Origin: Haloarcula mannanilytica
Lineage (GTDB): Archaea > Halobacteriota > Halobacteria > Halobacteriales > Haloarculaceae
NCBI RefSeq assembly: GCF_005406125.1
Contig: NZ_BIXZ01000001.1
Location: forward strand, 1,116,001-1,180,000
Reading direction: 5' to 3'
DNA: 64,000 bases
Below are positions 1 to 64,000 of the stretch, one piece after another. Position 1 is the stretch's first letter. Each line of letters opens with the position of its first letter. A program made the position numbers and the translations under genes. A model generated the notes under the pieces. The model was not told the DNA's origin, searched no databases, and saw only the letters and a program-made list of their open reading frames with translations.

Positions 1-47
1 GCTGTGGCCTGCGCTCCGTTTGCAGCGACTGGCAGCGGGAGGTGGCG

Positions 48-821
48 ATGGCCGAACGGTACAGTGATTTGCCGGTTCAGGTCGGGCTACGCGTTGCGAT
101 GCCGGTCGTCGGCGCGCTCGTGCTCGCCGTCCTGCTCCGGGGACTGTTCCCGCCGGACGAGATGTTCCGGTGGATGTTCCACCCGGCGACCATCGCCGGC
201 TGTTGCTGGGCCGGCCAGCTCTGGTACGTCGGCCGCTCCGTCGACACGACCCGAATCGCCAGCACGCTCGTCGGTCTGGCGAACGGACTCACGGTGCTCC
301 GCGGCGGGCTGTACGCCGTCGTCGCCGGGTTCGTCGTCGTCCCCCCGTCAACCGGCCTCGCGTGGGTCCCCGCAGCCTGTTACGGGACCGGCGCAGTGCT
401 TGACCGACTGGACGGGGCCGTGGCCCGGACCGTCGGGGAACAGACGGAACTTGGCACTCGCCTCGACATGGCCTTCGACACCTTCGGCTTCGTCGCCGCG
501 CCGCTGGTCGCGGTGCTGTGGGGTCGACTCCCCGTCTGGTACCTCTCGATATCGGCGGCCCGTTACGTGTTTCTGGCCGCACTCTACTGGCGACGGTACC
601 AAGGGCGGCCGGTGTACGACACGCCGGACAGCAACCTCGGGAAGTACCTGGCGGGCGTCCAGATGGCCTTTATTACGGTCGCGCTGGTCCCGACGATTCC
701 GACGGCGCTCGTCTGGACCACCGCGCCGTTCGTGCTCGCGCCGTCGCTGCTGGTGTTCGGCCGCGATTTCCTCGCTATCAGCGGACGGCTGCCCGAATCG
801 TTCGCGGGCGGACAGGACTGA
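48..821 (+). CDS. CDP-alcohol phosphatidyltransferase family protein
   Basis: Membrane enzyme that transfers a phosphatidyl-type (in archaea archaetidyl) group from a CDP-activated lipid to an alcohol during polar lipid synthesis. The family signature DX2DGX2ARX8GX3DX3D is complete at about residues 119-144 (DRLDGAVAR, then G, D and D at the expected spacings), and several hydrophobic segments surround it. The acceptor alcohol cannot be read from the sequence. ATG at 48 is preferred to GTG at 42 because GGAGG at 38-42 lies five bases upstream of it. It is followed closely by two more membrane-protein genes on the same strand. Confidence 0.85.
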   Translation: MAERYSDLPVQVGLRVAMPVVGALVLAVLLRGLFPPDEMFRWMFHPATIAGCCWAGQLWYVGRSVDTTRIASTLVGLANGLTVLRGGLYAVVAGFVVVPPSTGLAWVPAACYGTGAVLDRLDGAVARTVGEQTELGTRLDMAFDTFGFVAAPLVAVLWGRLPVWYLSISAARYVFLAALYWRRYQGRPVYDTPDSNLGKYLAGVQMAFITVALVPTIPTALVWTTAPFVLAPSLLVFGRDFLAISGRLPESFAGGQD

Positions 822-848
822 TATACGACTGCGTACCTACGGTGAATC

Positions 849-1319
849 GTGCTCTTTCCGACACACCTCGTCGCCGCCGGGCTACTGAGCAGAGTAACGC
901 GGCTGTCGCCGTGGTGGCTCGTCGTCGGCGCGGCGCTGCCGGACGTGGTCGACAAGCCGCTGGGGCTGCTCGGCGTCGTCGATCTCTATCACTCGGTCGG
1001 GCACGCCGCGCTTCTGGTGGTTCTCATGGTTCCGATTGCGCTGTCGGGCCGTGCCGGACTCGCCACGGCGGTCGGCTGGGTCTCGCATCTGCTGCTCGAC
1101 GCGCTCCACGTCGTCGTCAACGGCCGGCCTGGCGACGCGCTGTTTCTGGGTTGGCCGCTCACGGTCCCGCCGGACCCGCTTGCGATTCCGCCCGGGTCTT
1201 TCATCTGGTATTACCTCGGCACGCCGTCGTTCTATCTGGACGTGCTCCTGTGGGTGGCGCTTGCCGTCGTCGTCGTGGCCGAGCGCCGGGACAGCAGCGA
1301 CGCCGTGGCCGACCAGTAG
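849..1319 (+). CDS. Predicted membrane-bound metal-dependent hydrolase (YdjM/DUF457 type)
   Basis: A 156-residue hydrophobic protein with a GTG start. It opens with MLFPTHLVAAGL and contains LPDVVD, HSVGH and SHLLLDALH, the His/Asp pattern of the YdjM-like family of inner-membrane proteins annotated as metal-dependent hydrolases. The His and Asp residues lie at the ends of about four transmembrane segments. Its substrate is unknown. It lies 27 bases after the lipid-synthesis gene and may be co-transcribed with it. Confidence 0.7.
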   Translation: MLFPTHLVAAGLLSRVTRLSPWWLVVGAALPDVVDKPLGLLGVVDLYHSVGHAALLVVLMVPIALSGRAGLATAVGWVSHLLLDALHVVVNGRPGDALFLGWPLTVPPDPLAIPPGSFIWYYLGTPSFYLDVLLWVALAVVVVAERRDSSDAVADQ

Positions 1320-1426
1320 CTGCCTCGGTAACTGGTCGGCGACACCTCAAAGCTGGACTGCGACCAAAGCCCCGTCTCCACCGTACCCAGTGGGAATATA
1401 CCACACCAGCCCTTCAGACGAGAGAC

Positions 1427-1987
1427 ATGGAGCAGTTCGTCGCGGACGTACTCGATTTCGTCGTCGAAATCGACGAGCGTACCGTGTCGCTGATACTCGA
1501 CCTGCGCGGCCCCTTCGCAACGAAGATACTAACGTCCGTGACCGGCCTCGGATCGGCTTCGGCAGCAATCGTATTCCTCGGAATGTTCTATCTGGCGGGC
1601 TGGGAGGAGGAACTCCTGACGGCCGCCGTCGCGCTGGCGCTGACCGGCGTGGTCGTCGGGGTACTCATGCAAACGGTACAGCGGCCGTTTCCGCCGGACC
1701 CGGTGTGTCTGACCGGGGACGCCGAGAGCGTCGCCACGTCGTTTCCCTCCGGCCACGCGGCCGCTGTCGTGGTCTTTGCGATGACCGCACGGCAGTCGCC
1801 GCGGTTGCCCTTCGGCGCTGTGGCCGCCCTCGCGGCGATGATTGCGTTCTCGCGGGTCTATCTCGGCACGCACTACCTCTCGGACACTGTGGCCGGCGTG
1901 GCAATCGGCGTCGGTGCGTTCGTCGTCGCGAAGCGACTCGTCGACCGGTTCGACCTGCTGTCACGTGTCCGACCGTATTTCGACTGA
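1427..1987 (+). CDS. PAP2-family membrane phosphatase
   Basis: A 186-residue membrane protein of the type 2 phosphatidic acid phosphatase family, which removes phosphate from lipid phosphates or polyprenyl diphosphates. Visible motifs are QRPFPPDP (domain 1, with Gln in place of the usual upstream Lys), FPSGHAAAV (domain 2, catalytic His) and SRVYLGTHYLSD (domain 3, SR-X5-H-X3-D). The N-terminal 40 residues are acidic and soluble and several hydrophobic helices follow. The reading frame is open well upstream, but the MEQF start at 1427 gives the family length. Confidence 0.8.
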   Translation: MEQFVADVLDFVVEIDERTVSLILDLRGPFATKILTSVTGLGSASAAIVFLGMFYLAGWEEELLTAAVALALTGVVVGVLMQTVQRPFPPDPVCLTGDAESVATSFPSGHAAAVVVFAMTARQSPRLPFGAVAALAAMIAFSRVYLGTHYLSDTVAGVAIGVGAFVVAKRLVDRFDLLSRVRPYFD

Positions 1988-2050
1988 GTCACAGCGCGAG
2001 TCGGGACACCGGAGTGTGGTTTTTGTGTCGGCCGACCTGTCACTCAGTAT

Positions 2051-2143
2051 ATGGACGGAGCCGACCGCTTCATGTTCTGGATGCTCGTCCTGCTGTTCGT
2101 GCTAATGGCCGTCGCGACGATTCTGTCGCTGCTCGTCGGCTGA
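2051..2143 (+). CDS. Single-span membrane peptide (30 aa)
   Basis: A 30-residue ORF: a short charged N-terminus (MDGADRF) and one hydrophobic helix rich in Leu, Val and Met, ending LLVG. Small single-span proteins of this kind are common in haloarchaea and often missed. It lies between the PAP2 gene and the convergent purU gene. The function is unknown. Confidence 0.45.
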   Translation: MDGADRFMFWMLVLLFVLMAVATILSLLVG

Positions 2144-2160
2144 ACCGTTGAGCGACGCCC

Positions 2161-3135
2161 TCAGTCGTCGGCCTCGACCTCACCGTCGTCCTCGGCGACG
2201 AACTCGCCGAGCCCGTCGATGGGACGGTCAGGGTTCAGTTGGTCGAGTTTCTCCGGTGCGCCGAGTTGCACGTCCGTCTCCTCGGGGTCACGCAGTTTCG
2301 TCCGGCCGCGGTGGACGGTCACCTCGTCGTTGAGGTGCAGTTTGATGGCCTCGATGAGCGCCTCGGCTTCGAGCGGCTGACCGATCTGCTGAAGCTCCTC
2401 CTCGGTGGCGTCGTCGGGAACGTTGAACGCCCGCTGAGTGATTATCGGTCCCTGATCGAGGTCCGTCGTCACGTAGTGGGCGGTGACGCCGGCGATGCGA
2501 ACGCCTTCCTCGATGGCCTGCATGTACGCCGACGCGCCGGGGAAGGCGGGCAGCAGGCTCGGGTGGACGTTGATGATGCGGCTCTCGTAGCGGAAGACGA
2601 CATCGGGCGAGAGGATGCGCATGTAGCGGGCCAGCGCGATGAGGTCGGCGTCGTACTGCGCGAGTAGGTCAAGCAGTTGTTGCTCGTCCGGCGTTCCCTT
2701 CTCGTCGCCGATGTCGTGGAAGGGTACGTCGTACTTGGCCGCCAGCGGTGCGAGGTCGTCGTGGTTCCCGATGACCACCTCGATGTCGGCCCCGAGATCG
2801 CCGTTGGCCCAGGCCTCGAACAGGGCTTCCAGACAATGGGACTCCTTCGTGACGAGGACGGCGATGGTCTGGGTTTCGCGGTCGGCAGGGAACCGGACCT
2901 GCACGTCGACGCCGAGTTCGTCGCCCAGTTCGGTGAGGTCCTCGCGGAGTTTCGACTCGGTCGTCACCATCTCGGAGGTGTCGACGCGCATCGTCATCCG
3001 GAAGACGCCTTCCCGGACGGCCTGGTCGAGGTCCTCGATGTTGATGCTGCGCTCGAACAGCAGCGAGGTCACTTCGGCGATGAGGCCCGTGTCGTCCTCG
3101 CCGACGACCGTGATCTCTGTCAGGCCGCGTGTCAC
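2161..3135 (-). CDS. purU: Formyltetrahydrofolate deformylase
   Basis: Hydrolyses 10-formyltetrahydrofolate to formate and tetrahydrofolate, supplying formate for purine synthesis and balancing one-carbon pools. It has an N-terminal ACT domain (residues 1-90, TEITVVGEDDTGLIAEVTSL) and a C-terminal formyl-transferase fold with IGNHDDL and the active-site stretch NVHPSLLPAFPGA. The C-terminal tail of about 45 residues is acidic, as is usual in haloarchaea. The start is taken as GTG at 3135, where ACT homology begins; the frame continues upstream antisense to the next gene, but that part does not look coding. The purS/purQ pair lies nearby. Confidence 0.88.
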   Translation of the reverse strand: MTRGLTEITVVGEDDTGLIAEVTSLLFERSINIEDLDQAVREGVFRMTMRVDTSEMVTTESKLREDLTELGDELGVDVQVRFPADRETQTIAVLVTKESHCLEALFEAWANGDLGADIEVVIGNHDDLAPLAAKYDVPFHDIGDEKGTPDEQQLLDLLAQYDADLIALARYMRILSPDVVFRYESRIINVHPSLLPAFPGASAYMQAIEEGVRIAGVTAHYVTTDLDQGPIITQRAFNVPDDATEEELQQIGQPLEAEALIEAIKLHLNDEVTVHRGRTKLRDPEETDVQLGAPEKLDQLNPDRPIDGLGEFVAEDDGEVEADD

Positions 3136-3264
3136 GATACCCACCACCGGACAGCGTCGCGATCCATTTGCCCCAGAGTCGGCAGTCCCACGGCAAAAGC
3201 CTTCGTTTTCCACACAGCGTAGACGCCAACGCTTTGTGTCTCGGTCCGTGTATGTACGGCAGTG

Positions 3265-4140
3265 ATGAGTGATTCGCCGACCGTTCTCTGTGCCCAACCC
3301 GATACTGACGAACGGGCGGAGACGGCCGACGCGCTTACCGACGCCGGACTCGCTGTCGAGGAGGTCGGCTCGGTCGATAGCCTGGAGGTGGCACTCGACC
3401 GGTCGATCGACTGTGTCGTGACGGCCTTCGACTTCGAGGACGGCGACGGGTTCGACGTGGTGGATGCGGTTCGTGAGGTATACCCGGACTGTGTGGTCAT
3501 CCTCTATACGGAACATGCGCCCTCGGACCTCCCCCGTGGCAGTCCCGAACAGGTCGTCGAGTACGTGCCACAGACGGTCCCGGAGTCCCGGGAGCGGCTC
3601 GCCGACATCGCCGCCATGGCCGCCGCCGAAGTGACCCAGGCGGCCTACCCCGTTCCGGACACCGAGACGGAGCGGCTGGCTGCCGTCCGCGAGTACGACG
3701 TGGAACAGTTGGAAGCAGCCGACACGTTCGACCGGCTGACGGCGCTGATGACCAGTCACTTCGACATCGACGTGGCCTTTGTCGGCCTGATGGACGAACA
3801 CGAGGAGCGGTTCCTCGCGTGTGAGGGGGCCAACTGGCGAACCCTCTCCCGGGAGGACTCGATCTGTACCCACACGATTCTCTCGACCGAGACGATGGTC
3901 GTCGAGGACACCCACGAGGACCCCCGCTTCGCCGAAGTAGACGAACTTGACCGGCTCGACATCAGGTCCTACGCCGGCGTCCGAATCACAGACAAAGATG
4001 GGAACGCTATCGGTGCGGTTTGCTGTACCAACGGGGAGCCGCGGCGCTACACGCGGGCCGAACTGGACGACCTCCGGCGGTTCGCCGACGAGGTCGAGGA
4101 ACAACTGCGGTTGCGGCGACGACTACAGAGGGGTACCTGA
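3265..4140 (+). CDS. Receiver-like and GAF domain signalling protein
   Basis: About 291 residues. Residues 1-115 resemble a response-regulator receiver (TVLCAQPDTDERAETADAL; the phospho-acceptor region reads VVTAFDFEDGDGFDVV). A GAF domain follows (about 155-280: FVGLMDEHEERFLACEG, SICTHTIL, VVEDTHEDPRF, SYAGVRI). There is no histidine kinase or DNA-binding domain, so it is a sensor or adaptor rather than a complete regulator. Its stop overlaps the ATG of the next gene by one base, so the two are coupled. Confidence 0.7.
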   Translation: MSDSPTVLCAQPDTDERAETADALTDAGLAVEEVGSVDSLEVALDRSIDCVVTAFDFEDGDGFDVVDAVREVYPDCVVILYTEHAPSDLPRGSPEQVVEYVPQTVPESRERLADIAAMAAAEVTQAAYPVPDTETERLAAVREYDVEQLEAADTFDRLTALMTSHFDIDVAFVGLMDEHEERFLACEGANWRTLSREDSICTHTILSTETMVVEDTHEDPRFAEVDELDRLDIRSYAGVRITDKDGNAIGAVCCTNGEPRRYTRAELDDLRRFADEVEEQLRLRRRLQRGT

Positions 4141-4805
4141 TGGCACAGCGACGAGACGACCGATACGCGTTCGACGGCCTGCCGCTGAACCCGGTCGAGC
4201 CGGGAACGAACCTGCTCGTCACCGGGCCGGTGCTGAACGGGGCTCGGGAGCTTGGACTGCGGCTGCTCTGTAGCGCCGACGCCGACGGCGGGACCGTCCT
4301 CATTTCGACTGACAGCGGTGCGACAGCCATCCTCGAGGACTTCGAGGGCTGCGGCGGCGTGCTCGACCGCGAGCGGGTCCGCGTCGTCGATTGCGCACAG
4401 GAGGGTGGCGACCTCCCGGAAGACAGCGTGTCCGCGGTCAGCACGCCGGCGGACCTGACCGGCATCGGTATCGAGTACTCCGGGCACTACGAATCGACCT
4501 ACGCCAGCGGCTACACGCGGGTACGGACCGGCATCATCACGCTGACGCCGCTGCTCGTCTACAGCGACGATGTCAGGACGGTGTACCGGTTTCTCAACAC
4601 CATCACCGGCCGGATCGGCTCCGCGGACGGGCTGGGCGTCTGCGTGCTCGACCCGAACGCCCACGAGGAACAGGTCGTCGAAAGCGTGGCGCAGTTCTTC
4701 GACGGCCGGGTCGATGTCCGTGCCGACGCGGGCGACCTCGAACTCCGGGTCAAAGGGCTGCGCGACCAATCGGCCGAGTGGACGCCGGTCGGCGCTCGGA
4801 CCTGA
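4140..4805 (+). CDS. RecA-superfamily ATPase-like protein (haloarchaeal HTR-associated type)
   Basis: 221 residues with a KaiC/RecA-like core: GTNLLVTGP at residues 22-30 occupies the Walker A position but lacks the GKT/S, and GTVLISTDSG and a strand-rich C-terminus follow. Haloarchaea have many such degenerate RecA-like proteins next to GAF/receiver signalling genes, as here. It probably takes part in signal transduction rather than ATP hydrolysis. It is translationally coupled to the upstream sensor. Confidence 0.55.
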   Translation: MAQRRDDRYAFDGLPLNPVEPGTNLLVTGPVLNGARELGLRLLCSADADGGTVLISTDSGATAILEDFEGCGGVLDRERVRVVDCAQEGGDLPEDSVSAVSTPADLTGIGIEYSGHYESTYASGYTRVRTGIITLTPLLVYSDDVRTVYRFLNTITGRIGSADGLGVCVLDPNAHEEQVVESVAQFFDGRVDVRADAGDLELRVKGLRDQSAEWTPVGART

Positions 4806-4857
4806 AGCTGCCGGGAGAACACAAGCGTTTTCTCCGCTGCCCGCTCGCTTGCCAGTA

Positions 4858-5112
4858 ATGACCGCCTTTACCGCGACCGTCACCGTCCGACTCAAGCGGG
4901 GCGTCCTCGACCCCGAGGCCGAGACGACACAGCGCTCGCTTGAACGGCTCGGCTTCGAGCTGAACGACCTCCGCTCGGCGGACGTGTTCGAACTGGACCT
5001 CGACGCCGACAGCGCCGAAGACGCGGCCGACCGCGCCGAGGAGATGGCCGAGCGGCTCCTGGCGAACCCCACCATCCACGACTACGACATCGAGGTGACC
5101 GAGACAGAATGA
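4858..5112 (+). CDS. purS: Phosphoribosylformylglycinamidine synthase subunit PurS
   Basis: 84 residues, the usual PurS size. PurS bridges PurQ and PurL in the fourth step of purine synthesis (FGAR to FGAM). The N-terminal VTVRLKRGVLDPEAETTQRS and the C-terminal LLANPTIHDYDIEV are typical. The stop TGA at 5110-5112 overlaps an ATG at 5109, the usual coupling to purQ, but here that ATG begins a 56-bp tandem repeat instead of purQ (see the repeat entry). Confidence 0.92.
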   Translation: MTAFTATVTVRLKRGVLDPEAETTQRSLERLGFELNDLRSADVFELDLDADSAEDAADRAEEMAERLLANPTIHDYDIEVTETE

Positions 5113-5232
5113 CCATCGCCTCGAAACTGACGGCGATACTCTGTTCCCACACGGGGTGGCTCGCGTGACTATCGCCTCAAAACTGACGGCGATACTCTGT
5201 TCCCACACGGAGTGGTCACTGTGACTATCGCC
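5109..5232 (+). repeat. 56-bp tandem duplication between purS and purQ
   Basis: Two nearly identical 56-bp units (5109-5164 and 5165-5220) each begin with (A/G)TGACYATCGCC and contain AAACTGACGGCGATACTCTG and TTCCCACACGG. The third unit begins with the same 12 bases at 5221, which are the first codons of purQ, and then diverges into purQ. The unit length is not a multiple of three, so the copies fall in different frames. The simplest reading is that purQ once began at 5109, overlapping the purS stop, and that insertion and duplication of the 56-bp unit moved its start 112 bp downstream. Confidence 0.8.
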
Positions 5233-5898
5233 GTCATCCAGTTCGGCGGCTCGAACTGCGACCGCGACTCCGTGCAGGCACTGGCGTCGCTCGGCTTCGA
5301 CGCCGAACTCGTCTGGCACGAGGACGGCCTCCCCGAGGATGTCGACGGCGTTGTCCTCCCCGGCGGCTTCTCCTACGGCGATTACCTCCGTGCCGGCGCG
5401 ATGGCCGCCCGCTCGCCCATCATGGCCGAGGTCCGCGAGGCCGCGAGCGAGGGGACGCCGGTACTTGGCATCTGCAACGGCGCACAGATCGGCTGCGAGT
5501 CGTCGCTGACCCCCGGCGCGTTCACGACCAACGAGAGTGCCCGGTTCCAGTGTGAGCACGTCCACCTGCGCGTCGAGAACGCCAACACGCCCTGGACCAG
5601 CCAGTACGACGAGGGCGAGGTCGTCGAACTCCCCATTGCCCACGGCGAGGGCCGCTACGAAATCTCCGACGACCGCCTGGACGAACTCGAAGCCGAGGAC
5701 CGAATCCTGTTCAAGTACTGCGACGAGAACGGCGAGGTTACGCCCGAGGCGAACCCAAACGGCTCGAAACACAGCGTGGCTGGCGTCACTGGCGAGAACG
5801 ACCACGTCGCCGTCATGATGCCCCATCCCGAGCGGGCGACGCTATCAGACCTGGGTCGGACCGACGGCCAAGGTGTTCTCACGGGCTTCGCCGAGTAA
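5221..5898 (+). CDS. purQ: Phosphoribosylformylglycinamidine synthase subunit PurQ
   Basis: Class I glutamine amidotransferase subunit that supplies ammonia from glutamine for FGAM synthesis. 225 residues. The catalytic triad is visible: Cys85 in VLGICNGAQIG, and His202 and Glu204 in MMPHPERA. The oxyanion-hole motif is LPGGFSYGDYLRAG. GTG at 5221 is chosen because MTIAVIQFGGSNCDRD is the conserved N-terminus. The start lies after two copies of a 56-bp repeat that separate it from purS. Confidence 0.95.
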   Translation: MTIAVIQFGGSNCDRDSVQALASLGFDAELVWHEDGLPEDVDGVVLPGGFSYGDYLRAGAMAARSPIMAEVREAASEGTPVLGICNGAQIGCESSLTPGAFTTNESARFQCEHVHLRVENANTPWTSQYDEGEVVELPIAHGEGRYEISDDRLDELEAEDRILFKYCDENGEVTPEANPNGSKHSVAGVTGENDHVAVMMPHPERATLSDLGRTDGQGVLTGFAE

Positions 5899-6263
5899 CG
5901 CGGTCAGTTTTGACGGGCGCTGAAAGCCCGGAACGGAGACCAGTCGCGCCGCTATGAGTTTTGTTTCAAAGGGGAGGGACCAGCGGAGCGTGTGACATAG
6001 TCCGGCGGTCCCTACTGTGACTTTGGAGGTCAAGCCGTATAAACACACGCTTACCGGAGTGTAAGTGAAATCGCTAGCCACGAGTCCCCTGCCGGCGACT
6101 GTGATGCGGTCCCGGGCGTGAATTTTACCAGCGAGAACGAAAATCGGGCGGAACTATCGGTGGCCAAGGCCCCGTACCAAAATCCCGAGGGACGTGCCAT
6201 GAACGACGGCTTCGCCGCACATTGTGCTACGTCTCTTTTCAATAATGACAATATTACTACGTA
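5899..6263. other. Gene-free stretch between purQ and tupA
   Basis: About 365 bp with no convincing ORF on either strand. The only structures I see are a short palindrome CTTAC-N6-GTAAG at 6050-6065 and an AT-rich end leading into the tupA promoter. It may be the remnant of a lost gene. Confidence 0.4.
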
Positions 6264-6296
6264 AATTATATTTGATGTTGGTGCTTCGGTGTATCT
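6264..6296 (+). promoter_or_regulatory. TATA-type promoter of tupABC, leaderless
   Basis: AATTATATTT at 6264-6273 lies about 25-30 bases before the tupA ATG at 6297, the spacing expected for an archaeal TATA box of a leaderless transcript. Upstream, TACGT near 6228 and ACGTA near 6260 form an inverted repeat that could be an operator for the ModE-like regulator encoded at the end of the cluster. That operator role is inference. Confidence 0.5.
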
Positions 6297-7244
6297 ATGC
6301 CGATACAACGCCGAGAGTTCATCGCAGCGATAGGCACAGGAGCGCTAGCGACCACAGCCGGATGCTCTCAGATCGGGGGAAGCAACAGTCAGTCCGACGG
6401 AGAAAGCGGCGGACAGGCGGGAGTAGCCGGCGAAACCCTCACGCTCACGACGACGACAAGCACCTATGACACGGGGCTCCTCGATGAGATTCATCCCGAC
6501 TTCGAGGATATGTACGGAGTATCCGTCGACGCGGTTGCACAGGGGACCGGTGCGGCCCTGGAGTCGGCCCGCAACGGTGACTCCGACGTGGTGATGGTCC
6601 ACGCTCGCGGCCTCGAAGACGAGTTCATGCGCAACGGCTACGGGATCAACCGGCGCGACCTCATGTTCAACGACTTCGTCATCGTTGGGCCGGAGAGCGA
6701 CCCGGCGGGGATTCAGGGGATGAGTTCAGCGACCGAGGCGCTCAACGCTATCGCCGATTCGGGAGCGCCGTTCGTCTCGCGTGGGGACAACTCCGGGACC
6801 CACACGAAGGAACTGAACCTCTGGGAAGCGGCGGGAACCGATCCAGGCGGCGACTGGTATCAGGAGACCGGGACCGGGATGGGCGAGGCACTGAATGTCG
6901 CCAATCAACAGGACGCATACACGCTCTCGGACCGGGGAACGTTCATCTCCCAGCGCTCGGAGATCGACCTCGTCATTCTGGTCCAGGGCCCGATCGAGGA
7001 CGGGCCGGAGATTCTCGCGAACCCCTACGGAATCATGGCCGTGAACCCCGGGGTCCACGACAACGCCAACTACGACCTGGCGATGGCCTACATCGGGTGG
7101 ATAACCAGTCCCGGAGCCCAGGACGCTATTTCGAGCTATCAGGTCAACGGGGAACAGCTGTTCTTCCCCGAAGCCGTCTCCGAAGATCCGAACTTCCAGC
7201 AATACGTTCCGGAAGGGTGGAGTAGCAACTCGTCTGACGAGTAA
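6297..7244 (+). CDS. tupA: Tungstate ABC transporter substrate-binding lipoprotein
   Basis: Binds the oxyanion outside the cell and hands it to the TupB permease. The N-terminus has an RREF twin-arginine motif followed by a lipobox (TTAGC, Cys about residue 23). The mature protein begins with [15 protein letters not shown], and the TupA-type anion-binding features [13 protein letters not shown] and [12 protein letters not shown] are present. 315 residues. It is the first gene of a tight tupABC operon. Molybdate cannot be excluded as substrate, but the TTTS and DNSGTH pattern fits TupA better than ModA or WtpA. Confidence 0.85.
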
Positions 7245-7246
7245 GC

Positions 7247-7963
7247 GTGCTGTTCGAATCAGTCGGACAACTGCTGCCGGTCGTCGTCGACCTTCCGTTC
7301 CGGGACGGCTACGTGTCGAGCATCATCTACGTCTCGCTGTACGTAAGCGTCATCGCCGTGACGCTGAGTACGCTGTTTAGCATCCCGGTCGCCGTCGTGA
7401 TGGGGCTTGCCGACTTCCCCGGCAAGCAGTTCGTGAAATCAGTCATCAACACGGGGATGGGGTTTCCCAGCGTGGTCGTCGGTCTCGTGGTGCTGTTCAC
7501 CGTCTCCAATCAGGGACCGCTGGGGACGCTAGAGCTGATATTCACCAAGGAGGCGATGATCATGTCACAGTTCGTCCTTGCGACGCCGCCGATAACGGCC
7601 ATCAGTCTCGCGGCCATCAGTGGCGTGGACGAGGGCGTCCGCGACGCCGCACACGTCCTCGGCGGGACGCGTCTGGACGTGGCGCTGGTCGTGCTCAAGG
7701 AGGCGCGGTACGGCATCGCGACGGCGATTCTGGCGGGCTTTGGCCGCGCTATCAGCGAGGTCGGCTCCGTGCTCATCGTCGGCGGGAATATCACGAGCGC
7801 GGAGGGCATCTCGAAGACGCGGACGCTGACAACCGCGATTCAGCTCGAAGCGCGCCAAGGGCAGTACGAGACAGCGATGATACTCGGCGCGGTTCTGGTC
7901 GCACTCGTGTTGGCGGTAAACGCCGTGGTCGTCCGGTTAGGCGACCAGGAGGTACGACGCTAA
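7247..7963 (+). CDS. tupB: Tungstate ABC transporter permease
   Basis: 238-residue membrane component with five to six hydrophobic segments and the binding-protein-dependent transport (EAA) loop around [19 protein letters not shown], the contact with the ATPase. The GTG start lies two bases after the tupA stop, and the stop overlaps the tupC ATG (TAATG). Confidence 0.88.
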
Positions 7964-8727
7964 TGCTTCAGGCAACTGGTGTTTCACAGTGGTACGGGGA
8001 CGAACGTGTGTTCCGGAACCTCTCCATCGATGTCGAGACCGGAGAGGTCGTCGCAATTATCGGACCGTCCGGCGTCGGAAAGACAACGCTGCTTCGGATG
8101 CTCGCGCTCTCGCTAGAGCCCAACGACGGGACGGTCACCTTCGATGGGACGGACGTGTGGGCCGTCGACGAGGCCGAACGGCTTTCGTTGCGGCGACGCA
8201 TCGGAATGGTGTTTCAGGAAGCGAGCCTGTTCGATGCCCCAGTCGACCGTAACGTCGAATACGGGCTCCGTATCCGCAGGTCGTGGACAGACCGGCTCCA
8301 GAGCGAACTTCGCTCGGTACTGCGCTCGAACGGGACCGCTGACGCCGTTCATGAGGCACTCGACGTCGTCGGGTTATCGGAGAAGATGGACCAACACGCT
8401 CAGTCACTCTCAGGCGGCGAGGCCCAGCGGGTTTCGTTTGCCCGCGCACTGGCGTATGATCCGGATATCCTGCTGCTGGACGAGCCGACATCGGATTTAG
8501 ACCCGCGAAACACCGCGGTTATCGAAGACGCAATTTCCGAGGCCCGGAACCGAGGTATCGGCGTCGTCGTGGCGACACACGACATGCACCAGGCGGAGCG
8601 GGTCGCAGACCGGGTCGCGGTACTGCTCAACGAGCGTATCACGGAGATTGCCCCGACAGAGGTGATTTTCGAGAATCCGTCGGACAGTCGCACCCGACAG
8701 TTCATCTCCGGCGAATTGGTGTACTGA
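7963..8727 (+). CDS. tupC: Tungstate ABC transporter ATP-binding protein
   Basis: Powers uptake through TupB. Walker A is GPSGVGKT at residues 34-41, the Q-loop is GMVFQEASLF, the signature is LSGGEAQR and Walker B is ILLLDEPTSDLD, followed by the switch His in ATHD. 254 residues, normal for the family without a C-terminal TOBE domain. The TOBE domains are instead in the ModE-like protein downstream. Confidence 0.9.
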   Translation: MLQATGVSQWYGDERVFRNLSIDVETGEVVAIIGPSGVGKTTLLRMLALSLEPNDGTVTFDGTDVWAVDEAERLSLRRRIGMVFQEASLFDAPVDRNVEYGLRIRRSWTDRLQSELRSVLRSNGTADAVHEALDVVGLSEKMDQHAQSLSGGEAQRVSFARALAYDPDILLLDEPTSDLDPRNTAVIEDAISEARNRGIGVVVATHDMHQAERVADRVAVLLNERITEIAPTEVIFENPSDSRTRQFISGELVY

Positions 8728-8831
8728 CCGCGTCCCAACGCCGTCGTGTAGCACACTCCTGTCAAATACAATCCGCAGACGGAGAGTGGGCCAGCGGCAA
8801 CGCCTTTGTGAGGGCACGGCCATGTGATAGT

Positions 8832-9560
8832 ATGGACGCGACCGCCGATGTCGAAGTGCAACTGGGGCAGGGCGACACCGCGCTGACCGCCCGCGACCGG
8901 ACGCTCCTGCAGGCGGTCGCCGCCCACGGATCGCTGAACAGCGCCGCCGACGCGCTCGGGCGGTCCTACGCCCACGCCCAGCGCCGAATAGTCGAGCTAG
9001 AGGACGCGTTCGGGCCGCTGGTCGACCGCAGCCGCGGCGGCAGCGGCGGCGGCGGCAGTGAACTCACGGCGACGGCCGAGCAACTGCTCGCTCGCTTCCA
9101 GCGCCTCCAGGCCGAGTTCGACGGGGTGGCGACAGCAGAGGAGACCGTCCTCCGTGGGACTGTCGTCGACCGCGACGGGGAACTGGCGACCGTCGAGACA
9201 CCGCCGGGGACAGTCCGGGCCATCGTCGACACCGACGCCGAAGCCGGCGACGCGGTCGAAGTCGGCATCCGCGCCGATACGGTGACGCTGAACGCGCCAC
9301 CTGAAGCGCCGGAGCCGACGGGCACGAGCGCGCGAAATCAGTTTGCCGGGACTGTTGAACGCGTCGACGAAGGCGCGTCTATCGCGCTGGTTTCACTGGC
9401 TATCGATCCGAACACGACGCTGTCCGCGCTCGTGACCGACACGAGCCTCGACAAACTCGACATCACAGCGGGCGCGGAACTGGTCGCGTCGTTCAAAGCG
9501 ACCGCGACTGTCGGCGTCATTCCTGCTATCGAACAGCCAGCATCGGACGAATCGTCGTGA
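8832..9560 (+). CDS. ModE-like molybdate/tungstate-responsive regulator
   Basis: Winged-helix DNA-binding protein fused to oxyanion-binding domains. Residues 15-95 are a LysR/ModE-type helix-turn-helix (LLQAVAAHGSLNSAADALGRSYAHAQRRI). Two TOBE-like modules follow (about 105-160 and 175-230: NQFAGTVERVDEGASIALV, ITAGAELVASFKATATVGVI). This is the layout of ModE. It lies about 100 bp after tupC on the same strand and probably represses tupABC when the anion is abundant. ATG at 8832 is preferred over an upstream in-frame GTG. Confidence 0.82.
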   Translation: MDATADVEVQLGQGDTALTARDRTLLQAVAAHGSLNSAADALGRSYAHAQRRIVELEDAFGPLVDRSRGGSGGGGSELTATAEQLLARFQRLQAEFDGVATAEETVLRGTVVDRDGELATVETPPGTVRAIVDTDAEAGDAVEVGIRADTVTLNAPPEAPEPTGTSARNQFAGTVERVDEGASIALVSLAIDPNTTLSALVTDTSLDKLDITAGAELVASFKATATVGVIPAIEQPASDESS

Positions 9561-9591
9561 TCGAGCCGAAAAAAGCCACGTCCGTCAGCGC

Positions 9592-9753
9592 TCAGAGGCC
9601 CCAGCCGGACGGCAGCAGGTCGGACTGACAGGCGGTACAGGCGACCATCCCGTCGCCGTCGATACAGTGCCGCCGTTCACCGCACAGGTCACACTCCGTG
9701 ACCGTTCCGCGTGTGTTGAAACTGCCTCTGTTCTGGTTGCCGTTGGGGGTCAT
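9592..9753 (-). CDS. Small zinc-ribbon protein (53 aa)
   Basis: 53 residues with two CxxC pairs, ECDLCGERRHC and CTACQSDLLP, forming a likely zinc ribbon. The C-terminus is short and hydrophobic (PSGWGL). Small haloarchaeal zinc-ribbon proteins are abundant and mostly uncharacterised. It stands alone between the ModE-like gene and the radical SAM gene. Confidence 0.65.
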   Translation of the reverse strand: MTPNGNQNRGSFNTRGTVTECDLCGERRHCIDGDGMVACTACQSDLLPSGWGL

Positions 9754-9839
9754 ATCGAACAGTCTTATGCGCGAGAGCCGGATAAGAGTTGGTCGACAGT
9801 TCGTCACAAACCCACTCACAGATCGTCGGTTCGACGGCG

Positions 9840-10916
9840 CTACCGGGCGAGCGGGAGCGAGTAACTCCGCTCGCGCTCGATGACGGCGTCCCACGTCGCC
9901 TCGCACTCGCAACTCACCTGCTCGAACACCGACGGGTCCTGCCGGAGGTCGAAGTCCTTGATAGCTCGCTGGACTTTGTCGTCGCACTCCCCGCAGTTGT
10001 GTGGGCCGCGGTCGCTGCCGTGGCCGACGGGGTCCGAGACGACGATGACATCCTCGTCAGCGGTCGATTCCAGCACGTCGGCGACCGACCAGAGCCACGG
10101 CGGCCGGTAGCCGCCATCGTGGTACAGCTCCTCGACCATCGTGTACCGCTGGACGTTACAGGGGTTCATCGAAACGGTGTGACAGCCGTCGACCGCGGCA
10201 CAGCGTCGCACCGACCGCTTCATGTCCTCGACGGCCTCGGCTTCCGAGAGGAACGGCGGCTTCATCAGCAAGTACGCCTTGACGCCAGCGCCCGCTGCCT
10301 GCGCTGCTTCGGAGGCGTTCTCGAAGTCCTCGAAGTCGAAGTACTTGTTCACGCAGTCGTGGCGCACGCGGTCAGTGGCCGTCTCCAGACCGACGGCCAC
10401 GTCGGTTTCCAGACCCACGTCAACGAAATCGCCGACCGTCTCCTCGTCGACGAAATCCGGCAGCGACTCGACGACGATGCGCTCGCGGTCAGCAAACGTC
10501 TCGGCGATAGCCTGGCGTGTTTCCGCCGGGACCTCGCGCTCATCAAGGAAGCTCCCGGAGGTGTATATTTTGATGAGGCCGCTCTTCTCGTCGCTGTTCT
10601 CACTTTCGTGGTCCAGACAGTGCTGGATCTGTGCCATGAGGTCCTCGTGGGCGACGCTGCCGCCCTCGACGCTCTCGGCGACGTAGCCACACATCGTACA
10701 GCCGCCGGCGCGGGCCCACCGGCAGCCACCGGTGTTCAGGATGATGGTCAGACTCTGGTAGACGCCGTCTGGCGTGTTGTCTTCGTCGAGCCACACGCGG
10801 GTCGGCTCGCGAGGGTCGTACGTCGAGTCGTTGCGCGACCGGATGTCGCGCATCACGGAGTTGTGGGCGTCCATGCCCTTGCCCTCCTCGTAGACCTCGG
10901 GACTGGGCTTGCTCAT
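9840..10916 (-). CDS. Archaeosine synthase radical SAM subunit RaSEA
   Basis: Radical SAM enzyme that works with ArcS to convert the lysine adduct of preQ0 at tRNA position 15 into archaeosine. 358 residues. The cluster cysteines are Cys65, Cys73 and Cys76 (GGCRWARAGGCTMCGY). Downstream it has IKIYTSGSFLDEREVP, ESLPDFV and the late Cys-rich HNCGECDDKVQ. The start is ATG at 10916. The arcS and tgtA genes lie within 7 kb on the same strand, which supports the assignment. Confidence 0.88.
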   Translation of the reverse strand: MSKPSPEVYEEGKGMDAHNSVMRDIRSRNDSTYDPREPTRVWLDEDNTPDGVYQSLTIILNTGGCRWARAGGCTMCGYVAESVEGGSVAHEDLMAQIQHCLDHESENSDEKSGLIKIYTSGSFLDEREVPAETRQAIAETFADRERIVVESLPDFVDEETVGDFVDVGLETDVAVGLETATDRVRHDCVNKYFDFEDFENASEAAQAAGAGVKAYLLMKPPFLSEAEAVEDMKRSVRRCAAVDGCHTVSMNPCNVQRYTMVEELYHDGGYRPPWLWSVADVLESTADEDVIVVSDPVGHGSDRGPHNCGECDDKVQRAIKDFDLRQDPSVFEQVSCECEATWDAVIERERSYSLPLAR

Positions 10917-10954
10917 TGGGGCGAGGTAGCCGATGAGCGCGTAAAGCCGCTTCG

Positions 10955-11350
10955 TTACTTCGAGGCGCCCGGGTCGGTGCGGTCCGACCGCCGGATTGCG
11001 AGCCACGCCAGCCCGGCCAGGACAGCCCCGACGGTGTTGGCAAGGAAGTCAGCGCCGCTCGTCCCGCGCGAGGGGACGAGAGCCTGGAGGAGTTCCACAC
11101 CGGCCCCGTAGAGAACCGCGACGGCCGCCAGCGCCGCCACTGTGACCCACCCACGTGCGCGTCGCGCCCACGCCAGCAACGCCGTGAGCGCCCCGTAGCT
11201 CGCCGCGTGGACCCACTTATCGAGTGAAACGCCGAGCAACACAGGGAGTTGCTCGCTCGGCCCTTCAGGAACCGGAAGCAGCGAGGTGCCGAGTAACAAC
11301 AGAGAAAACCCGACAGCGGGCAGGTACCGTCGGCGTCCCGACCAGTCCAT
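10955..11350 (-). CDS. VanZ-like membrane protein
   Basis: 131 residues with about four transmembrane segments and the VanZ-family pattern DKWVHAASYGAL...LYGAGVELLQALVPSRGTS...DFLANTVGA. VanZ-like proteins are of uncertain function in archaea. It is encoded between the two archaeosine synthase genes and may be co-transcribed with them, but no functional link is evident. Confidence 0.75.
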   Translation of the reverse strand: MDWSGRRRYLPAVGFSLLLLGTSLLPVPEGPSEQLPVLLGVSLDKWVHAASYGALTALLAWARRARGWVTVAALAAVAVLYGAGVELLQALVPSRGTSGADFLANTVGAVLAGLAWLAIRRSDRTDPGASK

Positions 11351-11433
11351 ATCGGCGGTTGCCCCGCTCCGGAGATAAGTCGCGCGGTCAGACGCCGACG
11401 CCTGCCGAGGTCCACGATAGCTGACAGAGACTG

Positions 11434-13221
11434 TTACTGCTCTTCCGTATGGCGCATCTGGACGGCGATACCGCGAGTCGAGGACTGCATCTCCGGGCCA
11501 CTCATCTGTGCGCGACCGACGCCGAAGGCCGCGTCGCCCCGAATCACCACGTCGTCGCCGACGCGGATGTCGTCGCTGGCGTCGGTGATACCGGGCGCAA
11601 GTACCGAGCCGTGGGGAACGAAGGGTTCGATTTCGACCGTTTTCGTCGGCACGTCGCTCTCGACCCAGCGGCGCGCCCCGGCAGTGGTCAAGGAGAGGAC
11701 GCCGTACTGCTGGGCGAGCGCCGCCAGCTGTTCGCCGTCGGCGTCGTCGGCCCGCAGTTGCGGATACCGGCCCTGCGTCGAGAGGTCGTCGAACAGTTCG
11801 TCGCCAGCGCCTTCGCCGAACTGGTAGTCGGCGACAGCGCGGATGGTGTTGTGTTCGCGTTCCCGCTTCGGGTAGCGGTCCCAGCCCTCCAGTTCGGCGG
11901 CGAGGTTCCCCAGCGAGTCCGCCGTCGTCGGGTGGTCAGTGACGGTGTAGGTAAACTCCCGGCCCAGCGAGTCGGCCACGCGCTCGCAGATCTCGCGGTA
12001 GCCTTCGCCGGGAACGTGGGCAATAATCTCCGGGTAGTCGGTATCTTCTAAATAGCGTTCGAGCACGCGGCTGACGAACTCGATTTCGGTGGCGGTCCAG
12101 TTGCCCGTCACCACCGAGTCGTAGTGCTGTGCGGGGTAGGTGAGTTCGAGTTCCTGCGGGACGACGCCGATGGGCGAGGTCATCGAGACGACGTGGGCGC
12201 GCCACTTGATCGCGTCGTGGTACTGCTTGTGACTCTGGGAATCGCTGTAGGGCTTGCGCGCTGAACACGGGACTAACACGAGCGGGCGGTCGTCGAAGCG
12301 CGGGACGTAGCGGTCGGTGACGCGCTCGGCGAACCGTTGGATCTCGACGCGGCGAAGTGAGTCGTCGCTGGCCGCCGAGAGGTCGGCTCGTCGGATGAGC
12401 GGCGTCCGCTCCTCCAAGTAGCTGTACTGCTGGTCCAGCTGTCGGAACGTCGCGGTGAGCCAGTTGTCCTGTCTGGCCTGCCCTTCGACGTAGTCCCGGA
12501 GGCGGCCGTCACGGATGCGGCGGCGGACCCGTCGGAGTTCCGCGGCGAGCGCGTTGACGTTGTGCGCGACACAGTCCTCCCGGTCGAACGCTTCGCGCGG
12601 TTGCTGGCAGGCCGGGCACGAACAGGGGAGTTCATCGAGGTCTTCGAGGAAATAGGCCTCGTCGGTCGTGAGATACCGGCCTTCGGTCCCGCGGATGACA
12701 GCCCGGTCGGGGTCCACGAGGTCGACGCCGGCGTAGACGAGCGTGGCGACGTTTCGCGGCGTGGCGACGCCGGGAAGATAGAGTGCGGTGTCGGCGGGCG
12801 TTGCCTCCCGAACGGTGGTGACAGCGTCAACGAACGCCGAGGCGTGTCCGACGTAACCGGGCGCACCGGCGAGCACGTAGGCGTCGCTGCCGTGGTCCGT
12901 CGCGGTGTCGGGCGAGACGACGGCCGCGCTCGGGAAATCCACGTCGGGGTAGTCGACGGCGAAGGCATCTGCAACTTCATCCGGCGTGCCGGCGGGAAGT
13001 CCTCGGTGGGGCAGGACGGTGAGCAACGATTCGTTTCCTTCGGGGTCGGCCTGCTCGGTCGGCCAGTGGCTCCCGGCGTCGTCGAGGACGTGCCGGCAAT
13101 CGCCCGGCGTATCGGTGTCCACGTCGTCGACCAGCGCCGGCGTCGTCACGGTGTCGGCGAGGCGCAACTCGCCCACTCGCGCGGCGCTGTCGCGCTCGTG
13201 AACCTCGAAGTAGTCGGTCAT
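11434..13221 (-). CDS. arcS: Archaeosine synthase subunit ArcS
   Basis: Adds lysine to preQ0-modified G15 of tRNA; with RaSEA this yields archaeosine. 595 residues. The N-terminal two thirds are a Tgt-like fold that retains the zinc-site-like CSCPACQQPREAFDREDC. The ArcS-specific core has LVPCSARKPYSDSQSHKQYH and the C-terminus is a PUA domain (VLAPGITDASDDIRVGDDVV...GVGRAQMSG). The haloarchaeal paralogue TgtA is encoded 2.5 kb further along. Confidence 0.9.
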   Translation of the reverse strand: MTDYFEVHERDSAARVGELRLADTVTTPALVDDVDTDTPGDCRHVLDDAGSHWPTEQADPEGNESLLTVLPHRGLPAGTPDEVADAFAVDYPDVDFPSAAVVSPDTATDHGSDAYVLAGAPGYVGHASAFVDAVTTVREATPADTALYLPGVATPRNVATLVYAGVDLVDPDRAVIRGTEGRYLTTDEAYFLEDLDELPCSCPACQQPREAFDREDCVAHNVNALAAELRRVRRRIRDGRLRDYVEGQARQDNWLTATFRQLDQQYSYLEERTPLIRRADLSAASDDSLRRVEIQRFAERVTDRYVPRFDDRPLVLVPCSARKPYSDSQSHKQYHDAIKWRAHVVSMTSPIGVVPQELELTYPAQHYDSVVTGNWTATEIEFVSRVLERYLEDTDYPEIIAHVPGEGYREICERVADSLGREFTYTVTDHPTTADSLGNLAAELEGWDRYPKREREHNTIRAVADYQFGEGAGDELFDDLSTQGRYPQLRADDADGEQLAALAQQYGVLSLTTAGARRWVESDVPTKTVEIEPFVPHGSVLAPGITDASDDIRVGDDVVIRGDAAFGVGRAQMSGPEMQSSTRGIAVQMRHTEEQ

Positions 13222-13406
13222 GCAATGGCGTCAGCCACGCGCGACCAACTATCTTGCCTTTGGGCCGGCACTGACACGGGTAGCGAGCATCTACTAGCGG
13301 ATGGTTGACAGTTTGTGCAGTTAACTGACCCTGATTATCGCGAAGGGGCCGCCATCTCCCGATTAATCGCACCCTAACTAATTCCGTAGAGGCTGATTCA
13401 TCGTTC

Positions 13407-14729
13407 GTGCAGCGCCAGTCACGACGAGACGTGTTGCTCGCTCTTTCGGGGACAGCCGCGGCGTTGAGTGGCTGTTCGACCGGCCTCTCCTCGGAGGACT
13501 CGAACGCGAAAGCCGCGTCGCAGGGTACAGAGCCGCTACCGACGGAACGGGCATCTGAGTCAGGAATTCCGAGCAGGCCCGCGATGTTCATCCATCTCGA
13601 TACGGTGGCCGCGATTCGGTCCCGCGTCGAGAGCGGTGCCAGCCCGTGGGCGGAAGCCTACGAAGCATTTACGGCCGATGTCCAGAATGCGATGGCAGCC
13701 GCTCCGGAAAGCGTCACGGACAACGGCGACGGCCACGAGTTCAAAACGAAAGGCCCCGAAGACCCCGAGGCGCGAAAGGATTACGTCAAAGCCATCAGGA
13801 CCGGGGATCGGATCCGCGATCTCGGCCTCGCCTACCAGTACACCGGTTCGGACCAGTACGCCGAGAAGGCAATCGAACTGTTGAACCATTGGTTCCTCGA
13901 TTCCGAGACGCGGATGGCCCCGGTAAAGACCAACAGCATCGAACTGTTCATCACGCTCCCCAAGATGTGGTGGGGTGCGGAGCTCGTTCGCGGCCACGAG
14001 AGGTGGAACGATGACAGCGTCGGCAGTGAAGCCGATCTACAGGAATGGATCCAGACGTTCCTGGACGACGTTGGCCACGACATTCCGACCTCTTTTGGCC
14101 AACAGAACATCTTCAACTGGCAGGAAATGTCCCACGCCGCCGGTGCGGTGTATCTCCGGGACTGGGACCGGTTCCGAGACGCCATGCAGCGAAACCGCGA
14201 GGACGGCTTCAATCAACTCCGGGAAGATGGCCTGCTGGAAAACGAGATCGTTCGCGCGTCGAGCTTGGCGTACTCACTGTACGCGGCGAAAGCACTGGTC
14301 ACCGCCGCGGAACTCAGCCGGATCTACGCCGACAAGCTTGATGGCCCCACTCTGTACGAACACGAGAAGTTTGGGGGAGACAAAGGCGCTATCGAGCGGA
14401 TTCTCGATGCTCACGCACCGTACGTGGGCGACCCCGAGGCCTGGGAAGCACTGGGCGAGGGTGACCCCGAGCGGTTCGAGAACGAACACGGGTTCCCCGC
14501 CAGAAAGCAGGAGGCCGCGTCCTCGCTGTATGAGGTGGCCTACTCCTACTACGAGAAAGACACGTACTTGGAAGCGCTCAAACAGAGCGGACGGCCGGTG
14601 AAGAACGTCCCGACGTACGTCTCGGCCCAGCAGGCTGCAATCAACGACCCCGACCGACCGCACCGGGACGAACGCATCCTCGGCTGGACGACGTTCTCGC
14701 ACGGCGAGCGGTTCCGGCTCGACCTGTAG
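13407..14729 (+). CDS. Exported alginate-lyase-fold protein
   Basis: 440 residues with a GTG start. The N-terminus carries a twin-arginine motif (SRRDVLLALSGTAAALSGC) with a lipobox Cys at about residue 23, so it is probably exported by Tat and lipid-anchored. The mature domain is all-helical and matches the alginate lyase (alpha/alpha toroid) family: VKTNSIELFITLPKMW, QQNIFNWQEMSHAAG and YSYYEKDTYL are typical. The substrate is unknown; uronic-acid polysaccharide is the family expectation. It is flanked by the archaeosine genes without obvious operon partners. Confidence 0.72.
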   Translation: MQRQSRRDVLLALSGTAAALSGCSTGLSSEDSNAKAASQGTEPLPTERASESGIPSRPAMFIHLDTVAAIRSRVESGASPWAEAYEAFTADVQNAMAAAPESVTDNGDGHEFKTKGPEDPEARKDYVKAIRTGDRIRDLGLAYQYTGSDQYAEKAIELLNHWFLDSETRMAPVKTNSIELFITLPKMWWGAELVRGHERWNDDSVGSEADLQEWIQTFLDDVGHDIPTSFGQQNIFNWQEMSHAAGAVYLRDWDRFRDAMQRNREDGFNQLREDGLLENEIVRASSLAYSLYAAKALVTAAELSRIYADKLDGPTLYEHEKFGGDKGAIERILDAHAPYVGDPEAWEALGEGDPERFENEHGFPARKQEAASSLYEVAYSYYEKDTYLEALKQSGRPVKNVPTYVSAQQAAINDPDRPHRDERILGWTTFSHGERFRLDL

Positions 14730-14802
14730 CGGGCCGAGCGGTGTCGCCCAGTCGGGGCAGCCACACCGCCACGCTTTGGATGCCCGCGACTTCAGAACCG
14801 GT

Positions 14803-15678
14803 ATGAATGTTGCCGTGACCGGCGGTCGGGGCAGTTCCGGGCGCTGGATCGTCGACCGACTCGCCGGACCGCACGACGTGACGGTGCTCGACCGCCGCCT
14901 CCCCGACGACGGGGGCCATCCGGCCGTCGACTACCGGGCACTGGACCTGACAGACGCCGGGAGCGTCTTCGATTCACTGACTGCCATCGACCCCGATGCA
15001 GTGGTCCACTGGGCGGCGATCCCGGTGGCTGGAACCCACCCCGGGGTGGACCTCTTTCGGAACAACACGCTTGCGGCGCACACCGTCCTCTCGGCGGCCG
15101 GCCGCGTCAGCGCTGACGTGGTCCAGGGGTCCTCGGACGGCGCGTACGGCTTCTTTTTCGCCGAGGAGACGCCCATCCCGGACGAACTCCCGATTACGGA
15201 GGGGCACGCGCTCCGGCCGGAGGACGACTACGGACTCTCGAAGGTCGTCACCGAGGAAATCGGGAAGACGATCGCCCGCCGGGACGGCATCTCGGTGGCG
15301 TCGATCCGCCCGTCGTGGATACAGATTCCGGGGGTGTACCCCTGCCGAGACGACGACTACGTCAACGACCTCGCGGCCGGGGCGGGCAACTACTGGTCGT
15401 ACGTGGACGTACGGGATGTAGTCGACCTCGTGGAGACCGCCCTCGTGGGGGAGGTCGAAGGCCACGAGGCGTTCAACTGCGTCGGCCCGGACAACGCGCT
15501 CGGCCGCCCGCTGGTCGAACTCATGCAGGAACACTACGGCGCAGTTCCGGACGACTGCACCGTCACTGGGGACGACCCGGCGTACGCGACGGCCAAAGCC
15601 ACGGACCGACTCGGCTGGGAGCCGGCCCGATCCTGGCGCGATGCTGCCGATGAGGACGTGGACGTGCCGGTAGTCTGA
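14803..15678 (+). CDS. NAD-dependent epimerase/dehydratase (SDR)
   Basis: Extended short-chain dehydrogenase, 291 residues. The nucleotide-binding motif is VTGGRGSSGRWI at the N-terminus, and the catalytic region has SSDGAYGF and DDYGLSK (YxxxK). It probably modifies a nucleotide sugar. ATG at 14803 places the Rossmann motif at the very N-terminus. Confidence 0.8.
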   Translation: MNVAVTGGRGSSGRWIVDRLAGPHDVTVLDRRLPDDGGHPAVDYRALDLTDAGSVFDSLTAIDPDAVVHWAAIPVAGTHPGVDLFRNNTLAAHTVLSAAGRVSADVVQGSSDGAYGFFFAEETPIPDELPITEGHALRPEDDYGLSKVVTEEIGKTIARRDGISVASIRPSWIQIPGVYPCRDDDYVNDLAAGAGNYWSYVDVRDVVDLVETALVGEVEGHEAFNCVGPDNALGRPLVELMQEHYGAVPDDCTVTGDDPAYATAKATDRLGWEPARSWRDAADEDVDVPVV

Positions 15679-15700
15679 CCGGTTGGCGAGACAATTGGTA

Positions 15701-17173
15701 TCAGTCGCGGGCGTGCAGGTCCCGCAGGCGGACGCCCTCTGGCACGCGGTCAAGCGCTGTCGCCGGCCAGTCGTCGTGGACCAGCGTGAAGGACACGTCA
15801 GGATGGAGGTCGACCAGCCGCCGGACGCCGTCCGCTGCGGCCTCGTAGGCCGCCCGGTCGGTCTGGTCCGGGACCTCCGCGGTCAGGGGATACGTGTCGG
15901 CGAGTTCGCGCGGATACGGGCCAAACGGCGGCAGCACGCCCCAGGTCTCGTCGTAGCGGGCGCTGGAACTCCCCTCAGTCAGGAGCACCTCGTCGCCCTC
16001 GACAGGGAGCCGCTCCAGTCGATCCTGATGCCGTCGGACTTCGGGCCGTCGAGCGCTCTCAGTTGAGGTGTAGAAGAACGCGTCCTTCGAGACGGGGTCG
16101 GTCCGTTCGAGTTGTTCGGCGTGATCGAGCAGCGCGCGGTAGCCGTCGAGCATCGCCGGGTGCCCGCGGGCGCGGCTGTCGACAAGTTCCATGAGGTTGC
16201 CCGAGCGAATCGCCTGCTTGACCGTCCGGATTTCGCCGTAGGTGACATGGAGGTTATGCCGGGCGAGCAGTTCCTCGCGCTGGTCGGCGTCCATCCCGTC
16301 GAGTTCCGCCGGCGTGTGGGCGGTACAGACCGGACAGTGACACGGGAAGTAGGTCAGTTCGGACAGTAGTTCCGTCCCCTGGACCGTGAGATATCGGTCA
16401 TCGCGGGCGTACAGCGCGTACGCCGCGGAGTCGAACAGGTCACAGCCAAGCGCGGCCGCCATCGCAAACATCATCGGATGGCCCGCGCCGAACAGGTGGA
16501 CCGGGCCGACCTCCCCCAGCCCGCGCTTGCAGGCCGCGACAACATCGGCGAGCTCGGCGTAGCGGTACTCGTTCATCAGCGGGACGACAGCCCCCAGCGG
16601 GAACACGTCGAGTCCGGTGGTGACGGCGTCCGCGGCGGCACGCTCGCGCAGGTCTGGATAGGTCGACCCCTGGACCGGTGCGCTAACGAGCATCTCACCG
16701 GTATCGACAGTCGCGGCGTGTTCGAGTCGCTCCTGGGTCGTTTTGAGTTCCTCAGTCGCCCGCTCGCGGTCTACGTCCGGCGGCGTCGGGATGTCGACCG
16801 GCGTACCGATGTCCGAGCCGATCTCGTGCTGGAACTCCAGTATCTCCTCGGTTGTTACGTCGATGTCGCCGTACTCCGCGAGCTGGAACGAGCCGGAGTC
16901 GGTCATGATGGCCCCGTCGAACCCGAGCAGGTCGTGCAGGCCCTGCTCCAGTACGGGCTCCCGGAGGTCCTCGGAGCCGTGCAGGATGTAGCTGTTCGTG
17001 ATGAGTATCTCCGCCCCGAACTCGGATTCGAGCGTCGCCGGCGCAACCGTCTGGACGTGGGGGTTAACCACGGGCAGAATGGTCGGCGTCTCGACGGTGA
17101 CGCCGGCCCGCGGCACCGTTAGCTCGCCCAGCCGGCCCGCTGCGTCGTACTGGCGGACCTCGAAATTCGTCAT
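15701..17173 (-). CDS. tgtA: tRNA-guanine(15) transglycosylase
   Basis: Exchanges G15 of archaeal tRNA for preQ0, the first tRNA-level step of archaeosine synthesis. 490 residues. The catalytic nucleophile region is [16 protein letters not shown] (Asp of TDSGSFQ) and the substrate loop is [15 protein letters not shown]. The zinc site is [11 protein letters not shown] with a later His. The haloarchaeal protein is shorter than the methanogen enzyme because the PUA domains are largely missing; a PUA domain is found in ArcS instead. Confidence 0.93.
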
Positions 17174-17215
17174 TACACCCCGTCGTCGGCCAGCGCGCCT
17201 AAGAGTTGTGTTCGT

Positions 17216-17473
17216 CTATTCGTCCGGTCGCTCCGGCCCGCCGGGGACCAGTTTGCGCTGGGGCCGGTGGACGGTCCCGGACTCCTCGTCGGCGACGTAC
17301 GCCTGCGACGTTCGGAACATATCGACCACCTCGCCGCGGGACCCGTAGGCGTCCTCGACGAGCCGTTCGAGCAACTCCGCACGCGAGATCGGCTGGCCAG
17401 TCCGGCGGCGGACGGCCGCGCGCAGTTTGTCCAGCCGGCGTTCCGTCTGTTCATCGAGTGCAATCGAGGCCAT
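17216..17473 (-). CDS. Ribbon-helix-helix-like small protein
   Basis: 85 residues: MASIALDEQTERRLDKLRAAV followed by SRAELLERLVEDAYG, the strand-helix-helix pattern of small CopG/ribbon-helix-helix DNA-binding proteins. The tail is charged and probably disordered. ATG at 17473 is chosen because the beta strand starts there. No toxin gene is adjacent, so it may be a stand-alone regulator. Confidence 0.5.
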   Translation of the reverse strand: MASIALDEQTERRLDKLRAAVRRRTGQPISRAELLERLVEDAYGSRGEVVDMFRTSQAYVADEESGTVHRPQRKLVPGGPERPDE

Positions 17474-17517
17474 ATGCTTAATGGTACCATTTCCCATGGC
17501 TTCAAGCTGTCGTCGGT

Positions 17518-18063
17518 TCAGCGCTCGAACAGCGCGTAGTACATGATACCCAAGGCAGCGCGACCGTCTCGGAGCGTGCCGTCCCGTACCGCCTGGACCA
17601 GTGAATCGAAGTCCGCGGTGTCGACGCGAATCGATTCGTTGTGGTCCAGGTCCTGGTCGGCCGTGGCCTCACACCCGCGTGCGACGTAGTAGTGGAACAC
17701 GTAGTCGGTGTTGCCGTTGGCCGGTTCGCCCGTATAGAGGTGGTCGAGCGTATCGGCCTCGTACCCCGTCTCCTCACCGAGTTCCCGGGCGGCGGTGACC
17801 TTCGGGTCGCCGTCTTCGTCTTCCATCGTTCCGGCCGGCAAGCCGCGGTTGACCCGCCGGACCGGCTGTCGCCACTCCTCGATAACGACCACATCACCAT
17901 CAGTGGTGAACGGGAGGATGACGACGCTGTCGCCGTTTTGTACGTAGTCGAACGCTCCGTCGGTCCCGTCGGGCAGGCGAACGGTCTCGCGGATGACATC
18001 GAACCCCGGACAGGCGTAGGCGGTTTCGGCACCGAGCGTCTCCCAGGCGAGTTCCTCGTCCAT
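17518..18063 (-). CDS. NUDIX hydrolase (ADP-ribose pyrophosphatase-like)
   Basis: 181 residues. The Nudix box is recognisable as PAGTMEDEDGDPKVTAARELGEETGY, cited here only by its core residues REL-GEETGY and the upstream Gly and Asp. An EEWRQPVRRV segment before it is typical of ADP-ribose/NDP-sugar hydrolases. Asp replaces Glu at the first box position. It cleaves nucleoside diphosphate derivatives; the substrate is not determined. Confidence 0.82.
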   Translation of the reverse strand: MDEELAWETLGAETAYACPGFDVIRETVRLPDGTDGAFDYVQNGDSVVILPFTTDGDVVVIEEWRQPVRRVNRGLPAGTMEDEDGDPKVTAARELGEETGYEADTLDHLYTGEPANGNTDYVFHYYVARGCEATADQDLDHNESIRVDTADFDSLVQAVRDGTLRDGRAALGIMYYALFER

Positions 18064-18157
18064 ACCGGCAGTGTGGCTCCCACCGACAAAATCCACATGG
18101 GTCCACGCAAATGCAGGCATCAGACAGATACGACGGGCCGCACTACGTGAAAGTGAA

Positions 18158-18283
18158 ATGAAAATATCGACTATCGTTCTCTTGCTCGGCGTCGTGTTGT
18201 TCGTCCTCCCGGTCCCCGGTACGTTCATCGGCGGGGGGCTGGTGCTCGTGGTCGGCGCGCTGGCTCGGTGGTTCGGTCTCTGA
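18158..18283 (+). CDS. Small two-helix membrane protein (41 aa)
   Basis: 41 residues with two hydrophobic stretches separated by PGTFIGGG: MKISTIVLLLGVVLFVLPVP and GLVLVVGALARWF. Transporter-like glycine content but far too short for a transporter. It is divergent from the nudix gene and ends 15 bp before the convergent lipoprotein locus. The function is unknown. Confidence 0.5.
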   Translation: MKISTIVLLLGVVLFVLPVPGTFIGGGLVLVVGALARWFGL

Positions 18284-18298
18284 AAACGCGACAGCGAC

Positions 18299-19177
18299 CT
18301 ACAGTTTATCGGCGGCCTGGGCCTGCTCGGCCCGTCGGTCCGCCTGTTCGAGGCGCTTCCGGGCAGCGTTCGTCAGTGGGTCGTCGAGGTCGTCGCTGGC
18401 GTCCTCGATTCTGGTTGCGGCGCGCTGAAGTCGGTCGGCGACGGCCTGGAGTTGCTTGTCGGCGTTCCCGCGGTCCCCGGCTTCGGCGCGTTCCGTCGCC
18501 CGTCTCGCGGCTTCGACGACGGCGGCGAGTGCCCGTTCGAGGCCCTGGACAGCGTTCCCGGAGCCACCGCCGCTGTTGCCGTTCCCAGTGTCGTCATCGT
18601 CGCCATCAGTGTCTCCATCGTCGCCGTCGTCGTCCAGCTGTTCGGCCACCGACTCCCGGGTTTCCTCGGCAATATCGACGAGGAACGAGGCGAGTGAGGC
18701 CTTGCCGGTTCGGGGTTCGTCGATTTGGGCGGCGACATCCGCGGACGGGTCCGGATTCACCCGGAACGCACCGACCTCGTCGTCGCTGTCCCGGACTTCC
18801 GTCGTGTACGCGCCGCCGCCGTGGACGTAGACGGCGTCGGGTTCCGAGAGCGGGGCGTCGTACAGCCGGCCAGCAAAGTCGTCCTCCACAGCGAGGTCGG
18901 TGAGATCGCTGTCGGCTCCGGACGGATCGACTTCGAGGCGAGTGGCGTTCTCCTGAGCGACGAGTGGAACCTCACCGTCGACGCCCGCTCTGGTCGGCCC
19001 GTCGGCTGTCTCCGCGTCGGACACAGACACCGTTTCGCTGTGTGGCGCGACGCCGGCCCCGTTGACGGTGAATCGGTGCTCGCCCGCGGGCACGTCCTGA
19101 ATAACTGACAGTCCCGAAAAGGTCGGGACGGCCTCGGGATCGCTCTCCAGCAGGGCGACAGATTCGACGGACGTGTC
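18299..19177 (-). pseudogene. 3' part of a lipoprotein gene after an in-frame TAG
   Basis: The reading frame of the upstream lipoprotein gene continues without a break after its TAG at 19178-19180 for 292 further codons to a stop at 18299. The first residues are DTSVESVALLESDPEAVPT, and all codons look haloarchaeal (acidic, high GC3). The region contains a beta-rich stretch, a low-complexity DDDGDDGDTDGDDDD hinge and a C-terminal coiled coil rich in Ala, Arg and Glu. The first possible internal start is GTG at 19093. This part is translated only if that GTG is used or the stop is read through. Otherwise it is the dead 3' half of a gene of about 707 codons. Confidence 0.7.
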
Positions 19178-20422
19178 CTAGGTCGTCAGTCCCTCGTCTT
19201 CGGGCGCGTCGTCGTTCGAAACGGCTTCCGAGAGGCTGGCGACGAGGGTCCGTATCTCCGCCGGCTCGCCGATGGCGTCGTAGCGCTCGGCCAGTGCCGC
19301 GCGGTGGTTCGGCTCAGAGATGTCCGCGGCGGGGTTCTCGTACCGCGGCTGGTTCCAGGGCGCGCCCGTCGTGGTGATGTGGCCCGAGACAGCGTCCTCG
19401 GCGAACTCTGGCACGGCGAACTCGAAGCTCAACTGCGGCCCGGTGAAATCGGCGATGTGCTCCAGTTCGCTGCTCGGCACGAGGTCGTATTCGATATCCG
19501 GGTCAGCCTCACCTCGGTCGGTGTGCTGGAAGACCAGCCCCGTCTCTCTCGTCGGCAGATCTGTCGGCGGTTGGGTGAGGCTGTCGAACGAGCGGACGGT
19601 GAGCGATTCCGAAACGAGGTCCTCGCGGCTGACCGACGGGAGCCGCTCGTGTTCGTACAGCGGCGCGCCCTCGTACTCCGGGACGAGGTAGGGGAGCCGG
19701 GAGCCCTCGTCGCGCGGGAGCCCGTAGGCGACGGGGATCTCGGCGAGGTCCTCGATAGTCTCGACGGCGCTGTTCGTGATGTCCGCGAACCGGTCGCCCT
19801 CCGGCAGCCGGGTGAATCGGTCGCGGACATCGTTCACCGAGAGTGCGCTGGAGTGCGAGCCCAGTTCCGAGAGGATGCGCGGGACCATCTCCGGGTCGGG
19901 GTCCAGAAACTCGTTGTTGGGGACCTTCCGGGAGTGAGAACTGGCGACATACAACTGCGGATCCTCGGTCTCGGTGTCGACGAACACGTGCAGGACCTCC
20001 CAGTCGTGCCAGTGGAAGTTCGTCGTGAACTGATCGAACGCCGAGTAGAACCAGAACTGGACGACCGCAAGCGGCGAGTTCTCGTACTCGACAGCGTTGT
20101 AGAACGCCGTCGGGTCTGGCGGCTCGCCGTCGGTCATCCGCTCGTGGTACCCGTTGAAGGCGTCGAACCCGTCGACGATGGTCTCGCCGTCCTGCTCGCT
20201 AGTGTAAGGTCGTGGGTCCGTCGGAAACCACGGCTCTGCCTGGTCGAAATACAGCGTCGGTGCGAACCTGCGTGCGAGTTCCGCGGCCCGCTCGTTGTCT
20301 ACCGGTGTCGCTACGTCATCGCTCCCGCCTTCGAACGCCGAACAGCCGGCGACAGACGCGAAACCGACCCCGGCGACGGACTGCAGGACCGCGCGGCGAG
20401 AGAGTCGCTCGCTGTCGCTCAT
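19178..20422 (-). CDS. Tat-exported lipoprotein, probably truncated by TAG
   Basis: 414 residues with a Tat signal (LSRRAVLQSVAGVGF) and lipobox (VAGC, Cys about 28). The mature part contains FAPTLYFDQAEPWFPTDPRPY and FYSAFDQFTTNFHWHDWEVLHVFVD, a His/Trp-rich core seen in secreted haloarchaeal proteins of unknown function. The ORF ends at TAG 19178-19180, but the same frame stays open for about 290 codons beyond it. The protein therefore probably once carried a C-terminal beta/coiled-coil extension. Confidence 0.75.
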   Translation of the reverse strand: MSDSERLSRRAVLQSVAGVGFASVAGCSAFEGGSDDVATPVDNERAAELARRFAPTLYFDQAEPWFPTDPRPYTSEQDGETIVDGFDAFNGYHERMTDGEPPDPTAFYNAVEYENSPLAVVQFWFYSAFDQFTTNFHWHDWEVLHVFVDTETEDPQLYVASSHSRKVPNNEFLDPDPEMVPRILSELGSHSSALSVNDVRDRFTRLPEGDRFADITNSAVETIEDLAEIPVAYGLPRDEGSRLPYLVPEYEGAPLYEHERLPSVSREDLVSESLTVRSFDSLTQPPTDLPTRETGLVFQHTDRGEADPDIEYDLVPSSELEHIADFTGPQLSFEFAVPEFAEDAVSGHITTTGAPWNQPRYENPAADISEPNHRAALAERYDAIGEPAEIRTLVASLSEAVSNDDAPEDEGLTT

Positions 20423-20540
20423 CGGTCCCCCTGTCGATGTCGTGTCAATCGTCTAAAACTCCGACGATCGCAGGTTTCCGAGCCCAATAATCCCATACGC
20501 CTTTCAGCGAATCGCAGGGGAAAACCCTTCTGGCAGGGGA

Positions 20541-21137
20541 TCAGTACTGCTTGAATCCGGCCGTATCGAGGTAGTTGTGCGCGACCGTGATAGCGTGATC
20601 CGCATGGAGGGACTTCGGTCCCAGCGAAACACGCTTTTCCACATGGTCGGCTAAGAACGCCGCTTCCTCGTCCCGAAAGTCGCGGTGGTCCGAAAGGACG
20701 AACACCGGGTCCGACGGTGGGGCAACGTCGACGACGGGGTCGCCGTCTTCGTGTAACTGGACGACGGTTCCGCGACGGGCCACGTCGTCGAGCGTCCCCT
20801 CGAACCCCCGCCTCGTGAGCGACACGCCGGGCGATGTTTCGACCGGCATGTGTCCGATGGCCTCTTCGCGCTCTTCGAGGGCCTTCCGTATCAGCGCCGC
20901 TGTGGACCGCTCATCGGGATTCAGCCGGCGGAGGTCGCTTCCTTCGAACGTGACGGTGTACTCGTCCGAGAGAATCAGGTGGACCCGCACGTCCTCGCGG
21001 ATGGCGTGGCTCAGGAAGAACGCGCTGGTGACACACCGACAGAGCACATCGAGCCGGCCGGCAGCGCCGGCCAGGTCGTCGAGGGAGAACTCCGGCGTCG
21101 TCGGGGCGTCGTGGCCGATGATGACGAACTGGCGCAT
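20541..21137 (-). CDS. trmY: tRNA (pseudouridine(54)-N(1))-methyltransferase
   Basis: SPOUT-family methyltransferase that makes N1-methylpseudouridine at tRNA position 54, which replaces the bacterial ribothymidine in many archaea. 198 residues. It begins with [14 protein letters not shown], and the SAM-binding knot at the C-terminus reads [10 protein letters not shown]...[14 protein letters not shown]. It matches the known haloarchaeal TrmY in length and motifs. Confidence 0.92.
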
Positions 21138-21227
21138 ACAGGTTCGAAGCCGGTCGGCGACTTACGTGCATCGACAGCGCGTGACGGCGACACTCGAAGG
21201 GTAACGACCGGCCGCTACGGCGACGAG

Positions 21228-21446
21228 ATGCGCTCGGCCGACGCGACGTTCACGCTGGCGCGCGCTGACAGCGCGGACGAGGAGGTTATCGCCGAACAGG
21301 TGATGGCGAGCGGCAGGTTCGCCGCATACAATGGCGAGTTTCGTAACGCCTACCCATTCCTGTCTGGCAACGTGCATCGCGTTGTCATCGAGACCGGCGA
21401 ACGGACCGTGGACGGCGTGCTCGGGGACGATACGAACAGTCGGTGA
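21228..21446 (+). CDS. Hypothetical protein (72 aa)
   Basis: 72 residues, acidic at the N-terminus (RSADATFTLARADSADEEVIAEQVM). No motif is recognised; the composition fits a genuine small haloarchaeal protein. It is the last chromosomal gene before the integrated element. Confidence 0.45.
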   Translation: MRSADATFTLARADSADEEVIAEQVMASGRFAAYNGEFRNAYPFLSGNVHRVVIETGERTVDGVLGDDTNSR

Positions 21447-21511
21447 TTCCGGTTCCGCGGGCAGGCTGCGAAGTCACTCGGAGCCGGAACGACGACTGCT
21501 ATTCGAGAGGG

Positions 21512-21533
21512 GGAGAGGGTCTCGGTACTCTCC
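21512..21533. terminator. Hairpin before the attachment site
   Basis: GGAGAG (21512-21517) and CTCTCC (21528-21533) form a six-bp stem with a ten-base loop just outside the left attachment site. It could terminate transcription from either side, but no T-run follows. Confidence 0.3.
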
Positions 21534-21551
21534 AGAAGCGAAGTTGAAAAA

Positions 21552-21574
21552 TGGGCCGGCGCGATTCGGATTGT
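21552..21574 (+). repeat. Left attachment site (attL), displaced tRNA-Pro 3' end
   Basis: TGGGCCGGCGCGA is identical to the first 13 bases of the tRNA-Pro 3' end at 58701. The next bases, TTCGGATTG, match ATTCGAATCG of the T-arm with one gap and two substitutions. The copy cannot fold as a complete tRNA, so it is the displaced 3' end of the target gene, which has since decayed. Confidence 0.82.
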
Positions 21575-21628
21575 TCGCTGTTTTGCGGGTGCTGTGCTGG
21601 GTGATTCGTGGGTTTTCGAGAGTGGGTG

Positions 21629-22705
21629 TTACTGATCATCGGTAGGGGTGAAATCAAGCTGGTTGACGAGCTGTCGGCGGCGGTCTTCCATGCGTTCGCG
21701 CTGGCGTCGCCGCCGCTCCTCGGGGGAGGCCTTGTCGTAGTGTTCCTCGATGGTCTTGCGCGTCGCGTTGACGCGTTCCGCGACATCCTGCGGGGGCCAG
21801 CCGAGGTTCAACAGCCACGTGATCGTGCCCGTCCGGATCTGGTGCGGTGACCGACTGGACGGGCACTTGCTTGCGTGGGCGCGGTCCCGCCACTCGCACG
21901 TCGCGATCTCCTTCCCGTGAGGACAAGCGTTGTACGTGCAGGGGAGCGTCGCCAGATAGCTCCAGATACGGACAGTATTGCTGCTCGGCCGTCCCCTAAG
22001 ACTCGTCAGGAGCGGCTGGCGGCCGTTGTCATCACGGGTGTCATGGCGGTTCTCGTTGATGTACGTCTGGAGGGCATCGACAGTCTCAGGTGGCAAGCCG
22101 ACTGGCCGCTCACCGCGGCGCTTGTTTTTCAGCGGTGTGCCGCTATCAGGTCGGTGCCGGAAGGAAACGTACGGGTTCTCGTCCAAGTGGACATCCCGGA
22201 TGTCGAGACCGCGAATCCCACCCTGTCGAGCACCGGTGAACCACGCCAGTTCCAGAAACGCGTGCTGGCGGGTCCCGTAATCTTGCTCCGACTGCCGATA
22301 GTGTGTTAGGAGAAGTTTGGCGTCGTCAGCGTGGAGCTTCTTGTTGCTTGAGCGCTCCTCGGCATCGATATCGGGGATGCGAACGCTCTCGGCGAAGCCG
22401 TCCTCAACGGCTCCGATATCCTCCAGAAACTCGAAGAACATCTTCAGCGTCCACATCTCACCTTCGAGGGTGACTGGAGCGACCTTCGCGCTCCGCAACT
22501 CGTAGTACTCGTCGATATCGTACCTCCGAAGGTCGCTGACCCGCGTGATGCCGATTCCCTCACACCATTCGACGAAGAGCTTGAGCCGGTATTCCCAGCC
22601 GTGAACACTCTTCTCGGTCGAATCCGACTGGCGTCGTCGGAGATATCGCTCCTTTGCGTCACGCGGTGAGAGGTCCTCGGGGTTGGGGCGACGGCGACCG
22701 CTCAC
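21629..22705 (-). CDS. int: Tyrosine site-specific integrase
   Basis: 358 residues. The N-terminal SAM-like core-binding domain (about 15-115, KSVHGWEYRLKLFVEWC) is followed by a catalytic domain with Arg160 (FTGARQGGIRGLD), His288 and Arg291 (SPHQIRTG) and nucleophile Tyr323 (EEHYDK). A cysteine-rich insert (CTYNACPHGKEIATCEW, about 256-272) typical of haloarchaeal integrases may bind zinc. The gene ends 55-80 bp from attL, as expected for the enzyme that integrated the element into tRNA-Pro. Confidence 0.93.
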   Translation of the reverse strand: MSGRRRPNPEDLSPRDAKERYLRRRQSDSTEKSVHGWEYRLKLFVEWCEGIGITRVSDLRRYDIDEYYELRSAKVAPVTLEGEMWTLKMFFEFLEDIGAVEDGFAESVRIPDIDAEERSSNKKLHADDAKLLLTHYRQSEQDYGTRQHAFLELAWFTGARQGGIRGLDIRDVHLDENPYVSFRHRPDSGTPLKNKRRGERPVGLPPETVDALQTYINENRHDTRDDNGRQPLLTSLRGRPSSNTVRIWSYLATLPCTYNACPHGKEIATCEWRDRAHASKCPSSRSPHQIRTGTITWLLNLGWPPQDVAERVNATRKTIEEHYDKASPEERRRRQRERMEDRRRQLVNQLDFTPTDDQ

Positions 22706-22829
22706 GCCGATCCACCTCTGGTCGATACGCCGAAACTACCAAATCCGTGGTCTGTGTGCGTTTGCATGGGTCTCTGTTGATGACAGCGGGCGCGGCCAGG
22801 GTTCCAAGCTAGACGCGCCCACTGTCGAA

Positions 22830-22900
22830 TGACCCCTCGGGAATCGAACCCGAGTTCCACCAGTGAGTCAGAACCGCCGAGTTGCTACTGTCCGCTGTCA
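22830..22900 (-). other. tRNA-like remnant upstream of the integrase
   Basis: On the minus strand a perfect T-arm (TCGGG-TTCGATT-CCCGA) is followed by GGGGTCA. About 45 bases earlier TGACAGC could pair with four of those seven bases, giving a tRNA-sized 71-base span. The D-arm and anticodon arm do not fold. It does not match the tRNA-Pro used as target, so it is a decayed tRNA gene or tRNA 3' fragment carried by the element, perhaps from an earlier integration site. Confidence 0.4.
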
Positions 22901-23107
22901 GGCTTTTTCCGGCTCGTACCGAACCGAGTCCGAACCGTCGCCACCACGATGCGACCGCGCCTCTCGGACCTCCGCACCGTCTCGAATCATCTCCTCACAG
23001 AACGGACAGGTGCGCGGCTGGTCGACATCGTCCGGCGTGAATACGCGAGCGTACTGGTCGGTGACCATCGACCCACAGCCCTGGCAGGTCGGCATCTCAG
23101 TCGTCAC
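22898..23107 (-). CDS. Zinc-ribbon protein (69 aa)
   Basis: 69 residues with two CxxC pairs: TCQGCGSMVTDQYARVF and TCPFCEEMI. This is a common haloarchaeal small zinc-ribbon type of unknown role, frequent on plasmids and proviruses. It overlaps the next gene upstream by 11 bases, so it is the last gene of a three-gene minus-strand operon. Confidence 0.65.
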   Translation of the reverse strand: MTTEMPTCQGCGSMVTDQYARVFTPDDVDQPRTCPFCEEMIRDGAEVREARSHRGGDGSDSVRYEPEKA

Positions 23108-23993
23108 CTCCGTAGCGACGCCGGAGGCGGTCGAGTTCGTCCATTAGCTCCGACGTTTCCGAGAGCGACAGTCCGGACACCTCCGCCAGCAGCCGCTCGG
23201 CCGGGTCGCGCTTCGTCCGGCCGTCCTTCAGCTGGTCCACAGCATCGAACAGCGACTCGATATCTCGCTTCGCCACGCCCGAGTTTCGCCCGTAAATGAG
23301 ATCTCGTGCGTCGTCATCTGAGAGACCAGTCTCCCGGAGTCGTTCAAGATCAGCAGTCATATCGGTGACCGTCTCGGCAGCCTCGGCCAGCGACTCCAGG
23401 CGGGCGATGAACTCGTCGGCATCCATCGTCGTCAGGTCCTCGACGACGATCTCGTCGGGCCGGTCGTCGGCATCCTCGACGAAGAGGCGATCCAGAGGTG
23501 TCTGGTCTTGCCCACCGTCGGTGACGAGATGCTCGTCACCATCGCGCTGGTCGTCGGCCGGATCGTAGACCGTCGTCACCTGCTCCATATCCGGAGCTCG
23601 GAACAGTTGGTTCGTCCCGTCGGTGTGGTAGAAGTGGCTGAACTCGGCATCGCAGTTAGGGCAGATGACGACCTCCCGGTTCTGGTACTGCAGGTCGCCA
23701 CCGCAGTCAGGACAGGTGACAAACGAGCCGTCGGCGTAGTGCTTGGTCTCTGTGGCTGTCGGTGTGCCGCCGTCCGTGACGATCTCCGCAAAGCGCTCGC
23801 TACAGCACCGAAGCGCGGGGCCACGCGACCGATACCGCGCGCCACAGACGCAATAGTGCCAGCGGTCGTCGTCACGTCCGCGAAGTCGCGCCGCGGCGTC
23901 GGCCCAGGACTCGCCGTCGGCGACGCCGATGTCCTCAATGTCGCGCAGTCCGATGCTGTCGGTTCGCTCGTCGCTGTCGGTAGTTTCACTCAT
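23097..23993 (-). CDS. Multi-zinc-ribbon protein (298 aa)
   Basis: Residues 45-70 hold YCVCGARYRSRGPALRCC, and residues 90-115 hold TCPDCGGDLQYQNREVVICPNC, so there are at least two zinc modules. The C-terminal half is acidic and helical (FIARLESLAEAAETVTDM, LLAEVSGLSLSETSELM) and may mediate self-association. No enzymatic motif is seen. It overlaps both neighbours by a few bases. A regulatory or nucleic-acid-binding role is inferred. Confidence 0.6.
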   Translation of the reverse strand: MSETTDSDERTDSIGLRDIEDIGVADGESWADAAARLRGRDDDRWHYCVCGARYRSRGPALRCCSERFAEIVTDGGTPTATETKHYADGSFVTCPDCGGDLQYQNREVVICPNCDAEFSHFYHTDGTNQLFRAPDMEQVTTVYDPADDQRDGDEHLVTDGGQDQTPLDRLFVEDADDRPDEIVVEDLTTMDADEFIARLESLAEAAETVTDMTADLERLRETGLSDDDARDLIYGRNSGVAKRDIESLFDAVDQLKDGRTKRDPAERLLAEVSGLSLSETSELMDELDRLRRRYGGDD

Positions 23994-24316
23994 GCTTGCT
24001 CCAAAACGCGTTCAGTCGTCAATGCGGCCGCGCTGTGGCCACAGGGGTCGATGGTCGTCCGGTCGTCCGCGGCGAGCCCATCGACGGGCGTGCCACAAAA
24101 TGGACAGGAAACGTTTACTTTCCAGTTAGTAGCCTGTTCGTAACCGGTTAAATCGTGCGGGAGGCTTTTGTCGCCCCCGCGTGTTGCGTTTATCACGGTT
24201 GCTCCTGCAACCGACGCGACGCCCGTGCTGGTGACACGGCGTCGCACTCCGTTTTCCGGAGCGCTACAACCCTGAAGGAGCGTCGCGTCGACTGTAGTGT
24301 CCAAATGATTTCCCAT
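23990..24316 (-). CDS. Small zinc-finger protein (108 aa)
   Basis: 108 residues. Only the C-terminal half has a recognisable motif: VSCPFCGTPVDGLAADDRTTIDPCGH, here described by Cys-x2-Cys and a later Cys-x-His. The N-terminal part (TTVDATLLQGCSAPENG) is less haloarchaeal in composition, so the real start may be further downstream. It overlaps the next gene (ATGA) and is divergent from the winged-helix gene at 24350. Confidence 0.5.
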   Translation of the reverse strand: MGNHLDTTVDATLLQGCSAPENGVRRRVTSTGVASVAGATVINATRGGDKSLPHDLTGYEQATNWKVNVSCPFCGTPVDGLAADDRTTIDPCGHSAAALTTERVLEQA

Positions 24317-24349
24317 AGCTATTAGGCTTTGGGGTAATGATTGTACAGT

Positions 24350-24706
24350 ATGTCTAGATTTATGGACAATTTGAGAAATTCCGAAGAGGGTTTTAGATGG
24401 CTCTTCGGGGATAGGCCTATGCCTCGGCACCGAGCAAATTGGATGACAGGAAGCGATGATGCTATCCTGGAATTTTTGAACGACACCGGTGCCGGTCACA
24501 ACTACCAAGGAATCGCGAACAATTTCGAGGATAGAGGAATCGAGATCTCGTATAAAACTATCACTCGAAGGTTGCCAAAGCTTAAAGAGGCAAATCTCGT
24601 GAGGATTCTTCCCGGAAAAGGGAAGTACTACGCTATTACTGAACGCGGCGAAGCGTATCTCGAAGGGGAAGCCGATCTTCGTGACGAGCCGGACCCAAGC
24701 CAATAA
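24350..24706 (+). CDS. Winged-helix transcriptional regulator
   Basis: 118 residues. DDAILEFLNDTGAGHNYQGIANNF and ISYKTITRRLPKLKEANLV form a winged helix like PhiH1-type and other haloarchaeal virus/plasmid repressors, ending with YYAITERGEAYLEGE. Base composition is clearly more AT-rich than the neighbouring genes. It is divergent from the zinc-finger operon and probably controls it. ATG at 24350 is chosen over TTG at 24341. Confidence 0.68.
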   Translation: MSRFMDNLRNSEEGFRWLFGDRPMPRHRANWMTGSDDAILEFLNDTGAGHNYQGIANNFEDRGIEISYKTITRRLPKLKEANLVRILPGKGKYYAITERGEAYLEGEADLRDEPDPSQ

Positions 24707-24834
24707 GTAGTCTTTATCAACCAAGCATTCAGACCGGCGAATGGGAGTTCGGTCGTTATCATCACCCCCTAACCCCATTACGACCGATTCCCACTTCCCC
24801 CATCTCCGTTCATCGTTTCTCAGCCGAACGTTTA

Positions 24835-24850
24835 TGCCGCTGATACGGCA
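24835..24850 (+). promoter_or_regulatory. Palindromic operator before hicBA
   Basis: TGCCG (24835-24839) and CGGCA (24846-24850) form an inverted repeat directly before the hicB start at 24863. Antitoxins of this family autorepress by binding such palindromes, so this is a likely HicB operator. The binding role is inferred from position and symmetry. Confidence 0.5.
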
Positions 24851-24862
24851 AATACGACTATA

Positions 24863-25132
24863 ATGGCCAGTTCGACGCGTGACGGAGATGTCCACGAGGA
24901 CGAGATCCGAATGTGGCCCGAGGGCGATGGCTGGGTCATCACCCACATCGAAACCGGCGTCACCACGCAGGGCGAGACCCGTCAGGAGGCCCTGGAGATG
25001 CTCGACGAAGCGGTCGCACTCCACAGGGGCGAGATCGGTCACGAGCCGACTGACGAGGAACTCCGAGAGATGGGTATTGACCCCGAGGATAACACCACCG
25101 GAGACGGTGAACTCCCCGACTTCATGCAGTAA
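24863..25132 (+). CDS. hicB: HicB-family antitoxin
   Basis: 89 residues with the partial RNase H fold of HicB: EIRMWPEGDGWVITHIETGVTTQGETRQEALEMLDEAV, then an acidic tail. It neutralises the HicA mRNA interferase and represses the operon. It precedes the toxin gene (ATG immediately after its TAA), the hicBA order. A palindrome precedes the start. Confidence 0.83.
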   Translation: MASSTRDGDVHEDEIRMWPEGDGWVITHIETGVTTQGETRQEALEMLDEAVALHRGEIGHEPTDEELREMGIDPEDNTTGDGELPDFMQ

Positions 25133-25384
25133 ATGGGGCGGCGTACGTTTTCCGGCAAAGAGGTCGTGAAGGTTCTCGTGAACGTCGGGGATTTCGAGTG
25201 GCGACGGACGACTGGCGATCACGCTCAACTCTACTACGAGCACCCGACCAACGAGGACGACCGCCGGCAGGTTACGGTCCCACTCCACGACGAACTCCGA
25301 ACGGGAACGCTTCGGAACATCGCCGACAGCGCCGGCGCGAACGACTTCGACGCCTTCTGTGAGTGGATCGACCGCAACGCGTAG
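25133..25384 (+). CDS. hicA: HicA-family mRNA interferase toxin
   Basis: 83 residues with a double-stranded RNA-binding-like fold. TFSGKEVVKVLVNVGDFEWRR leads to TTGDHAQLYY, with catalytic His30 in the GDH that replaces the common GSH. The C-terminus HDELRTGTLRNIADSAG is typical of HicA. It cleaves mRNA when free of HicB and so stabilises the element in the host. It starts at the base after the hicB stop. Confidence 0.85.
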   Translation: MGRRTFSGKEVVKVLVNVGDFEWRRTTGDHAQLYYEHPTNEDDRRQVTVPLHDELRTGTLRNIADSAGANDFDAFCEWIDRNA

Positions 25385-25401
25385 AGTCAGTGCCTCCATC
25401 C

Positions 25402-27513
25402 TCACTGAAATCCCTCCAAAGACAACGTCGTGATGCCGTTGAGATAGCGGCGGTAGTCGGAGCGGTCCCACCCCAGCGGACGGAGGACACTCTCACCGGC
25501 TCGCAAGGCCAATGTCCGGTAGACCTCAGTGTCGAATTCGCGGAGGGGCTCGTGGGCTAATCTGACCCGCTCCTTCGACCGACGGCTGTCGTCGACAACG
25601 AGATACTCGACATCCTGGCCGGGATGCCGCGGGAGGTCCTGGTCCTTCGCCCGCTGGAGGGCGGCCACCGTCTGTGTTCGCTGGTCGTACTCCTCGACCG
25701 ATTTGGAGACGCGTTTTCTGATTAGCAGGTTTTGCGGGTCAACATCGCCCGCTTCAAGCGTCTGGATACCGTGATACAGACGCTCACAGACAGCCTCTGG
25801 TGACCGCTCGCGGTCAAGTGTCCAGATGAGGTCGCGTTGAAGCGCCTCGATAAACGTCGGTGTACTTCGTTGGACCGCCTCAATCCCTTTCGTGACGAGC
25901 TCGTCCGAACCGGCCACGCGACCGAAATATTTCGTGAGTGCTCCCGCGTCGGAATCACGAAGCGGGACGAAACAGATCCAGTCGTACCGGTCCTCCAGCT
26001 CCAGCGGGATGGACTCCCGCTCAGAAATGCGGTCACACAGCTCCGGAATCGGTGTCTGGCTCTCCCCGTCGACGGGCTGGACCCAGAGACTGTCGACGAT
26101 CCCGTGGACCACCCGCCAGCCCCCCGCTTCAAGCGTCTCCTTGGCGTCCAGCAGAATCTCCCGAGCAAAGGCATTGATCGCCTCGTGACACTCGATCCGG
26201 CCGAATTTGGCGTTTCGATAGCCCTGGTACCCGAAGCAACTGACCAGAATCCACTTCAGGGCGTTCGACCGGGCCTGAAGGTTCTGCCGCCGGTCAGGAT
26301 CGCTCGTCGCGGCGATCTCCCGCTTGATGCTGGCGCGATCATCGATGATTGGACGGAGGACATTGGGAATGAACCCGTCCCGGTCACAGATACTGTATCC
26401 GATTCCGGGGACATCATCGGAGTCGTGACAGTCACAGCAGACCGTCTCCGGGCTGATATTGTATTCACACATGATGTTCGGGTACAGTGACCCGAAGTCG
26501 ATCTGCACAACGTCCTCGTGCATCCCGACATCCGGTGCGAAGGTGAAGCCGCCACGGTCAGCTTCGTGTAGCGTCGCGACGGTTTTGAACTGCTCCGGCT
26601 CCCACTTGTTCCACGGTATCAGTACGTCACGTTCGAGCGCGGTGCGGACCTGAATCGCTGTCAATATCGTCCCAATCGATCCCCAAGCTGTCTCTTGAAG
26701 CGGCCGCCAAGACCGCTCCACGAGGTCAAGCAAGCCCGGGATGCCCGACTCGTCCAACAGAAACGAGTTCGACTCATCGACAACGGCCCGTCCCGGCACA
26801 CGAAAGCGAGCTGGCGAGTGCCCGACCTGTCCGTAGCTCTCGTACGTACTGGACCCAGCCAGTTTCTCGTAGCCATCTGCTCGACCTAACCGGAAGTCAT
26901 CGATCCCAAGCTCGTTGGCCTGCTCATGACAGAAGGGGATGATCCGCGCCGTCGAACAGCGTAACACATCTGGATCCGCAGTCTGTACCCGCCGATCGAG
27001 GGCAGTGAGAACTGCCTCCGGGCTGTCTCCAAGCCGATCACCGTCGACGGTCAGCGCAGTCACATCCTGGTCGCGGAGCGCAGTCTCCGGAATAGCGAGG
27101 TCCAGAACACGAAGGTCACGTTCCGGTACCGGAGAGGTCCCCGTCTCGACGCAGTAGCGGAACTGTGGCGCGAGGTCGACGTTGAACAGTCGGAACGCTC
27201 CGGGGTGGAACTGCTCGATCTCATACAATCGCCGGATTTCGTGTGCCAGCGTTCGTACCTCGGTCGCCCGTTCAAGACCGACACGGAGGACTGTCGATTT
27301 CGTTTCTGAACTCAGTGAGGTGAACCACTCTTCGTATCGCGTGCTGGTGACTTTCGGGTCTGATCGAAGCCGGTCCCTCAGAGCATCCAGACCGTTCCCC
27401 GCGACCATCAACGCGGGTTCGTAGTCACGATTGTGGTGACGCTCGACCCCGTCGCTGGTGGCATGCCATTCTCGAACCCCGTCCGCTCTGAATTCGCACG
27501 TGAGGAGCGGCAT
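25402..27513 (-). CDS. polB: Family B DNA polymerase
   Basis: 703 residues. Motif A is QIDFGSLYPNIMCEYNISPE (Asp339), motif B is NALKWILVSCFGYQGYRNAKFG (Lys420) and motif C is HGIVDSLWV, with Asp474 kept but the first Asp of the usual DTDS replaced. The N-terminal 330 residues show no clear exonuclease DIE motif, so proofreading may be lost. It is shorter than the chromosomal PolB1 and belongs with polymerases carried by haloarchaeal plasmids and proviruses. It heads the replication block with orc1. Confidence 0.88.
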   Translation of the reverse strand: MPLLTCEFRADGVREWHATSDGVERHHNRDYEPALMVAGNGLDALRDRLRSDPKVTSTRYEEWFTSLSSETKSTVLRVGLERATEVRTLAHEIRRLYEIEQFHPGAFRLFNVDLAPQFRYCVETGTSPVPERDLRVLDLAIPETALRDQDVTALTVDGDRLGDSPEAVLTALDRRVQTADPDVLRCSTARIIPFCHEQANELGIDDFRLGRADGYEKLAGSSTYESYGQVGHSPARFRVPGRAVVDESNSFLLDESGIPGLLDLVERSWRPLQETAWGSIGTILTAIQVRTALERDVLIPWNKWEPEQFKTVATLHEADRGGFTFAPDVGMHEDVVQIDFGSLYPNIMCEYNISPETVCCDCHDSDDVPGIGYSICDRDGFIPNVLRPIIDDRASIKREIAATSDPDRRQNLQARSNALKWILVSCFGYQGYRNAKFGRIECHEAINAFAREILLDAKETLEAGGWRVVHGIVDSLWVQPVDGESQTPIPELCDRISERESIPLELEDRYDWICFVPLRDSDAGALTKYFGRVAGSDELVTKGIEAVQRSTPTFIEALQRDLIWTLDRERSPEAVCERLYHGIQTLEAGDVDPQNLLIRKRVSKSVEEYDQRTQTVAALQRAKDQDLPRHPGQDVEYLVVDDSRRSKERVRLAHEPLREFDTEVYRTLALRAGESVLRPLGWDRSDYRRYLNGITTLSLEGFQ

Positions 27514-27516
27514 GGG

Positions 27517-27762
27517 TCAGTCCTGCACCTCCTCACGAAGTACCTGGAGTTCCCGCTGTTGAGCGACCAGCACTGAAAGGAGCAAGGCAAACTCGGGGTC
27601 GGTGCTATTGAGATAGCCGGCGGCATCGGCGTGCTGTTTCGCCTGCTCAAAGATTTCATCGAAAGCCGGTTTGGACTCCCGGCGTAGCGCCCGCCGAAAC
27701 GGCTGGCATCGGTCCTCGAAGCGGCCGACGAAGTCACGATAGGTTGGGTTGGTTCGGCCCAT
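27517..27762 (-). CDS. Small helical protein next to polB (81 aa)
   Basis: 81 residues, predominantly helical, ending in a likely coiled coil (LLLSVLVAQQRELQVLREEVQD). It is placed between the polymerase and the RecA-like gene, with three bases before polB and a one-base overlap with the upstream gene. A polymerase accessory role is possible from position only. Confidence 0.6.
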   Translation of the reverse strand: MGRTNPTYRDFVGRFEDRCQPFRRALRRESKPAFDEIFEQAKQHADAAGYLNSTDPEFALLLSVLVAQQRELQVLREEVQD

Positions 27763-28448
27763 CAGGTACCACCCATCGTGGCCGGTGTGATCGGACCGAT
27801 TCCCGCGGTGTCAGCCTGTTCCTCTGCGACCCCAAGGAGGTCCACCCAGTAGGGAATCGTCGTCTGCCAGTACCCGTCTGCCCAGTAGACCGTCGTCTCA
27901 TAGTCGTCTCCGACGAATCGGTAGCCCATCGGCGTCCGCTCACACTCGTACGAGGTAGCAACCTGCTCCGCGACCAACTCGGTGAATGCATCGGCAGCCG
28001 CGTCAGTCACAAGGACCGGAATATCGTACACATCGGCCACCTCGGAAAGCGCCCCGAGAACTGCGTTCAGCATCGGCTCAGACTCGTGCATCGGGACATC
28101 ATCGTCACGGTACAGCGATGCCAGGTTCGGGAGGATGATCGACCCGGTTCGTCCGGTGGCCTGATTGACGACGCGGCGGACCACCTGAAAATGCTGGTAC
28201 GCAGTAAAGCCTCTCGCAAGGCGAATTCGACGGAGAATACGCCGATGCGGTGCCATGTCGTGGAGCGTGTACGAGGAACTGGTATTCCGGGCGTCCACCC
28301 AGTACGCAATCCCGTCGGTTTGCTGGATCGTGTTGAGTGCCAACTGGTGGAGCGCGGTTGATCGAGGATCAGGTGTTTCCAGTAGCGTCAGGCCCGGCTC
28401 CAGTTCGGGAAGGCTCTCATCTGCGGTCCCCTGACGACGGCGCTTCAT
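27762..28448 (-). CDS. RecA/RadA-fold protein without P-loop
   Basis: 228 residues resembling the core of RadA-family recombinase-like proteins: LTLLETPDPRSTALHQLAL, a position where the P-loop would be, then GIAYWVDARNTSSSYTLHDM, GFTAYQHFQVVRRVV, GSIILPNLASLY (Walker B-like strand without DE) and VPVLVTDAA. No GxxxxGK[ST] is visible, so ATP hydrolysis is doubtful. It may load or modulate a recombinase or polymerase. It is coupled to its neighbours in the polB-dam-orc1 block. Confidence 0.55.
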   Translation of the reverse strand: MKRRRQGTADESLPELEPGLTLLETPDPRSTALHQLALNTIQQTDGIAYWVDARNTSSSYTLHDMAPHRRILRRIRLARGFTAYQHFQVVRRVVNQATGRTGSIILPNLASLYRDDDVPMHESEPMLNAVLGALSEVADVYDIPVLVTDAAADAFTELVAEQVATSYECERTPMGYRFVGDDYETTVYWADGYWQTTIPYWVDLLGVAEEQADTAGIGPITPATMGGT

Positions 28449-29239
28449 GACACCACCTCCGCAGGGTCGAAATTCAAGAGCAGGCGTTCAGAAGTCTCAT
28501 TCGCGGACCCGCTTGTGCCATTGTTGATGTAGTTCTTGCTGTCACGAGAGAGAACCCACAACCCATCGACCTGCTCTGGTAGGTCTTGGTACGAACACAG
28601 CCCAAATCCGGACAGTTGATTGAGTGTGTCGACAAGTTCCTCGTGCTCAATCTCGCTGGTCGGATAGTAATCCTCAGTTCCGACGTATGGCGGATCGAAG
28701 TAAAACACCGTATCCGTGCTGTCGTACTTTTCAACGAGCTCCCGCCAATGCAGGTTCTCGATGACAACCTCATCGAACCGTTCGGCAAACTCCCGAAGCC
28801 GGTCGATCTTGTTTGCGAAACTCAGTGCCCGACTGGATACCTTGCTCGTGGCGAATCCGTTGAACGAATCATACCCGCCGCCCCACTGCGAATACCGGAG
28901 GTAAAAGAACTGTCCGGCTCGCTTCACGCTATCCTTGGGACGGTAGCCGCGATAGTACTTTTTCGCCCACTCAGAATGAATAGACCGCGAGTATGGGACC
29001 GACGAGAGCCATTCGACCAGGTCGCCGGGTTGCTCGCGTAGCACCCGGAAGAAGTGCACGAGGTCCTCGTCGAGGTCATTGTACACCTCGACCGTGCTTG
29101 TTTCCGGGTCCTTGTTCGCGAGCACGCCAGCCGCGCCACCGAACGCCTCAACGAAACAGCGATGCTCCGGCACGGCGTCGAGAATCCACGACGAGAGCCG
29201 GCTCTTCCCACCAGGGAACGGAAAGACTGCGTCCGCCAT
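28445..29239 (-). CDS. dam: D12-class DNA adenine methyltransferase
   Basis: Methylates N6 of adenine in a short DNA site. 264 residues. Motif X/I: FPFPGGKSRLSSWI (GGK 10-12) and CFVEAFGGAAGVLANK (29-43). The catalytic motif IV is FYFDPPYVG (DPPY 182-185). No cognate endonuclease gene is adjacent, so it is probably an orphan methylase used in replication control or defence against host restriction. It overlaps the RecA-like gene by four bases (ATGA). Confidence 0.9.
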   Translation of the reverse strand: MADAVFPFPGGKSRLSSWILDAVPEHRCFVEAFGGAAGVLANKDPETSTVEVYNDLDEDLVHFFRVLREQPGDLVEWLSSVPYSRSIHSEWAKKYYRGYRPKDSVKRAGQFFYLRYSQWGGGYDSFNGFATSKVSSRALSFANKIDRLREFAERFDEVVIENLHWRELVEKYDSTDTVFYFDPPYVGTEDYYPTSEIEHEELVDTLNQLSGFGLCSYQDLPEQVDGLWVLSRDSKNYINNGTSGSANETSERLLLNFDPAEVVS

Positions 29240-29240
29240 G

Positions 29241-29516
29241 TCAGGCCACCCCCTCGATCTCCTCGATACCCAGCCCCAGCAGCGACTCGATCAGCCACTC
29301 GGGCAGGTCGGGTTCGGCGAGCAGGTCGTCGGATACTTCGCTGGTCGAGAGTAGCGTTGCGACGGCCTCGCTATCGATGCCGAACTCCCAGGAGTCCTCG
29401 CGCTCGACTTCGATGCGACTGCTGTACTCGGGGTCACTGTGGAAAATATAGACCTTTGTGTCTATGCCATCGATTGTCTCGCTCTCGATTCGGTCTGGCG
29501 TCTGAGTACGCGACAT
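29241..29516 (-). CDS. Hypothetical protein upstream of dam (91 aa)
   Basis: 91 residues, acidic. IDTKVYIFHSDPEYSSRIEVEREDSWEFGIDSEAVATLL suggests a small beta-sheet domain followed by helices. It ends one base before the dam start. Nothing links it to a known family. Confidence 0.6.
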   Translation of the reverse strand: MSRTQTPDRIESETIDGIDTKVYIFHSDPEYSSRIEVEREDSWEFGIDSEAVATLLSTSEVSDDLLAEPDLPEWLIESLLGLGIEEIEGVA

Positions 29517-29560
29517 ACTCGTGGCGACGATGTGGTATGTAAAAGGACTGCGGCGGGCGC

Positions 29561-29700
29561 GTGGGCGAAAGTGAGCAGATTGCCGCTTTCTGAACTGAAT
29601 CTGGCCGTATAGCGGCTGTACCACATGAAAAGGCGTGGGCGAATACGTGGGCGAATGTGAGCGAAAGGACTGCCGTCTGGTGATTTCAGTTGTGGGCGAA
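29561..29700 (+). repeat. Four GTGGGCGAA repeats at the orc1 3' end
   Basis: The 9-mer GTGGGCGAA occurs at 29561-29569, 29635-29643, 29647-29655 and 29692-29700, all in the same orientation; the last copy overlaps the orc1 stop region. Two degenerate GTGAGCRAA-like copies lie at 29571 and 29657. Clustered direct repeats next to an initiator gene are the expected form of a plasmid replication origin (iterons or origin recognition boxes). Isolated copies elsewhere in the element (near 33492, and inverted near 28962) show the 9-mer alone is not diagnostic. Confidence 0.5.
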
Positions 29701-30696
29701 AGAGGCAGTCGACCGGTAACGGCGACCGCGAGTCGAGCCAGCCGATTCAATCAGATCGTAGTGTTCCAGGTGCTCAAGATATCGGCGTCGGGATGACTTC
29801 GACTTCGGCGAGTTCGCCCGGTCCTCGTAGCGAGCGTGCAACGTTCCAGAATCGAGTTCGCCAGCTTCGTCGATGATCCGCCACAGAAGTCGCTGGTGAG
29901 TCCCCAGCGAGCGGACTCGATCCTTAAGCACGTCGCGGCGAGCATCCTCGGAAATCGCATCGACAACCTCTGTTGTCAGCTCACGGATCTCGTTGTTCTC
30001 GACGTAGACTGCGGCCCGTCGGAGCAATGCAATCCCATCCCGAGCGTCGCCAGCCGCCAAATCCGCAATGTACTCGACAGCCCCGTCGGCGACCCGCGAC
30101 GAGACCAGCCCATGCACAACACGAGCATCAAGGATGTCCGTGAGTTCGGCGTGGCTGTACTTATCCAACTGCACTGTCGCGGCGCTGTGCATCCGCGACG
30201 TGGCGGCCTGTCCCAGCGAGGTCATCCACTGATCCTCCTTGATTGTGATACAGATGAGCGATACGTTCGGGACCTCATAGAGGGCGAGCAGAGTTTCTTC
30301 GTCGAGCACGGCGACCTCGTCGAGGACGGCGATGAACTGCTCGTCACGGTCCCGGAGCCGGTCGATCACGACCGAGCGAGACGTACCTTCCCGCCGGAGA
30401 TCAGCGCCGATTCCCACTTCACGGGCGAACTCGTGGAGGACTGCGCTCGCACTGTTGTCGCGCATGCAGTTGACGTAGCCCCACCGCAGATCCAACATCT
30501 CGCGTTCGAGCTGGTCGAGGACAAACTTCGCGATGGTGGTCTTGCCGACGCCGCTGGGACCGAACAGACAGATATCTTCGGTACGGTCCAGTGCTGACGG
30601 GGCGAGAATCGAAGAGAGGTGGTTGATCTGTCCATCACGATGGTGGAGATCTCTGGGAACATACTCAGGCCGGAGCGCTCTGGCGTCGGTAATCAT
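29686..30696 (-). CDS. orc1: Orc1/Cdc6-family replication initiator
   Basis: AAA+ initiator that recognises the origin and loads the helicase. 336 residues from ATG at 30696: MITDARALRPEYVPRDLHHR is the usual start. Walker A is GPSGVGKTT (46-54), Walker B is FIAVLDEV (121-128) and a C-terminal winged helix (about 275-336) binds DNA. It is shorter than typical chromosomal paralogues (about 400), as in many plasmid-encoded copies. The repeat cluster at its 3' end and the gene-free region at its 5' end are origin candidates. Confidence 0.92.
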   Translation of the reverse strand: MITDARALRPEYVPRDLHHRDGQINHLSSILAPSALDRTEDICLFGPSGVGKTTIAKFVLDQLEREMLDLRWGYVNCMRDNSASAVLHEFAREVGIGADLRREGTSRSVVIDRLRDRDEQFIAVLDEVAVLDEETLLALYEVPNVSLICITIKEDQWMTSLGQAATSRMHSAATVQLDKYSHAELTDILDARVVHGLVSSRVADGAVEYIADLAAGDARDGIALLRRAAVYVENNEIRELTTEVVDAISEDARRDVLKDRVRSLGTHQRLLWRIIDEAGELDSGTLHARYEDRANSPKSKSSRRRYLEHLEHYDLIESAGSTRGRRYRSTASFAHN

Positions 30697-30948
30697 GGTG
30701 TGGTAGATGGATGCCGGGATTCGATGAAAAGAGCGCGCCATCCGGAGTGAAAGTGAAAGTGGGTCTGTCTGTGGCATATTGAGAATAAAATCAGAAAGTA
30801 CTGTGGCTGAACGCTTACCCTGTTAGAGTTGATCGACAGATCCAACATCACACTGAAAGAGAAACTAAGCAGCCAACTCCACAGTATTACGCCCGTTTCA
30901 TATCAACAGGGCGAAGTTTTACTTATCTATCGTTTAAATTGACATATC
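30697..30948. other. Intergenic region upstream of orc1 with interlaced inverted repeats
   Basis: No gene. Inverted pairs: TACTGTGG (30799-30806) with CCACAGTA (30879-30886), CCCTGTT (30818-30824) with AACAGGG (30905-30911), and GTTGATC (30828-30834) with GATCCAAC (30839-30846). The region separates orc1 from the divergent lipoprotein gene, so it must hold both promoters and may hold the replication origin. A TTTAAATT element near 30933 lies just before the lipoprotein ATG. Confidence 0.45.
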
Positions 30949-32016
30949 ATGCGTCGACGAACGTATCTGGCACTTGTCGGGACTGGTCTCCTCGCAGGGT
31001 GTGGTAGCTCGGGTGACGATAGCGGAGCCACACCTACTTCTGACGGCGGTGGAGCGCCGCCAACGGATACAGCGACCGACATACCGACAGAACCCAACAC
31101 ACCCACTCCGGAGCCAACAGAGTCGGATGCCTCAGCATCGTTTGTTGTCGAATCATTTGAGGGTCCCGACGAGGTATCTGTCGGTGAGGAGCACCGCCTG
31201 GAAATAACCGTCAGGAACACTGGTGACACGGTAGGAACGTATCAGGGACGGATCCGGTTTTCAACCTCACAAACAACGGATTGGAACGAGACTGATATCG
31301 AAATCGGCCCCATCGAACCTGGAGAAACTGAAACTCTAACGAGTGACCCTATCACGTTCGACCAACCTATGGAAGTCCAATACACCGTCCTCGACGCCGA
31401 CGCCGGCCACACATACGAAGTGGTCGCGCCAGATGCCGGTCTCGAAGTCGGCCGGTCGGGACTGGTCGAAGTGGATTTGGGATACGACTCAATCCAGATG
31501 GCCGAGGTGGCGGTGACCAACACCGGTGGCGGGATCGCCGGCGTAGCCACTGTCACGGTGGACTGGTTTGATGCCAACGATGACTATTTGGCCTCAACAT
31601 CGGTCAGGACACGCGGCCTGCGAGCTAGCGAGACATGGTTAGCGCGTGCCAGCCCAAGCATCGATGTTGACAACGACGACGCAATCGATAGTTTCGAAGT
31701 CTCGCCGGGACAAGCACGTCCTACAACGGCCTTTGGCCCCGAGGGTGTGACGGTGTCGAATGCCCAACACCGTGCCAGTTCCGAAGAAGTGATCGTCCGG
31801 GCCAGCGCCACCAATACGCGCGATACCCAAATCGACTATCTGGAGTTTGTCGGGAAGGTATACAACGACGCCGACGAAGTTATCGGCCATTACTGGACCA
31901 ACGAAACGGAGGTGAGTGCTGGCGAAACTGTTCGTTTTGAGGGGAATCCAAACACAAACGGCCGCAGCGGGCAGGTCACCGCCCACGAAATCCTGCTGAC
32001 AACAGAGGCATTATAA
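30949..32016 (+). CDS. Exported lipoprotein with two beta-sandwich domains
   Basis: 355 residues. A twin-arginine-like MRRRTYLALVGTGLLAGCG carries a lipobox Cys at 18. A long Thr/Pro/Glu linker follows, then a CARDB-like domain (about 65-150, LEITVRNTGDTVGTYQGRIRFS) and a C-terminal FxLYD-like domain (about 240-350, ASATNTRDTQIDYLEFVGKVYN). Such proteins sit on the outer face of the membrane. The IS5-type element is inserted eight bases after its stop, so any downstream partner has been cut off. Confidence 0.7.
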   Translation: MRRRTYLALVGTGLLAGCGSSGDDSGATPTSDGGGAPPTDTATDIPTEPNTPTPEPTESDASASFVVESFEGPDEVSVGEEHRLEITVRNTGDTVGTYQGRIRFSTSQTTDWNETDIEIGPIEPGETETLTSDPITFDQPMEVQYTVLDADAGHTYEVVAPDAGLEVGRSGLVEVDLGYDSIQMAEVAVTNTGGGIAGVATVTVDWFDANDDYLASTSVRTRGLRASETWLARASPSIDVDNDDAIDSFEVSPGQARPTTAFGPEGVTVSNAQHRASSEEVIVRASATNTRDTQIDYLEFVGKVYNDADEVIGHYWTNETEVSAGETVRFEGNPNTNGRSGQVTAHEILLTTEAL

Positions 32017-32024
32017 AAAGGAAC

Positions 32025-32950
32025 GGCACTGTAGTTTCGCTAGACGCAACGGCGACGACTGCGTTATTGCCGTAGAAAGCGAAGAGACAGAATGCTTTGA
32101 CTTCGGAATTCCGTCTCCTCACCCGTGTTACGGTGGCAAAAGCTAAATCAGTTGTCTCTAACCCGGACGAACCCGCCGACCCCGAAGGGGGTGGCGGGTT
32201 CGCCAAATGGGCGATGCTCACGTTGCATGTCCTGCGCACCGAACTCAACAAATCATACCGCGTCGCAGTGGATTTGCTCAGCGAGATGCCCGGTGTTCTT
32301 GACGAGATTGGGCTCACGCGACTCCCTCACTACACGGTTCTCCGCACGTGGTTTGAGCGGATTCCGACCAAGACGTGGCGTGCGTTTCTCGGCGCGTCGG
32401 CCGAGAAACGCACAGGCCACGCTTCGATCGATGCAACTGGCTTTGATCGTGACCAGCCAAGCCGACACTACGCCAACCGCACAGATTACCGCGTCCGAGC
32501 ATTGAAAGTGACTGCTTTGGTGGATGTCGAAACGCTGTATATCACTGACATCCACTCGACTACCTCGAAGAAACACGACGCCAAGATCGGCCCGCAGGTC
32601 GCCCGCCGGAACGCGGGCGACCTGCGGAGCCTCGCTGCTGACAAAGGGTACGATGCAAAAGCCTTCCGTGACGAACTCCGTCAAAACGGCATCCGTCCGC
32701 TGATTAAACACCGTCTGTTCAACTCACTCGATCACGCTCATAACGCCCGCATGGACGGTGATCGGTACCACCAGCGTTCGATGTCTGAAACCGTCTTCTC
32801 AAGCATCAAGCGCACGCTCGGCGCTGCCGTGCGTGCGCGGAGTTGGTGGCTTGAGTTCCGAGAAATGCTGCTCAAAGCCACCGTCTACAACCTCCGTCGG
32901 AGCGTGAGATTTCCGTGAAATCGACCGCTGTGTACCGAAACTACAGAGCC
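32025..32950 (+). mobile_element. IS5-family insertion sequence, complete (926 bp)
   Basis: Terminal inverted repeats: left GGCACTGTAGTTTCGCTA from 32025, right end reading inward GGCTCTGTAGTTTCGGTA to 32950, matching at 16 of 18 positions. An 8-bp target duplication AAAGGAAC flanks it at 32017-32024 and 32951-32958. One full-length transposase gene fills it. Intact ends and an exact duplication show a recent, probably still mobile insertion. Confidence 0.93.
32097..32918 (+). CDS. tnp: IS5-family DDE transposase
   Basis: 273 residues. The DDE triad is visible: Asp112 (HASIDATGFD), Asp182 (LAADKGYDAKAF) and Glu231 (MSETVFSSIKRTLG). The start is assigned to TTG at 32097 because no ATG or GTG is in frame before the conserved domain; a later GTG near 32130 is an alternative. 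It acts on the inverted repeats of its own element. Confidence 0.88.
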   Translation: MTSEFRLLTRVTVAKAKSVVSNPDEPADPEGGGGFAKWAMLTLHVLRTELNKSYRVAVDLLSEMPGVLDEIGLTRLPHYTVLRTWFERIPTKTWRAFLGASAEKRTGHASIDATGFDRDQPSRHYANRTDYRVRALKVTALVDVETLYITDIHSTTSKKHDAKIGPQVARRNAGDLRSLAADKGYDAKAFRDELRQNGIRPLIKHRLFNSLDHAHNARMDGDRYHQRSMSETVFSSIKRTLGAAVRARSWWLEFREMLLKATVYNLRRSVRFP

Positions 32951-32962
32951 AAAGGAACTCAC

Positions 32963-33073
32963 TCACGTCAGGTCGGCGTTTTCAAGGGTAGGGATCTTGC
33001 GGAACGAATCGTTGGAGAACTCCATGTTTGGGATTTCGGCCCTTTTGAGGTGAATTATCGCTTGTCTTAACAC
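32963..33073 (-). CDS. Possible short ORF or gene remnant (36 aa)
   Basis: An open frame from GTG 33073 reads VLRQAIIHLKRAEIPNMEF and ends KIPTLENADLT. It looks protein-like but has no recognised domain and is not preceded by a clear promoter. It may be the C-terminal remnant of a gene broken near the IS insertion. Confidence 0.25.
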   Translation of the reverse strand: MLRQAIIHLKRAEIPNMEFSNDSFRKIPTLENADLT

Positions 33074-33164
33074 CTGAGTTCAGTCTATCACACGCAAGGG
33101 ATTAGAGGGTCCTTGTATATCTAAATCTTATTCATAAGTTACTGATTTCCACTCAGAAAGAAAC

Positions 33165-33173
33165 TTTATAAAT
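33165..33173 (+). promoter_or_regulatory. TATA box of the 33222-34888 operon
   Basis: TTTATAAAT at 33165-33173, with an upstream purine-rich stretch resembling a BRE, lies about 50 bases before the first start codon. The transcript would carry a short leader of roughly 25 bases. Confidence 0.55.
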
Positions 33174-33221
33174 AAGAAATGAGAAGGTTCTTATTCTAAT
33201 TCTCGTTAAACAAGATAAGAG

Positions 33222-34214
33222 ATGTCTACAGATAGCCGGGATAATAACAATGGAGAGAGTCCAGACGGGGGTGACAGAGATAGCACAGAACCAGATGAAA
33301 GCTTAGATGAATTGGAACTAGGAGAGAAAGAATATTTAGGATATTGGGTCCTCCGAATAAGAGAGGAGACAGGTGGACAGCCTATTTCTCGTTCAGTCTT
33401 TTGGAAATTGTGTTGTCTGACTGACCGTCACCTGATAAGAGAATATAGTCTTGATATTAGTTTCCCCCGGCATTGGTACAAATATGGGGAAGTGGGCGAA
33501 GCCCACTCACTGACAAGAGACTTCTTCAAAGCTCCAAAGGCCAGATTTTGGCAAGGTCAAGAGTACCATTCGAAAGAGATCCCAGAAACCGCCTTTGAGG
33601 TCGATAATGAAAGGAAGACAGTCATTCGCCAAGCAGCACTTGAAACGGTCAGAGAATACCAAGATAAGAGTGCGCAAGGCCTCAAAGAGATACAGTACAA
33701 TGAGTTTGCTCCGAATGATTTCATAGAATCCTATAGCAAGCTGCGTGAACACCTGGAGAAATTAGATAGCATAACAGAGGACAACGATAACACCCGGCAG
33801 GTTGATTTACATGATTTCATTGAGAATGAAGAGAGAGATCATATAGAGAAACTGTTGGATAAGATGGTTACCACCTATCCCAGAGAGAAATACCCCGATG
33901 TATATCGTCTATATTTGAGATGGGACGACACAATGCGGATGCTTGTAGAACAGAATAGGAGCATCCACGAACAAAAGGTGTTTTTAGAATTGTTCGTCGA
34001 GAAGTTGAGTGAAATCACTCTCCGGTTTGAACACAACCATGCAATCCCCGAAGAGAGATTAGAAAGTTGGCAGGAGGCAAGAGATGATAAAATCGAACAA
34101 CTAAATGAAGGTATTGAAGAGACTCGTAAGGAGTGCTTATCTCGAAGGGAACAGAGCGGAGAGTTAGAGTCTATAGCGCACATATACGACGAAGTAATTA
34201 TGGAAAAAATCTAA
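33222..34214 (+). CDS. Uncharacterised protein partnered with a PIN nuclease (330 aa)
   Basis: 330 residues, no recognised domain. The N-terminal 30 residues are acidic and disordered (DNNNGESPDGGDRD). The body is mainly helical with long charged helices (IEKLLDKMVTTYPREKYPDVY, LEEL-rich segments) and a CCLTDRHLIREY patch. Codon use and base composition are strongly AT-rich compared with the rest of the window. It ends two bases before the PIN-type gene, so the pair is one operon. A regulator, target-binding subunit or antitoxin role is possible from context only. Confidence 0.6.
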   Translation: MSTDSRDNNNGESPDGGDRDSTEPDESLDELELGEKEYLGYWVLRIREETGGQPISRSVFWKLCCLTDRHLIREYSLDISFPRHWYKYGEVGEAHSLTRDFFKAPKARFWQGQEYHSKEIPETAFEVDNERKTVIRQAALETVREYQDKSAQGLKEIQYNEFAPNDFIESYSKLREHLEKLDSITEDNDNTRQVDLHDFIENEERDHIEKLLDKMVTTYPREKYPDVYRLYLRWDDTMRMLVEQNRSIHEQKVFLELFVEKLSEITLRFEHNHAIPEERLESWQEARDDKIEQLNEGIEETRKECLSRREQSGELESIAHIYDEVIMEKI

Positions 34215-34216
34215 GA

Positions 34217-34888
34217 ATGGTATCTGTATTCCTCGATAACGGGCTTGTAATTGCTTATTGCTTTACTATCCACGAATTCCACCCAGAATGTGATGAATAC
34301 ATCGAGGATTCCGATTCCGATTTGTATATTACCCAAGAAATAGACACCATATTCAATAAAAAGAAATCAGATATATCGAGAGAGCTATCAACCGACATAC
34401 TTGAACATCAAGCAGATATAAAGAGGGGAAACTTTCCAGACCAATTAGGGCCCACTGATTTGAAAGACTGTCAGAAGATGATACATTCAAAAAACGATGC
34501 CCGCAGATTTTTATTGAATTGGTATTCTGAAGAAGTGGGATCATTTGTTCGGAAACATGAATTGACTGAGCGACTCCGTGATTTAGCAAATGATATTGAA
34601 TCGAGAGCTGAAAAAAGAAAATCAGATTTTGATGACTATGTTGGAATATGGGCCCGGAGCGAGGACTATCCAGATGTCCAAGATGCTCTCAAGCAAATAA
34701 AAGAATCTAAAGAAGAGGATATGTGGGTCTGCATTGATGCGCATGATTTAGCTGTGAACACAGATGGAGAAACTGTGCTTGCAACCACTGATGCAAATGA
34801 TTTCATTAATAACGGCCGCAGAGACTTAATCTTGGACTCAACTGCTATTGACGAAATAGAACCGGTTGGGAAGTTATCGGTGAAATAG
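34217..34888 (+). CDS. PIN-domain nuclease-like protein
   Basis: 223 residues. The four acidic positions of a PIN ribonuclease can be matched: Asp7 (VSVFLDNGLVIAY), Glu41 (LYITQEIDTIF), Asp174 (VCIDAHDLAV) and Asp192 (LATTDANDF). The centre is a long helical insert (about residues 50-165) not found in compact VapC toxins, which are about 130 residues. AT-rich like its partner. It could be an RNA-cleaving toxin or a defence effector; the upstream 330-residue protein would be its controller. Confidence 0.65.
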   Translation: MVSVFLDNGLVIAYCFTIHEFHPECDEYIEDSDSDLYITQEIDTIFNKKKSDISRELSTDILEHQADIKRGNFPDQLGPTDLKDCQKMIHSKNDARRFLLNWYSEEVGSFVRKHELTERLRDLANDIESRAEKRKSDFDDYVGIWARSEDYPDVQDALKQIKESKEEDMWVCIDAHDLAVNTDGETVLATTDANDFINNGRRDLILDSTAIDEIEPVGKLSVK

Positions 34889-34930
34889 TGGAGAAACAAT
34901 CAATGATTTTGACTCGAAGCTATGTCTGTG

Positions 34931-34953
34931 GTAACGACTTCTCATACCAGCCG
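34931..34953 (+). repeat. Cassette-type palindromic site 1
   Basis: GTAACGACTTCTCATACCAG followed by CCG. It matches site 2 (36321-36343) at 19 of 23 positions and shares the layout CGACTTST-N3-ACMAGYCG with site 3. It lies in the gap between the PIN gene and the membrane-protein gene at 35042. Confidence 0.55.
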
Positions 34954-35041
34954 AGAATTGGTCAGAACCGTTGACGAAAGAAATCAAAATTGATTATAGC
35001 ACCCAACACTTATACCTCAGGTTAATGATTTTGATATAGAA

Positions 35042-36064
35042 ATGACAGAGGCCGATGAGGGTGGATTAGAGAGTTTCACTCGACAAGACCTCCGAAAGGC
35101 AACGAAATTTGTTGAGGGTGATTACAGCGGTATCAATCCTCGATCCTTCTATCGGAAATTAAAACGGGCAGTCGAAGAGATTCAGGACCCCAATGGATTC
35201 AAATACGAAACCGAAGGAACCCAGAATGCTGATCTTGAGATTGAAAGCGAAGAGGTTGGACAAAAAACGGGAACAGTAAAAGGCAGATTGAGAGCCGATT
35301 CAGATTGGCTCGAAGTCGGCAATGGCGAATTAGAATACAGACCCTATGGCCCGCATGGAGCCGCGAGCGCGATTTTGGGAGTTGTGATGCTGCTACTTGG
35401 GATTGGCGGCGCTGGCATCCTCTGGACTCTACTCGGGATTGTGGCCACTGGAGGAGGGATCTATGGCTATACCCGAAAAGAACGGGATACATTTCCAATC
35501 ATCCATCAAGACGCTATCCGGGTGCTGCTAACTGGAGAAGTGAGCGAGCGGACGAAAGAGGGCGAAAAAGAGACTCGAACAGACATCTTCGCTAATATGA
35601 GTGTCGTCTTCTCAGGAGATGTCTTTGTAGCCGTTGATTCGGGAAGTTTAGATGAACTTGATTGGACGTTCCGACGAGAGGTCGTTAACCAGGTGAAACA
35701 GTGGCACAATCAGGTTGTCGAAAGCGATCGTGAAAAGCTCCAGATTGAGAGTGGATTTATCTGGCAGCTTAAAGGCTGGACCGATCGAGACGTGCAAAAA
35801 CACCGTGGTATTATCGAAGGAGCGCAATCTGGATTGATTCGAGATGCACCGTTCGAATACCGGGTTGCGTATACAGATCTTCTGAAAGACCAGCTGACAC
35901 AAGAAATGCAGGAGACGTTGAAAACGCATGAAGATGAGCTCATGGCAGAGCTAGAGGAACTGGCTGAAGATGTCGATGTCTACGTTGAACGAGAGGGACT
36001 ACAACACACCAGTCAGCTAGAAGGATCTCCTGGTGAACCGAATCCTGAGCTTGATCCAGAATAA
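35042..36064 (+). CDS. Two-span membrane protein with cytoplasmic domains (340 aa)
   Basis: 340 residues. N-terminal cytoplasmic region (LRKATKFVEGDYSGINPRSFYRKLKRAVEEI), a hydrophobic hairpin at about 107-145 (AASAILGVVMLLLGIGGAGILWTLLGIVATGG), then a large soluble domain with charged helices and a coiled coil near the end (LTQEMQETLKTHEDELMAELEELAEDVDV). No catalytic motif. It lies alone between sites 1 and 2. Its base composition is more AT-rich than the surrounding element. Confidence 0.6.
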   Translation: MTEADEGGLESFTRQDLRKATKFVEGDYSGINPRSFYRKLKRAVEEIQDPNGFKYETEGTQNADLEIESEEVGQKTGTVKGRLRADSDWLEVGNGELEYRPYGPHGAASAILGVVMLLLGIGGAGILWTLLGIVATGGGIYGYTRKERDTFPIIHQDAIRVLLTGEVSERTKEGEKETRTDIFANMSVVFSGDVFVAVDSGSLDELDWTFRREVVNQVKQWHNQVVESDREKLQIESGFIWQLKGWTDRDVQKHRGIIEGAQSGLIRDAPFEYRVAYTDLLKDQLTQEMQETLKTHEDELMAELEELAEDVDVYVEREGLQHTSQLEGSPGEPNPELDPE

Positions 36065-36320
36065 CGATATCTTACACAAACCGCAACCTGGTCAATACAG
36101 GACACTAATCGCTACGTGCAGCAGTCGCCCCGTTCACTATCTATAGGTGAGGAGTGTTGGCCCTAAGTGCGCTCCTCGGCCCCAACCATCTTATCAGGGC
36201 CGCCACTATGTTATCTATTAGCATAGGATAAAATAGTGTGGTTGTTTCAATGGTCAGTACGCACATAGATTGGCCAGTGTATTCGCCTGATTGATACTGG
36301 AAATAAGGCGAAATTCTCCA
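36065..36320. other. Gene-free stretch left of cassette site 2
   Basis: No ORF of note. Contains TTCGCCT (36282-36288) and AGGCGAA (36306-36312), a 7-bp inverted pair immediately left of site 2, and an imperfect palindrome TATCTATTAGCATAGGATA near 36215. Fold-back sequence concentrated at a gene boundary fits a recombination site better than a promoter. Confidence 0.4.
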
Positions 36321-36343
36321 GTAACGACTTGTTAGACAAGCCG
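36321..36343 (+). repeat. Cassette-type palindromic site 2
   Basis: GTAACGACTTGTTAGACAAG followed by CCG; the core CGACTTGT-TAG-ACAAGCCG is palindromic with one G-U-type mismatch. A second small palindrome CCGCTGTAGCGG overlaps its right end. It lies between the genes at 35042 and 36484, in the same orientation as sites 1 and 3. Confidence 0.6.
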
Positions 36344-36483
36344 CTGTAGCGGACAGTACAGAGGGTCTGTCTATCATTCCACGAACTCGTTACGCCAACC
36401 CACAAGATTGACAGGTAGAAGTTCTGTCCTCGTTGGTTTATAATCACTCTGTTGACCGTTCGTTCGGAACGTTCTTTACTGCT
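36344..36483. other. Short gap right of site 2
   Basis: 140 bp without a gene; it separates site 2 from the 3' end of the convergent membrane-protein gene. Nothing else seen. Confidence 0.4.
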
Positions 36484-37143
36484 TCATTTTTCTTCTGTAC
36501 TCTGGATCCCTCGCTGCCGCAATATTTCAAGTTCGTCGTCTAGAAACGATTGGTAGAGGTTCCCAACGAATACACTCGCCACAATATACACGACAGCCGC
36601 GCTAAGTGTCAATGGAACTGAATAAGAGTTGACATCGACAAGCGATAGCGCAATTGCCGGAACTGTTAGAATGAACGTTAAAACCATATGAATTGTTAAT
36701 GAGTACAAAGGGTCATCCGGTTCGAAGGTGCGAAGCATTAGGTCATATTCTTCGATCTCGATTATCGGTAAAACCATCCAGAAGACACCGATCGTCCCCG
36801 CCAGTATTGCGCCCGATAGCGAATTTTCAGAAAGGACGATAAGTATCTGTGAAACTGCGATCAGAAATGAGTTGAACGCATGAATATGATTGAAACGTCC
36901 CAGTTTGGGCTCTTTACCACTCAGTTCGTCCTCTTTGAGGGTAGCAGCCCTATCGGTTGGTGAGAGTGATCGGTCCATGATCCTTCGTACGTAAGCCTCG
37001 AAGGGTCCAGCATCAAGCAGGTAGACATCGTTGTGCGCCTCGTTAGCGACTTCAATAATTTTGACTTGTCGTGATGTATTGGCTAGTGCCGCGATAACCA
37101 GCAGAATTAGCGGGACAAGCGTTGAGACATTAATATCCGCCAC
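36484..37143 (-). CDS. Multi-spanning membrane protein (219 aa)
   Basis: 219 residues with about five transmembrane segments: one at the N-terminus (LVPLILLVIAALAN), then after a soluble loop of 60 residues four more between about 85 and 205. No motif of a known transporter or channel. A membrane effector of a defence or toxin type is possible, since it stands alone in an AT-rich pocket between two recombination-like sites. It is transcribed away from the recombinase, the orientation of a first integron cassette gene. Confidence 0.6.
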   Translation of the reverse strand: MADINVSTLVPLILLVIAALANTSRQVKIIEVANEAHNDVYLLDAGPFEAYVRRIMDRSLSPTDRAATLKEDELSGKEPKLGRFNHIHAFNSFLIAVSQILIVLSENSLSGAILAGTIGVFWMVLPIIEIEEYDLMLRTFEPDDPLYSLTIHMVLTFILTVPAIALSLVDVNSYSVPLTLSAAVVYIVASVFVGNLYQSFLDDELEILRQRGIQSTEEK

Positions 37144-37409
37144 TTTGTTTCACTCCTTATAGGTCGATTTTAATAATATTCTCGTATACTGTTTCAACTG
37201 GCAACAAATCGAGAATAAATCACAGAAGCTAATATTTTTATCGAAGGCAGGGGATCTCACAGTCCGGAAACATCAATCACCCTCATGCAACATACGCGCC
37301 TTGTATCTTGCACGGCGCTTCGAGCTTTATCTGGAATTGATAGGTAATCAATGGTCAATTCACAGATATGCCGAGCGGCTATATCTCTATGATACACCTG
37401 AAACAAGAA
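37144..37409. other. Gene-free stretch between membrane gene and site 3
   Basis: About 265 bp, AT-rich, without an ORF. It must hold the promoter of the minus-strand membrane-protein gene; candidate TATA-like ATAATATT near 37172 on either strand. Confidence 0.4.
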
Positions 37410-37435
37410 ATAACGACTTGTGTAACAAGTCGTAA
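37410..37435 (+). repeat. Cassette-type palindromic site 3, next to the recombinase
   Basis: TAACGACTTGT-GTA-ACAAGTCGTAA (37411-37435), two 11-base arms with a single mismatch around a 3-base centre. This is the most symmetrical of the three sites and lies 94 bp before the recombinase start, the place of a primary attachment site. Arms of 11 bp with a short centre are typical for tyrosine recombinase binding. Use as a terminator hairpin is the main alternative, but no T-run follows. Confidence 0.65.
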
Positions 37436-37528
37436 CAGACACCGCGTTTTTCACTCGAAATCCGGTGTGTCCCCGCGCCGATCACACCGTCCGCAACCAC
37501 TATCCTAACGGAAACTGAAAGAATCGTA

Positions 37529-38125
37529 ATGCGAATCGAAGCCACCGAAGGGAACGAACACAAGGTCTGGCTCACCGACAGCGAGATCGAGGACCTCCGC
37601 CGAGCGACGAACAGCCAGCGCGACGACCTCATCATCCAACTGGGCGCGTTCGTCGGCCTGCGCGCCTTCGAGATTCCACAGGTCCGTCCCGTCGACGTGA
37701 AAGCCACCGACAGCGACCAGTACCGCCTCCGAGTCCGCGCCGGGAAGGACACCAGCGGCAACGGCGGGAAGCCGCGCGATGCCTACCTCCCCGATAGCGT
37801 CGAGCGCGACCTCCAGCGCTACCAGAACGAGCACAACATCGCGCCGAAAGACCCCTTTATCGATTTGAAACAGCCCGGTGTTCGCGCGGTCGTCCGTCGC
37901 ACTGCTGCCCGAGCTGCCGAGGCGACCGGCGACGCCGACTTTGAGAAGGTAAGCACGCACGATCTCCGCCGCCGGTTCGCCCAGCGCCTCCTGGTCGACG
38001 AACAGATGAACCCGCGTGTGGTGATGGCTGTCGGCGGCTGGGACAGTTTCGCCGCCATCGAGCCCTATCTGAACGCCCCGAGCGAGGACGTGATCGACGA
38101 CGCGTTCGAGAAAGTCGGGTTGTAA
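37529..38125 (+). CDS. Catalytic-domain-only tyrosine recombinase
   Basis: 198 residues, about half the length of the element integrase and lacking the N-terminal core-binding domain. Catalytic residues are all present: Arg45 (GLRAFEIPQ), Lys73 (AGKD), His144 and Arg147 (THDLRRRFAQ), Trp171 replacing the usual GH (VGGWDSF) and Tyr180 (PYL). Short recombinases of this type occur in haloarchaeal plasmids and pleolipovirus-like elements. Three related palindromic sites extend leftwards from its start, so cassette capture or site-specific resolution is a plausible job. Confidence 0.85.
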   Translation: MRIEATEGNEHKVWLTDSEIEDLRRATNSQRDDLIIQLGAFVGLRAFEIPQVRPVDVKATDSDQYRLRVRAGKDTSGNGGKPRDAYLPDSVERDLQRYQNEHNIAPKDPFIDLKQPGVRAVVRRTAARAAEATGDADFEKVSTHDLRRRFAQRLLVDEQMNPRVVMAVGGWDSFAAIEPYLNAPSEDVIDDAFEKVGL

Positions 38126-38141
38126 GGACGGCTACCATCGG

Positions 38142-38237
38142 TTATGATGATTCGAACAGTGGCGAGCGACACTCTGGGCACCAGTCACATTCAGAGTGAC
38201 CGTTCCACCCACAGGAATGACAGTATAGTACCTCCAT
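38142..38237 (-). CDS. Very small zinc-ribbon protein (31 aa)
   Basis: MEVLYCHSCGWNGHSECDWC followed by PEC: CxxC and two further CxxC-type pairs in 31 residues. Convergent with the recombinase gene. One of about ten zinc-ribbon proteins encoded by the element. Confidence 0.5.
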   Translation of the reverse strand: MEVLYCHSCGWNGHSECDWCPECRSPLFESS

Positions 38238-38283
38238 GAAATAGAGGATAAAGCGCCTGATTTAGTAATTTTTGACTTTTAGC

Positions 38284-38592
38284 TTATTCTTCATCGCCCT
38301 GTTGCCGGTCAGCGTACTCCGCCGCCCGGACCAGCGCCCGACCAAGCTCGCGAGCGCTGTCCGGATCGAGCCTCGCACCGGTCGACGCGCGCCGCGACTC
38401 ACCCTTCCAGAGTCCGCCGAGATAGACGAATCCGCCGTAGATCTCGTCGACGCGCCATCGGGCCTGAATCTCTTCGACGTATGCGTCGAACGACTCCCCG
38501 GACAGCCTGAAATCCGAGTTCGCCGTCGGTTCGATATCGTACACTTCGCTCGCGTTGCTGAGGTCGTCTGGCCACCGCGTGTTCTCGGTCAT
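38284..38592 (-). CDS. Hypothetical protein (102 aa)
   Basis: 102 acidic residues (FDAYVEEIQARWRVDEIYGGFVYLGGLWKGE...). Looks like a small single-domain protein; no family recognised. The start ATG overlaps the stop of the lipoprotein gene (ATGA), making it the last gene of a coupled minus-strand operon that begins with the AbrB-like gene. Confidence 0.6.
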   Translation of the reverse strand: MTENTRWPDDLSNASEVYDIEPTANSDFRLSGESFDAYVEEIQARWRVDEIYGGFVYLGGLWKGESRRASTGARLDPDSARELGRALVRAAEYADRQQGDEE

Positions 38593-39170
38593 TCGTCCCA
38601 CTCCGATTCGTTGACTGGTTCTGAGGTCAGCCCGATCTGTGCCTCAAACTCGGCTGTATCCCACTCGCCTGATTCGAACTTAGTGAGCATTGTCTGATTG
38701 ATGGTTTGCTGGCGCGGAGGCGCTGCTTCCCAGGTGTGTGTTACCTTCACCTCTCCAACATCTCCGGCAGTATGTAGCCGGTAGATGGCTTCATACGTCG
38801 CTTTCATAGTCCGACCTAATTCGCTCATGTCGGTCGTGTTCCGATAGACCAGTACGGCGTAGCCGTACCGTTTCTCTCTCACTTTCACCTCATCGGCATG
38901 GCCCATTCGTTTGATTTCCTGCTCGACAGTACCAGCGTCGACTGGGCTGTTTTCCGGCGTTTCAGTGATATCGCCCTTGAATTCGACCGTCGTGTTACTG
39001 GGTTCTAATCCCGATTCATTGGGAATCGTGAGGGTCTGGGCTTCAGTGGGCACTTGCGTCTGTGTGGCCGCCTCTGGCGACTGCTGACCGCTCAGTCCGA
39101 TGCCTGAACAACCAGCCAACAGGACCGTGACAGTGACGAGAATAGCTCGTAAGGGCAGATTTCCAGTCAT
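38589..39170 (-). CDS. Small lipoprotein (193 aa)
   Basis: Signal sequence with lipobox (LVTVTVLLAGCSG, Cys about 21), a Thr/Gln/Pro linker, then one compact domain: a beta strand EVKVREKRYGYAVLVYRNT and helices containing LGRTMKATYEAIYRL. The role is unknown. Coupled by ATGA overlaps to both neighbours. Confidence 0.68.
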   Translation of the reverse strand: MTGNLPLRAILVTVTVLLAGCSGIGLSGQQSPEAATQTQVPTEAQTLTIPNESGLEPSNTTVEFKGDITETPENSPVDAGTVEQEIKRMGHADEVKVREKRYGYAVLVYRNTTDMSELGRTMKATYEAIYRLHTAGDVGEVKVTHTWEAAPPRQQTINQTMLTKFESGEWDTAEFEAQIGLTSEPVNESEWDE

Positions 39171-39331
39171 TGGGGGAACACCCGTTCGCCGCAGTTGGGG
39201 CAGTAGTAGGCGGCAAGCGCCGTCCCGATCATGTCTTTCCGGTAGTCTGTGCGGGAGTTCGGCTCACCACACTTCGGGCAGCGGACTACGTTCGGGTTGA
39301 GCTGCTTCGCGAGCGACTTGAGGAATGTCAT
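39167..39331 (-). CDS. Zinc-ribbon protein (54 aa)
   Basis: 54 residues: a short helical start (MTFLKSLAKQL), then RCPKCGEPNSRTDYRKDM and YYCPNCGERVFPQ, a complete two-CxxC zinc ribbon. It overlaps the genes on both sides by four bases (ATGA). Confidence 0.65.
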   Translation of the reverse strand: MTFLKSLAKQLNPNVVRCPKCGEPNSRTDYRKDMIGTALAAYYCPNCGERVFPQ

Positions 39332-40215
39332 TCTGTAATCTCCTGAACGTCGTGTTCACTCGCACTGACCTCCGGAACAGCCGATTTGATACCTTTCGCA
39401 GTCACCTGGCCGACACCGCGAACCTCGGTCAGTTCCTCGACGCTCGCCGCTCGAATATCAGCCGCAGTCTCGAAGCCCTCGCGGTCGAGCCGGCGCGCGA
39501 GGTCGACACCGAACTCCAGGCCGATATGCGTCGCACCGAGCTGAACATCCTCGGCACGTTGCTCCCCGATACGTGGCACGTCGACCAGTTCTTCCAGGTC
39601 CGCGTCACGAACGTCGGCGACCGTCTCAAAGCCGTGCTGTCGGAGGTTCCGCGCAACCGCGTCGCCGACGTGCATAATCCGCGTGAGGTCACCCTCGCGC
39701 TTGGCTTCTGTCTCGTCGGTCGTCTCCTCGTCGTGGCCACCAGGCGGCGCGGGATCGGCCTGGGCCGCCCGGAGGCCGTACTCGACGGTGTCGGCCTCGT
39801 GGCAGACCGTACATTCCTCGTTCACCGTCGTGTCGTAGACCCGACCGACCCACCCGAAAAGAGCGAACTCGTGGCGTGCCTCACGGAGAACACCATCGAC
39901 GCCTTCGAGTTCGCAGTTCACACACTCCGATACTGATTTCTCAGTCTCGACAACGCGACGCCGCTCGCCTACTGCCAGCGAGTCGTAGGGTCGCGGCGAG
40001 TTCCTTAAGGCATGCACAACAGCGAAGCCGATCCCGGCGACCAACAATACAGGCAGTAGCGGGAGTACCATCGAAGAAACAGCCAGAAACGAACTGGCGG
40101 TAGCCGCGGTCAGACTGGACACTGCCTCAAGCACGTTAATCGTCGGCATCAGGGCCACGTAGCCGCCAACAAGTAGAACAGCAACCTCCACCAGTTCATC
40201 TATGTCGTCGTTCAT
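39328..40215 (-). CDS. Membrane protein with zinc ribbon and tandem helix-hairpin-helix domains
   Basis: 295 residues. Two hydrophobic segments in the first 70 residues, then a Cys-rich part (ECVNCELEGVDG, EECTVCHEAD) and a C-terminal third with two helix-hairpin-helix motifs (GDAVARNLRQHGFETVADVR; LTEVRGVGQVTAKGIKS). HhH motifs bind DNA without sequence preference, so this protein could tether DNA to the membrane, for example during replication, transfer or packaging. It is part of the operon divergent from the large membrane-protein operon. Confidence 0.7.
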   Translation of the reverse strand: MNDDIDELVEVAVLLVGGYVALMPTINVLEAVSSLTAATASSFLAVSSMVLPLLPVLLVAGIGFAVVHALRNSPRPYDSLAVGERRRVVETEKSVSECVNCELEGVDGVLREARHEFALFGWVGRVYDTTVNEECTVCHEADTVEYGLRAAQADPAPPGGHDEETTDETEAKREGDLTRIMHVGDAVARNLRQHGFETVADVRDADLEELVDVPRIGEQRAEDVQLGATHIGLEFGVDLARRLDREGFETAADIRAASVEELTEVRGVGQVTAKGIKSAVPEVSASEHDVQEITE

Positions 40216-40469
40216 TCGCCTTTCTGCTGCCCGAACACGTCTTCGTCGACCATCCGTTCAGCGGCAAGCCGCTGGATCGCCTCGCACTCGGACAACTCGG
40301 GCACGTCGCCATCACACACGCGAACCACGTAGGCTCGCTCGCCCAGCCGGTCGACGGTCAGATGCGCTTCGTCGGGATCGCCATCGCTGTTGAGCAGCCC
40401 ATCGCGTTCGAGGAAGTCCTTCGGGAGCGTCACCAGTCCGGAGCCGCTTCGGTTCTGTAATTTCTGCAT
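40212..40469 (-). CDS. AbrB-like swapped-hairpin regulator
   Basis: 85 residues. MQKLQNRSGSGLVTLPKDFLERDGLL is the beginning of an AbrB/SpoVT-type DNA-binding fold common in haloarchaea, where it acts as a repressor or antitoxin-like regulator. It is the first gene of the minus-strand operon and directly faces the promoter of the 40.6-53.6 kb operon, which it may control. Confidence 0.7.
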   Translation of the reverse strand: MQKLQNRSGSGLVTLPKDFLERDGLLNSDGDPDEAHLTVDRLGERAYVVRVCDGDVPELSECEAIQRLAAERMVDEDVFGQQKGE

Positions 40470-40590
40470 AGTGGAGGGGCCAGTTTCTGGCTATTAAACG
40501 TAGCTTCTGTGTAACCTCTGTGTAACATTCGTCCCCATTTTCTGTAACTCAACGAGGGGTATATGGACTGATGGGGACATCGGCGGCCAA

Positions 40591-40619
40591 CCCGCGGCCC
40601 AGCCGCGGGGGAGTACCCC
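40591..40619 (+). promoter_or_regulatory. Two hairpins in the leader of the large operon
   Basis: CCCGCGG-N5-CCGCGGG (40591-40609) and GGGG-N5-CCCC (40607-40619) share bases and could form alternative structures just before the ATG at 40625. A TATATGG element near 40559 may be the promoter. Most haloarchaeal mRNAs have short or no leaders, so a structured leader here suggests control of translation of the first gene. Confidence 0.4.
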
Positions 40620-40624
40620 TACCC

Positions 40625-40804
40625 ATGACGACTAACCGATCCGGTGGGCGGAATCCGCCGGATAGCGCGGGCGAGACCGCGCATCGACCGTATCGAATCG
40701 ACTGGCATAACCTCGACGAGCGCCGCCGCGAGCGAGCCCGGCACGAAGCCGCCGGTGCGAGCCGCGATCTCCCTGCCAGGGAACTGGTCGGAGGTGGCGC
40801 GTGA
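40625..40804 (+). CDS. Small basic protein heading the operon (59 aa)
   Basis: 59 residues: MTTNRSGGRNPPDSAGETAH then a basic helix (NLDERRRERARHEAAGASRD). Unusually arginine-rich for a haloarchaeon, so nucleic-acid binding is likely. The stop overlaps the next GTG start. Confidence 0.5.
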   Translation: MTTNRSGGRNPPDSAGETAHRPYRIDWHNLDERRRERARHEAAGASRDLPARELVGGGA

Positions 40805-41424
40805 GTCCAGAATCCGATGGCTTCATCGCCGTCGATGGTGCTCGCCGATCCGACCTCTCGGTAAAGGGGTGGTTCGGTGTCGGTGCTGCTGTGACCGGGA
40901 TCGGGCTCGCAGGCTGGACGCTCATGTCTTGGGCAGTCGCTGGCGGCGAAGTCCTTCCAGGGCTGGCCGCAGGCCTCGGGGCTGTGCTCCTCGGCGGCGC
41001 TGTCGCCTACGAGAGTGCCACGCCGGAGGCTGACGGAGTCTGCGACCACTGCGGCGAGCGCGTGGTCACTCACTCCAGTCGTGCCGGCTACGACGAGGAC
41101 ATCATCGTCCATTGCAGTTCAGACCCGCGCCGTGGGCGACTGGGTCCGATCTCTGCGGTGCTCCAGCGTCGGGGAGCGGAGTTCCTCTACTGCTCGGGAG
41201 CATGTGCCGAGGCCGATGCTGAACGGCGTCGGATGACGTTCCCGTCGAGAGGCGACACAGAGACAGCAGCCAGCCGGCTCGCAGCGACCGACGGCGACGG
41301 CCGAACCCGTCGCCAGCAACTCGTCGACGCCATCGACGAACATGGCAGCGGCGCGGTCCGCGACGACATGCTTCTGAACGAACTCGAAACCACGGGTAGC
41401 GACCGGAACCGCTCTCAGAACTGA
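40801..41424 (+). CDS. Membrane-anchored zinc-ribbon protein (207 aa)
   Basis: 207 residues with a GTG start. Two hydrophobic helices at about 25-70 (FGVGAAVTGIGLAGWTLMSW; LPGLAAGLGAVLLGGAVAY), then CDHCGERVV and a later FLYCSGACAEAD that complete a zinc site, and an acidic C-terminus. Similar in layout to the HhH protein on the other strand, but without HhH motifs. Early gene of the 13-kb operon. Confidence 0.62.
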   Translation: MSPESDGFIAVDGARRSDLSVKGWFGVGAAVTGIGLAGWTLMSWAVAGGEVLPGLAAGLGAVLLGGAVAYESATPEADGVCDHCGERVVTHSSRAGYDEDIIVHCSSDPRRGRLGPISAVLQRRGAEFLYCSGACAEADAERRRMTFPSRGDTETAASRLAATDGDGRTRRQQLVDAIDEHGSGAVRDDMLLNELETTGSDRNRSQN

Positions 41425-41482
41425 TGTACGCACATCCATTCGAACGGCAGTACAGTACGCAACTATCCACGCGGAGGGCAGC

Positions 41483-42943
41483 ATGATTCGTGAGCGACTC
41501 GGCGGTCGAGCGTTCGCGATGCTGACGCTACTGACCGCACTCTTGGTCGCGACGACCGCGCCGGCGGCCGCGGCCGGACAGTCGCTCAACTGGAGCGCTG
41601 ACACCGCACCCCAGGCACAGACAGAGGTCGACGTGACCAAAGCCGTCCACAACATGGCCTGGGGCCAGTCGGCCGAGGCCGTCCGCACCTACGAGGGCGA
41701 TGATGGCTCGCTGACCGAAGTCGAGGCCGAGGTCAACACCTCCGCCCAGAACCCCTATACGTTCCACTACACCGAAGTCAACCACACCGACTACGGCGCG
41801 TTCCCGCACGACAAAAGCGACGTGTCGGCGATTGACGCCGGTGAGTGGACGAAGGACATGAGCGGCTCCGCCGGCACTGGTACGGTCGAGAACGTCGAGA
41901 CCGCGCCCGGTGTCGAGGGCGTTCGCATCTCAACGTCGTCCCAGTCCAGCGGTGACGCGGCGACGTTCACCTTCAGCAACTTCTCGGTGACGAGTGACGA
42001 AGACAAGCGCTTCGCACAGGCCGTCTACAACGCCAACAGCGCCGACTCGGGCGTCACCTACGAACTCCGATACGTCGACAGTGACGGCGACTACAAGACG
42101 GTCGTCTCGAACAGCACCGCCGTTGACGGCGTCGTCACCCAGGAGCAACTCGGCAACATCGCCACCGAGGGCTCGGGCGACGGCACGTTCGACGACATTC
42201 AGCAGCTCCAGATCGTCGTCTCCGATGCCGACGCCAGCCTGACATTCGTCGGGCTGAACGCCGAGAAGATGTCGCCGTACGACCTCGGCGACCAGCAGAA
42301 AGACACCGACGGTGACGGATCGCTCGAAACCGTCGATATCGGTGAGGACTACGCCGGCGGTGCAGTCTCGCTGAGGGCCCTGGACACGCTGGGCTCGTCG
42401 TTCTCCGACGCGCGCATCCACGATCTCACGGCCCCGATGGAGTTCACCGGCGAACTCGCGGGCAGTGAGGACGTGATGGTCGAGCGCACCGAAGACGAGT
42501 CCGTCGAGAGTGGGAACTACCCCGGCTACAAGGGAACGGCAACGGTCTACGTCCGGCTCTCGCTGCCTGACGCCTACGATCTTGCCTTCTCTGGGGCCGC
42601 GCTGACGGACACGCAGTCGGTTAACAGTGACCGGCTAATCTCCGTCGAGTACGCCGAAGGTGTCAGCGACACCGAGTTCGGCAACATCTCCGACGGGAGC
42701 TGGACGGATGTCACCGGCTCGTACTCCGGTGAAGGATCGAGCGTCACGGTCGACGACACGATCCAGGTCGGTCAGACCTCCGTGCTGAAGTACACGTACA
42801 AGCTCACGCCCGACCAGTTCGACAACATCGTCGCCCAGGGCGGTAGCGGTGGCAGCGGTGCGATGGGCGGGCTCGGCAACAACATCCCGCTGGTCGGTGG
42901 CATCATCGCCACGCTGGCGGCGTTCCTCAAGAGGCTCAGCTAA
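41483..42943 (+). CDS. Exported surface protein with C-terminal anchor (486 aa)
   Basis: Sec signal (FAMLTLLTALLVATTAPAAA, cleavage near residue 33), an ectodomain of about 420 residues rich in Ser, Thr, Asp and beta strands, a Gly/Ser hinge (GGSGGSGAMGGLG) and a terminal hydrophobic helix with a basic tail (GGIIATLAAFLKRLS). Signal, ectodomain and single C-terminal anchor is the architecture of pleolipovirus spike proteins, though I cannot show sequence homology. GGAGGG before the ATG is a strong ribosome binding site. Probably the exposed protein of a membrane particle or vesicle. Confidence 0.68.
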   Translation: MIRERLGGRAFAMLTLLTALLVATTAPAAAAGQSLNWSADTAPQAQTEVDVTKAVHNMAWGQSAEAVRTYEGDDGSLTEVEAEVNTSAQNPYTFHYTEVNHTDYGAFPHDKSDVSAIDAGEWTKDMSGSAGTGTVENVETAPGVEGVRISTSSQSSGDAATFTFSNFSVTSDEDKRFAQAVYNANSADSGVTYELRYVDSDGDYKTVVSNSTAVDGVVTQEQLGNIATEGSGDGTFDDIQQLQIVVSDADASLTFVGLNAEKMSPYDLGDQQKDTDGDGSLETVDIGEDYAGGAVSLRALDTLGSSFSDARIHDLTAPMEFTGELAGSEDVMVERTEDESVESGNYPGYKGTATVYVRLSLPDAYDLAFSGAALTDTQSVNSDRLISVEYAEGVSDTEFGNISDGSWTDVTGSYSGEGSSVTVDDTIQVGQTSVLKYTYKLTPDQFDNIVAQGGSGGSGAMGGLGNNIPLVGGIIATLAAFLKRLS

Positions 42944-42945
42944 CT

Positions 42946-43428
42946 ATGTCTGCGAGTTCGGGGGATAGTGGCCGTAGCGAGTACGGCTTCAGGCTGCTGA
43001 GTCGGACCAGCGGCATCATCAAAGAACAGGGCTGGCAGGGTCTCGGTAAGTCCGCGTTCGGGACGATCTTCCTCGCCATCATCTTCGGCGGGGTGGACCT
43101 CCTGAACGCGGTTCTGAATGTCCCAATCGCCATTCTGGATGCGCTGGGGTTCAGCGTCGCCGAACTCAACGTCGCCATCTTCGGCGGGCTCGCGAACTTC
43201 ATTGGCGGCGTCCTGAACGCGACCGGTGGCTCGTTCGGCAGCGGCTGGACAGCGCTGCTTGGGCCGTTCCAGGGACCACTCGGCGTGTTCGTGTTCCTCG
43301 TCATGCTGTGGGAGTTCATGTACTTCCTCGATGTCGTGGACACGGACATTTTCGGGCTGGTCATCGACCTGCCGGACTTCCTGTTCCAGTCAGACAGCAG
43401 CGGTGTCGACGGCGAGGACGACACGTAA
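42946..43428 (+). CDS. Small multi-spanning membrane protein (160 aa)
   Basis: 160 residues with about three to four hydrophobic segments (GTIFLAIIFGGVDLLNAVL, ALGFSVAELNVAIFGGLANFI, PLGVFVFLVMLWEFMYFLDVV) and an acidic tail. Two bases after the surface protein. One of at least five consecutive small membrane proteins. Confidence 0.65.
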   Translation: MSASSGDSGRSEYGFRLLSRTSGIIKEQGWQGLGKSAFGTIFLAIIFGGVDLLNAVLNVPIAILDALGFSVAELNVAIFGGLANFIGGVLNATGGSFGSGWTALLGPFQGPLGVFVFLVMLWEFMYFLDVVDTDIFGLVIDLPDFLFQSDSSGVDGEDDT

Positions 43429-43479
43429 CCATGCCCGCATCGGCCTGCTCGCACTCGACGATTCGTTACGGGGGTAACT

Positions 43480-43875
43480 ATGTCGGGTAGCGACAGCGAT
43501 ACCAAGCTCTACAATCTGGCCGATGAGAAGCGCGCAGAGATGTTGCGCGGGTGGCTGTCGGTGACCAACGACGACGGTCAGACAACGACCATCCGCTGGG
43601 GCAAACTCGCACTGCTGTCGCTGGGGAGCTGGCTGCTCACTGCGGCGGTTGGTCTCGCCGAGGTGCTCGGCGGAGCTGGCTCGGCGCTGCTGATGCTGAC
43701 CGACGGGTTCGGGTCGTTCTACGGCGACCTGTATCGCGCATACCTCGGGATCGTCGAGTCGATTTTCTCGTTCGGGGCCGCGGTCGCGTGGCTCGAACCG
43801 TTTGGCATCGGCGCTGGCCCGCTCGGTATCGCCATCGCACTGCTGGCGCTGTACCTGTGGGTGACCATCGAATGA
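43480..43875 (+). CDS. Small membrane protein (131 aa)
   Basis: 131 residues: a soluble N-terminus (LYNLADEKRAEMLRGWLSVTN) followed by three hydrophobic segments from residue 45 on. Size and topology recall the small internal membrane protein of pleolipoviruses (VP3), but no motif confirms this. The stop overlaps the next ATG (ATGA). Confidence 0.62.
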   Translation: MSGSDSDTKLYNLADEKRAEMLRGWLSVTNDDGQTTTIRWGKLALLSLGSWLLTAAVGLAEVLGGAGSALLMLTDGFGSFYGDLYRAYLGIVESIFSFGAAVAWLEPFGIGAGPLGIAIALLALYLWVTIE

Positions 43876-44339
43876 GTGAGGACCAGAGAGTGCCGGGGTT
43901 CGTCTGGCGACTGGCTCCGCTCGCTGGCGTTGTCGGATTTCTCACGTCGTTCGCTGAGGACCCGACCGGGACGCTTCGAGACATCATCCTCGATGTCGTG
44001 CTGTCGTTCGTCCTCGGCGGGATTCTCGACGTGCTGTCACAGTTAGTCGACCTGCTCCTCCAAGCGTTCGAGCAAGCGGCGAATGCGCCGGTCTTGGCTG
44101 CGCAAGGAATCCTCGATGCTGGTAGGGCTATCGGCGGCATCTTCATCGGCGGCATCGGAATCGTGGCCGATCTGGCTGGTGCACTCGTCGCTGCTGCTGG
44201 TCCGTTCGGCCCGATCATCATGTTCGGTCTTGCTGCTATAATCATCTACGTCCGCGTCGAGGTGGTCGCGATCCTCGTCGATTCGGTGGTCCCGCAGCTC
44301 GGAGACCTACTACGCTGGCTCAGGGGGATCGGCCGATGA
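43872..44339 (+). CDS. Small membrane protein (155 aa)
   Basis: 155 residues, three or four hydrophobic segments (LAPLAGVVGFLTSF, IILDVVLSFVLGGILDVL, IGGIFIGGIGIVADLAGALV, PIIMFGLAAIIIYV). Amphipathic in the centre. Overlaps both neighbours by four bases, so translation is coupled. Confidence 0.62.
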   Translation: MSEDQRVPGFVWRLAPLAGVVGFLTSFAEDPTGTLRDIILDVVLSFVLGGILDVLSQLVDLLLQAFEQAANAPVLAAQGILDAGRAIGGIFIGGIGIVADLAGALVAAAGPFGPIIMFGLAAIIIYVRVEVVAILVDSVVPQLGDLLRWLRGIGR

Positions 44340-44623
44340 GCGAGGACCGCGACCTCAGCTACTGGCTCACCCATCCGGCCGCTGCGACTGCAGCTGTCGC
44401 GACGGCATTGGTCGGCTCGGTCGACATGATTGAGCCGCTGCTGGCGTTCCTGACCGCGACCGTAACGACGTGGTTTCCGCTGCTATCGACGCTCCGCTCA
44501 GTCGCGGGCGTCGTCCCGGCGCTCCCGACCGGACTGTTCGAGCAACTGTTCCTGATCGGTGCGCTGGCCTACGCGGGCATTCTCGCCGCCGATCTCATCA
44601 ACAACGCAACTGACGACTCATGA
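44336..44623 (+). CDS. Small membrane protein (95 aa)
   Basis: 95 residues with two or three hydrophobic segments and an initial charged stretch (MSEDRDLSYWLTHPAA). The first residues MSED repeat those of the preceding gene. Coupled to that gene by ATGA. Confidence 0.6.
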   Translation: MSEDRDLSYWLTHPAAATAAVATALVGSVDMIEPLLAFLTATVTTWFPLLSTLRSVAGVVPALPTGLFEQLFLIGALAYAGILAADLINNATDDS

Positions 44624-44684
44624 ACCAGACACATCGCACGAACGGACGTATCGCACACAAATACCGACGACAGGAGGGACAGCC

Positions 44685-45176
44685 GTGCCACTGAACCGAC
44701 TCGGCCCGGTTGGCACTGTCCTTGCTGTCGTCGCGGTCCTGGGCGGCCTGTGGGTCGTCCTGAACACATCGCTGGCGGCCGCTGTCGCCGGCCCAGTCGC
44801 CATGCTGACGGCGAACCTCCGGCTGGTCGCTGGGCTCGTCATCATCGGGCTCATCGGCTACTGGGCGCTCGACGAAGTCGAGGACGACGACGAGTTTACC
44901 GACGCGGTCGAGAAGACTGGTGAACGGGCGTCGACGGCCAGCCGCGGATTCATCAACACGACGACGGTCGTCCTCGGCACGGTCGCGACGATCCTGTTCG
45001 GGTTCGGTGACGCCCTGGTCGATGTGCTCGGTCAAGCACCGGCCTTCGCCGGGCAGTTCATCATCGGTATTCTGGGCATCGGTGGCGCATCGGGCCTGCT
45101 GTCGGTCGAAGTAATCGCCGTGCTGGCGGTGCTGGTCATCGTCGCAACGGGTGTCGCACGAGGGGCCGACGGATGA
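44685..45176 (+). CDS. Small membrane protein (163 aa)
   Basis: 163 residues starting at GTG 44685, seven bases after a GGAGGG ribosome binding site (44672-44678). Four hydrophobic segments in two pairs around a charged loop (DEVEDDDEFTDAVEKTGERA). The upstream open frame is not used because its composition is not coding-like. Confidence 0.62.
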   Translation: MPLNRLGPVGTVLAVVAVLGGLWVVLNTSLAAAVAGPVAMLTANLRLVAGLVIIGLIGYWALDEVEDDDEFTDAVEKTGERASTASRGFINTTTVVLGTVATILFGFGDALVDVLGQAPAFAGQFIIGILGIGGASGLLSVEVIAVLAVLVIVATGVARGADG

Positions 45177-45538
45177 CCTCATTCGAGACCCATCACGGCG
45201 CGGAGACAATCGTTCGCTGGCTCCGCGACCAGGTCGACGCGGCCGCCGTCGAAGCCGAAGCGCTGGCCGAGGCCGAGCCGGCAGACGCCGCTGCACGGCT
45301 GCTGTTCGGGCTCGTCGTCTCGCTGGGGGGCTACCTCCTGATTCAAGACGCGACGGCCGTGTCGGGGACGTTGGTTGTCTCCTACGCACTCGCGGGCCGA
45401 GCCGCAGCGACAGTCGTCGGCCTGCTGGCGCTTCGAGTTGGTGCGCCGCGAGTGCTGTCGGGGCTCAGGACGGTCAAGAAAGTCCGCGCCGGTGAGTACA
45501 CTGACGCCGACGCCAGCGCGGAGGAGGCGAGCGCATAA
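45173..45538 (+). CDS. Small membrane protein (121 aa)
   Basis: 121 residues. An amphipathic alanine- and glutamate-rich helix (about 18-42), two hydrophobic segments (43-90) and a charged tail (RVGAPRVLSGLRTVKKVRAGE). Overlaps both neighbouring genes by 1-4 bases. Confidence 0.6.
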   Translation: MTSFETHHGAETIVRWLRDQVDAAAVEAEALAEAEPADAAARLLFGLVVSLGGYLLIQDATAVSGTLVVSYALAGRAAATVVGLLALRVGAPRVLSGLRTVKKVRAGEYTDADASAEEASA

Positions 45539-47298
45539 TGCGGCGCGCGCTCGTCGGGTTGCTGGTCGTTCTGGCTCTTGTCCCGGCGGTTCTCGGGGCG
45601 GCTGGCGGGCAGTCACTCGCGACGACTTCGACGGAGAACATGACCGTCGGCGAGCTGGCTGAAGGCGGTCAGCAGATCGACGGCGCGGATCCGTCCCGTC
45701 GCTGGCTCGGCGAGCGCGGGTCCGTGTATATGAGCTATCAGGAGACGAACCTCGTCAAGCAGATGGGCGCGCAGCAGCCCAACTGGGCGGTCGACAAGGT
45801 CGTCAGCCCGGACAAGACGGTCGATACGAACGAGGTGACGATGCATTTCAACCGGCCGTCAACGGGTGGCGAGGAGACGATTCACGTTGTCGTCCTCTCG
45901 TGGAACGTCGAGGAGCGTGAGGTGACGGAGGGCAACACGACGACCACGGAGACCGTCGCGACGAACGTCCGGCGGCAGACGACCGAGGTAACCCTCTCAA
46001 ACGCGTTCGAGACGGCGACCGTCTCGCTGCCGGATACCGAAGAACCCCAGCGAATCACCATGTTCGTACAGGAGTATCCGTCGGCTCGCTGGACGTTCCC
46101 GCACGACCCGGTCGCGCTTTCTGATACTGTGCCGTTCGGACAGTCCTGGGGCGCGTACCTCTCGTGGTTCAGCACGCGGTTCCTGCTGATTACCGCGATT
46201 GGTGTGCCGGTCGCCATCGCTGGCGCGTACAAGACCCTGGACTACACCTATACGGGGCCGGGCAAAGGCGTCGTCTGGTGGCTCATCGCGCTGGGACTGT
46301 GTTCGTATCTCGCGCTGTACTTCAGCCATCGGTCGGTCGCCTTGCTGCTGACGAGCGCGCCGTGGGTGATGGGCGTGTTCGTCGACGTGATCGCCTATGT
46401 CGCCACGCTCGAACTCGCCGATCCAACGGAGGAAGCGCGGTTCGAGAGTATCGTCACGACGGACGCCCAGAACCCGCTCGGTGACGATCTCCCCGACATC
46501 TCCGAGGAGTGGGCCGAGCACCTGCATTACGTCCAGCGCGATGACGGGCTTGCGCTGGTCAAACCCTCGCTGACGTACTTCGTGACGCTGCTGGCCGGCG
46601 CGAAGCCGCCGACACTGTCACTGACCGATCTCCAGACGCGAGTCAAAAGTCGCGGCTCCTCGCCTGAGGACGAGAAGTTCTACGGAAGCGAACCCGAGGG
46701 AGACGAGGACATCGAGGCCGATCCGGAGCTGGTCTACATCCAGTGGCCGGCACTCCAGTTCGGTCCCGACGGCCTCCGTCGGCAGGTTGAGCAGGTCGGC
46801 CTTCCCGGCGACGACGGCGTCGAAGAGGGTGAGGAACGCACAGTCACCACCAACGAGTGGGACCGCGACCGACTCACCCGTGCAGGTCTGTTCGGCCTGC
46901 TGACGGGTGCGGCCGCGAACGTCGCACTCGGCGGCGTCGGGATGGGCATCCTCGGATTCACCGTCGGGATGTTCGCGGCCACCGTCCGGCGCGTCGACGG
47001 GACCGCTTCGTTCGACCCGGCACCGGCCCATGCGACCGCCGCGAAAGCGCGTGTCGTCACGGAACAGCAGGAACTCGCCATCGCCGAGACGTTCGAGGAA
47101 CTCCAGCAGAAGATGGCCGAAGCCGACGCGACGACGACAGAACAGGCCGTCGATATTGCCGAAGCCTACATCGGCCAACTGCGGGGCCAGATCGACCGGC
47201 TCATCGGTGGCGACGACGCCGGTGGGCTGCCAGAGCAGTCCGAGCCATCCGTCGAGATGGACACGCCGGCGACCGATGCGGGGGTGAGCGACGATTAG
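45538..47298 (+). CDS. Large membrane protein with export signal and coiled-coil tail (586 aa)
   Basis: Signal peptide (LVGLLVVLALVPAVLGAAGGQ), an extracellular beta-rich domain to about residue 195, three transmembrane segments at about 215-290, a soluble middle domain (about 300-445), one more hydrophobic hairpin (about 447-485) and a C-terminal helix (LAIAETFEELQQKMAEADAT) that could form a coiled coil. This looks like a central scaffold of a membrane complex. The next frame opens inside its stop codon region without an ordinary start codon. Confidence 0.65.
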   Translation: MRRALVGLLVVLALVPAVLGAAGGQSLATTSTENMTVGELAEGGQQIDGADPSRRWLGERGSVYMSYQETNLVKQMGAQQPNWAVDKVVSPDKTVDTNEVTMHFNRPSTGGEETIHVVVLSWNVEEREVTEGNTTTTETVATNVRRQTTEVTLSNAFETATVSLPDTEEPQRITMFVQEYPSARWTFPHDPVALSDTVPFGQSWGAYLSWFSTRFLLITAIGVPVAIAGAYKTLDYTYTGPGKGVVWWLIALGLCSYLALYFSHRSVALLLTSAPWVMGVFVDVIAYVATLELADPTEEARFESIVTTDAQNPLGDDLPDISEEWAEHLHYVQRDDGLALVKPSLTYFVTLLAGAKPPTLSLTDLQTRVKSRGSSPEDEKFYGSEPEGDEDIEADPELVYIQWPALQFGPDGLRRQVEQVGLPGDDGVEEGEERTVTTNEWDRDRLTRAGLFGLLTGAAANVALGGVGMGILGFTVGMFAATVRRVDGTASFDPAPAHATAAKARVVTEQQELAIAETFEELQQKMAEADATTTEQAVDIAEAYIGQLRGQIDRLIGGDDAGGLPEQSEPSVEMDTPATDAGVSDD

Positions 47299-48037
47299 CA
47301 GTACTCCCTCCCCAACCTCTGTCGAGCCGGCGCTGGATGATCTCACGCGCAAACAGGACGACCTGTTCGAGCGCCTCCACGACGGCTTCGAGAGTCGCCA
47401 GGAGATCCTCCTGTGGTGTCACGACGCCAGCCTCCGGACGCTCGGCCAGCTCCCCGACGGCTGGTTCGCCGACCTCTTCGCGACCCGATACCGGCTGACC
47501 GCGCTGCTGGCCGACAGCAACCAGCGTGAAGCGGCCTCGGAAGCCGTCGCACCCGAAGACCGTGCCGCGGTCGAGCGGGCAGTGCTGGCCGACGACTCGC
47601 TGGTCGAGGCGTGTCGCGCCGGCATGACCGTCCTCGCACGGTCCTCGTCTGAGTACACCGGCGAGGCGGTCGATACCTCGAAACAATCCTATCTCGCGAT
47701 GCGCCCGGCAGTCGACGATCTCGCCGACCGGCAGCGCGAGGTACTGGAACGCCCGCTCGGCTTCGGGCAGCCACTGGGCTCGCGGGCAGACGTTCGCGAG
47801 TGGGTGCGCTCGGTGATCCGGGCGACGAAAGGCCACGACCAGGGCGCGACCGAGAAGTTCCTCTGGTCGCCCCATCGGCTGGACGCACTTCGTGGCGATC
47901 CCTCGTCGGCGACACTCCACCTGATGCTGGCCGATGACCTCCTGCGGCCGATGAACGCCGCACTCCGACAGACCGCGGCAGCAGCGACTGAACAGGCAGA
48001 CGAAGACACGACGACGCACACTCCCTTCAGAACATGA
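47294..48037 (+). CDS. Hypothetical protein with unusual start (about 247 aa)
   Basis: The frame is protein-like from about 47294 (ISSTPSPTSVEPALDDLTRK) to the stop at 48037, yet has no ATG, GTG or TTG before GTG 47582, which lies 95 codons inside the good coding stretch. ATT at 47294 overlaps the TAG of the preceding gene in the way other genes of this operon overlap (start codon sharing bases with the stop). A +1 shift at GAT-TAG-C fusing it to the 586-residue protein is the alternative. The protein is helical and acidic, without motifs. Followed by the ATPase gene with an ATGA overlap. Confidence 0.6.
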   Translation: MSSTPSPTSVEPALDDLTRKQDDLFERLHDGFESRQEILLWCHDASLRTLGQLPDGWFADLFATRYRLTALLADSNQREAASEAVAPEDRAAVERAVLADDSLVEACRAGMTVLARSSSEYTGEAVDTSKQSYLAMRPAVDDLADRQREVLERPLGFGQPLGSRADVREWVRSVIRATKGHDQGATEKFLWSPHRLDALRGDPSSATLHLMLADDLLRPMNAALRQTAAAATEQADEDTTTHTPFRT

Positions 48038-49428
48038 GTAAATCCGCACAGAAACGACGCGAGAAAGGCAAACAGGACGTTCTCGACATGCTCCACGCCG
48101 ACTTCAAGGCGTGGACGAAGAGCCGGCAAGCACTCCACCACAGCGACGACGAGGAGAAGTCCTACGACCGGCTCGGCAAGTACCGCAACGATGGCGAACA
48201 CATCTACCAGCAGTTCGTCTGGGACGATGGCACCCACATGAAGCCGATGCACAAGGTGCTGGCTTCGCTCACCCGGACAGCACGCCGCTACGGGATCGAG
48301 GAAGCACATCCAGTGTATCGGCATCCGGAGGCGTACCTGAACGCCCTACTGCATCTCGACGACAGCGAAAAGTGGGCGCTGGAGGACGGTCGGCTGGATG
48401 ATCCGATCATCGCCAATGCGCCGCCCACGCGCCGGAAGGTGCTGCGATGGCTCGCCCAGGAGGAGAACTCACACGTCCTGAGCGCGATGGGTGACGGCGG
48501 CACGGAGATCTGGGCGCACTCCGAGCCCGGCGAGGGTAAGACCTCGTTCGCGAACGTCATCGGCGGCGTCCGGATGCCCGAGGTCAACAACGAGACAGTC
48601 CTCTGGCCGCTGACGCTCGACGAGCTGGAGTGTCTGCCGCTGGCTCCGTGGATGCAGGTCGCGGTTCCCGAGGGCATCGAGTACGTCGTCGAGGCCAAGC
48701 CACGGAACCCGTCGCTGCCGGCAGTCGAGATCGAGCTAACCGACGTGTTCCGCTCGACGCTGACCTACTCGTCACCGCGGGACCTCATGCAGCAGATCGT
48801 GCCGGGCGGGCTCTACGCCATCCTGCCGGACCCGCTGTTCCGCGGGTGCGAGAAACTCTGTCGGGCGGCGTTCAACCCGGCTCGTGAGGTCGAGGAACCG
48901 GCCGAAGTGACGCCGCTCCGAGACAACATCTTCGCGCTGCTGGAGTCCCGTGCGAAAGACGACGAGTTCCTGCATCCGACGGTCATCATCGCCGACGAGT
49001 TCGGCGACCTCGTGCCGCTGAATCCGGAGAACGACGAGTCTGACACGAACACGAAAGTGAAGGGCTACCCGGTGGCGCTCGGCAAGGCCCGGAAAAAGAA
49101 CCTCTCGGTCATCTCGCTGTCGCACTCTATCGCCCGCGTTGACGAAGGTGTCAGGGAGAAAAACCGCTGGTTCGCGACGATGCCGAACACGCCGGCCCCG
49201 AGTCAGTCGCTCTCGGGCATCGGGAACGTCCCGGTCGACACGAACTACACGGGCAAACGGGACTTCTCGACCGGCGAAGCCGTGGTCTGGCGCAACCAGA
49301 ACTTCGCTGATATCTCCTGGCCGAATCCGTACCGGCGGCTCCGTCTCGGCGAGGACGAAGGCTATCAGTTCCGTGGGGAAATCAGTATCCGCTACCCCCG
49401 ACGAGAGGAGGCGATTCATGCCCTGTAA
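48034..49428 (+). CDS. P-loop ATPase of FtsK/HerA/VirD4 type
   Basis: 464 residues. Walker A HSEPGEGKTSFANVIGG (about 163-179) and Walker B HPTVIIADEFGDLVPL (about 314-329), with a following ISLSHSIARVDEG sensor-like stretch. The N-terminal 150 residues are a separate helical domain. In this setting, beside membrane proteins and a surface protein, such an ATPase would translocate DNA or protein: a packaging or coupling enzyme. No relaxase is visible, so conjugation by a classical mechanism is not supported. Confidence 0.72.
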   Translation: MSKSAQKRREKGKQDVLDMLHADFKAWTKSRQALHHSDDEEKSYDRLGKYRNDGEHIYQQFVWDDGTHMKPMHKVLASLTRTARRYGIEEAHPVYRHPEAYLNALLHLDDSEKWALEDGRLDDPIIANAPPTRRKVLRWLAQEENSHVLSAMGDGGTEIWAHSEPGEGKTSFANVIGGVRMPEVNNETVLWPLTLDELECLPLAPWMQVAVPEGIEYVVEAKPRNPSLPAVEIELTDVFRSTLTYSSPRDLMQQIVPGGLYAILPDPLFRGCEKLCRAAFNPAREVEEPAEVTPLRDNIFALLESRAKDDEFLHPTVIIADEFGDLVPLNPENDESDTNTKVKGYPVALGKARKKNLSVISLSHSIARVDEGVREKNRWFATMPNTPAPSQSLSGIGNVPVDTNYTGKRDFSTGEAVVWRNQNFADISWPNPYRRLRLGEDEGYQFRGEISIRYPRREEAIHAL

Positions 49429-49583
49429 TCGCCCGATTACAGTCGGCTCAGCGGCTCAAGGCAGAAATGAGCACTATTTCAGAACTGGGGTCGACCAGAA
49501 TCCGCCGATAGCGGTTCGGAGCTGCCCACTCTCAGCACGCCCCCTACGCGCGCGGGTATTAAATGGACTGGAGGGGGGAGGGG

Positions 49584-52500
49584 GTGAGTTCGGTGCGTAA
49601 TCGTGCATTTGCCGCGCTGTTCGCGCTGCTGTTACTCGCGTCGCCAGCGACGACAGCACTGGGTGCTGGCGATGTCTCGTTCACCGGTGAAGTCAAGCTG
49701 TCTGGACAACCAGCATCCGATGGCACGACATTCTCTTACGACCTGACTGATCTGGACTCGGCCTCGACGCCGACAGTCGAGTTCACCGGCGAGACAGCGA
49801 CCGAATGGGATAACGAGACCTCGGCCGGCGTCAGTAGCGGGTCGAGTCTCGACCTGTCTGTCGCCGGCGATCAGGACCCGACCGGGCCGTCGGTGAATGG
49901 CGAGCCGGTCGTGGAGTTCACTGGGACTGAACAAACGACATCCTGGTCAGCGTCGGCGACCGGCGCGACCAGCGGCTCGACGAAATCGGTCTCGGTGCCT
50001 GGGAACGTCGACCCCGACGCCGAGACCGTCGAGTTCACCGGGACCGAGCAAACGACGGCTCGAACCGTCTCACAGTCGAACCTTGCGAACGGCGATTCGT
50101 TCAGTTACAGCGTCGGCGGGAATATCCCAGCAACGAACCCACAAGTGACGTTTACCGGAGATTCGACAACAGCCAGCGGGTCCGGTAGCGGGACCGGAAG
50201 CGGGTCGGTCGACGTTGGCGGGAATCTCCAACCGACCGACGAGAGCGTGTCGGTTACGGGAGACACGTCGACGACCTCTCAGACCCTGAGCGGGTCTATA
50301 CCCGCGGGAGGATCGGACTCAATCAGTCTAACGAGCAATCTCGACCCGAATGGCCCGTCGGCCAACGGCGAACCCACAATCCAAGTAACGGCGTCGAATT
50401 ACTCCCCCGGAGCGGCCTCGTGGAATTTCCCCAGCGATCAATACGATCCTAACACTCATGGGATACTAATTGATGTTAAAAAGAGTTCCATCGAGGAACT
50501 CAAACTGACCGGAGCGCCCAATCTGGAAGGGGCAACTGAGATTGAGGTCAGACGAGAAAGCGACGGCGATCTACTGACTAGCTATTCAGCGGACCCAAAC
50601 AACGGCAAAACAGTTACTATCCCGTGGGAGCAGGGCACCGGGGAATACGCGGTAGTGGTTCCGGATGCCACAAACACGGACTACCCCGTTCCATTAGAAG
50701 ATTTCTCGAATAACGAGGTATCGAACGCAGACGGAAACATCGTCGCCATTGGTGAGTACGTCGGGGGTTCGATAGCGAAGGGTGATCGAGCAAGCCTGCG
50801 GGTTTTTTCTGCTGTTGATTACGTCGAACCGCCGGGTTCGCCCACAATCAGCGCAAGTGACGGAACATCGGTAAGTTTCAGCAGTATGTCGAACGGAGAG
50901 ACGGTAACTAAAGAGTTCGACATCACCGAGTCAGCCACAAGTCTCAGCGTCAGTGCAAACAGTGGGCAGTACGATTTCACGTTAGATTACACGGAACGGA
51001 CCGCGACCGAGGACCCATCGATTGATATCGATGGAGACGGGACCGCTGAAGCCAGTTGGTCGGGGATATACTCGGCCGGGGCGTCGACAACCACCAAGTC
51101 CGTCGGCGGTCTCTCAGTCGGGGATAACAGCGTCTCGACTTCGACAACGAACGGCCCACAACCGGACTGGTCGCTGTCATGGACTGAGCGAACCGCAACC
51201 GAGGACCCGTCGATTGACTTGGACGGCGACGGGTCGACTGACGCCAGTTACACGGGCGTCCTGAAATCTGGCGAGACGCATACGGCGAGCGTCTCGGACC
51301 TCTCGACTGGCTCGCACACGGCCAGCGTCTCGACGGGCCACCAGGTCGACGTAGATATTGACATGACCGTGCGAACGGCCAGCGAGGACCCAGGCCTCGA
51401 CCTCGACGGCGACGGCGTCACTGATGCCAGCTATTCCGGCATCCTGCGCTCGGGCGAGACAGCGTCGGTCAGTGCCGAGACCCTGAGCGAGGGGTCGACG
51501 ACGCTCGAAACCTCGCTGACGGCTGGGTCTGTCGACTATACGGTCTCGGCGACTGGCCGCACCCACACCGAAGATCCGAGCGTCGATCTGGACGGCGACG
51601 GCTCAACCGAGGTTAGCCATTCGGGCATCATCTCGCCGGGGGCGACCGAGACGTACGAACTCGCCGACCTCTCGACCTCGACCAGCAGCGCGACGGTCTC
51701 GACGGCAGCTGGGACATCGGATGTGTCGTTCCGGTTCAAAGAGCGCCAGCGCTCGGTCGACCCGGCGATCATCATCAACGGGAACCGAGCGGGCTACACC
51801 GGAACACTCGACGACGGTCAGACGGTACAGGTCGACGGCTCCAGCTCGTGGCTGGCCTCGGGAGACAATACAGTTGAGGTCCGTGTCGGTGAGGGTGTCA
51901 GCAGCGACGCACCGAACCCGCAGGTCCAGATGGTCTACACCCACGACGCGACCGACCGGATCAACCAGACCTACACGGACGAAACATGGTCTGAGCGCTA
52001 CAACGTCGAGAAACAGTTCAATGCATCACAGAACGATGTCACAGTCGATCTGGACCACTCCAGCGAGATCGTCGCCGTCCGCTCGCTAGAGTATCGGACG
52101 AACGGCGGTTCGTGGCAGGAACTGACCAGCCAGGCCTACGAACTGAACGGGACGACTGTTCGGGCCGATATCGGCGATGTCCAGGCCGGCGACACGGTCG
52201 AAGTCCGCGATGCCGCCTCGAAGGTACAGGTCCACAACGGCGAGATCACCGTCGAGGAAACGACGGCTCCCGGTCAACGCCTCGATACGGCCATTCGAAT
52301 GGACTCGTGGAGTTCGGACAGCTACATCAAGGTCCGCAACAGCAGTGACCTCGTTCGCTACACCTACAACGAGTCCTGGTCAGCTCCCGACGAGTACGTG
52401 GAGATTTACGAGACTGGTGAACAGCGCCTCTACATGCCGGGCGCGTCGGGCGGCTCGCTCGCCCGCGTCTCGACTATCCCAGTAGAGGTTGACGCCGAGA

Positions 52501-53192
52501 CCGGCGGCGCGAGAGTCAGTGTCGAGGACCCGACCAGATCGGAACCGGAGTTCGTCGTCGATCCTGGTCCCGGCGGCTCGGGCGACACGGTCGCGTTCAC
52601 GTATCTGAACGCCCAAGACGACACGGACTACGTCCTCTGGTCGGCCACTGAGGAAATCGTCCGAGATTCGGGAACGGCGAACTCGCCCATCACACTGACT
52701 GACGACGACAGCGACGAGACGCTGGCGTTCCTGATCGACGACACCGGATCGAGTGGGCCGACCAACGAAACCGGCCCAACCAGTCTCGACGAACTCTCCG
52801 GTGCCGCACAGGGTGCGGTCGGGTCGACCTCGCTCGGTGATGTGGGTATCATCGTCGTGGTCGCGGTCGTCATCGCTGGCGCGTGGGTCATCTCTCGGCA
52901 GTTCGGCGACGCAAACCTGGGCTGGCAGACGCTGTTCGTCGCGGAGGCCGTCGTCGGCGGTGTGCTCGCCTTAGAGCTGCTGTCGCAGTATTCGCTGGCG
53001 GGCGGTATCGCGGTCGGTTTCGCCCGGTTCCTCGAAGGTGTCGGGCTCGGGTTGGCCGAGGCGATGCCGCTGGCACTGATCGTCGTGGGTGCACTCGGCT
53101 ATCTCGCCGTCCGTCGCTGGGGGCGTCCCCAGGTCGTCGTGAATCGGTCGTTCAGTCTTGGCGGCAGCGAACGAGGTGAAAACCGGAAGTAA
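49584..53192 (+). CDS. Giant repeat-containing surface protein with C-terminal membrane domain (1202 aa)
   Basis: Signal peptide (FAALFALLLLASPATTALGA). Residues about 30-260 consist of beta repeats with an FTG core (VEFTGTEQTT and variants). Five 61-64-residue repeats (DNA starts 50991, 51183, 51366, 51552, 51738) each contain RT.TEDPS-x-DxDGDG, an Asp-rich loop like calcium-binding loops; the fifth has lost the loop. Further beta domains follow, then three to four transmembrane helices (about 1090-1180) and a basic tail. GTG at 49584 follows a long GGAGGGGGGAGGGG ribosome binding site. An adhesin, fibre or spike of the particle is the likely role. Confidence 0.72.
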   Translation: MSSVRNRAFAALFALLLLASPATTALGAGDVSFTGEVKLSGQPASDGTTFSYDLTDLDSASTPTVEFTGETATEWDNETSAGVSSGSSLDLSVAGDQDPTGPSVNGEPVVEFTGTEQTTSWSASATGATSGSTKSVSVPGNVDPDAETVEFTGTEQTTARTVSQSNLANGDSFSYSVGGNIPATNPQVTFTGDSTTASGSGSGTGSGSVDVGGNLQPTDESVSVTGDTSTTSQTLSGSIPAGGSDSISLTSNLDPNGPSANGEPTIQVTASNYSPGAASWNFPSDQYDPNTHGILIDVKKSSIEELKLTGAPNLEGATEIEVRRESDGDLLTSYSADPNNGKTVTIPWEQGTGEYAVVVPDATNTDYPVPLEDFSNNEVSNADGNIVAIGEYVGGSIAKGDRASLRVFSAVDYVEPPGSPTISASDGTSVSFSSMSNGETVTKEFDITESATSLSVSANSGQYDFTLDYTERTATEDPSIDIDGDGTAEASWSGIYSAGASTTTKSVGGLSVGDNSVSTSTTNGPQPDWSLSWTERTATEDPSIDLDGDGSTDASYTGVLKSGETHTASVSDLSTGSHTASVSTGHQVDVDIDMTVRTASEDPGLDLDGDGVTDASYSGILRSGETASVSAETLSEGSTTLETSLTAGSVDYTVSATGRTHTEDPSVDLDGDGSTEVSHSGIISPGATETYELADLSTSTSSATVSTAAGTSDVSFRFKERQRSVDPAIIINGNRAGYTGTLDDGQTVQVDGSSSWLASGDNTVEVRVGEGVSSDAPNPQVQMVYTHDATDRINQTYTDETWSERYNVEKQFNASQNDVTVDLDHSSEIVAVRSLEYRTNGGSWQELTSQAYELNGTTVRADIGDVQAGDTVEVRDAASKVQVHNGEITVEETTAPGQRLDTAIRMDSWSSDSYIKVRNSSDLVRYTYNESWSAPDEYVEIYETGEQRLYMPGASGGSLARVSTIPVEVDAETGGARVSVEDPTRSEPEFVVDPGPGGSGDTVAFTYLNAQDDTDYVLWSATEEIVRDSGTANSPITLTDDDSDETLAFLIDDTGSSGPTNETGPTSLDELSGAAQGAVGSTSLGDVGIIVVVAVVIAGAWVISRQFGDANLGWQTLFVAEAVVGGVLALELLSQYSLAGGIAVGFARFLEGVGLGLAEAMPLALIVVGALGYLAVRRWGRPQVVVNRSFSLGGSERGENRK

Positions 53193-53479
53193 TGGTCGTC
53201 GCTGACCTCTTGCACTCGCTGGGTGTCAGCGGGTCCATCGTCACGATAGCTGTGGCGCTGGTCGGACTGAAACACGGGCGGGAGATTCTGGCGCTGTTCG
53301 GAACGCTGGGCCTCGCAGCTCGCGTTGCTGGCGTACTCCTGTTCGTGTTCGTTGTCGTCTCGTCTGGGCTGGTTCCGGGGCTTCAGATATCCGTCGATGC
53401 GAACCTCACAGTGTTGGGACGGCTGGTCGCAGATGGGTTCGATCTCGTGGCTGACGGGCTCCGGGTGGTCCTGCCATGA
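53192..53479 (+). CDS. Small membrane protein (95 aa)
   Basis: 95 residues, hydrophobic throughout (LHSLGVSGSIVTIAVALVGL, LGLAARVAGVLLFVFVVVSS, then an amphipathic C-terminal helix). Starts at the last base of the giant gene. Possibly a partner of its membrane domain. Confidence 0.6.
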   Translation: MVVADLLHSLGVSGSIVTIAVALVGLKHGREILALFGTLGLAARVAGVLLFVFVVVSSGLVPGLQISVDANLTVLGRLVADGFDLVADGLRVVLP

Positions 53480-53571
53480 GCAAGCTCGACGAGTCGACAC
53501 TGGTCGCCTGCGTGCGGTGCGCAGCCGAACAACGGCGGACGGGCTGGTGTCCAGCCTGCGGCCGTCGTTGA
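53476..53571 (+). CDS. Very small zinc-ribbon protein (31 aa)
   Basis: MSKLDESTLVACVRCAAEQR then TGWCPACGRR: two CxxC pairs in 31 residues. The ATG overlaps the TGA of the preceding gene (ATGA), which supports translation. Last gene of the operon that starts at 40625. Confidence 0.55.
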   Translation: MSKLDESTLVACVRCAAEQRRTGWCPACGRR

Positions 53572-53820
53572 CGCTCCTTCTGACAACCCCTTCGTTTCTC
53601 CTGGTTCATCTGGAGTCTGCGGTGCGGGGGCGGTAGTATTGCGGTTTTGCGGTGCGGTCCAGCCCGACCGAAGGGAGGGGTGGGTATTTGGATTCTGTAC
53701 CATTCGGTACACGCCCGAAGGGGGCCTTGCCCAACTGGTGCGAAAGCGACCGCGACAACCGGTGCTGGTGAGGCGACCACCCCAAAAAATTACACCGACG
53801 AACGGCCCGGAACGCGGGTT
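53572..53820. other. Gap between convergent operons
   Basis: About 250 bp without a supported gene. No clear hairpin with T-run was seen that would separate the two converging transcripts. Confidence 0.35.
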
Positions 53821-53830
53821 ACTTATAAAG
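53821..53830 (+). promoter_or_regulatory. Promoter-like element antisense to the winged-helix gene
   Basis: ACTTATAAAG is a good archaeal TATA box. It lies 22-30 bases before an ATG at 53852 and points into the 3' end of the gene encoded on the other strand, so it could drive an antisense RNA or a small protein. Confidence 0.45.
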
Positions 53831-53851
53831 GAACGACACCGCTGAACAGTG

Positions 53852-54010
53852 ATGCCTCTCTGCCGGAGCCGTCTACCAGATGGGTCGGTCCACGTTGTGC
53901 TTACCGAGGAACCGGCCGTTGTTCACGATCCGGCGGTCCTTCCGCACCTCGCCATCGAGACCAGTCCAGTCGATGAGCGCGTTCTCGAAGCGCTCGGTCG
54001 GCACGGATGA
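53852..54010 (+). CDS. Possible small protein or antisense transcript (52 aa)
   Basis: 52 codons from ATG 53852, starting MPLCRSRLPDGSVHVVLTEE and ending EALGRHG. The correct promoter spacing for a leaderless gene is its only independent support. It overlaps the 3' end of the 553-residue gene by 138 bases in antisense, and GC-rich antisense frames often look coding, so an RNA without translation is equally likely. Confidence 0.3.
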   Translation: MPLCRSRLPDGSVHVVLTEEPAVVHDPAVLPHLAIETSPVDERVLEALGRHG

Positions 54011-55534
54011 ACCCTCCGCAGCATCGAGCCCCGAACGGAGTATCTTCAAGATCTCCTGCAAGCTGACCGGTCGCTTCAGCTCCATCTCCATCGGGTCCTG
54101 CGTCGAATGGACGACGATGCCGTGGCGGTTGGCCCATCGCTCCAGGGCGCTGGGATCGTCGTCCTCGCTACGGCGTGAGAACGGTGACGCACGTTCGGCG
54201 ACCCGCTCCAGTGCGTCCATCGTCGTGTCCTTCGCGGCCTGCCAGCGCTCGGCCACAGTCTCGATCTGGTCGCGAACGACGCCGTCGCGGAACTGGACCA
54301 TGCCGTTGTCGATCTCGATGATATCGGAGAACTTCTCGGCGGCGCGGTACACCGTTGAGGCCGACTTCCCGGCTTCCTCAGCGACATCCTGGTAGTGTCG
54401 CCCGCCACCGTCAGTCATCGCGACCAGCACGTCCCACTCACTCTCGGTGGTCTCCGGGCCACGGAGCTGGTCGACTGCATCGGCACGGGTCTGCTGTTCG
54501 AGATCGGGCATCGGGTTCGGATAGACCTCGACCGCGTCGTCGGCCTGTCCGGGCTCGAAGTACGGGTCCTCGATCCACACGTCCGAGTCCGGTGCGAAGT
54601 CGACGCCAGCCCAGTGCAACGCGTTCACGACGGTTTCCCGGAACTCGCCGACGGCGGACTCGTAGCCGGTCCACTGGATCGGTGACTCGCCGTCAGGGTA
54701 GTAGTCCGCCCAGTACTGACACTCGATCTTGTGGTGATACAGCGGATCGTCGCCGGTGTCCTCCGAACGGACCCATTTGGGCTGGTAGCACTTCAGGCGC
54801 TTCGCGAGCGACTGCTCGGGCAGGAGCCGCTGCCAGTTCTCAGGAGACAGCGATACAGCCTCGTAGTGGCCCTTGATATCTTCGTGGTCCCACTTGTGCT
54901 CGCCACGACCTCGACCGTTCGAGAACTGGGCGATGTGTTCGAGTACGCCGCCCTTGCCGGCGATACAGCCGGTTGCAGTCTCACGGTCGATCCGACCGTA
55001 GAGTTCCAACGCGTAGATCGACGACCACTCGTGAGGGCGCTGGAAGTACCCGCCGTCGATGCCGAGGTGTGACGCCAACGACTGGAGTAGTGCCAGCACC
55101 TCAAACTGCGAGAGGTTCGTCGATTCGACCTGAACGCGGATGGACTCAGGACACTCCGTCGGCATCCCGCCGATGAGATCGCCCGTGTCCTTGTTCTTCG
55201 CGTTGGGATAGCCTGGTCGGAACTTGAAATTCGCGCCCCTCTCGTTGTTCGGGTCGTCGGCAGCATAGGCGCTGATGCTGTACTCGTTCATGCCGCCGTC
55301 GAAGGTGGCCTGTGGCGGAGCTTCGAGCTGCCCTTCCCAGAACGAAGATTTCGTGATCTCCATCTGTTTACCCAGACAGGGGAACGTCTCGTCGTGCTCG
55401 TCCAGGTCGGGCTCGAACTGACTGACCATCGCCCAGTACGGTGATAGCTTGTCGTTGTCGAAGATGAGGTTCGCACCGATGCGGTGGGGCTGAAGGTCGA
55501 TGACCTCCTCGATGCTGGTCGAGGCTCGATTCAC
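53873..55534 (-). CDS. Large winged-helix protein of plasmid/virus type (553 aa)
   Basis: 553 residues. The N-terminal 340 residues have no known fold; they contain Trp-rich stretches (WDHEDIKGHYEAVSLSPENW, KWVRSEDTGDD). A winged helix follows at about 365-430 (EWDVLVAMTDGGGRHYQDVAEEAGKSASTVYRAAEKF), then a helical C-terminus. Such proteins are frequent on haloarchaeal plasmids and proviruses and could be a replication or partition protein, or a regulator. It is the last gene of the right-end operon. Confidence 0.62.
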   Translation of the reverse strand: MNRASTSIEEVIDLQPHRIGANLIFDNDKLSPYWAMVSQFEPDLDEHDETFPCLGKQMEITKSSFWEGQLEAPPQATFDGGMNEYSISAYAADDPNNERGANFKFRPGYPNAKNKDTGDLIGGMPTECPESIRVQVESTNLSQFEVLALLQSLASHLGIDGGYFQRPHEWSSIYALELYGRIDRETATGCIAGKGGVLEHIAQFSNGRGRGEHKWDHEDIKGHYEAVSLSPENWQRLLPEQSLAKRLKCYQPKWVRSEDTGDDPLYHHKIECQYWADYYPDGESPIQWTGYESAVGEFRETVVNALHWAGVDFAPDSDVWIEDPYFEPGQADDAVEVYPNPMPDLEQQTRADAVDQLRGPETTESEWDVLVAMTDGGGRHYQDVAEEAGKSASTVYRAAEKFSDIIEIDNGMVQFRDGVVRDQIETVAERWQAAKDTTMDALERVAERASPFSRRSEDDDPSALERWANRHGIVVHSTQDPMEMELKRPVSLQEILKILRSGLDAAEGSSVPTERFENALIDWTGLDGEVRKDRRIVNNGRFLGKHNVDRPIW

Positions 55535-56037
55535 TGATCTTCACCCCCGTCGGTCGCGAACGCGCCAATCGTCGAAGCCTCAGTCGTCGGACTCGTCTCG
55601 CTGGTGTCGACGCCACCGGATTGGTAGCTCTCGACGAGTCGCTGGGCCGCTGCCTTGTCGCGCTCGCGGAGTTCCTCGGCAGTCACACCTTCCTCGCCGT
55701 CGCAACACTCACACGGGCGACGTGGGCCACAGGGCAAGCGGTCAGGCCGCTCGCCGTGGAGTTCAAGCCACTCCTCGCGCTGGTCGAGGCGCTGCATGAG
55801 CTTCGCCCGCGGCTCCCGATCATCGCGAGCGGCCAGCCGGCGCTCGACCGCGCGCCAGGCACGAACTCGCTGGAGCGAGTCCATCCCGTCGATGAGCGCG
55901 AACACCATCTTCCGACGGGCGGCATGCGAGAGCAGATCCCAGTCGAGCCACCGCGCCGGGTCCTCATCGAGCTGGTCGCGGAGCCGGTCGCAGTGCAGCC
56001 GCTCGCGGCGGTCGCTGGACTGATTCGTCGACGGCAT
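55531..56037 (-). CDS. Hypothetical protein (168 aa)
   Basis: 168 residues, mostly helical. RRERLHCDRLRDQLDEDPARWLDWDLLSHAARRKMVFALI and a Cys cluster LPCGPRRPCECCDGEEG, which may bind a metal, then a disordered Thr/Ser-rich end. It overlaps the winged-helix gene by four bases, and its start touches the methyltransferase stop. Confidence 0.55.
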   Translation of the reverse strand: MPSTNQSSDRRERLHCDRLRDQLDEDPARWLDWDLLSHAARRKMVFALIDGMDSLQRVRAWRAVERRLAARDDREPRAKLMQRLDQREEWLELHGERPDRLPCGPRRPCECCDGEEGVTAEELRERDKAAAQRLVESYQSGGVDTSETSPTTEASTIGAFATDGGEDQ

Positions 56038-56849
56038 TACGCACCGTCACCTCCAGAGCCGTCAGTGGTTGCCTGGCTTGAACAGTTGTTTCCGCCGTTT
56101 GCGACCGCAACAAACGATTCAGTCAGGAACTGCTGACGGTCAACGTCGTCCGGGAGGGGAATCTCGGGAAATGAGGGGCAGTAGTGCAGGAGATACTGCA
56201 CCAGTTCGCGCGGCATGGCGCTCCGAATCTCCTGGCGGTCCCAGTGTTCTGGTACGCTCTTCGTCCGGGCCAGAGGTTTCTTCGACTGCCAGTCTCCGGT
56301 CCGCGTGAAATGACCAGCCTCGGCTTCACCGTCGTCGAGGCGGTCAGGACACGGATAACTCGTTTCGAAGTGGCGTTCAAGATCGAAGGGGAGACCGACA
56401 CCAAATCCGTTGATACGCGTTGGCTCGCGGATATCCTCACAGTTCGCTACGTTCTCGATGATATACTCATCGGGATCGATTGCTTCGAGGACCGTGCGGA
56501 CGTTCAAGTCGGCAAACGTGGGGTAGTAGTCGCGCGGGTCATCGAAGCCGATTTGGTTACAGTTCGACCAAGAGACCGTCGAGTACGCCAGACATGGCGG
56601 ACTCATCCAGAGGATAACGATGTCGTACTCGGTCAGGTAGTACCACGTCGCGTTGATGACTTGGCCGACGCTGCTGGCGTCGCACTGGACAAAATCCCCC
56701 GGATACGTATCACTGTAGTCGGTGATGTCGATACCGATATGGTCAACCGGCAGATCGTACTCGTCAATAATCGCGTTGAGGGCGTAGCCGACACCACCTG
56801 GTCCGCTGTAGATGTCGACAAATGCGATTCGTTCAGTACCGTTCGACAT
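56037..56849 (-). CDS. DNA cytosine-5 methyltransferase
   Basis: 270 residues from ATG 56849. Motif I FVDIYSGPGGVGYAL (11-24), motif IV MSPPCLAYS with catalytic Cys in PPC (84-86), motif VI YIIENVAN with ENV (132-134). It is short for a C5 methylase, and the target-recognition region (about 150-230) is brief, so specificity may be unusual. The adjacent gene encodes a nuclease-like protein; together they may form a restriction-modification system. Confidence 0.82.
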   Translation of the reverse strand: MSNGTERIAFVDIYSGPGGVGYALNAIIDEYDLPVDHIGIDITDYSDTYPGDFVQCDASSVGQVINATWYYLTEYDIVILWMSPPCLAYSTVSWSNCNQIGFDDPRDYYPTFADLNVRTVLEAIDPDEYIIENVANCEDIREPTRINGFGVGLPFDLERHFETSYPCPDRLDDGEAEAGHFTRTGDWQSKKPLARTKSVPEHWDRQEIRSAMPRELVQYLLHYCPSFPEIPLPDDVDRQQFLTESFVAVANGGNNCSSQATTDGSGGDGA

Positions 56850-56850
56850 C

Positions 56851-57360
56851 TCACCGCTCACCTCCGACAACTTCCGGATCGAGTACCTCCGACCAGCGAA
56901 GCTGGGCGCACGTCTCCTCGCTCCGGTCAACGTCGTACCACCGACCGCGGAGGTGTTCGTCAACGATGCTCGCCGGCACGACGGCGATAGCGGCTACCTC
57001 CTTCGTGGCGTCAGACTCATAGACGACCAGCAGGTAGGTCTCTGCGTGGTCGAGGAGCCAGCCGTGCTGCCCGGTCTCCCGACCTTTGAAACACCACGAC
57101 CCGTGGGCTGTCGTCGATCCCTTCGAGCGCTTGCGAATGCAAGCCTTGATCTCCAAAGGCGACCCGGCCTCGACGAGTGGCGTCGACCAGCGCACGGGCA
57201 CGCCAGCGGCCGCGGTCGAGGGCTCGAACAGACCGGTCGTGACCGCGTCGAAGTGATCGTCCGCGTCGGCGGCCGCCTCGATCACGTCGATGGCGTCAAC
57301 GACCAGCGTCTCGACATCCATCCCAATCGCCTTCGGCTGAGCGAACGGTTCGGTACTCAC
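56851..57360 (-). CDS. PD-(D/E)XK nuclease-like protein next to the methylase
   Basis: 169 residues with a GTG start overlapping the stop of the previous small gene (GTGA). A conserved-looking nuclease core: SPLEIKACIRKR with Glu70-x-Lys72, then FKGRETGQHGWLLDHAETYLLVVYE as the next strand-helix. This is the usual second half of the PD-(D/E)XK fold; an upstream acidic partner is not certain. The position one base before the cytosine methylase suggests a restriction endonuclease or modification-dependent nuclease. Confidence 0.6.
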   Translation of the reverse strand: MSTEPFAQPKAIGMDVETLVVDAIDVIEAAADADDHFDAVTTGLFEPSTAAAGVPVRWSTPLVEAGSPLEIKACIRKRSKGSTTAHGSWCFKGRETGQHGWLLDHAETYLLVVYESDATKEVAAIAVVPASIVDEHLRGRWYDVDRSEETCAQLRWSEVLDPEVVGGER

Positions 57361-57488
57361 GAGGCGACCCTCCAGAACCGCGAGAAGTGCTCACGACTGG
57401 TCCAGGGCTTTACGACCGCGCTCCCGCCGCCGTAGGCCCAGACGGTCGCGCCCAGCAGGTGTTCGCGGGCGATGCTACGCACCGCCAT
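57357..57488 (-). CDS. Small ORF coupled to the nuclease gene (43 aa)
   Basis: MAVRSIAREHLLGATVWAYG... 43 residues ending in FSRFWRVAS. It overlaps the preceding zinc-finger gene by 14 bases, and its TGA shares bases with the GTG of the nuclease gene. These overlaps, rather than any motif, support it as a real coupled gene. Confidence 0.45.
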   Translation of the reverse strand: MAVRSIAREHLLGATVWAYGGGSAVVKPWTSREHFSRFWRVAS

Positions 57489-57675
57489 CACCTCCCGAGA
57501 GGTCACCATCAGCACGGAACACCCGTGACGAGTCCTTTCGCGTGGAACAGCGCGGACAGAGTTCGTCGGTGACGGGCTCGCCCTCGTCGGCGGGCTGGTT
57601 CGGGCGGAGGTAGTGATAGCGGTCGCCCGTCGGCGTCTCCTCACCACAGCCGTCGCAGGTGAAGGTGTCACTCAC
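57475..57675 (-). CDS. Zinc-ribbon protein (66 aa)
   Basis: TFTCDGCGEETPTGDRYHYL and ELCPRCSTRKDSSRVF: a two-CxxC zinc ribbon in 66 residues with an acidic linker. GTG start overlapping the upstream stop (GTGA). Confidence 0.62.
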   Translation of the reverse strand: MSDTFTCDGCGEETPTGDRYHYLRPNQPADEGEPVTDELCPRCSTRKDSSRVFRADGDLSGGDGGA

Positions 57676-58187
57676 TGCGACCCCTCCTGATCAGTGGGCG
57701 TGGCCGCTGGAAACTGTGGATTTAGACTCCCTGCTATCGCAAGGGCGACATTTTCACAGGTTCCAGATGTAGTCTGATATGGGAACGGAGACCCCTCGAA
57801 CGGGGAAGATTCAGAACTCACAACACTGAGAGCAGCGTTCCCACCGGTACCGGAGTGCGAGTGCTGCGCCGTGAAGGTGAAAGAGCGCAATACTCGCACT
57901 CCAAACACACATCCCCCCAACCTCGAACTATGATAAGTTCCATCTGAGGACTGCCCACCATCAGTCATCGGCTCGCCGCCGTCGGGGCGGGCGCGACTGT
58001 TTTCGTTCGCTTGCGCCCGGACGCGGTTGGCCTGTCGCGGCTGGAACTCACAGAAGTGCCGCCAGATGAGTTGCCACTGCCGCTCACAGGGGCCACACAT
58101 TTCCCGCGTCTGGCCGTCGGGCCAGCGCATCCGGCAGGTCCGGCCGACAGCGCCACAAGAGTCACACACGTCGTCGTGTGAGACCAT
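57672..58187 (-). CDS. Zinc-finger protein with variable tail (171 aa)
   Basis: The first 50 residues are a zinc finger (DDVCDSCGAVGRTCRM, then MCGPCERQWQLIWRHFC). The rest is Ser/Gly-rich and of a different character, with QHSHSGTGGNAALS and no predicted structure, so it may be the result of a frame change or a fused, poorly conserved tail. Confidence 0.5.
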   Translation of the reverse strand: MVSHDDVCDSCGAVGRTCRMRWPDGQTREMCGPCERQWQLIWRHFCEFQPRQANRVRAQANENSRARPDGGEPMTDGGQSSDGTYHSSRLGGCVFGVRVLRSFTFTAQHSHSGTGGNAALSVVSSESSPFEGSPFPYQTTSGTCENVALAIAGSLNPQFPAATPTDQEGSQ

Positions 58188-58526
58188 CTACGCGTCACCT
58201 CCCTGCTGACGGTCCCATTCGAACTCGTGGTCGAGCGACGCGTCGGGATCGGCGAGCTTGGCGGCGAGATTCTCGTCAGGGTAGTCGTGGTCGCCGAAAA
58301 TCTCGGTGTCGGCGTCGTCGCCGGTATCGATGCTCCGGTGGAGCTTCGTGCCGTTCTTCGTGGTGTAGAGGAACGTCTCGATGTCTTTTGCGTCGACCGA
58401 GTCCCAGCCGTTGGGGAAACACTGCTGACAGAGGGCGAAGCCGTCGACGCGTGAGGAGTCGACGCCCATCAGCTGCCAGCGACCTTTGGTCAGACACGGT
58501 GTTTCCCGCGTCGCCTCCGGCGTCAT
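58188..58526 (-). CDS. Hypothetical protein (112 aa)
   Basis: 112 residues from ATG 58526, which overlaps the upstream stop (ATGA). LCQQCFPNGWDSVDAKDIETFLYTTKNGTKLHRSIDTGDD contains a single CxxC and a region resembling small haloarchaeal phage proteins. The function is unknown. Confidence 0.55.
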   Translation of the reverse strand: MTPEATRETPCLTKGRWQLMGVDSSRVDGFALCQQCFPNGWDSVDAKDIETFLYTTKNGTKLHRSIDTGDDADTEIFGDHDYPDENLAAKLADPDASLDHEFEWDRQQGGDA

Positions 58527-58636
58527 GGCCGACACCTCCTGCCATCGTCGGTGGCTGGACAGCGCTGGTCGCGGTCCTCGATGAACTCCCCGCAGATATC
58601 GCAGATGAGCCGCTCGTTGGGAGACGAGAGACTCAC
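58523..58636 (-). CDS. Small zinc-finger protein (37 aa)
   Basis: 37 residues from GTG 58636: SLSSPNERLICDICGEFI then DRDQRCPATDDGRRCRP, four cysteines in a small zinc site. AGGAGG at 58645-58650 on the minus strand is a strong ribosome binding site eight bases from the start. First gene of the right-end operon. Confidence 0.55.
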   Translation of the reverse strand: MSLSSPNERLICDICGEFIEDRDQRCPATDDGRRCRP

Positions 58637-58690
58637 GCAGACCGCCTCCTAAACCGGCGGCTAAGTGTCAGAGAAACCCGGAAAAAGGGT

Positions 58691-58698
58691 TTATAGGT
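58691..58698 (-). promoter_or_regulatory. Promoter of the right-end operon, abutting the tRNA
   Basis: CTATAAAC on the minus strand lies directly after the 3' end of tRNA-Pro and about 55 bases before the first GTG. The same stretch continues as CCCTTTTTCC, whose T-run can terminate the tRNA transcript. Tail of the tRNA and head of the element operon thus share a few bases. Confidence 0.5.
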
Positions 58699-58700
58699 AG

Positions 58701-58723
58701 TGGGCCGGCGCGAATTCGAATCG
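58701..58723 (+). repeat. Right attachment site (attR) in tRNA-Pro
   Basis: TGGGCCGGCGCGA (58701-58713) is identical to the left copy at 21552, and similarity continues through ATTCGAATCG of the T-arm. Direct repeats with one copy inside a tRNA 3' end define the limits of the element. Confidence 0.85.
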
Positions 58724-58773
58724 CGGTTACGGCCACCCGAAGGCCGAAGGATACCAGGCTACCCCACCGGCCC
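58701..58773 (-). tRNA. tRNA-Pro (anticodon CGG)
   Basis: 73 bases. Acceptor stem GGGCCGG/CCGGCCC, discriminator A, anticodon stem CGGCC/GGCCG around loop TTCGGGT, giving anticodon CGG (codon CCG), and T-arm CGCGA-TTCGAAT-TCGCG. No intron. It is the integration target of the element; its 3' end is the right attachment site, so the element supplied the present 3' end while keeping the gene intact. Confidence 0.95.
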
Positions 58774-58968
58774 GTGCGATAGCAACCGGATAGAAGACAG
58801 GGTCGGTTTTAACGGTTGCGAAACGGCGAGAAGTGGAGTGGTTTCACTGTGGGTCGTGCCTGTGTTGGGAACCACACTGGATCCATGAGAGCCGACACGG
58901 CACAAGAACAACACGTAACTGAACAGAAGATTGATTACACGCCGTGGTTACTCACTATCTGAGTAACT

Positions 58969-60141
58969 ATGACGATCCTCATCACTGGTGGCGACGGCTA
59001 CGTCGGGTGGCCGGCCGCACTGCGAATCGCGGACCGGACGGACGACCGAGTGCTGCTTGTCGATAACTTCGGCCGACGAGAGTGGGTCGAGGATGTCGGC
59101 GCGACGAGCGCGACACCGGTTGCCAGCATCGACGAGCGCCTCGACGCGGCCCGCGAAGTCCACGGGCTGACGAACCTCTCCTTTGTCGAGGGAGATCTGG
59201 CCGAGAAGTCCTTCGTCGACGAACTGCTGGCGGTCCACGAACCCGAAGTCGTCGTCCACACGGCCGCACAGCCGTCCGCGCCGTACTCACAGATCAACGG
59301 CGAACGGGCGAACTACACACAGCACAACAACCTCCAGGCGACGCGGAATCTGCTGTGGGGGCTTGAGGAACACGACCTCACCGACACCCATTTCGTCGAG
59401 ACGACGACGACGGGCATCTACGGCGCGCCGGAGTTCCCGATTCCGGAGGGCGGTGCGACGATGGAGAACCAGGGCGAGCGCGACGACGTACCGTTCCCCA
59501 ACATGGGCGGGAGCTGGTATCACGCGACGAAGGGCTTCGACGCACAGAACATGCGACTGGCCCACACGCAGTTCGACATCCCGATTTCGGACGTGCGAAC
59601 AGCCATCGTCTACGGGACCGAGACAGAGGAAACCCGGGCTGACGACCGGCTCAAGACCCGCTTCGACTTCGATTACTACTTTGGAACGGTGACCCACCGC
59701 TTCTGTGCGCAGGCCGTCGCGGGCTACCCCGTCACCGTCTACGGCAAGGGCGAGCAGCGCAAGCCGTTCATTTCTCTTGAGGACGCCGTCGAGGGGCTGG
59801 CCGAAGTGGCGCTGACCGACCCCGACGAGCGCTCCGAGGGGCTGACCGTGTACAATCAGGTCACGCGTGCCATCAGCATCGTCGAAATCGCCGAAACGAT
59901 TGCAGATGTGGGCAGCGAGTACGATCTCGACGTAGCCGTCGAACACTTCGAGAACCCGCGGGACGAGGACGAGACCCACAAGATGGAGATCGAGAACGAC
60001 CGCTACGCGGACCTCATCGGCGCCCAGTCCCAGTCCTTCGAGGACGGTGTCGATGACATCTTCGAGACGCTGACCCGCTACGCCGACACTATCGAGGCCC
60101 ACGAGGACCGGTTCCTGCCGGGCGTCCTGAGCGAGGACTGA
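58969..60141 (+). CDS. UDP-sulfoquinovose synthase-like SDR
   Basis: 390 residues, extended SDR. Rossmann motif GGDGYVGWPAA at the N-terminus (TILITGGDGYVG), HTAAQPSAPYS, the catalytic TTTTGIYG and YHATKG (YxxxK), and KPFISLEDAVEGL. These details fit the SQD1 family, which makes UDP-sulfoquinovose from UDP-glucose and sulfite. Haloarchaea use sulfated or sulfoquinovose-type sugars in N-glycans, and an oligosaccharyltransferase gene follows, so a role in S-layer glycosylation is likely. Confidence 0.78.
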   Translation: MTILITGGDGYVGWPAALRIADRTDDRVLLVDNFGRREWVEDVGATSATPVASIDERLDAAREVHGLTNLSFVEGDLAEKSFVDELLAVHEPEVVVHTAAQPSAPYSQINGERANYTQHNNLQATRNLLWGLEEHDLTDTHFVETTTTGIYGAPEFPIPEGGATMENQGERDDVPFPNMGGSWYHATKGFDAQNMRLAHTQFDIPISDVRTAIVYGTETEETRADDRLKTRFDFDYYFGTVTHRFCAQAVAGYPVTVYGKGEQRKPFISLEDAVEGLAEVALTDPDERSEGLTVYNQVTRAISIVEIAETIADVGSEYDLDVAVEHFENPRDEDETHKMEIENDRYADLIGAQSQSFEDGVDDIFETLTRYADTIEAHEDRFLPGVLSED

Positions 60142-60143
60142 CG

Positions 60144-61076
60144 ATGGACGTGCTGGTCACCGGGGCCTGTGGCTACATCGGCAGCGCCTTGGTCCCGCTG
60201 CTGCGGGACGACGACCGGGTGGACAGCGTTGTTGTCTTCGACGATCTCTCCTCGGGATCGCCGCGGGCGCTGCTGGGGACGCTTGGCGACGGCTTCAAAT
60301 TCCGCCGGGGCGATGTCCGCGAGTACGGCGACGTGGAGAGTGCCATGCGCGGTGTCGACCGCGTCATCCACCTCGCGGCTATCACCGGTGCGTCGAGCAC
60401 CCACGAGCGCCGGGAGGAGACGTTCGCCATCAACTACGACGGCACCGAGAACGTCCTGACCGCGGCCGGTAAACTCGGCGTCGATCACGTCGTCTTCGCC
60501 TCCTCGTGTAACGTCTACGGTCGCGCGACCAGCACTGACATCGACGAGACGGTCGACCCGGACCCTATCAACCCCTACGCGGAGACGAAACTGGAGTCCG
60601 AGACACTGCTCCGGGAGTACTGCGAGGAGTTCGACATGACCGGCACCGCCCTGCGGATGGCCACCAACTTCGGCCATTCGCCGGGCATCCGGTTCAACCT
60701 CGTCGTGAACTACTTCGTGTTCCGCGCGCTCACCGACCGCCCGCTCACCGTCTACGGCGACGGCTCGAACTGGCGGCCGTTCATCCACGTCCGGGACGCC
60801 GCCCGTGCCTACGCCGAAGCCGCGTGCGACCCCGAATCCTGGGACGAACCTGTGTACAACGTCGGATCGATGGAGTCGAACTACCAGATTTCCGAAATCG
60901 CCGATATTGTCGCCGACGAGGTTGCCCCGGTCGACGTGACCTATCTCGAAGACGAACATCCCGGCCCGTCGTATCACGTCAACTTCGACCGACTGAGTGG
61001 GACCGGCTTCGAACCATCGTGGACGCTTCGGGAGGGCGTCCGCGACCTCGCGGAGAAATTCACCACCAATGTCTGA
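60144..61076 (+). CDS. Nucleotide-sugar epimerase/dehydratase (SDR)
   Basis: 310 residues. Rossmann motif GACGYIGSALV, catalytic SSCNVYG and NPYAETK (YxxxK), and the sugar-binding WRPFIHVRDAARAY. The exact substrate is unknown. Two bases after the SQD1-like gene; its stop overlaps the start of the next SDR gene by eight bases. Confidence 0.82.
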   Translation: MDVLVTGACGYIGSALVPLLRDDDRVDSVVVFDDLSSGSPRALLGTLGDGFKFRRGDVREYGDVESAMRGVDRVIHLAAITGASSTHERREETFAINYDGTENVLTAAGKLGVDHVVFASSCNVYGRATSTDIDETVDPDPINPYAETKLESETLLREYCEEFDMTGTALRMATNFGHSPGIRFNLVVNYFVFRALTDRPLTVYGDGSNWRPFIHVRDAARAYAEAACDPESWDEPVYNVGSMESNYQISEIADIVADEVAPVDVTYLEDEHPGPSYHVNFDRLSGTGFEPSWTLREGVRDLAEKFTTNV

Positions 61077-62064
61077 TTCAGAACCCACGAGCGAACCGCC
61101 CCACGTCGCCGTCACCGGCGCTGCGGGCTACATCGGCAGTCGCGTCATCTACGAGCTACAGCAGGCCCACCCCGACTGGGAGATCACCGCCATCGACAAC
61201 TTCTATCTCGGTACCGTGCAGTCCGTCGGCGATGTCGACATCGAACACGTCGATATCCGGAATCGAGACCGACTTGAAACAGCACTGGACGGGGCCGACC
61301 TCGTGATGCACCTCGCCGCGGTCTCGGGTGTCGACGACTGTGAGGAAAACCAGGATCTGGCCTACGAGGTCAACGTCCAGGGAACTGACAACGTCGCCTG
61401 GTTCTGTCGCAAAACCGGTGCAGCGCTGATATTCCCGTTCTCGATGGCTGTCATCGGCGACCCGACGGAGTTCCCAATCACCGTCGACCACCCGCGGGAC
61501 CCGCTGAACTGGTACGGCCGGACGAAACTGCTCAACGAGCGCGCCATCGAAACGTACGCGGAAGGTGCGTTCCCGGCCCACCAGTTCATGATCTCGAACC
61601 TCTACGGCAGCCACGAACTCAACGGCCAGACCGTCTCGAAAGGGACCGTCATCAACTTCTTCGTGAACCGGGCGCTCGCCGGCGAGACGCTGACCGTTTA
61701 CGAACCAGGCACGCAGTCCCGGAACTTCATCCACGTCAAAGACGTGGCCCGGGCCTACGTCAATAGTAGTGAGCGACTACTGGAACAGCTAGACCGCGGC
61801 GAGACCGGCGTCGAAAAATACGAGATCGCCAGCGACGAGGACCCGAGCGTCCACACCGTCGCCGAACTCGTCAGGGACATCGCGGCCGATATCGCCGATA
61901 TCAACGTCGACGTGGAACTGGTCGAGAACCCACGCGGCGACGACGAGACGCTCGTCGATTCGTTCCCAGTCGATACCGGCCGAACGAACGACGTACTCGG
62001 CTGGCATCCGGAGCACGACGTGGAATCCGCGATCCGATCGGCACTAGAGTCGGCGAACGCGTAG
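61069..62064 (+). CDS. Nucleotide-sugar epimerase/dehydratase (SDR)
   Basis: 331 residues. GAAGYIGSRVIYEL, HLAAVSGVDDC, catalytic LNWYGRTKLLNE (YxxxK) and SRNFIHVKDVARAY. Third SDR in a row and clearly a paralogue of the second. ATG at 61069 overlaps the end of the preceding gene. Confidence 0.82.
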   Translation: MSDSEPTSEPPHVAVTGAAGYIGSRVIYELQQAHPDWEITAIDNFYLGTVQSVGDVDIEHVDIRNRDRLETALDGADLVMHLAAVSGVDDCEENQDLAYEVNVQGTDNVAWFCRKTGAALIFPFSMAVIGDPTEFPITVDHPRDPLNWYGRTKLLNERAIETYAEGAFPAHQFMISNLYGSHELNGQTVSKGTVINFFVNRALAGETLTVYEPGTQSRNFIHVKDVARAYVNSSERLLEQLDRGETGVEKYEIASDEDPSVHTVAELVRDIAADIADINVDVELVENPRGDDETLVDSFPVDTGRTNDVLGWHPEHDVESAIRSALESANA

Positions 62065-62113
62065 GACATCGAGTCCCGATGGATTTATTCGCCAGACCGG
62101 AAAGAGAGAACAC

Positions 62114-64000
62114 ATGAGCGATACGCCCGGGGCGGGAGCGGTGCTCGATGACCGGCCCGAGCTGCGATCCGCAACAGAGGCGGTGTTAGCCGTCGACGAC
62201 GCGCAGGACGGCTGGACGTTCGACGATATCCCCCTCGATTCGGGCCAGTTCGGCGAACTCGTCTCAGCGGGTATCGTCGAGAAAGACGGTGACGAGTATC
62301 GCGTCGCCGATCCCGACGCTGTGCGGGCCGCTCTCGACGGCGAAACAGTTGACACCACAGAGGGCGGGCGCAGTGTGTCCCTCGCGAGCGCTCTGGACTT
62401 CGATCTCGATGGACGCGCTACGGGCATGCTCGCCGCCGCACTGGCCGTCGTGTTCCTCGCCCGAACGTACGCCATCGGATCGGTCTACCGCGGCGGCGAC
62501 ATCGTCCTCTCGAGCAACGACCCCTACTACTACCGGTACCACGTCGAACAGATCGCGGCGAGTGCCGGCAACGCTGCCGACCTCGGGGCGCTATCCGTAC
62601 TTCCAAGTGGTGTGATCAACGGCGAGCCGCTGATGGTCGCTACGCTCTGGTGGGTCGCCAGTCTTCTCGGCGGGAGCAAGGAGATGATCGGCCACGTGCT
62701 CGCGTGGTATCCGGTCGTGTCGGCGCTGGTTACAGCCGTCTTGCTCTATCTGCTTGCGGTTCGAGTGTCCAACGACCGCCGGATCGGCCTCGCGTCGGTC
62801 CTCTTTCTGGCGATCATTCCCGGCCACGCCTTCCGGACGAGCCTGGGCTTTGCGGACCACCACGCCTTCGACTATCCCTGGCTGGTACTTACCGCACTGG
62901 CACTCGTGGTCGCGCTGACAGCAGTTTCAGACAGGACATCGCTCCGACGACCGCTGCCCTGGTTCGGCGCGGTCGGCATCGCCGCCGGCATTGCCGGGCA
63001 GGTCCTCGCGTGGGAGGCCGGGCCGCTGCTCGTCCTTCCGGTCGGACTGGTCGTCCTGGGACAGACACTCCTCGATGTCGCTTCCGACCGGTCGTCGGTG
63101 GTCACGAACGCGCCAGTGCTTGCCGGTGTCAGTCTCGGCGCGATACTCGCCGGGAGTGTCCACGCTGTCGTCGGCTGGCAGACCGCACTCGTCGCTGGCA
63201 CGCCGGCGATACTAACCGTCGGCACAATCGTCGTTATCGCAACAGCGGAAGCGGCCAGGCGCGTCGGTGGGACAGTCAGGCAACTGGCTACAGTCGATGT
63301 CGGGCTTGGCGTCGTTGGCCTTCTCGTCTTCCGCTTTGGTTTCACGGAGCAGTGGGGAACATTCAGTAGCCGGCTCGACACGCTGTTTCGCTCCGACGCT
63401 ATCGCCGAGACGTACGGTCTGTTCAATACCGACAGCTTTGGCTTCCTGCTCCTGCTCGGTCTGGCGCTGCTCCTAGCACTCCCCGCGATGGCGTGGGGTA
63501 TCGACCTCGCTCGCAGCGACCGAAGCGGGTGGCTCGTCGCCAGTAGCTACGCCTGGGTGCTGTTCGCACTGGCCGTCATCCAGGTCCGCTTCGTCGGCGA
63601 ACTGGCCCCGTTCCTCGCGCTGTTTGCCGGCCTCGCCTTCGTCTGGGCCGCCTCATGGGTCGACATCGCCAGACCAGTACTGACAACCAGTGACGGCGAC
63701 CTCCGGGACGCGCTCGTTCCGGATACCCGCGCACTCGGGTCACTGTTCGTACTGTTTCTCCTGTTCGGTGCCCTGGGAATGGTTCAGGTCCCGGTAAAGA
63801 CGAGCCAGGTGATTACCGATGATGGGGCGTACGATGCAGCGACGGCAATTGAAGCCGACGCCGCTGAGCGCGGCCTCGAATACCCCGAAAACTACGTCCT
63901 CAGCCAGTGGGGACAGAGCCGGATGTACAATTACTTCGTCAACGGCGAGTCAGAGAGTTACGGCTACGCCCAGCAGACGTACGAACCATTCGTCTCGGTA
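62114..64000 (+). CDS. aglB: Oligosaccharyltransferase AglB-like, 3' end beyond window
   Basis: Open to the window end (629 codons seen). Transfers lipid-linked glycans to Asn of surface proteins. After about 100 soluble residues it has many hydrophobic segments; SNDPYYYRYHVEQI (about 134-147) is the first acidic loop motif and GFADHHAFD (about 244) the second metal-binding loop. The STT3 signature WWDYG is not found at its expected place; the sequence reads LSQWGQSRMYNYF (about 595-607). Either the family member is divergent or it is a paralogue with altered acceptor recognition. It directly follows three sugar-modifying genes. Confidence 0.75.
   Translation, partial: MSDTPGAGAVLDDRPELRSATEAVLAVDDAQDGWTFDDIPLDSGQFGELVSAGIVEKDGDEYRVADPDAVRAALDGETVDTTEGGRSVSLASALDFDLDGRATGMLAAALAVVFLARTYAIGSVYRGGDIVLSSNDPYYYRYHVEQIAASAGNAADLGALSVLPSGVINGEPLMVATLWWVASLLGGSKEMIGHVLAWYPVVSALVTAVLLYLLAVRVSNDRRIGLASVLFLAIIPGHAFRTSLGFADHHAFDYPWLVLTALALVVALTAVSDRTSLRRPLPWFGAVGIAAGIAGQVLAWEAGPLLVLPVGLVVLGQTLLDVASDRSSVVTNAPVLAGVSLGAILAGSVHAVVGWQTALVAGTPAILTVGTIVVIATAEAARRVGGTVRQLATVDVGLGVVGLLVFRFGFTEQWGTFSSRLDTLFRSDAIAETYGLFNTDSFGFLLLLGLALLLALPAMAWGIDLARSDRSGWLVASSYAWVLFALAVIQVRFVGELAPFLALFAGLAFVWAASWVDIARPVLTTSDGDLRDALVPDTRALGSLFVLFLLFGALGMVQVPVKTSQVITDDGAYDAATAIEADAAERGLEYPENYVLSQWGQSRMYNYFVNGESESYGYAQQTYEPFVSV

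Follow-up and report, generated by a model that had tools for sequence, protein, structure and literature searches.

The fifteen plus-strand genes at positions 40625-53571 of the window (the whole 64,000-nucleotide stretch of Haloarcula mannanilytica DNA analysed here) have, in our estimate, a slightly better than even chance of forming a cassette for morphogenesis and DNA packaging in a virus-like integrated element. Such an element would be a provirus, and the membrane-containing viruses of haloarchaea to which it belongs would make up a so far uncharacterised family. This reading is based on the conserved synteny of the module, its location in an att-bounded element, and the backbone of that element, which is of the type found in the lemon-shaped virus LSV-48N and includes a betapleolipovirus Rep. 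It is further based on the structural model of the gene K ATPase, the variable N terminus of L and its resemblance in architecture to SSV1 C792, and the CRISPR spacers that match the module. The initial annotation had proposed a membrane particle, vesicle or DNA-transfer machine. That class of explanation is supported, but the precedents named for it, pleolipoviruses and plasmid pR1SE, fail as homologs in profile comparisons, the latter by way of pHTUR05. The link found in their place is with the integration and replication backbone of LSV-48N and the Rep of betapleolipoviruses.

Gene content of the operon

The 13-kb operon contains all fifteen genes listed by the initial annotation (Table 1), and homologs of most of them occur in matching order in 20-40 other loci. 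Its description of the products was also borne out: at least seven small multi-spanning proteins (C, D, E, F, G, H and M, as judged by hydropathy), exported proteins of 486 and about 1,202 residues (B and L), a 586-residue membrane protein (I), a 464-residue ATPase (K) and small zinc-ribbon proteins (A and the 31-aa ORF). Comparison of the window with its nearest relative, locus L037, gave dN/dS values of 0.17-0.42 in seven of eight genes and 0.70 in the other, F; the module is under purifying selection. Since most of the ORFs keep homologs in matching order and the genes compared show these dN/dS values, the ORFs are real genes. Gene J lacks an ATG, GTG or TTG start, and its overlap with the I stop reads ATTAG; its start is therefore probably the ATT at 47294. 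PKD domains are present in some members of the gene I family, and I is a candidate membrane scaffold or gate. In agreement with the earlier description, a Pfam and PHROG search of the module found no terminase, portal, capsid, tail or relaxase match, and no type IV secretion system (T4SS) match.

Table 1. Positions in the window of the operon genes, other features of the element and CRISPR protospacers
Feature	Position	Strand	Remarks
59-aa protein	40625..40804	+	homologs in 12 loci including pNG300 (57% identical)
Gene A, 207 aa, zinc ribbon and TM	40801..41424	+	homologs in 11 loci
Gene B, 486 aa, exported, beta-rich, C-terminal hydrophobic helix	41483..42943	+	22 loci
Gene C, 160 aa, ~3 TM	42946..43428	+	C profile also retrieves D and E
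Gene D, 131 aa, ~2 TM	43480..43875	+	
Gene E, 155 aa, multi-spanning	43872..44339	+	
Gene F, 95 aa, ~2 TM	44336..44623	+	20 loci
Gene G, ~164 aa, multi-spanning	44682..45176	+	20 loci; start uncertain
Gene H, 121 aa, ~2 TM	45173..45538	+	
Gene I, 586 aa	45538..47298	+	exported N-terminal domain, 4-5 TM, cytoplasmic domain; 23 loci
Gene J, ~247 aa, soluble	47294..48037	+	probable ATT start
Gene K, 464 aa, HerA/FtsK-type ATPase	48034..49428	+	
Gene L, 1209 aa, exported, three C-terminal TMs	49563..53192	+	1202 aa if internal GTG start
Gene M, 95 aa, 2 TM	53192..53479	+	usually adjoins L; 19 loci
31-aa zinc-ribbon ORF	53476..53571	+	homologs in 8 loci
attL	21551..21564		14-bp direct copy of tRNA-Pro 3' end; adjoins long integrase
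attR	58700..58713		inside 3' end of tRNA-Pro (58700-58773, minus)
Tyrosine integrase, 358 aa	21629..22705	-	LSV-48N CDS30 homolog, E 8e-115
Type B DNA polymerase, 703 aa	25402..27513	-	homolog adjoins module in Halosegnis marinus plasmid
Cdc6/Orc1-like protein, 363 aa	29686..30777	-	LSV-48N CDS6 homolog, E 3e-90
Short tyrosine integrase, 198 aa	37529..38125	+	LSV-48N CDS25 homolog, E 8e-8
DUF7845 (Rep-Arvir) replication initiator	53873..55534	-	Pfam E 9e-86; convergent with module; PMC13107129
Protospacer in gene I	46567-46601		2 mismatches/35; TTC PAM
Protospacer in gene K	48817-48851		4 mismatches/35; TTC PAM

The integrated element and its backbone

The operon lies within a 37.1-kb mobile element that is integrated at the 3' end of a tRNA-Pro gene and flanked by 14-bp att repeats; uninterrupted tRNA sites are found in relatives L100, L102 and L104. 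Candidate tRNA att repeats were identified at five other loci (Pro, Lys, Ala, Met and Cys), with element sizes of 22.9-36.4 kb. Searches for att sites in genomes G018, G022 and G012, and for terminal overlaps as proof of circular contigs, found none. In small elements, the recognisable backbone around the module consists of an LSV-48N-type integrase and, in most, a DUF7845 Rep. In the window, the DUF7845 Rep gene is the next gene after the operon, just beyond its end, and bears on its interpretation.

LSV-48N (PP151251) is a 24.9-kb lemon-shaped Haloferax virus (PMC12714723). Homologs of both its integrases and its Cdc6 (Table 1), and of its DUF7845 Rep (E 4e-23), were found in the window, and the integration and replication backbone is common to LSV-48N-like viruses and the window element. 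The virus and the element are also similar in size, and each encodes a large exported protein whose C-terminal part holds three TMs. However, B, C-G, I, J, K and M all lack sequence homologs in LSV-48N, whose structural genes were rejected as relatives of the module for want of homologous virion proteins. Because integrase, Cdc6 and Rep are common to LSV-48N and the window element, and Rep to betapleolipoviruses as well, the cassette occupies the slot of a virion operon.

Small proteins with two or three TMs are also found in SSV1 (Fuselloviridae) and His1, and SSV1 C792, like L, is large and exported, has C-terminal TMs and is followed by a small TM protein. Profiles, by contrast, revealed no homology of the module with either virus, and the module has a HerA/FtsK pump. 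Kinship with His1 or SSV1 was rejected, the likeness being one of architecture alone.

Distribution of the cassette and CRISPR targeting

The gene order B, small membrane proteins, I-J-K-L-M was found again at about 40 further haloarchaeal loci, and the syntenic unit B-C-D-E-F-G-I-J-K-L-M was recovered from about 40 loci in at least nine genera, with host names taken from a single-protein scan. The cassette is mobile, not core: gene K was found in 28 of 146 genomes of the family and in 77 of the 391 haloarchaeal genomes sampled across the class. The module showed no homology to S-layer or secretion systems; the core-genome system of this kind that the initial annotation had named as a refutation was not seen. 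Larger plasmids also carry the cassette (a 163-kb plasmid of Halosegnis marinus and a 100-kb plasmid of Haloarcula taiwanensis), and the plasmids that bear it span 39.5 to 163 kb. K-like ATPases without the module are present on pNG100 and pNG400. Scanning of IMG/VR with K and B, and tblastn of INPHARED with K, I and B, detected no relative.

Plasmid pNG300 (NC_006391) of Haloarcula marismortui ATCC 43049 resembles the window in carrying the 59-aa gene, A, small TM proteins, I, J, K and L. Its L protein has 1327 aa (E 7e-224 to the L of the window), and a 100-aa gene sits at the position of M. It differs in being extrachromosomal, in having no detected B homolog and in encoding an additional protein, of 649 aa, between J and K.

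Two CRISPR spacers of a related genome (G085) match the module, one in gene I and one in gene K (Table 1).

The gene K ATPase

Residues K169, D321 and E322 are invariant in gene K, which has Walker A and Walker B motifs, the latter with DE. The predicted structure resembles HerA, VirB4 (TrwK) and the STIV2 packaging ATPase B204, with TM scores of 0.59-0.64 by target length (Foldseek E 3e-6 for HerA and 1.5e-5 for B204), and phrog_22963 matches 12 of 16 K proteins (E 1.9e-18). Its Walker motifs and HerA/FtsK-type fold place K in the HerA/FtsK superfamily, and the model suggests a DNA pump that is a candidate packaging or translocation motor.

HerA/FtsK ATPases are also employed in conjugation, and MobT relaxases of the Rep_trans type exist. 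The operon could belong to a conjugation-like integrative element with contact-dependent transfer, in which C-H would form a pore or pilus, K would pump DNA, B and L would bridge cells and the DUF7845 Rep would double as relaxase. We regard this as quite unlikely. The similarity of K to VirB4 TrwK as well as HerA is in keeping with such a system, as are the reports that some DUF7845 proteins occur in integrative and conjugative elements (PMC13107129) and that haloarchaeal elements with the fusogen Fsx1, which has three C-terminal TMs, bear HerA, VirB4 and VirD4 genes (PMC9259645). However, no Pfam match to VirB4, VirD4, VirB6-like, relaxase or other T4SS families was found in the module or in members of the K and I families, and most loci have a single pump ATPase. 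The three C-terminal TMs of L had raised the possibility of a fusexin (Fsx1), but L had no match to solved fusexins in the PDB, and a HAP2/Fsx1 family search of 20 module genomes gave nothing over the cut-off.

Surface proteins B and L

The model of gene B (pLDDT 84) gave local structural matches to the HFTV1 turret, tailspikes and CBMs, and B is a candidate main surface protein. In gene L, the majority residue accounts for 15-36% over residues 101-700, compared with 43-57% at 701-1100; domains of the N-terminal region are swapped, while the C-terminal part is conserved. A variable N-terminal part of this kind is typical of a recognition protein, and L is a candidate receptor-binding protein. 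L resembles SSV1 C792 and LSV-48N CDS12 in its signal and three C-terminal TMs, a likeness of architecture only (hhalign P < 1 for the C792-like layout). A BFVD search with B, and tblastn with the L protein of locus L055, returned only generic tail or adhesin domains of bacteriophages.

Two surface proteins, with a variable giant adhesin, would also suit a host-beneficial surface machine for adhesion, exclusion or antagonism that is carried as cargo by mobile elements and is not their own transfer apparatus, a scenario akin to the one by which the initial annotation would have been refuted. This we consider very improbable: the module accounts for roughly half or more of the smallest elements bounded by att sites, where it is the sole candidate transfer apparatus, it includes a DNA-pump ATPase, and it is targeted by CRISPR arrays.

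Comparison with pleolipoviruses and plasmid vesicles

Like the module, the operons of Pleolipoviridae combine an exported surface protein, small membrane proteins and an ATPase; the module differs in its several additional membrane proteins and the giant L. In HRPV-3 and HGPV-1 the structural operon faces the Rep gene, as in the window, and the DUF7845 Rep is common to betapleolipoviruses and the window element. With this Rep as query, 19 virus records matched, and in 13 the match spanned 80% or more of the query; the Rep also occurs in other element classes and is therefore not sufficient for membership of the beta group of Pleolipoviridae. Homology of the module itself was sought in HRPV-1, HRPV-3, HRPV-6, HGPV-1, HHPV-1 and His2, and was rejected. 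Comparison of B with the six spikes by hhalign gave P=2.3 over 9 columns, and no pleolipovirus spike was among the 50 PDB matches listed for the B model. No module profile scored above P=27 against VP3, ORF6, ORF7 or the VP8-type ATPase, and this best score, K against the ATPase, covered 109 columns of the P-loop fold.

Plasmid pR1SE spreads in self-encoded membrane vesicles. Such plasmids and the module, both on haloarchaeal mobile elements, share a membrane-rich cassette with a HerA/VirB4-like ATPase, in accord with the apHPV logic in which ORF25 is likewise VirB4/HerA/STIV2-like (PMC10818511). The module could thus be a vesicle cassette by which a plasmid or integrative element spreads in the manner of pR1SE, with unrelated proteins and no regular virion; its presence on plasmids is compatible with this explanation, which we nevertheless judge unlikely. 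With pHTUR05 as proxy for pR1SE-type and apHPV plasmids, no core protein was homologous to the module: the best score against its 23 proteins was P=65 over just 19 TM-like columns, and homology was rejected. The apHPV proteins sought were those of the ORF6-9 cluster, with its S8 protease, and ORF17, ORF21 and ORF23-25. No S8 protease motif occurred in loci L074-L093 or in five further loci. Integrated module elements measure 23-37 kb, compared with 44-271 kb for apHPV plasmids (PMC10818511), and the backbone is that of isolated viruses.

Proposed life cycle and significance

Several observations count against the provirus-cassette reading. The structural genes have no detectable homology to known virion proteins, IMG/VR and INPHARED yielded no relatives, and the cassette is found on larger plasmids. 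K-like ATPases occur apart from the module, conjugation uses ATPases of the same type, and C792 is similar in architecture only.

If the cassette is that of a provirus, the integrase would excise the element from the tRNA gene, and circularisation would join the two ends, one with the integrase block and the other with the DUF7845 Rep block, after which the circle would replicate. In SNJ2, circularisation reportedly unites the integrase and Rep blocks. The operon would then be expressed, and the small membrane proteins C-H and M would load a patch of the cell membrane. B may act as general surface protein, with L, anchored by its three TM helices, recognising the host, while I and J may form the membrane gate or scaffold where the pump K loads DNA. 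Particles would exit without lysis and attach via L.

The broader proposal, to which we give a little less than an even chance, is that the cassette represents a new family, possibly with a novel type of virion, of temperate membrane-containing viruses that are present in about one-fifth of haloarchaeal genomes, are missing from the virus databases searched, and swap virion modules with lemon-shaped and pleomorphic viruses on a common integration and replication chassis. If so, a large class of haloarchaeal elements so far represented only by hypothetical proteins would be virus-like, and a single chassis, in which integrase and Rep-Arvir block stay apart until the element is excised, would bear no fewer than three particle modules unrelated to one another. 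The exchange of modules by viruses and plasmids would then be directly testable, with pNG300 in Haloarcula marismortui ATCC 43049 as an accessible model.

An integrated element at tRNA-Pro

Fourteen bases of the 3' end of tRNA-Pro recur beside a tyrosine integrase gene; the chance expectation for a 13-mer common to the tRNA and this span is ~0.09. In three relatives (L100, L102 and L104), the 37 kb was absent at the tRNA, and sequence like that of the window just left of 21564 began within ~0.2 kb after it. Because of this repeat and these uninterrupted sites, 21.55-58.71 kb is one inserted element, and a discrete mobile element is established. Besides PolB, it encodes a Cdc6-like protein, an adenine methylase and a second short integrase, and a DUF7845 protein adjoins the 15-gene module. 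The element also contains a low-GC island, probably recent cargo, that has a transposase gene, four genes without assigned function and no PADLOC match.

Positions of features in the window
Feature	Position	Remark
tRNA-Pro	58700-58773	present in window
Copy of 14 bases of the tRNA-Pro 3' end	21551-21564	~65 bp from the stop of the 358-aa tyrosine integrase
Low-GC island	32097-37143	GC 0.44-0.50 versus ~0.63
Module	40625-53571	15 genes, plus strand
Match of spacer 1, gene I	46567-46601	2 mismatches in 35
Gene J, probable start	47294	ATT
Match of spacer 2, gene K	48817-48851	4 mismatches in 35

Composition of the module and comparison with known systems

All fifteen genes of the initial annotation were recovered at their positions, and the tight packing described there was borne out, most neighbors overlapping or lying a few bases apart. 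Gene J (~247 aa, soluble) is without a standard start codon, and its 5' end overlaps the stop codon of I (ATTAG); its frame has no ATG, GTG or TTG before 47582. Hydropathy analysis agreed with the proposed export of B (486 aa) and the giant protein L (1209 aa), with signal-like N-termini in both and also in I (586 aa), and with the seven small membrane proteins (C to H and M), each of which has transmembrane (TM) segments; I has 4-5, and L has three at its C-terminus. Profiles of C, D and E cross-match one another, and these are therefore probably paralogs.

The window's own module proteins had no significant family in Pfam or PHROGs. Apart from P-loop similarity, comparison of module profiles by hhalign with pleolipovirus families, His1, apHPV pHTUR05, LSV-48N and SSV1 revealed no convincing homology. 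The core set listed in the pR1SE follow-up paper differs from the module (PMC10818511), and spread as plasmid vesicles is a rather unlikely reading. Since fusogen-bearing elements have been reported in haloarchaea (PMC9259645), HAP2/fusexin identity was tested, and no match was found. A known system corresponding to the module was thus not found among those compared; the literature searched being open-licence only, a description elsewhere is possible.

The ATPase K retains the Walker A lysine and the DE of Walker B. Its model (pLDDT 83) matches HerA, TrwK/VirB4 and the STIV2 packaging ATPase B204 (TM 0.59-0.64 by target length); Pfam searches found no T4SS domains in the module, and contact-dependent transfer is unlikely. 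The confident model of B (pLDDT 84) comprises beta domains and a C-terminal helix; its matches to the HFTV1 turret, tailspikes and carbohydrate-binding modules are local (~150-180 columns), and none is good across the whole chain. The L family has a conserved C-terminal and a variable N-terminal part, single members bearing, for example, a lactonase-type propeller or a CBM-like domain, and some members of the I family have PKD domains. At ~9 loci, L is replaced by an exported protein that has just one TM, at its C-terminus. These substitutes (L041-L043, L046-L048, L050, L054 and L056) are shorter, ~570-940 aa, with a glycine/proline-rich stretch before the single TM, resembling the tail of B.

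Distribution and conservation

Within the family, 28 of 146 genomes (9 of 22 genera) have homologs of K; a profile search of sampled class genomes found them in 77 of 391 (26 of 86 genera), ~8 of these 77 matches being weak, near E 1e-4. Loci were picked by K, so that its presence is by construction and the surrounding genes are the informative part. Across 20-kb stretches of 40 loci and two plasmids, the same genes recurred, with order and strand largely preserved: B, the C/D/E family, F, G, (A, a zinc-ribbon membrane protein), I, J, K, L, M. With iterated profiles, I, J and K were each detected in 23 of the first 24 loci, B in 22, F in 20 and M in 19. Among the named hosts are Haloarcula pellucida, H. 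rara, Halosimplex carlsbadense, Halobellus rarus and Halorubrum kocurii. Eight genes were compared between the window and the homologous locus L037; seven had a dN/dS of 0.17-0.42, and F had 0.70. The module is established as conserved, selected, widespread and made of proteins without known function.

H. marismortui has a circular plasmid, pNG300 (39.5 kb), that carries the 59-aa gene, A, genes for small TM proteins, I, J and K, together with an L of 1327 aa and, where M would be, a gene of 100 aa; B was not detected there. K-like ATPases without the module occur at L005 12472-14019 (pNG100), NC_006392 18012-19499 (pNG400), L124 and L125. Both pNG100 and pNG400 share a cell with the module-bearing pNG300; speculatively, such plasmids or loci may be satellites packaged by a helper. 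Contig C1 of genome G047 has four K copies (1210041, 1309780, 3250640 and 3293022) in two near-identical pairs; several related elements therefore coexist in this genome. A large Halosegnis marinus plasmid (L003, NZ_CP119803.1, 163 kb) has the module, PolB and Cdc6, with K twice, ~115 kb apart. A Salinigranum marinum plasmid (L036 14016-15413) has a lone gene I followed by PolB, the other module genes being absent; this is either a remnant or a different use of I.

CRISPR targeting of the module

A search with module DNA in 142 family genomes gave many short background matches, and seven short matches were inspected. Two, both on contig C12 of genome G085, sit in two arrays between repeats spaced 63-68 bp; the other five lie outside CRISPR arrays. 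Both protospacers have TTC, a known haloarchaeal type I-B PAM, on the 5' side. Targeting of the module by CRISPR is established. Because these two array spacers match I and K, they support an invader bearing this module, though two from a single genome are few; the window's own element need not be their source.

A virus-type backbone

LSV-48N is a temperate lemon-shaped virus of 24.9 kb (PMC12714723). It has in common with the window element the long integrase (8e-115), the Cdc6-like protein (3e-90), DUF7845 (4e-23) and the short integrase (8e-8), but not one structural gene. DUF7845 proteins are Rep-Arvir, rolling-circle initiators of betapleolipoviruses (PMC13107129), and the virus type of the backbone is established. 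Five further loci have 14-18 bp repeats at tRNA Pro, Lys, Ala, Met and Cys, which would bound elements of 22.9-36.4 kb; the uninterrupted-site evidence pertains to the window element, and these repeats are candidate att sites. An LSV-48N-type integrase lies at one end, directed outward across att, in the window and four of the five, and in the window and three of those four the DUF7845 gene lies in the opposite-end block in the same direction, so that in the circular form the integrase and Rep would come together as one unit. In SNJ2, this arrangement has been shown to govern replication (PMC13107129); for the elements here, gene order is the basis for it.

The module accounts for roughly half of the DNA, or more, in the smallest elements and is their only candidate dissemination apparatus; a surface cargo system is very improbable. 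Our main argument is that, because one structural module appears to replace another on a shared chassis, the module would make a particle; its formation and details are what we infer. On balance, the element is probably a provirus with a membrane-containing particle.
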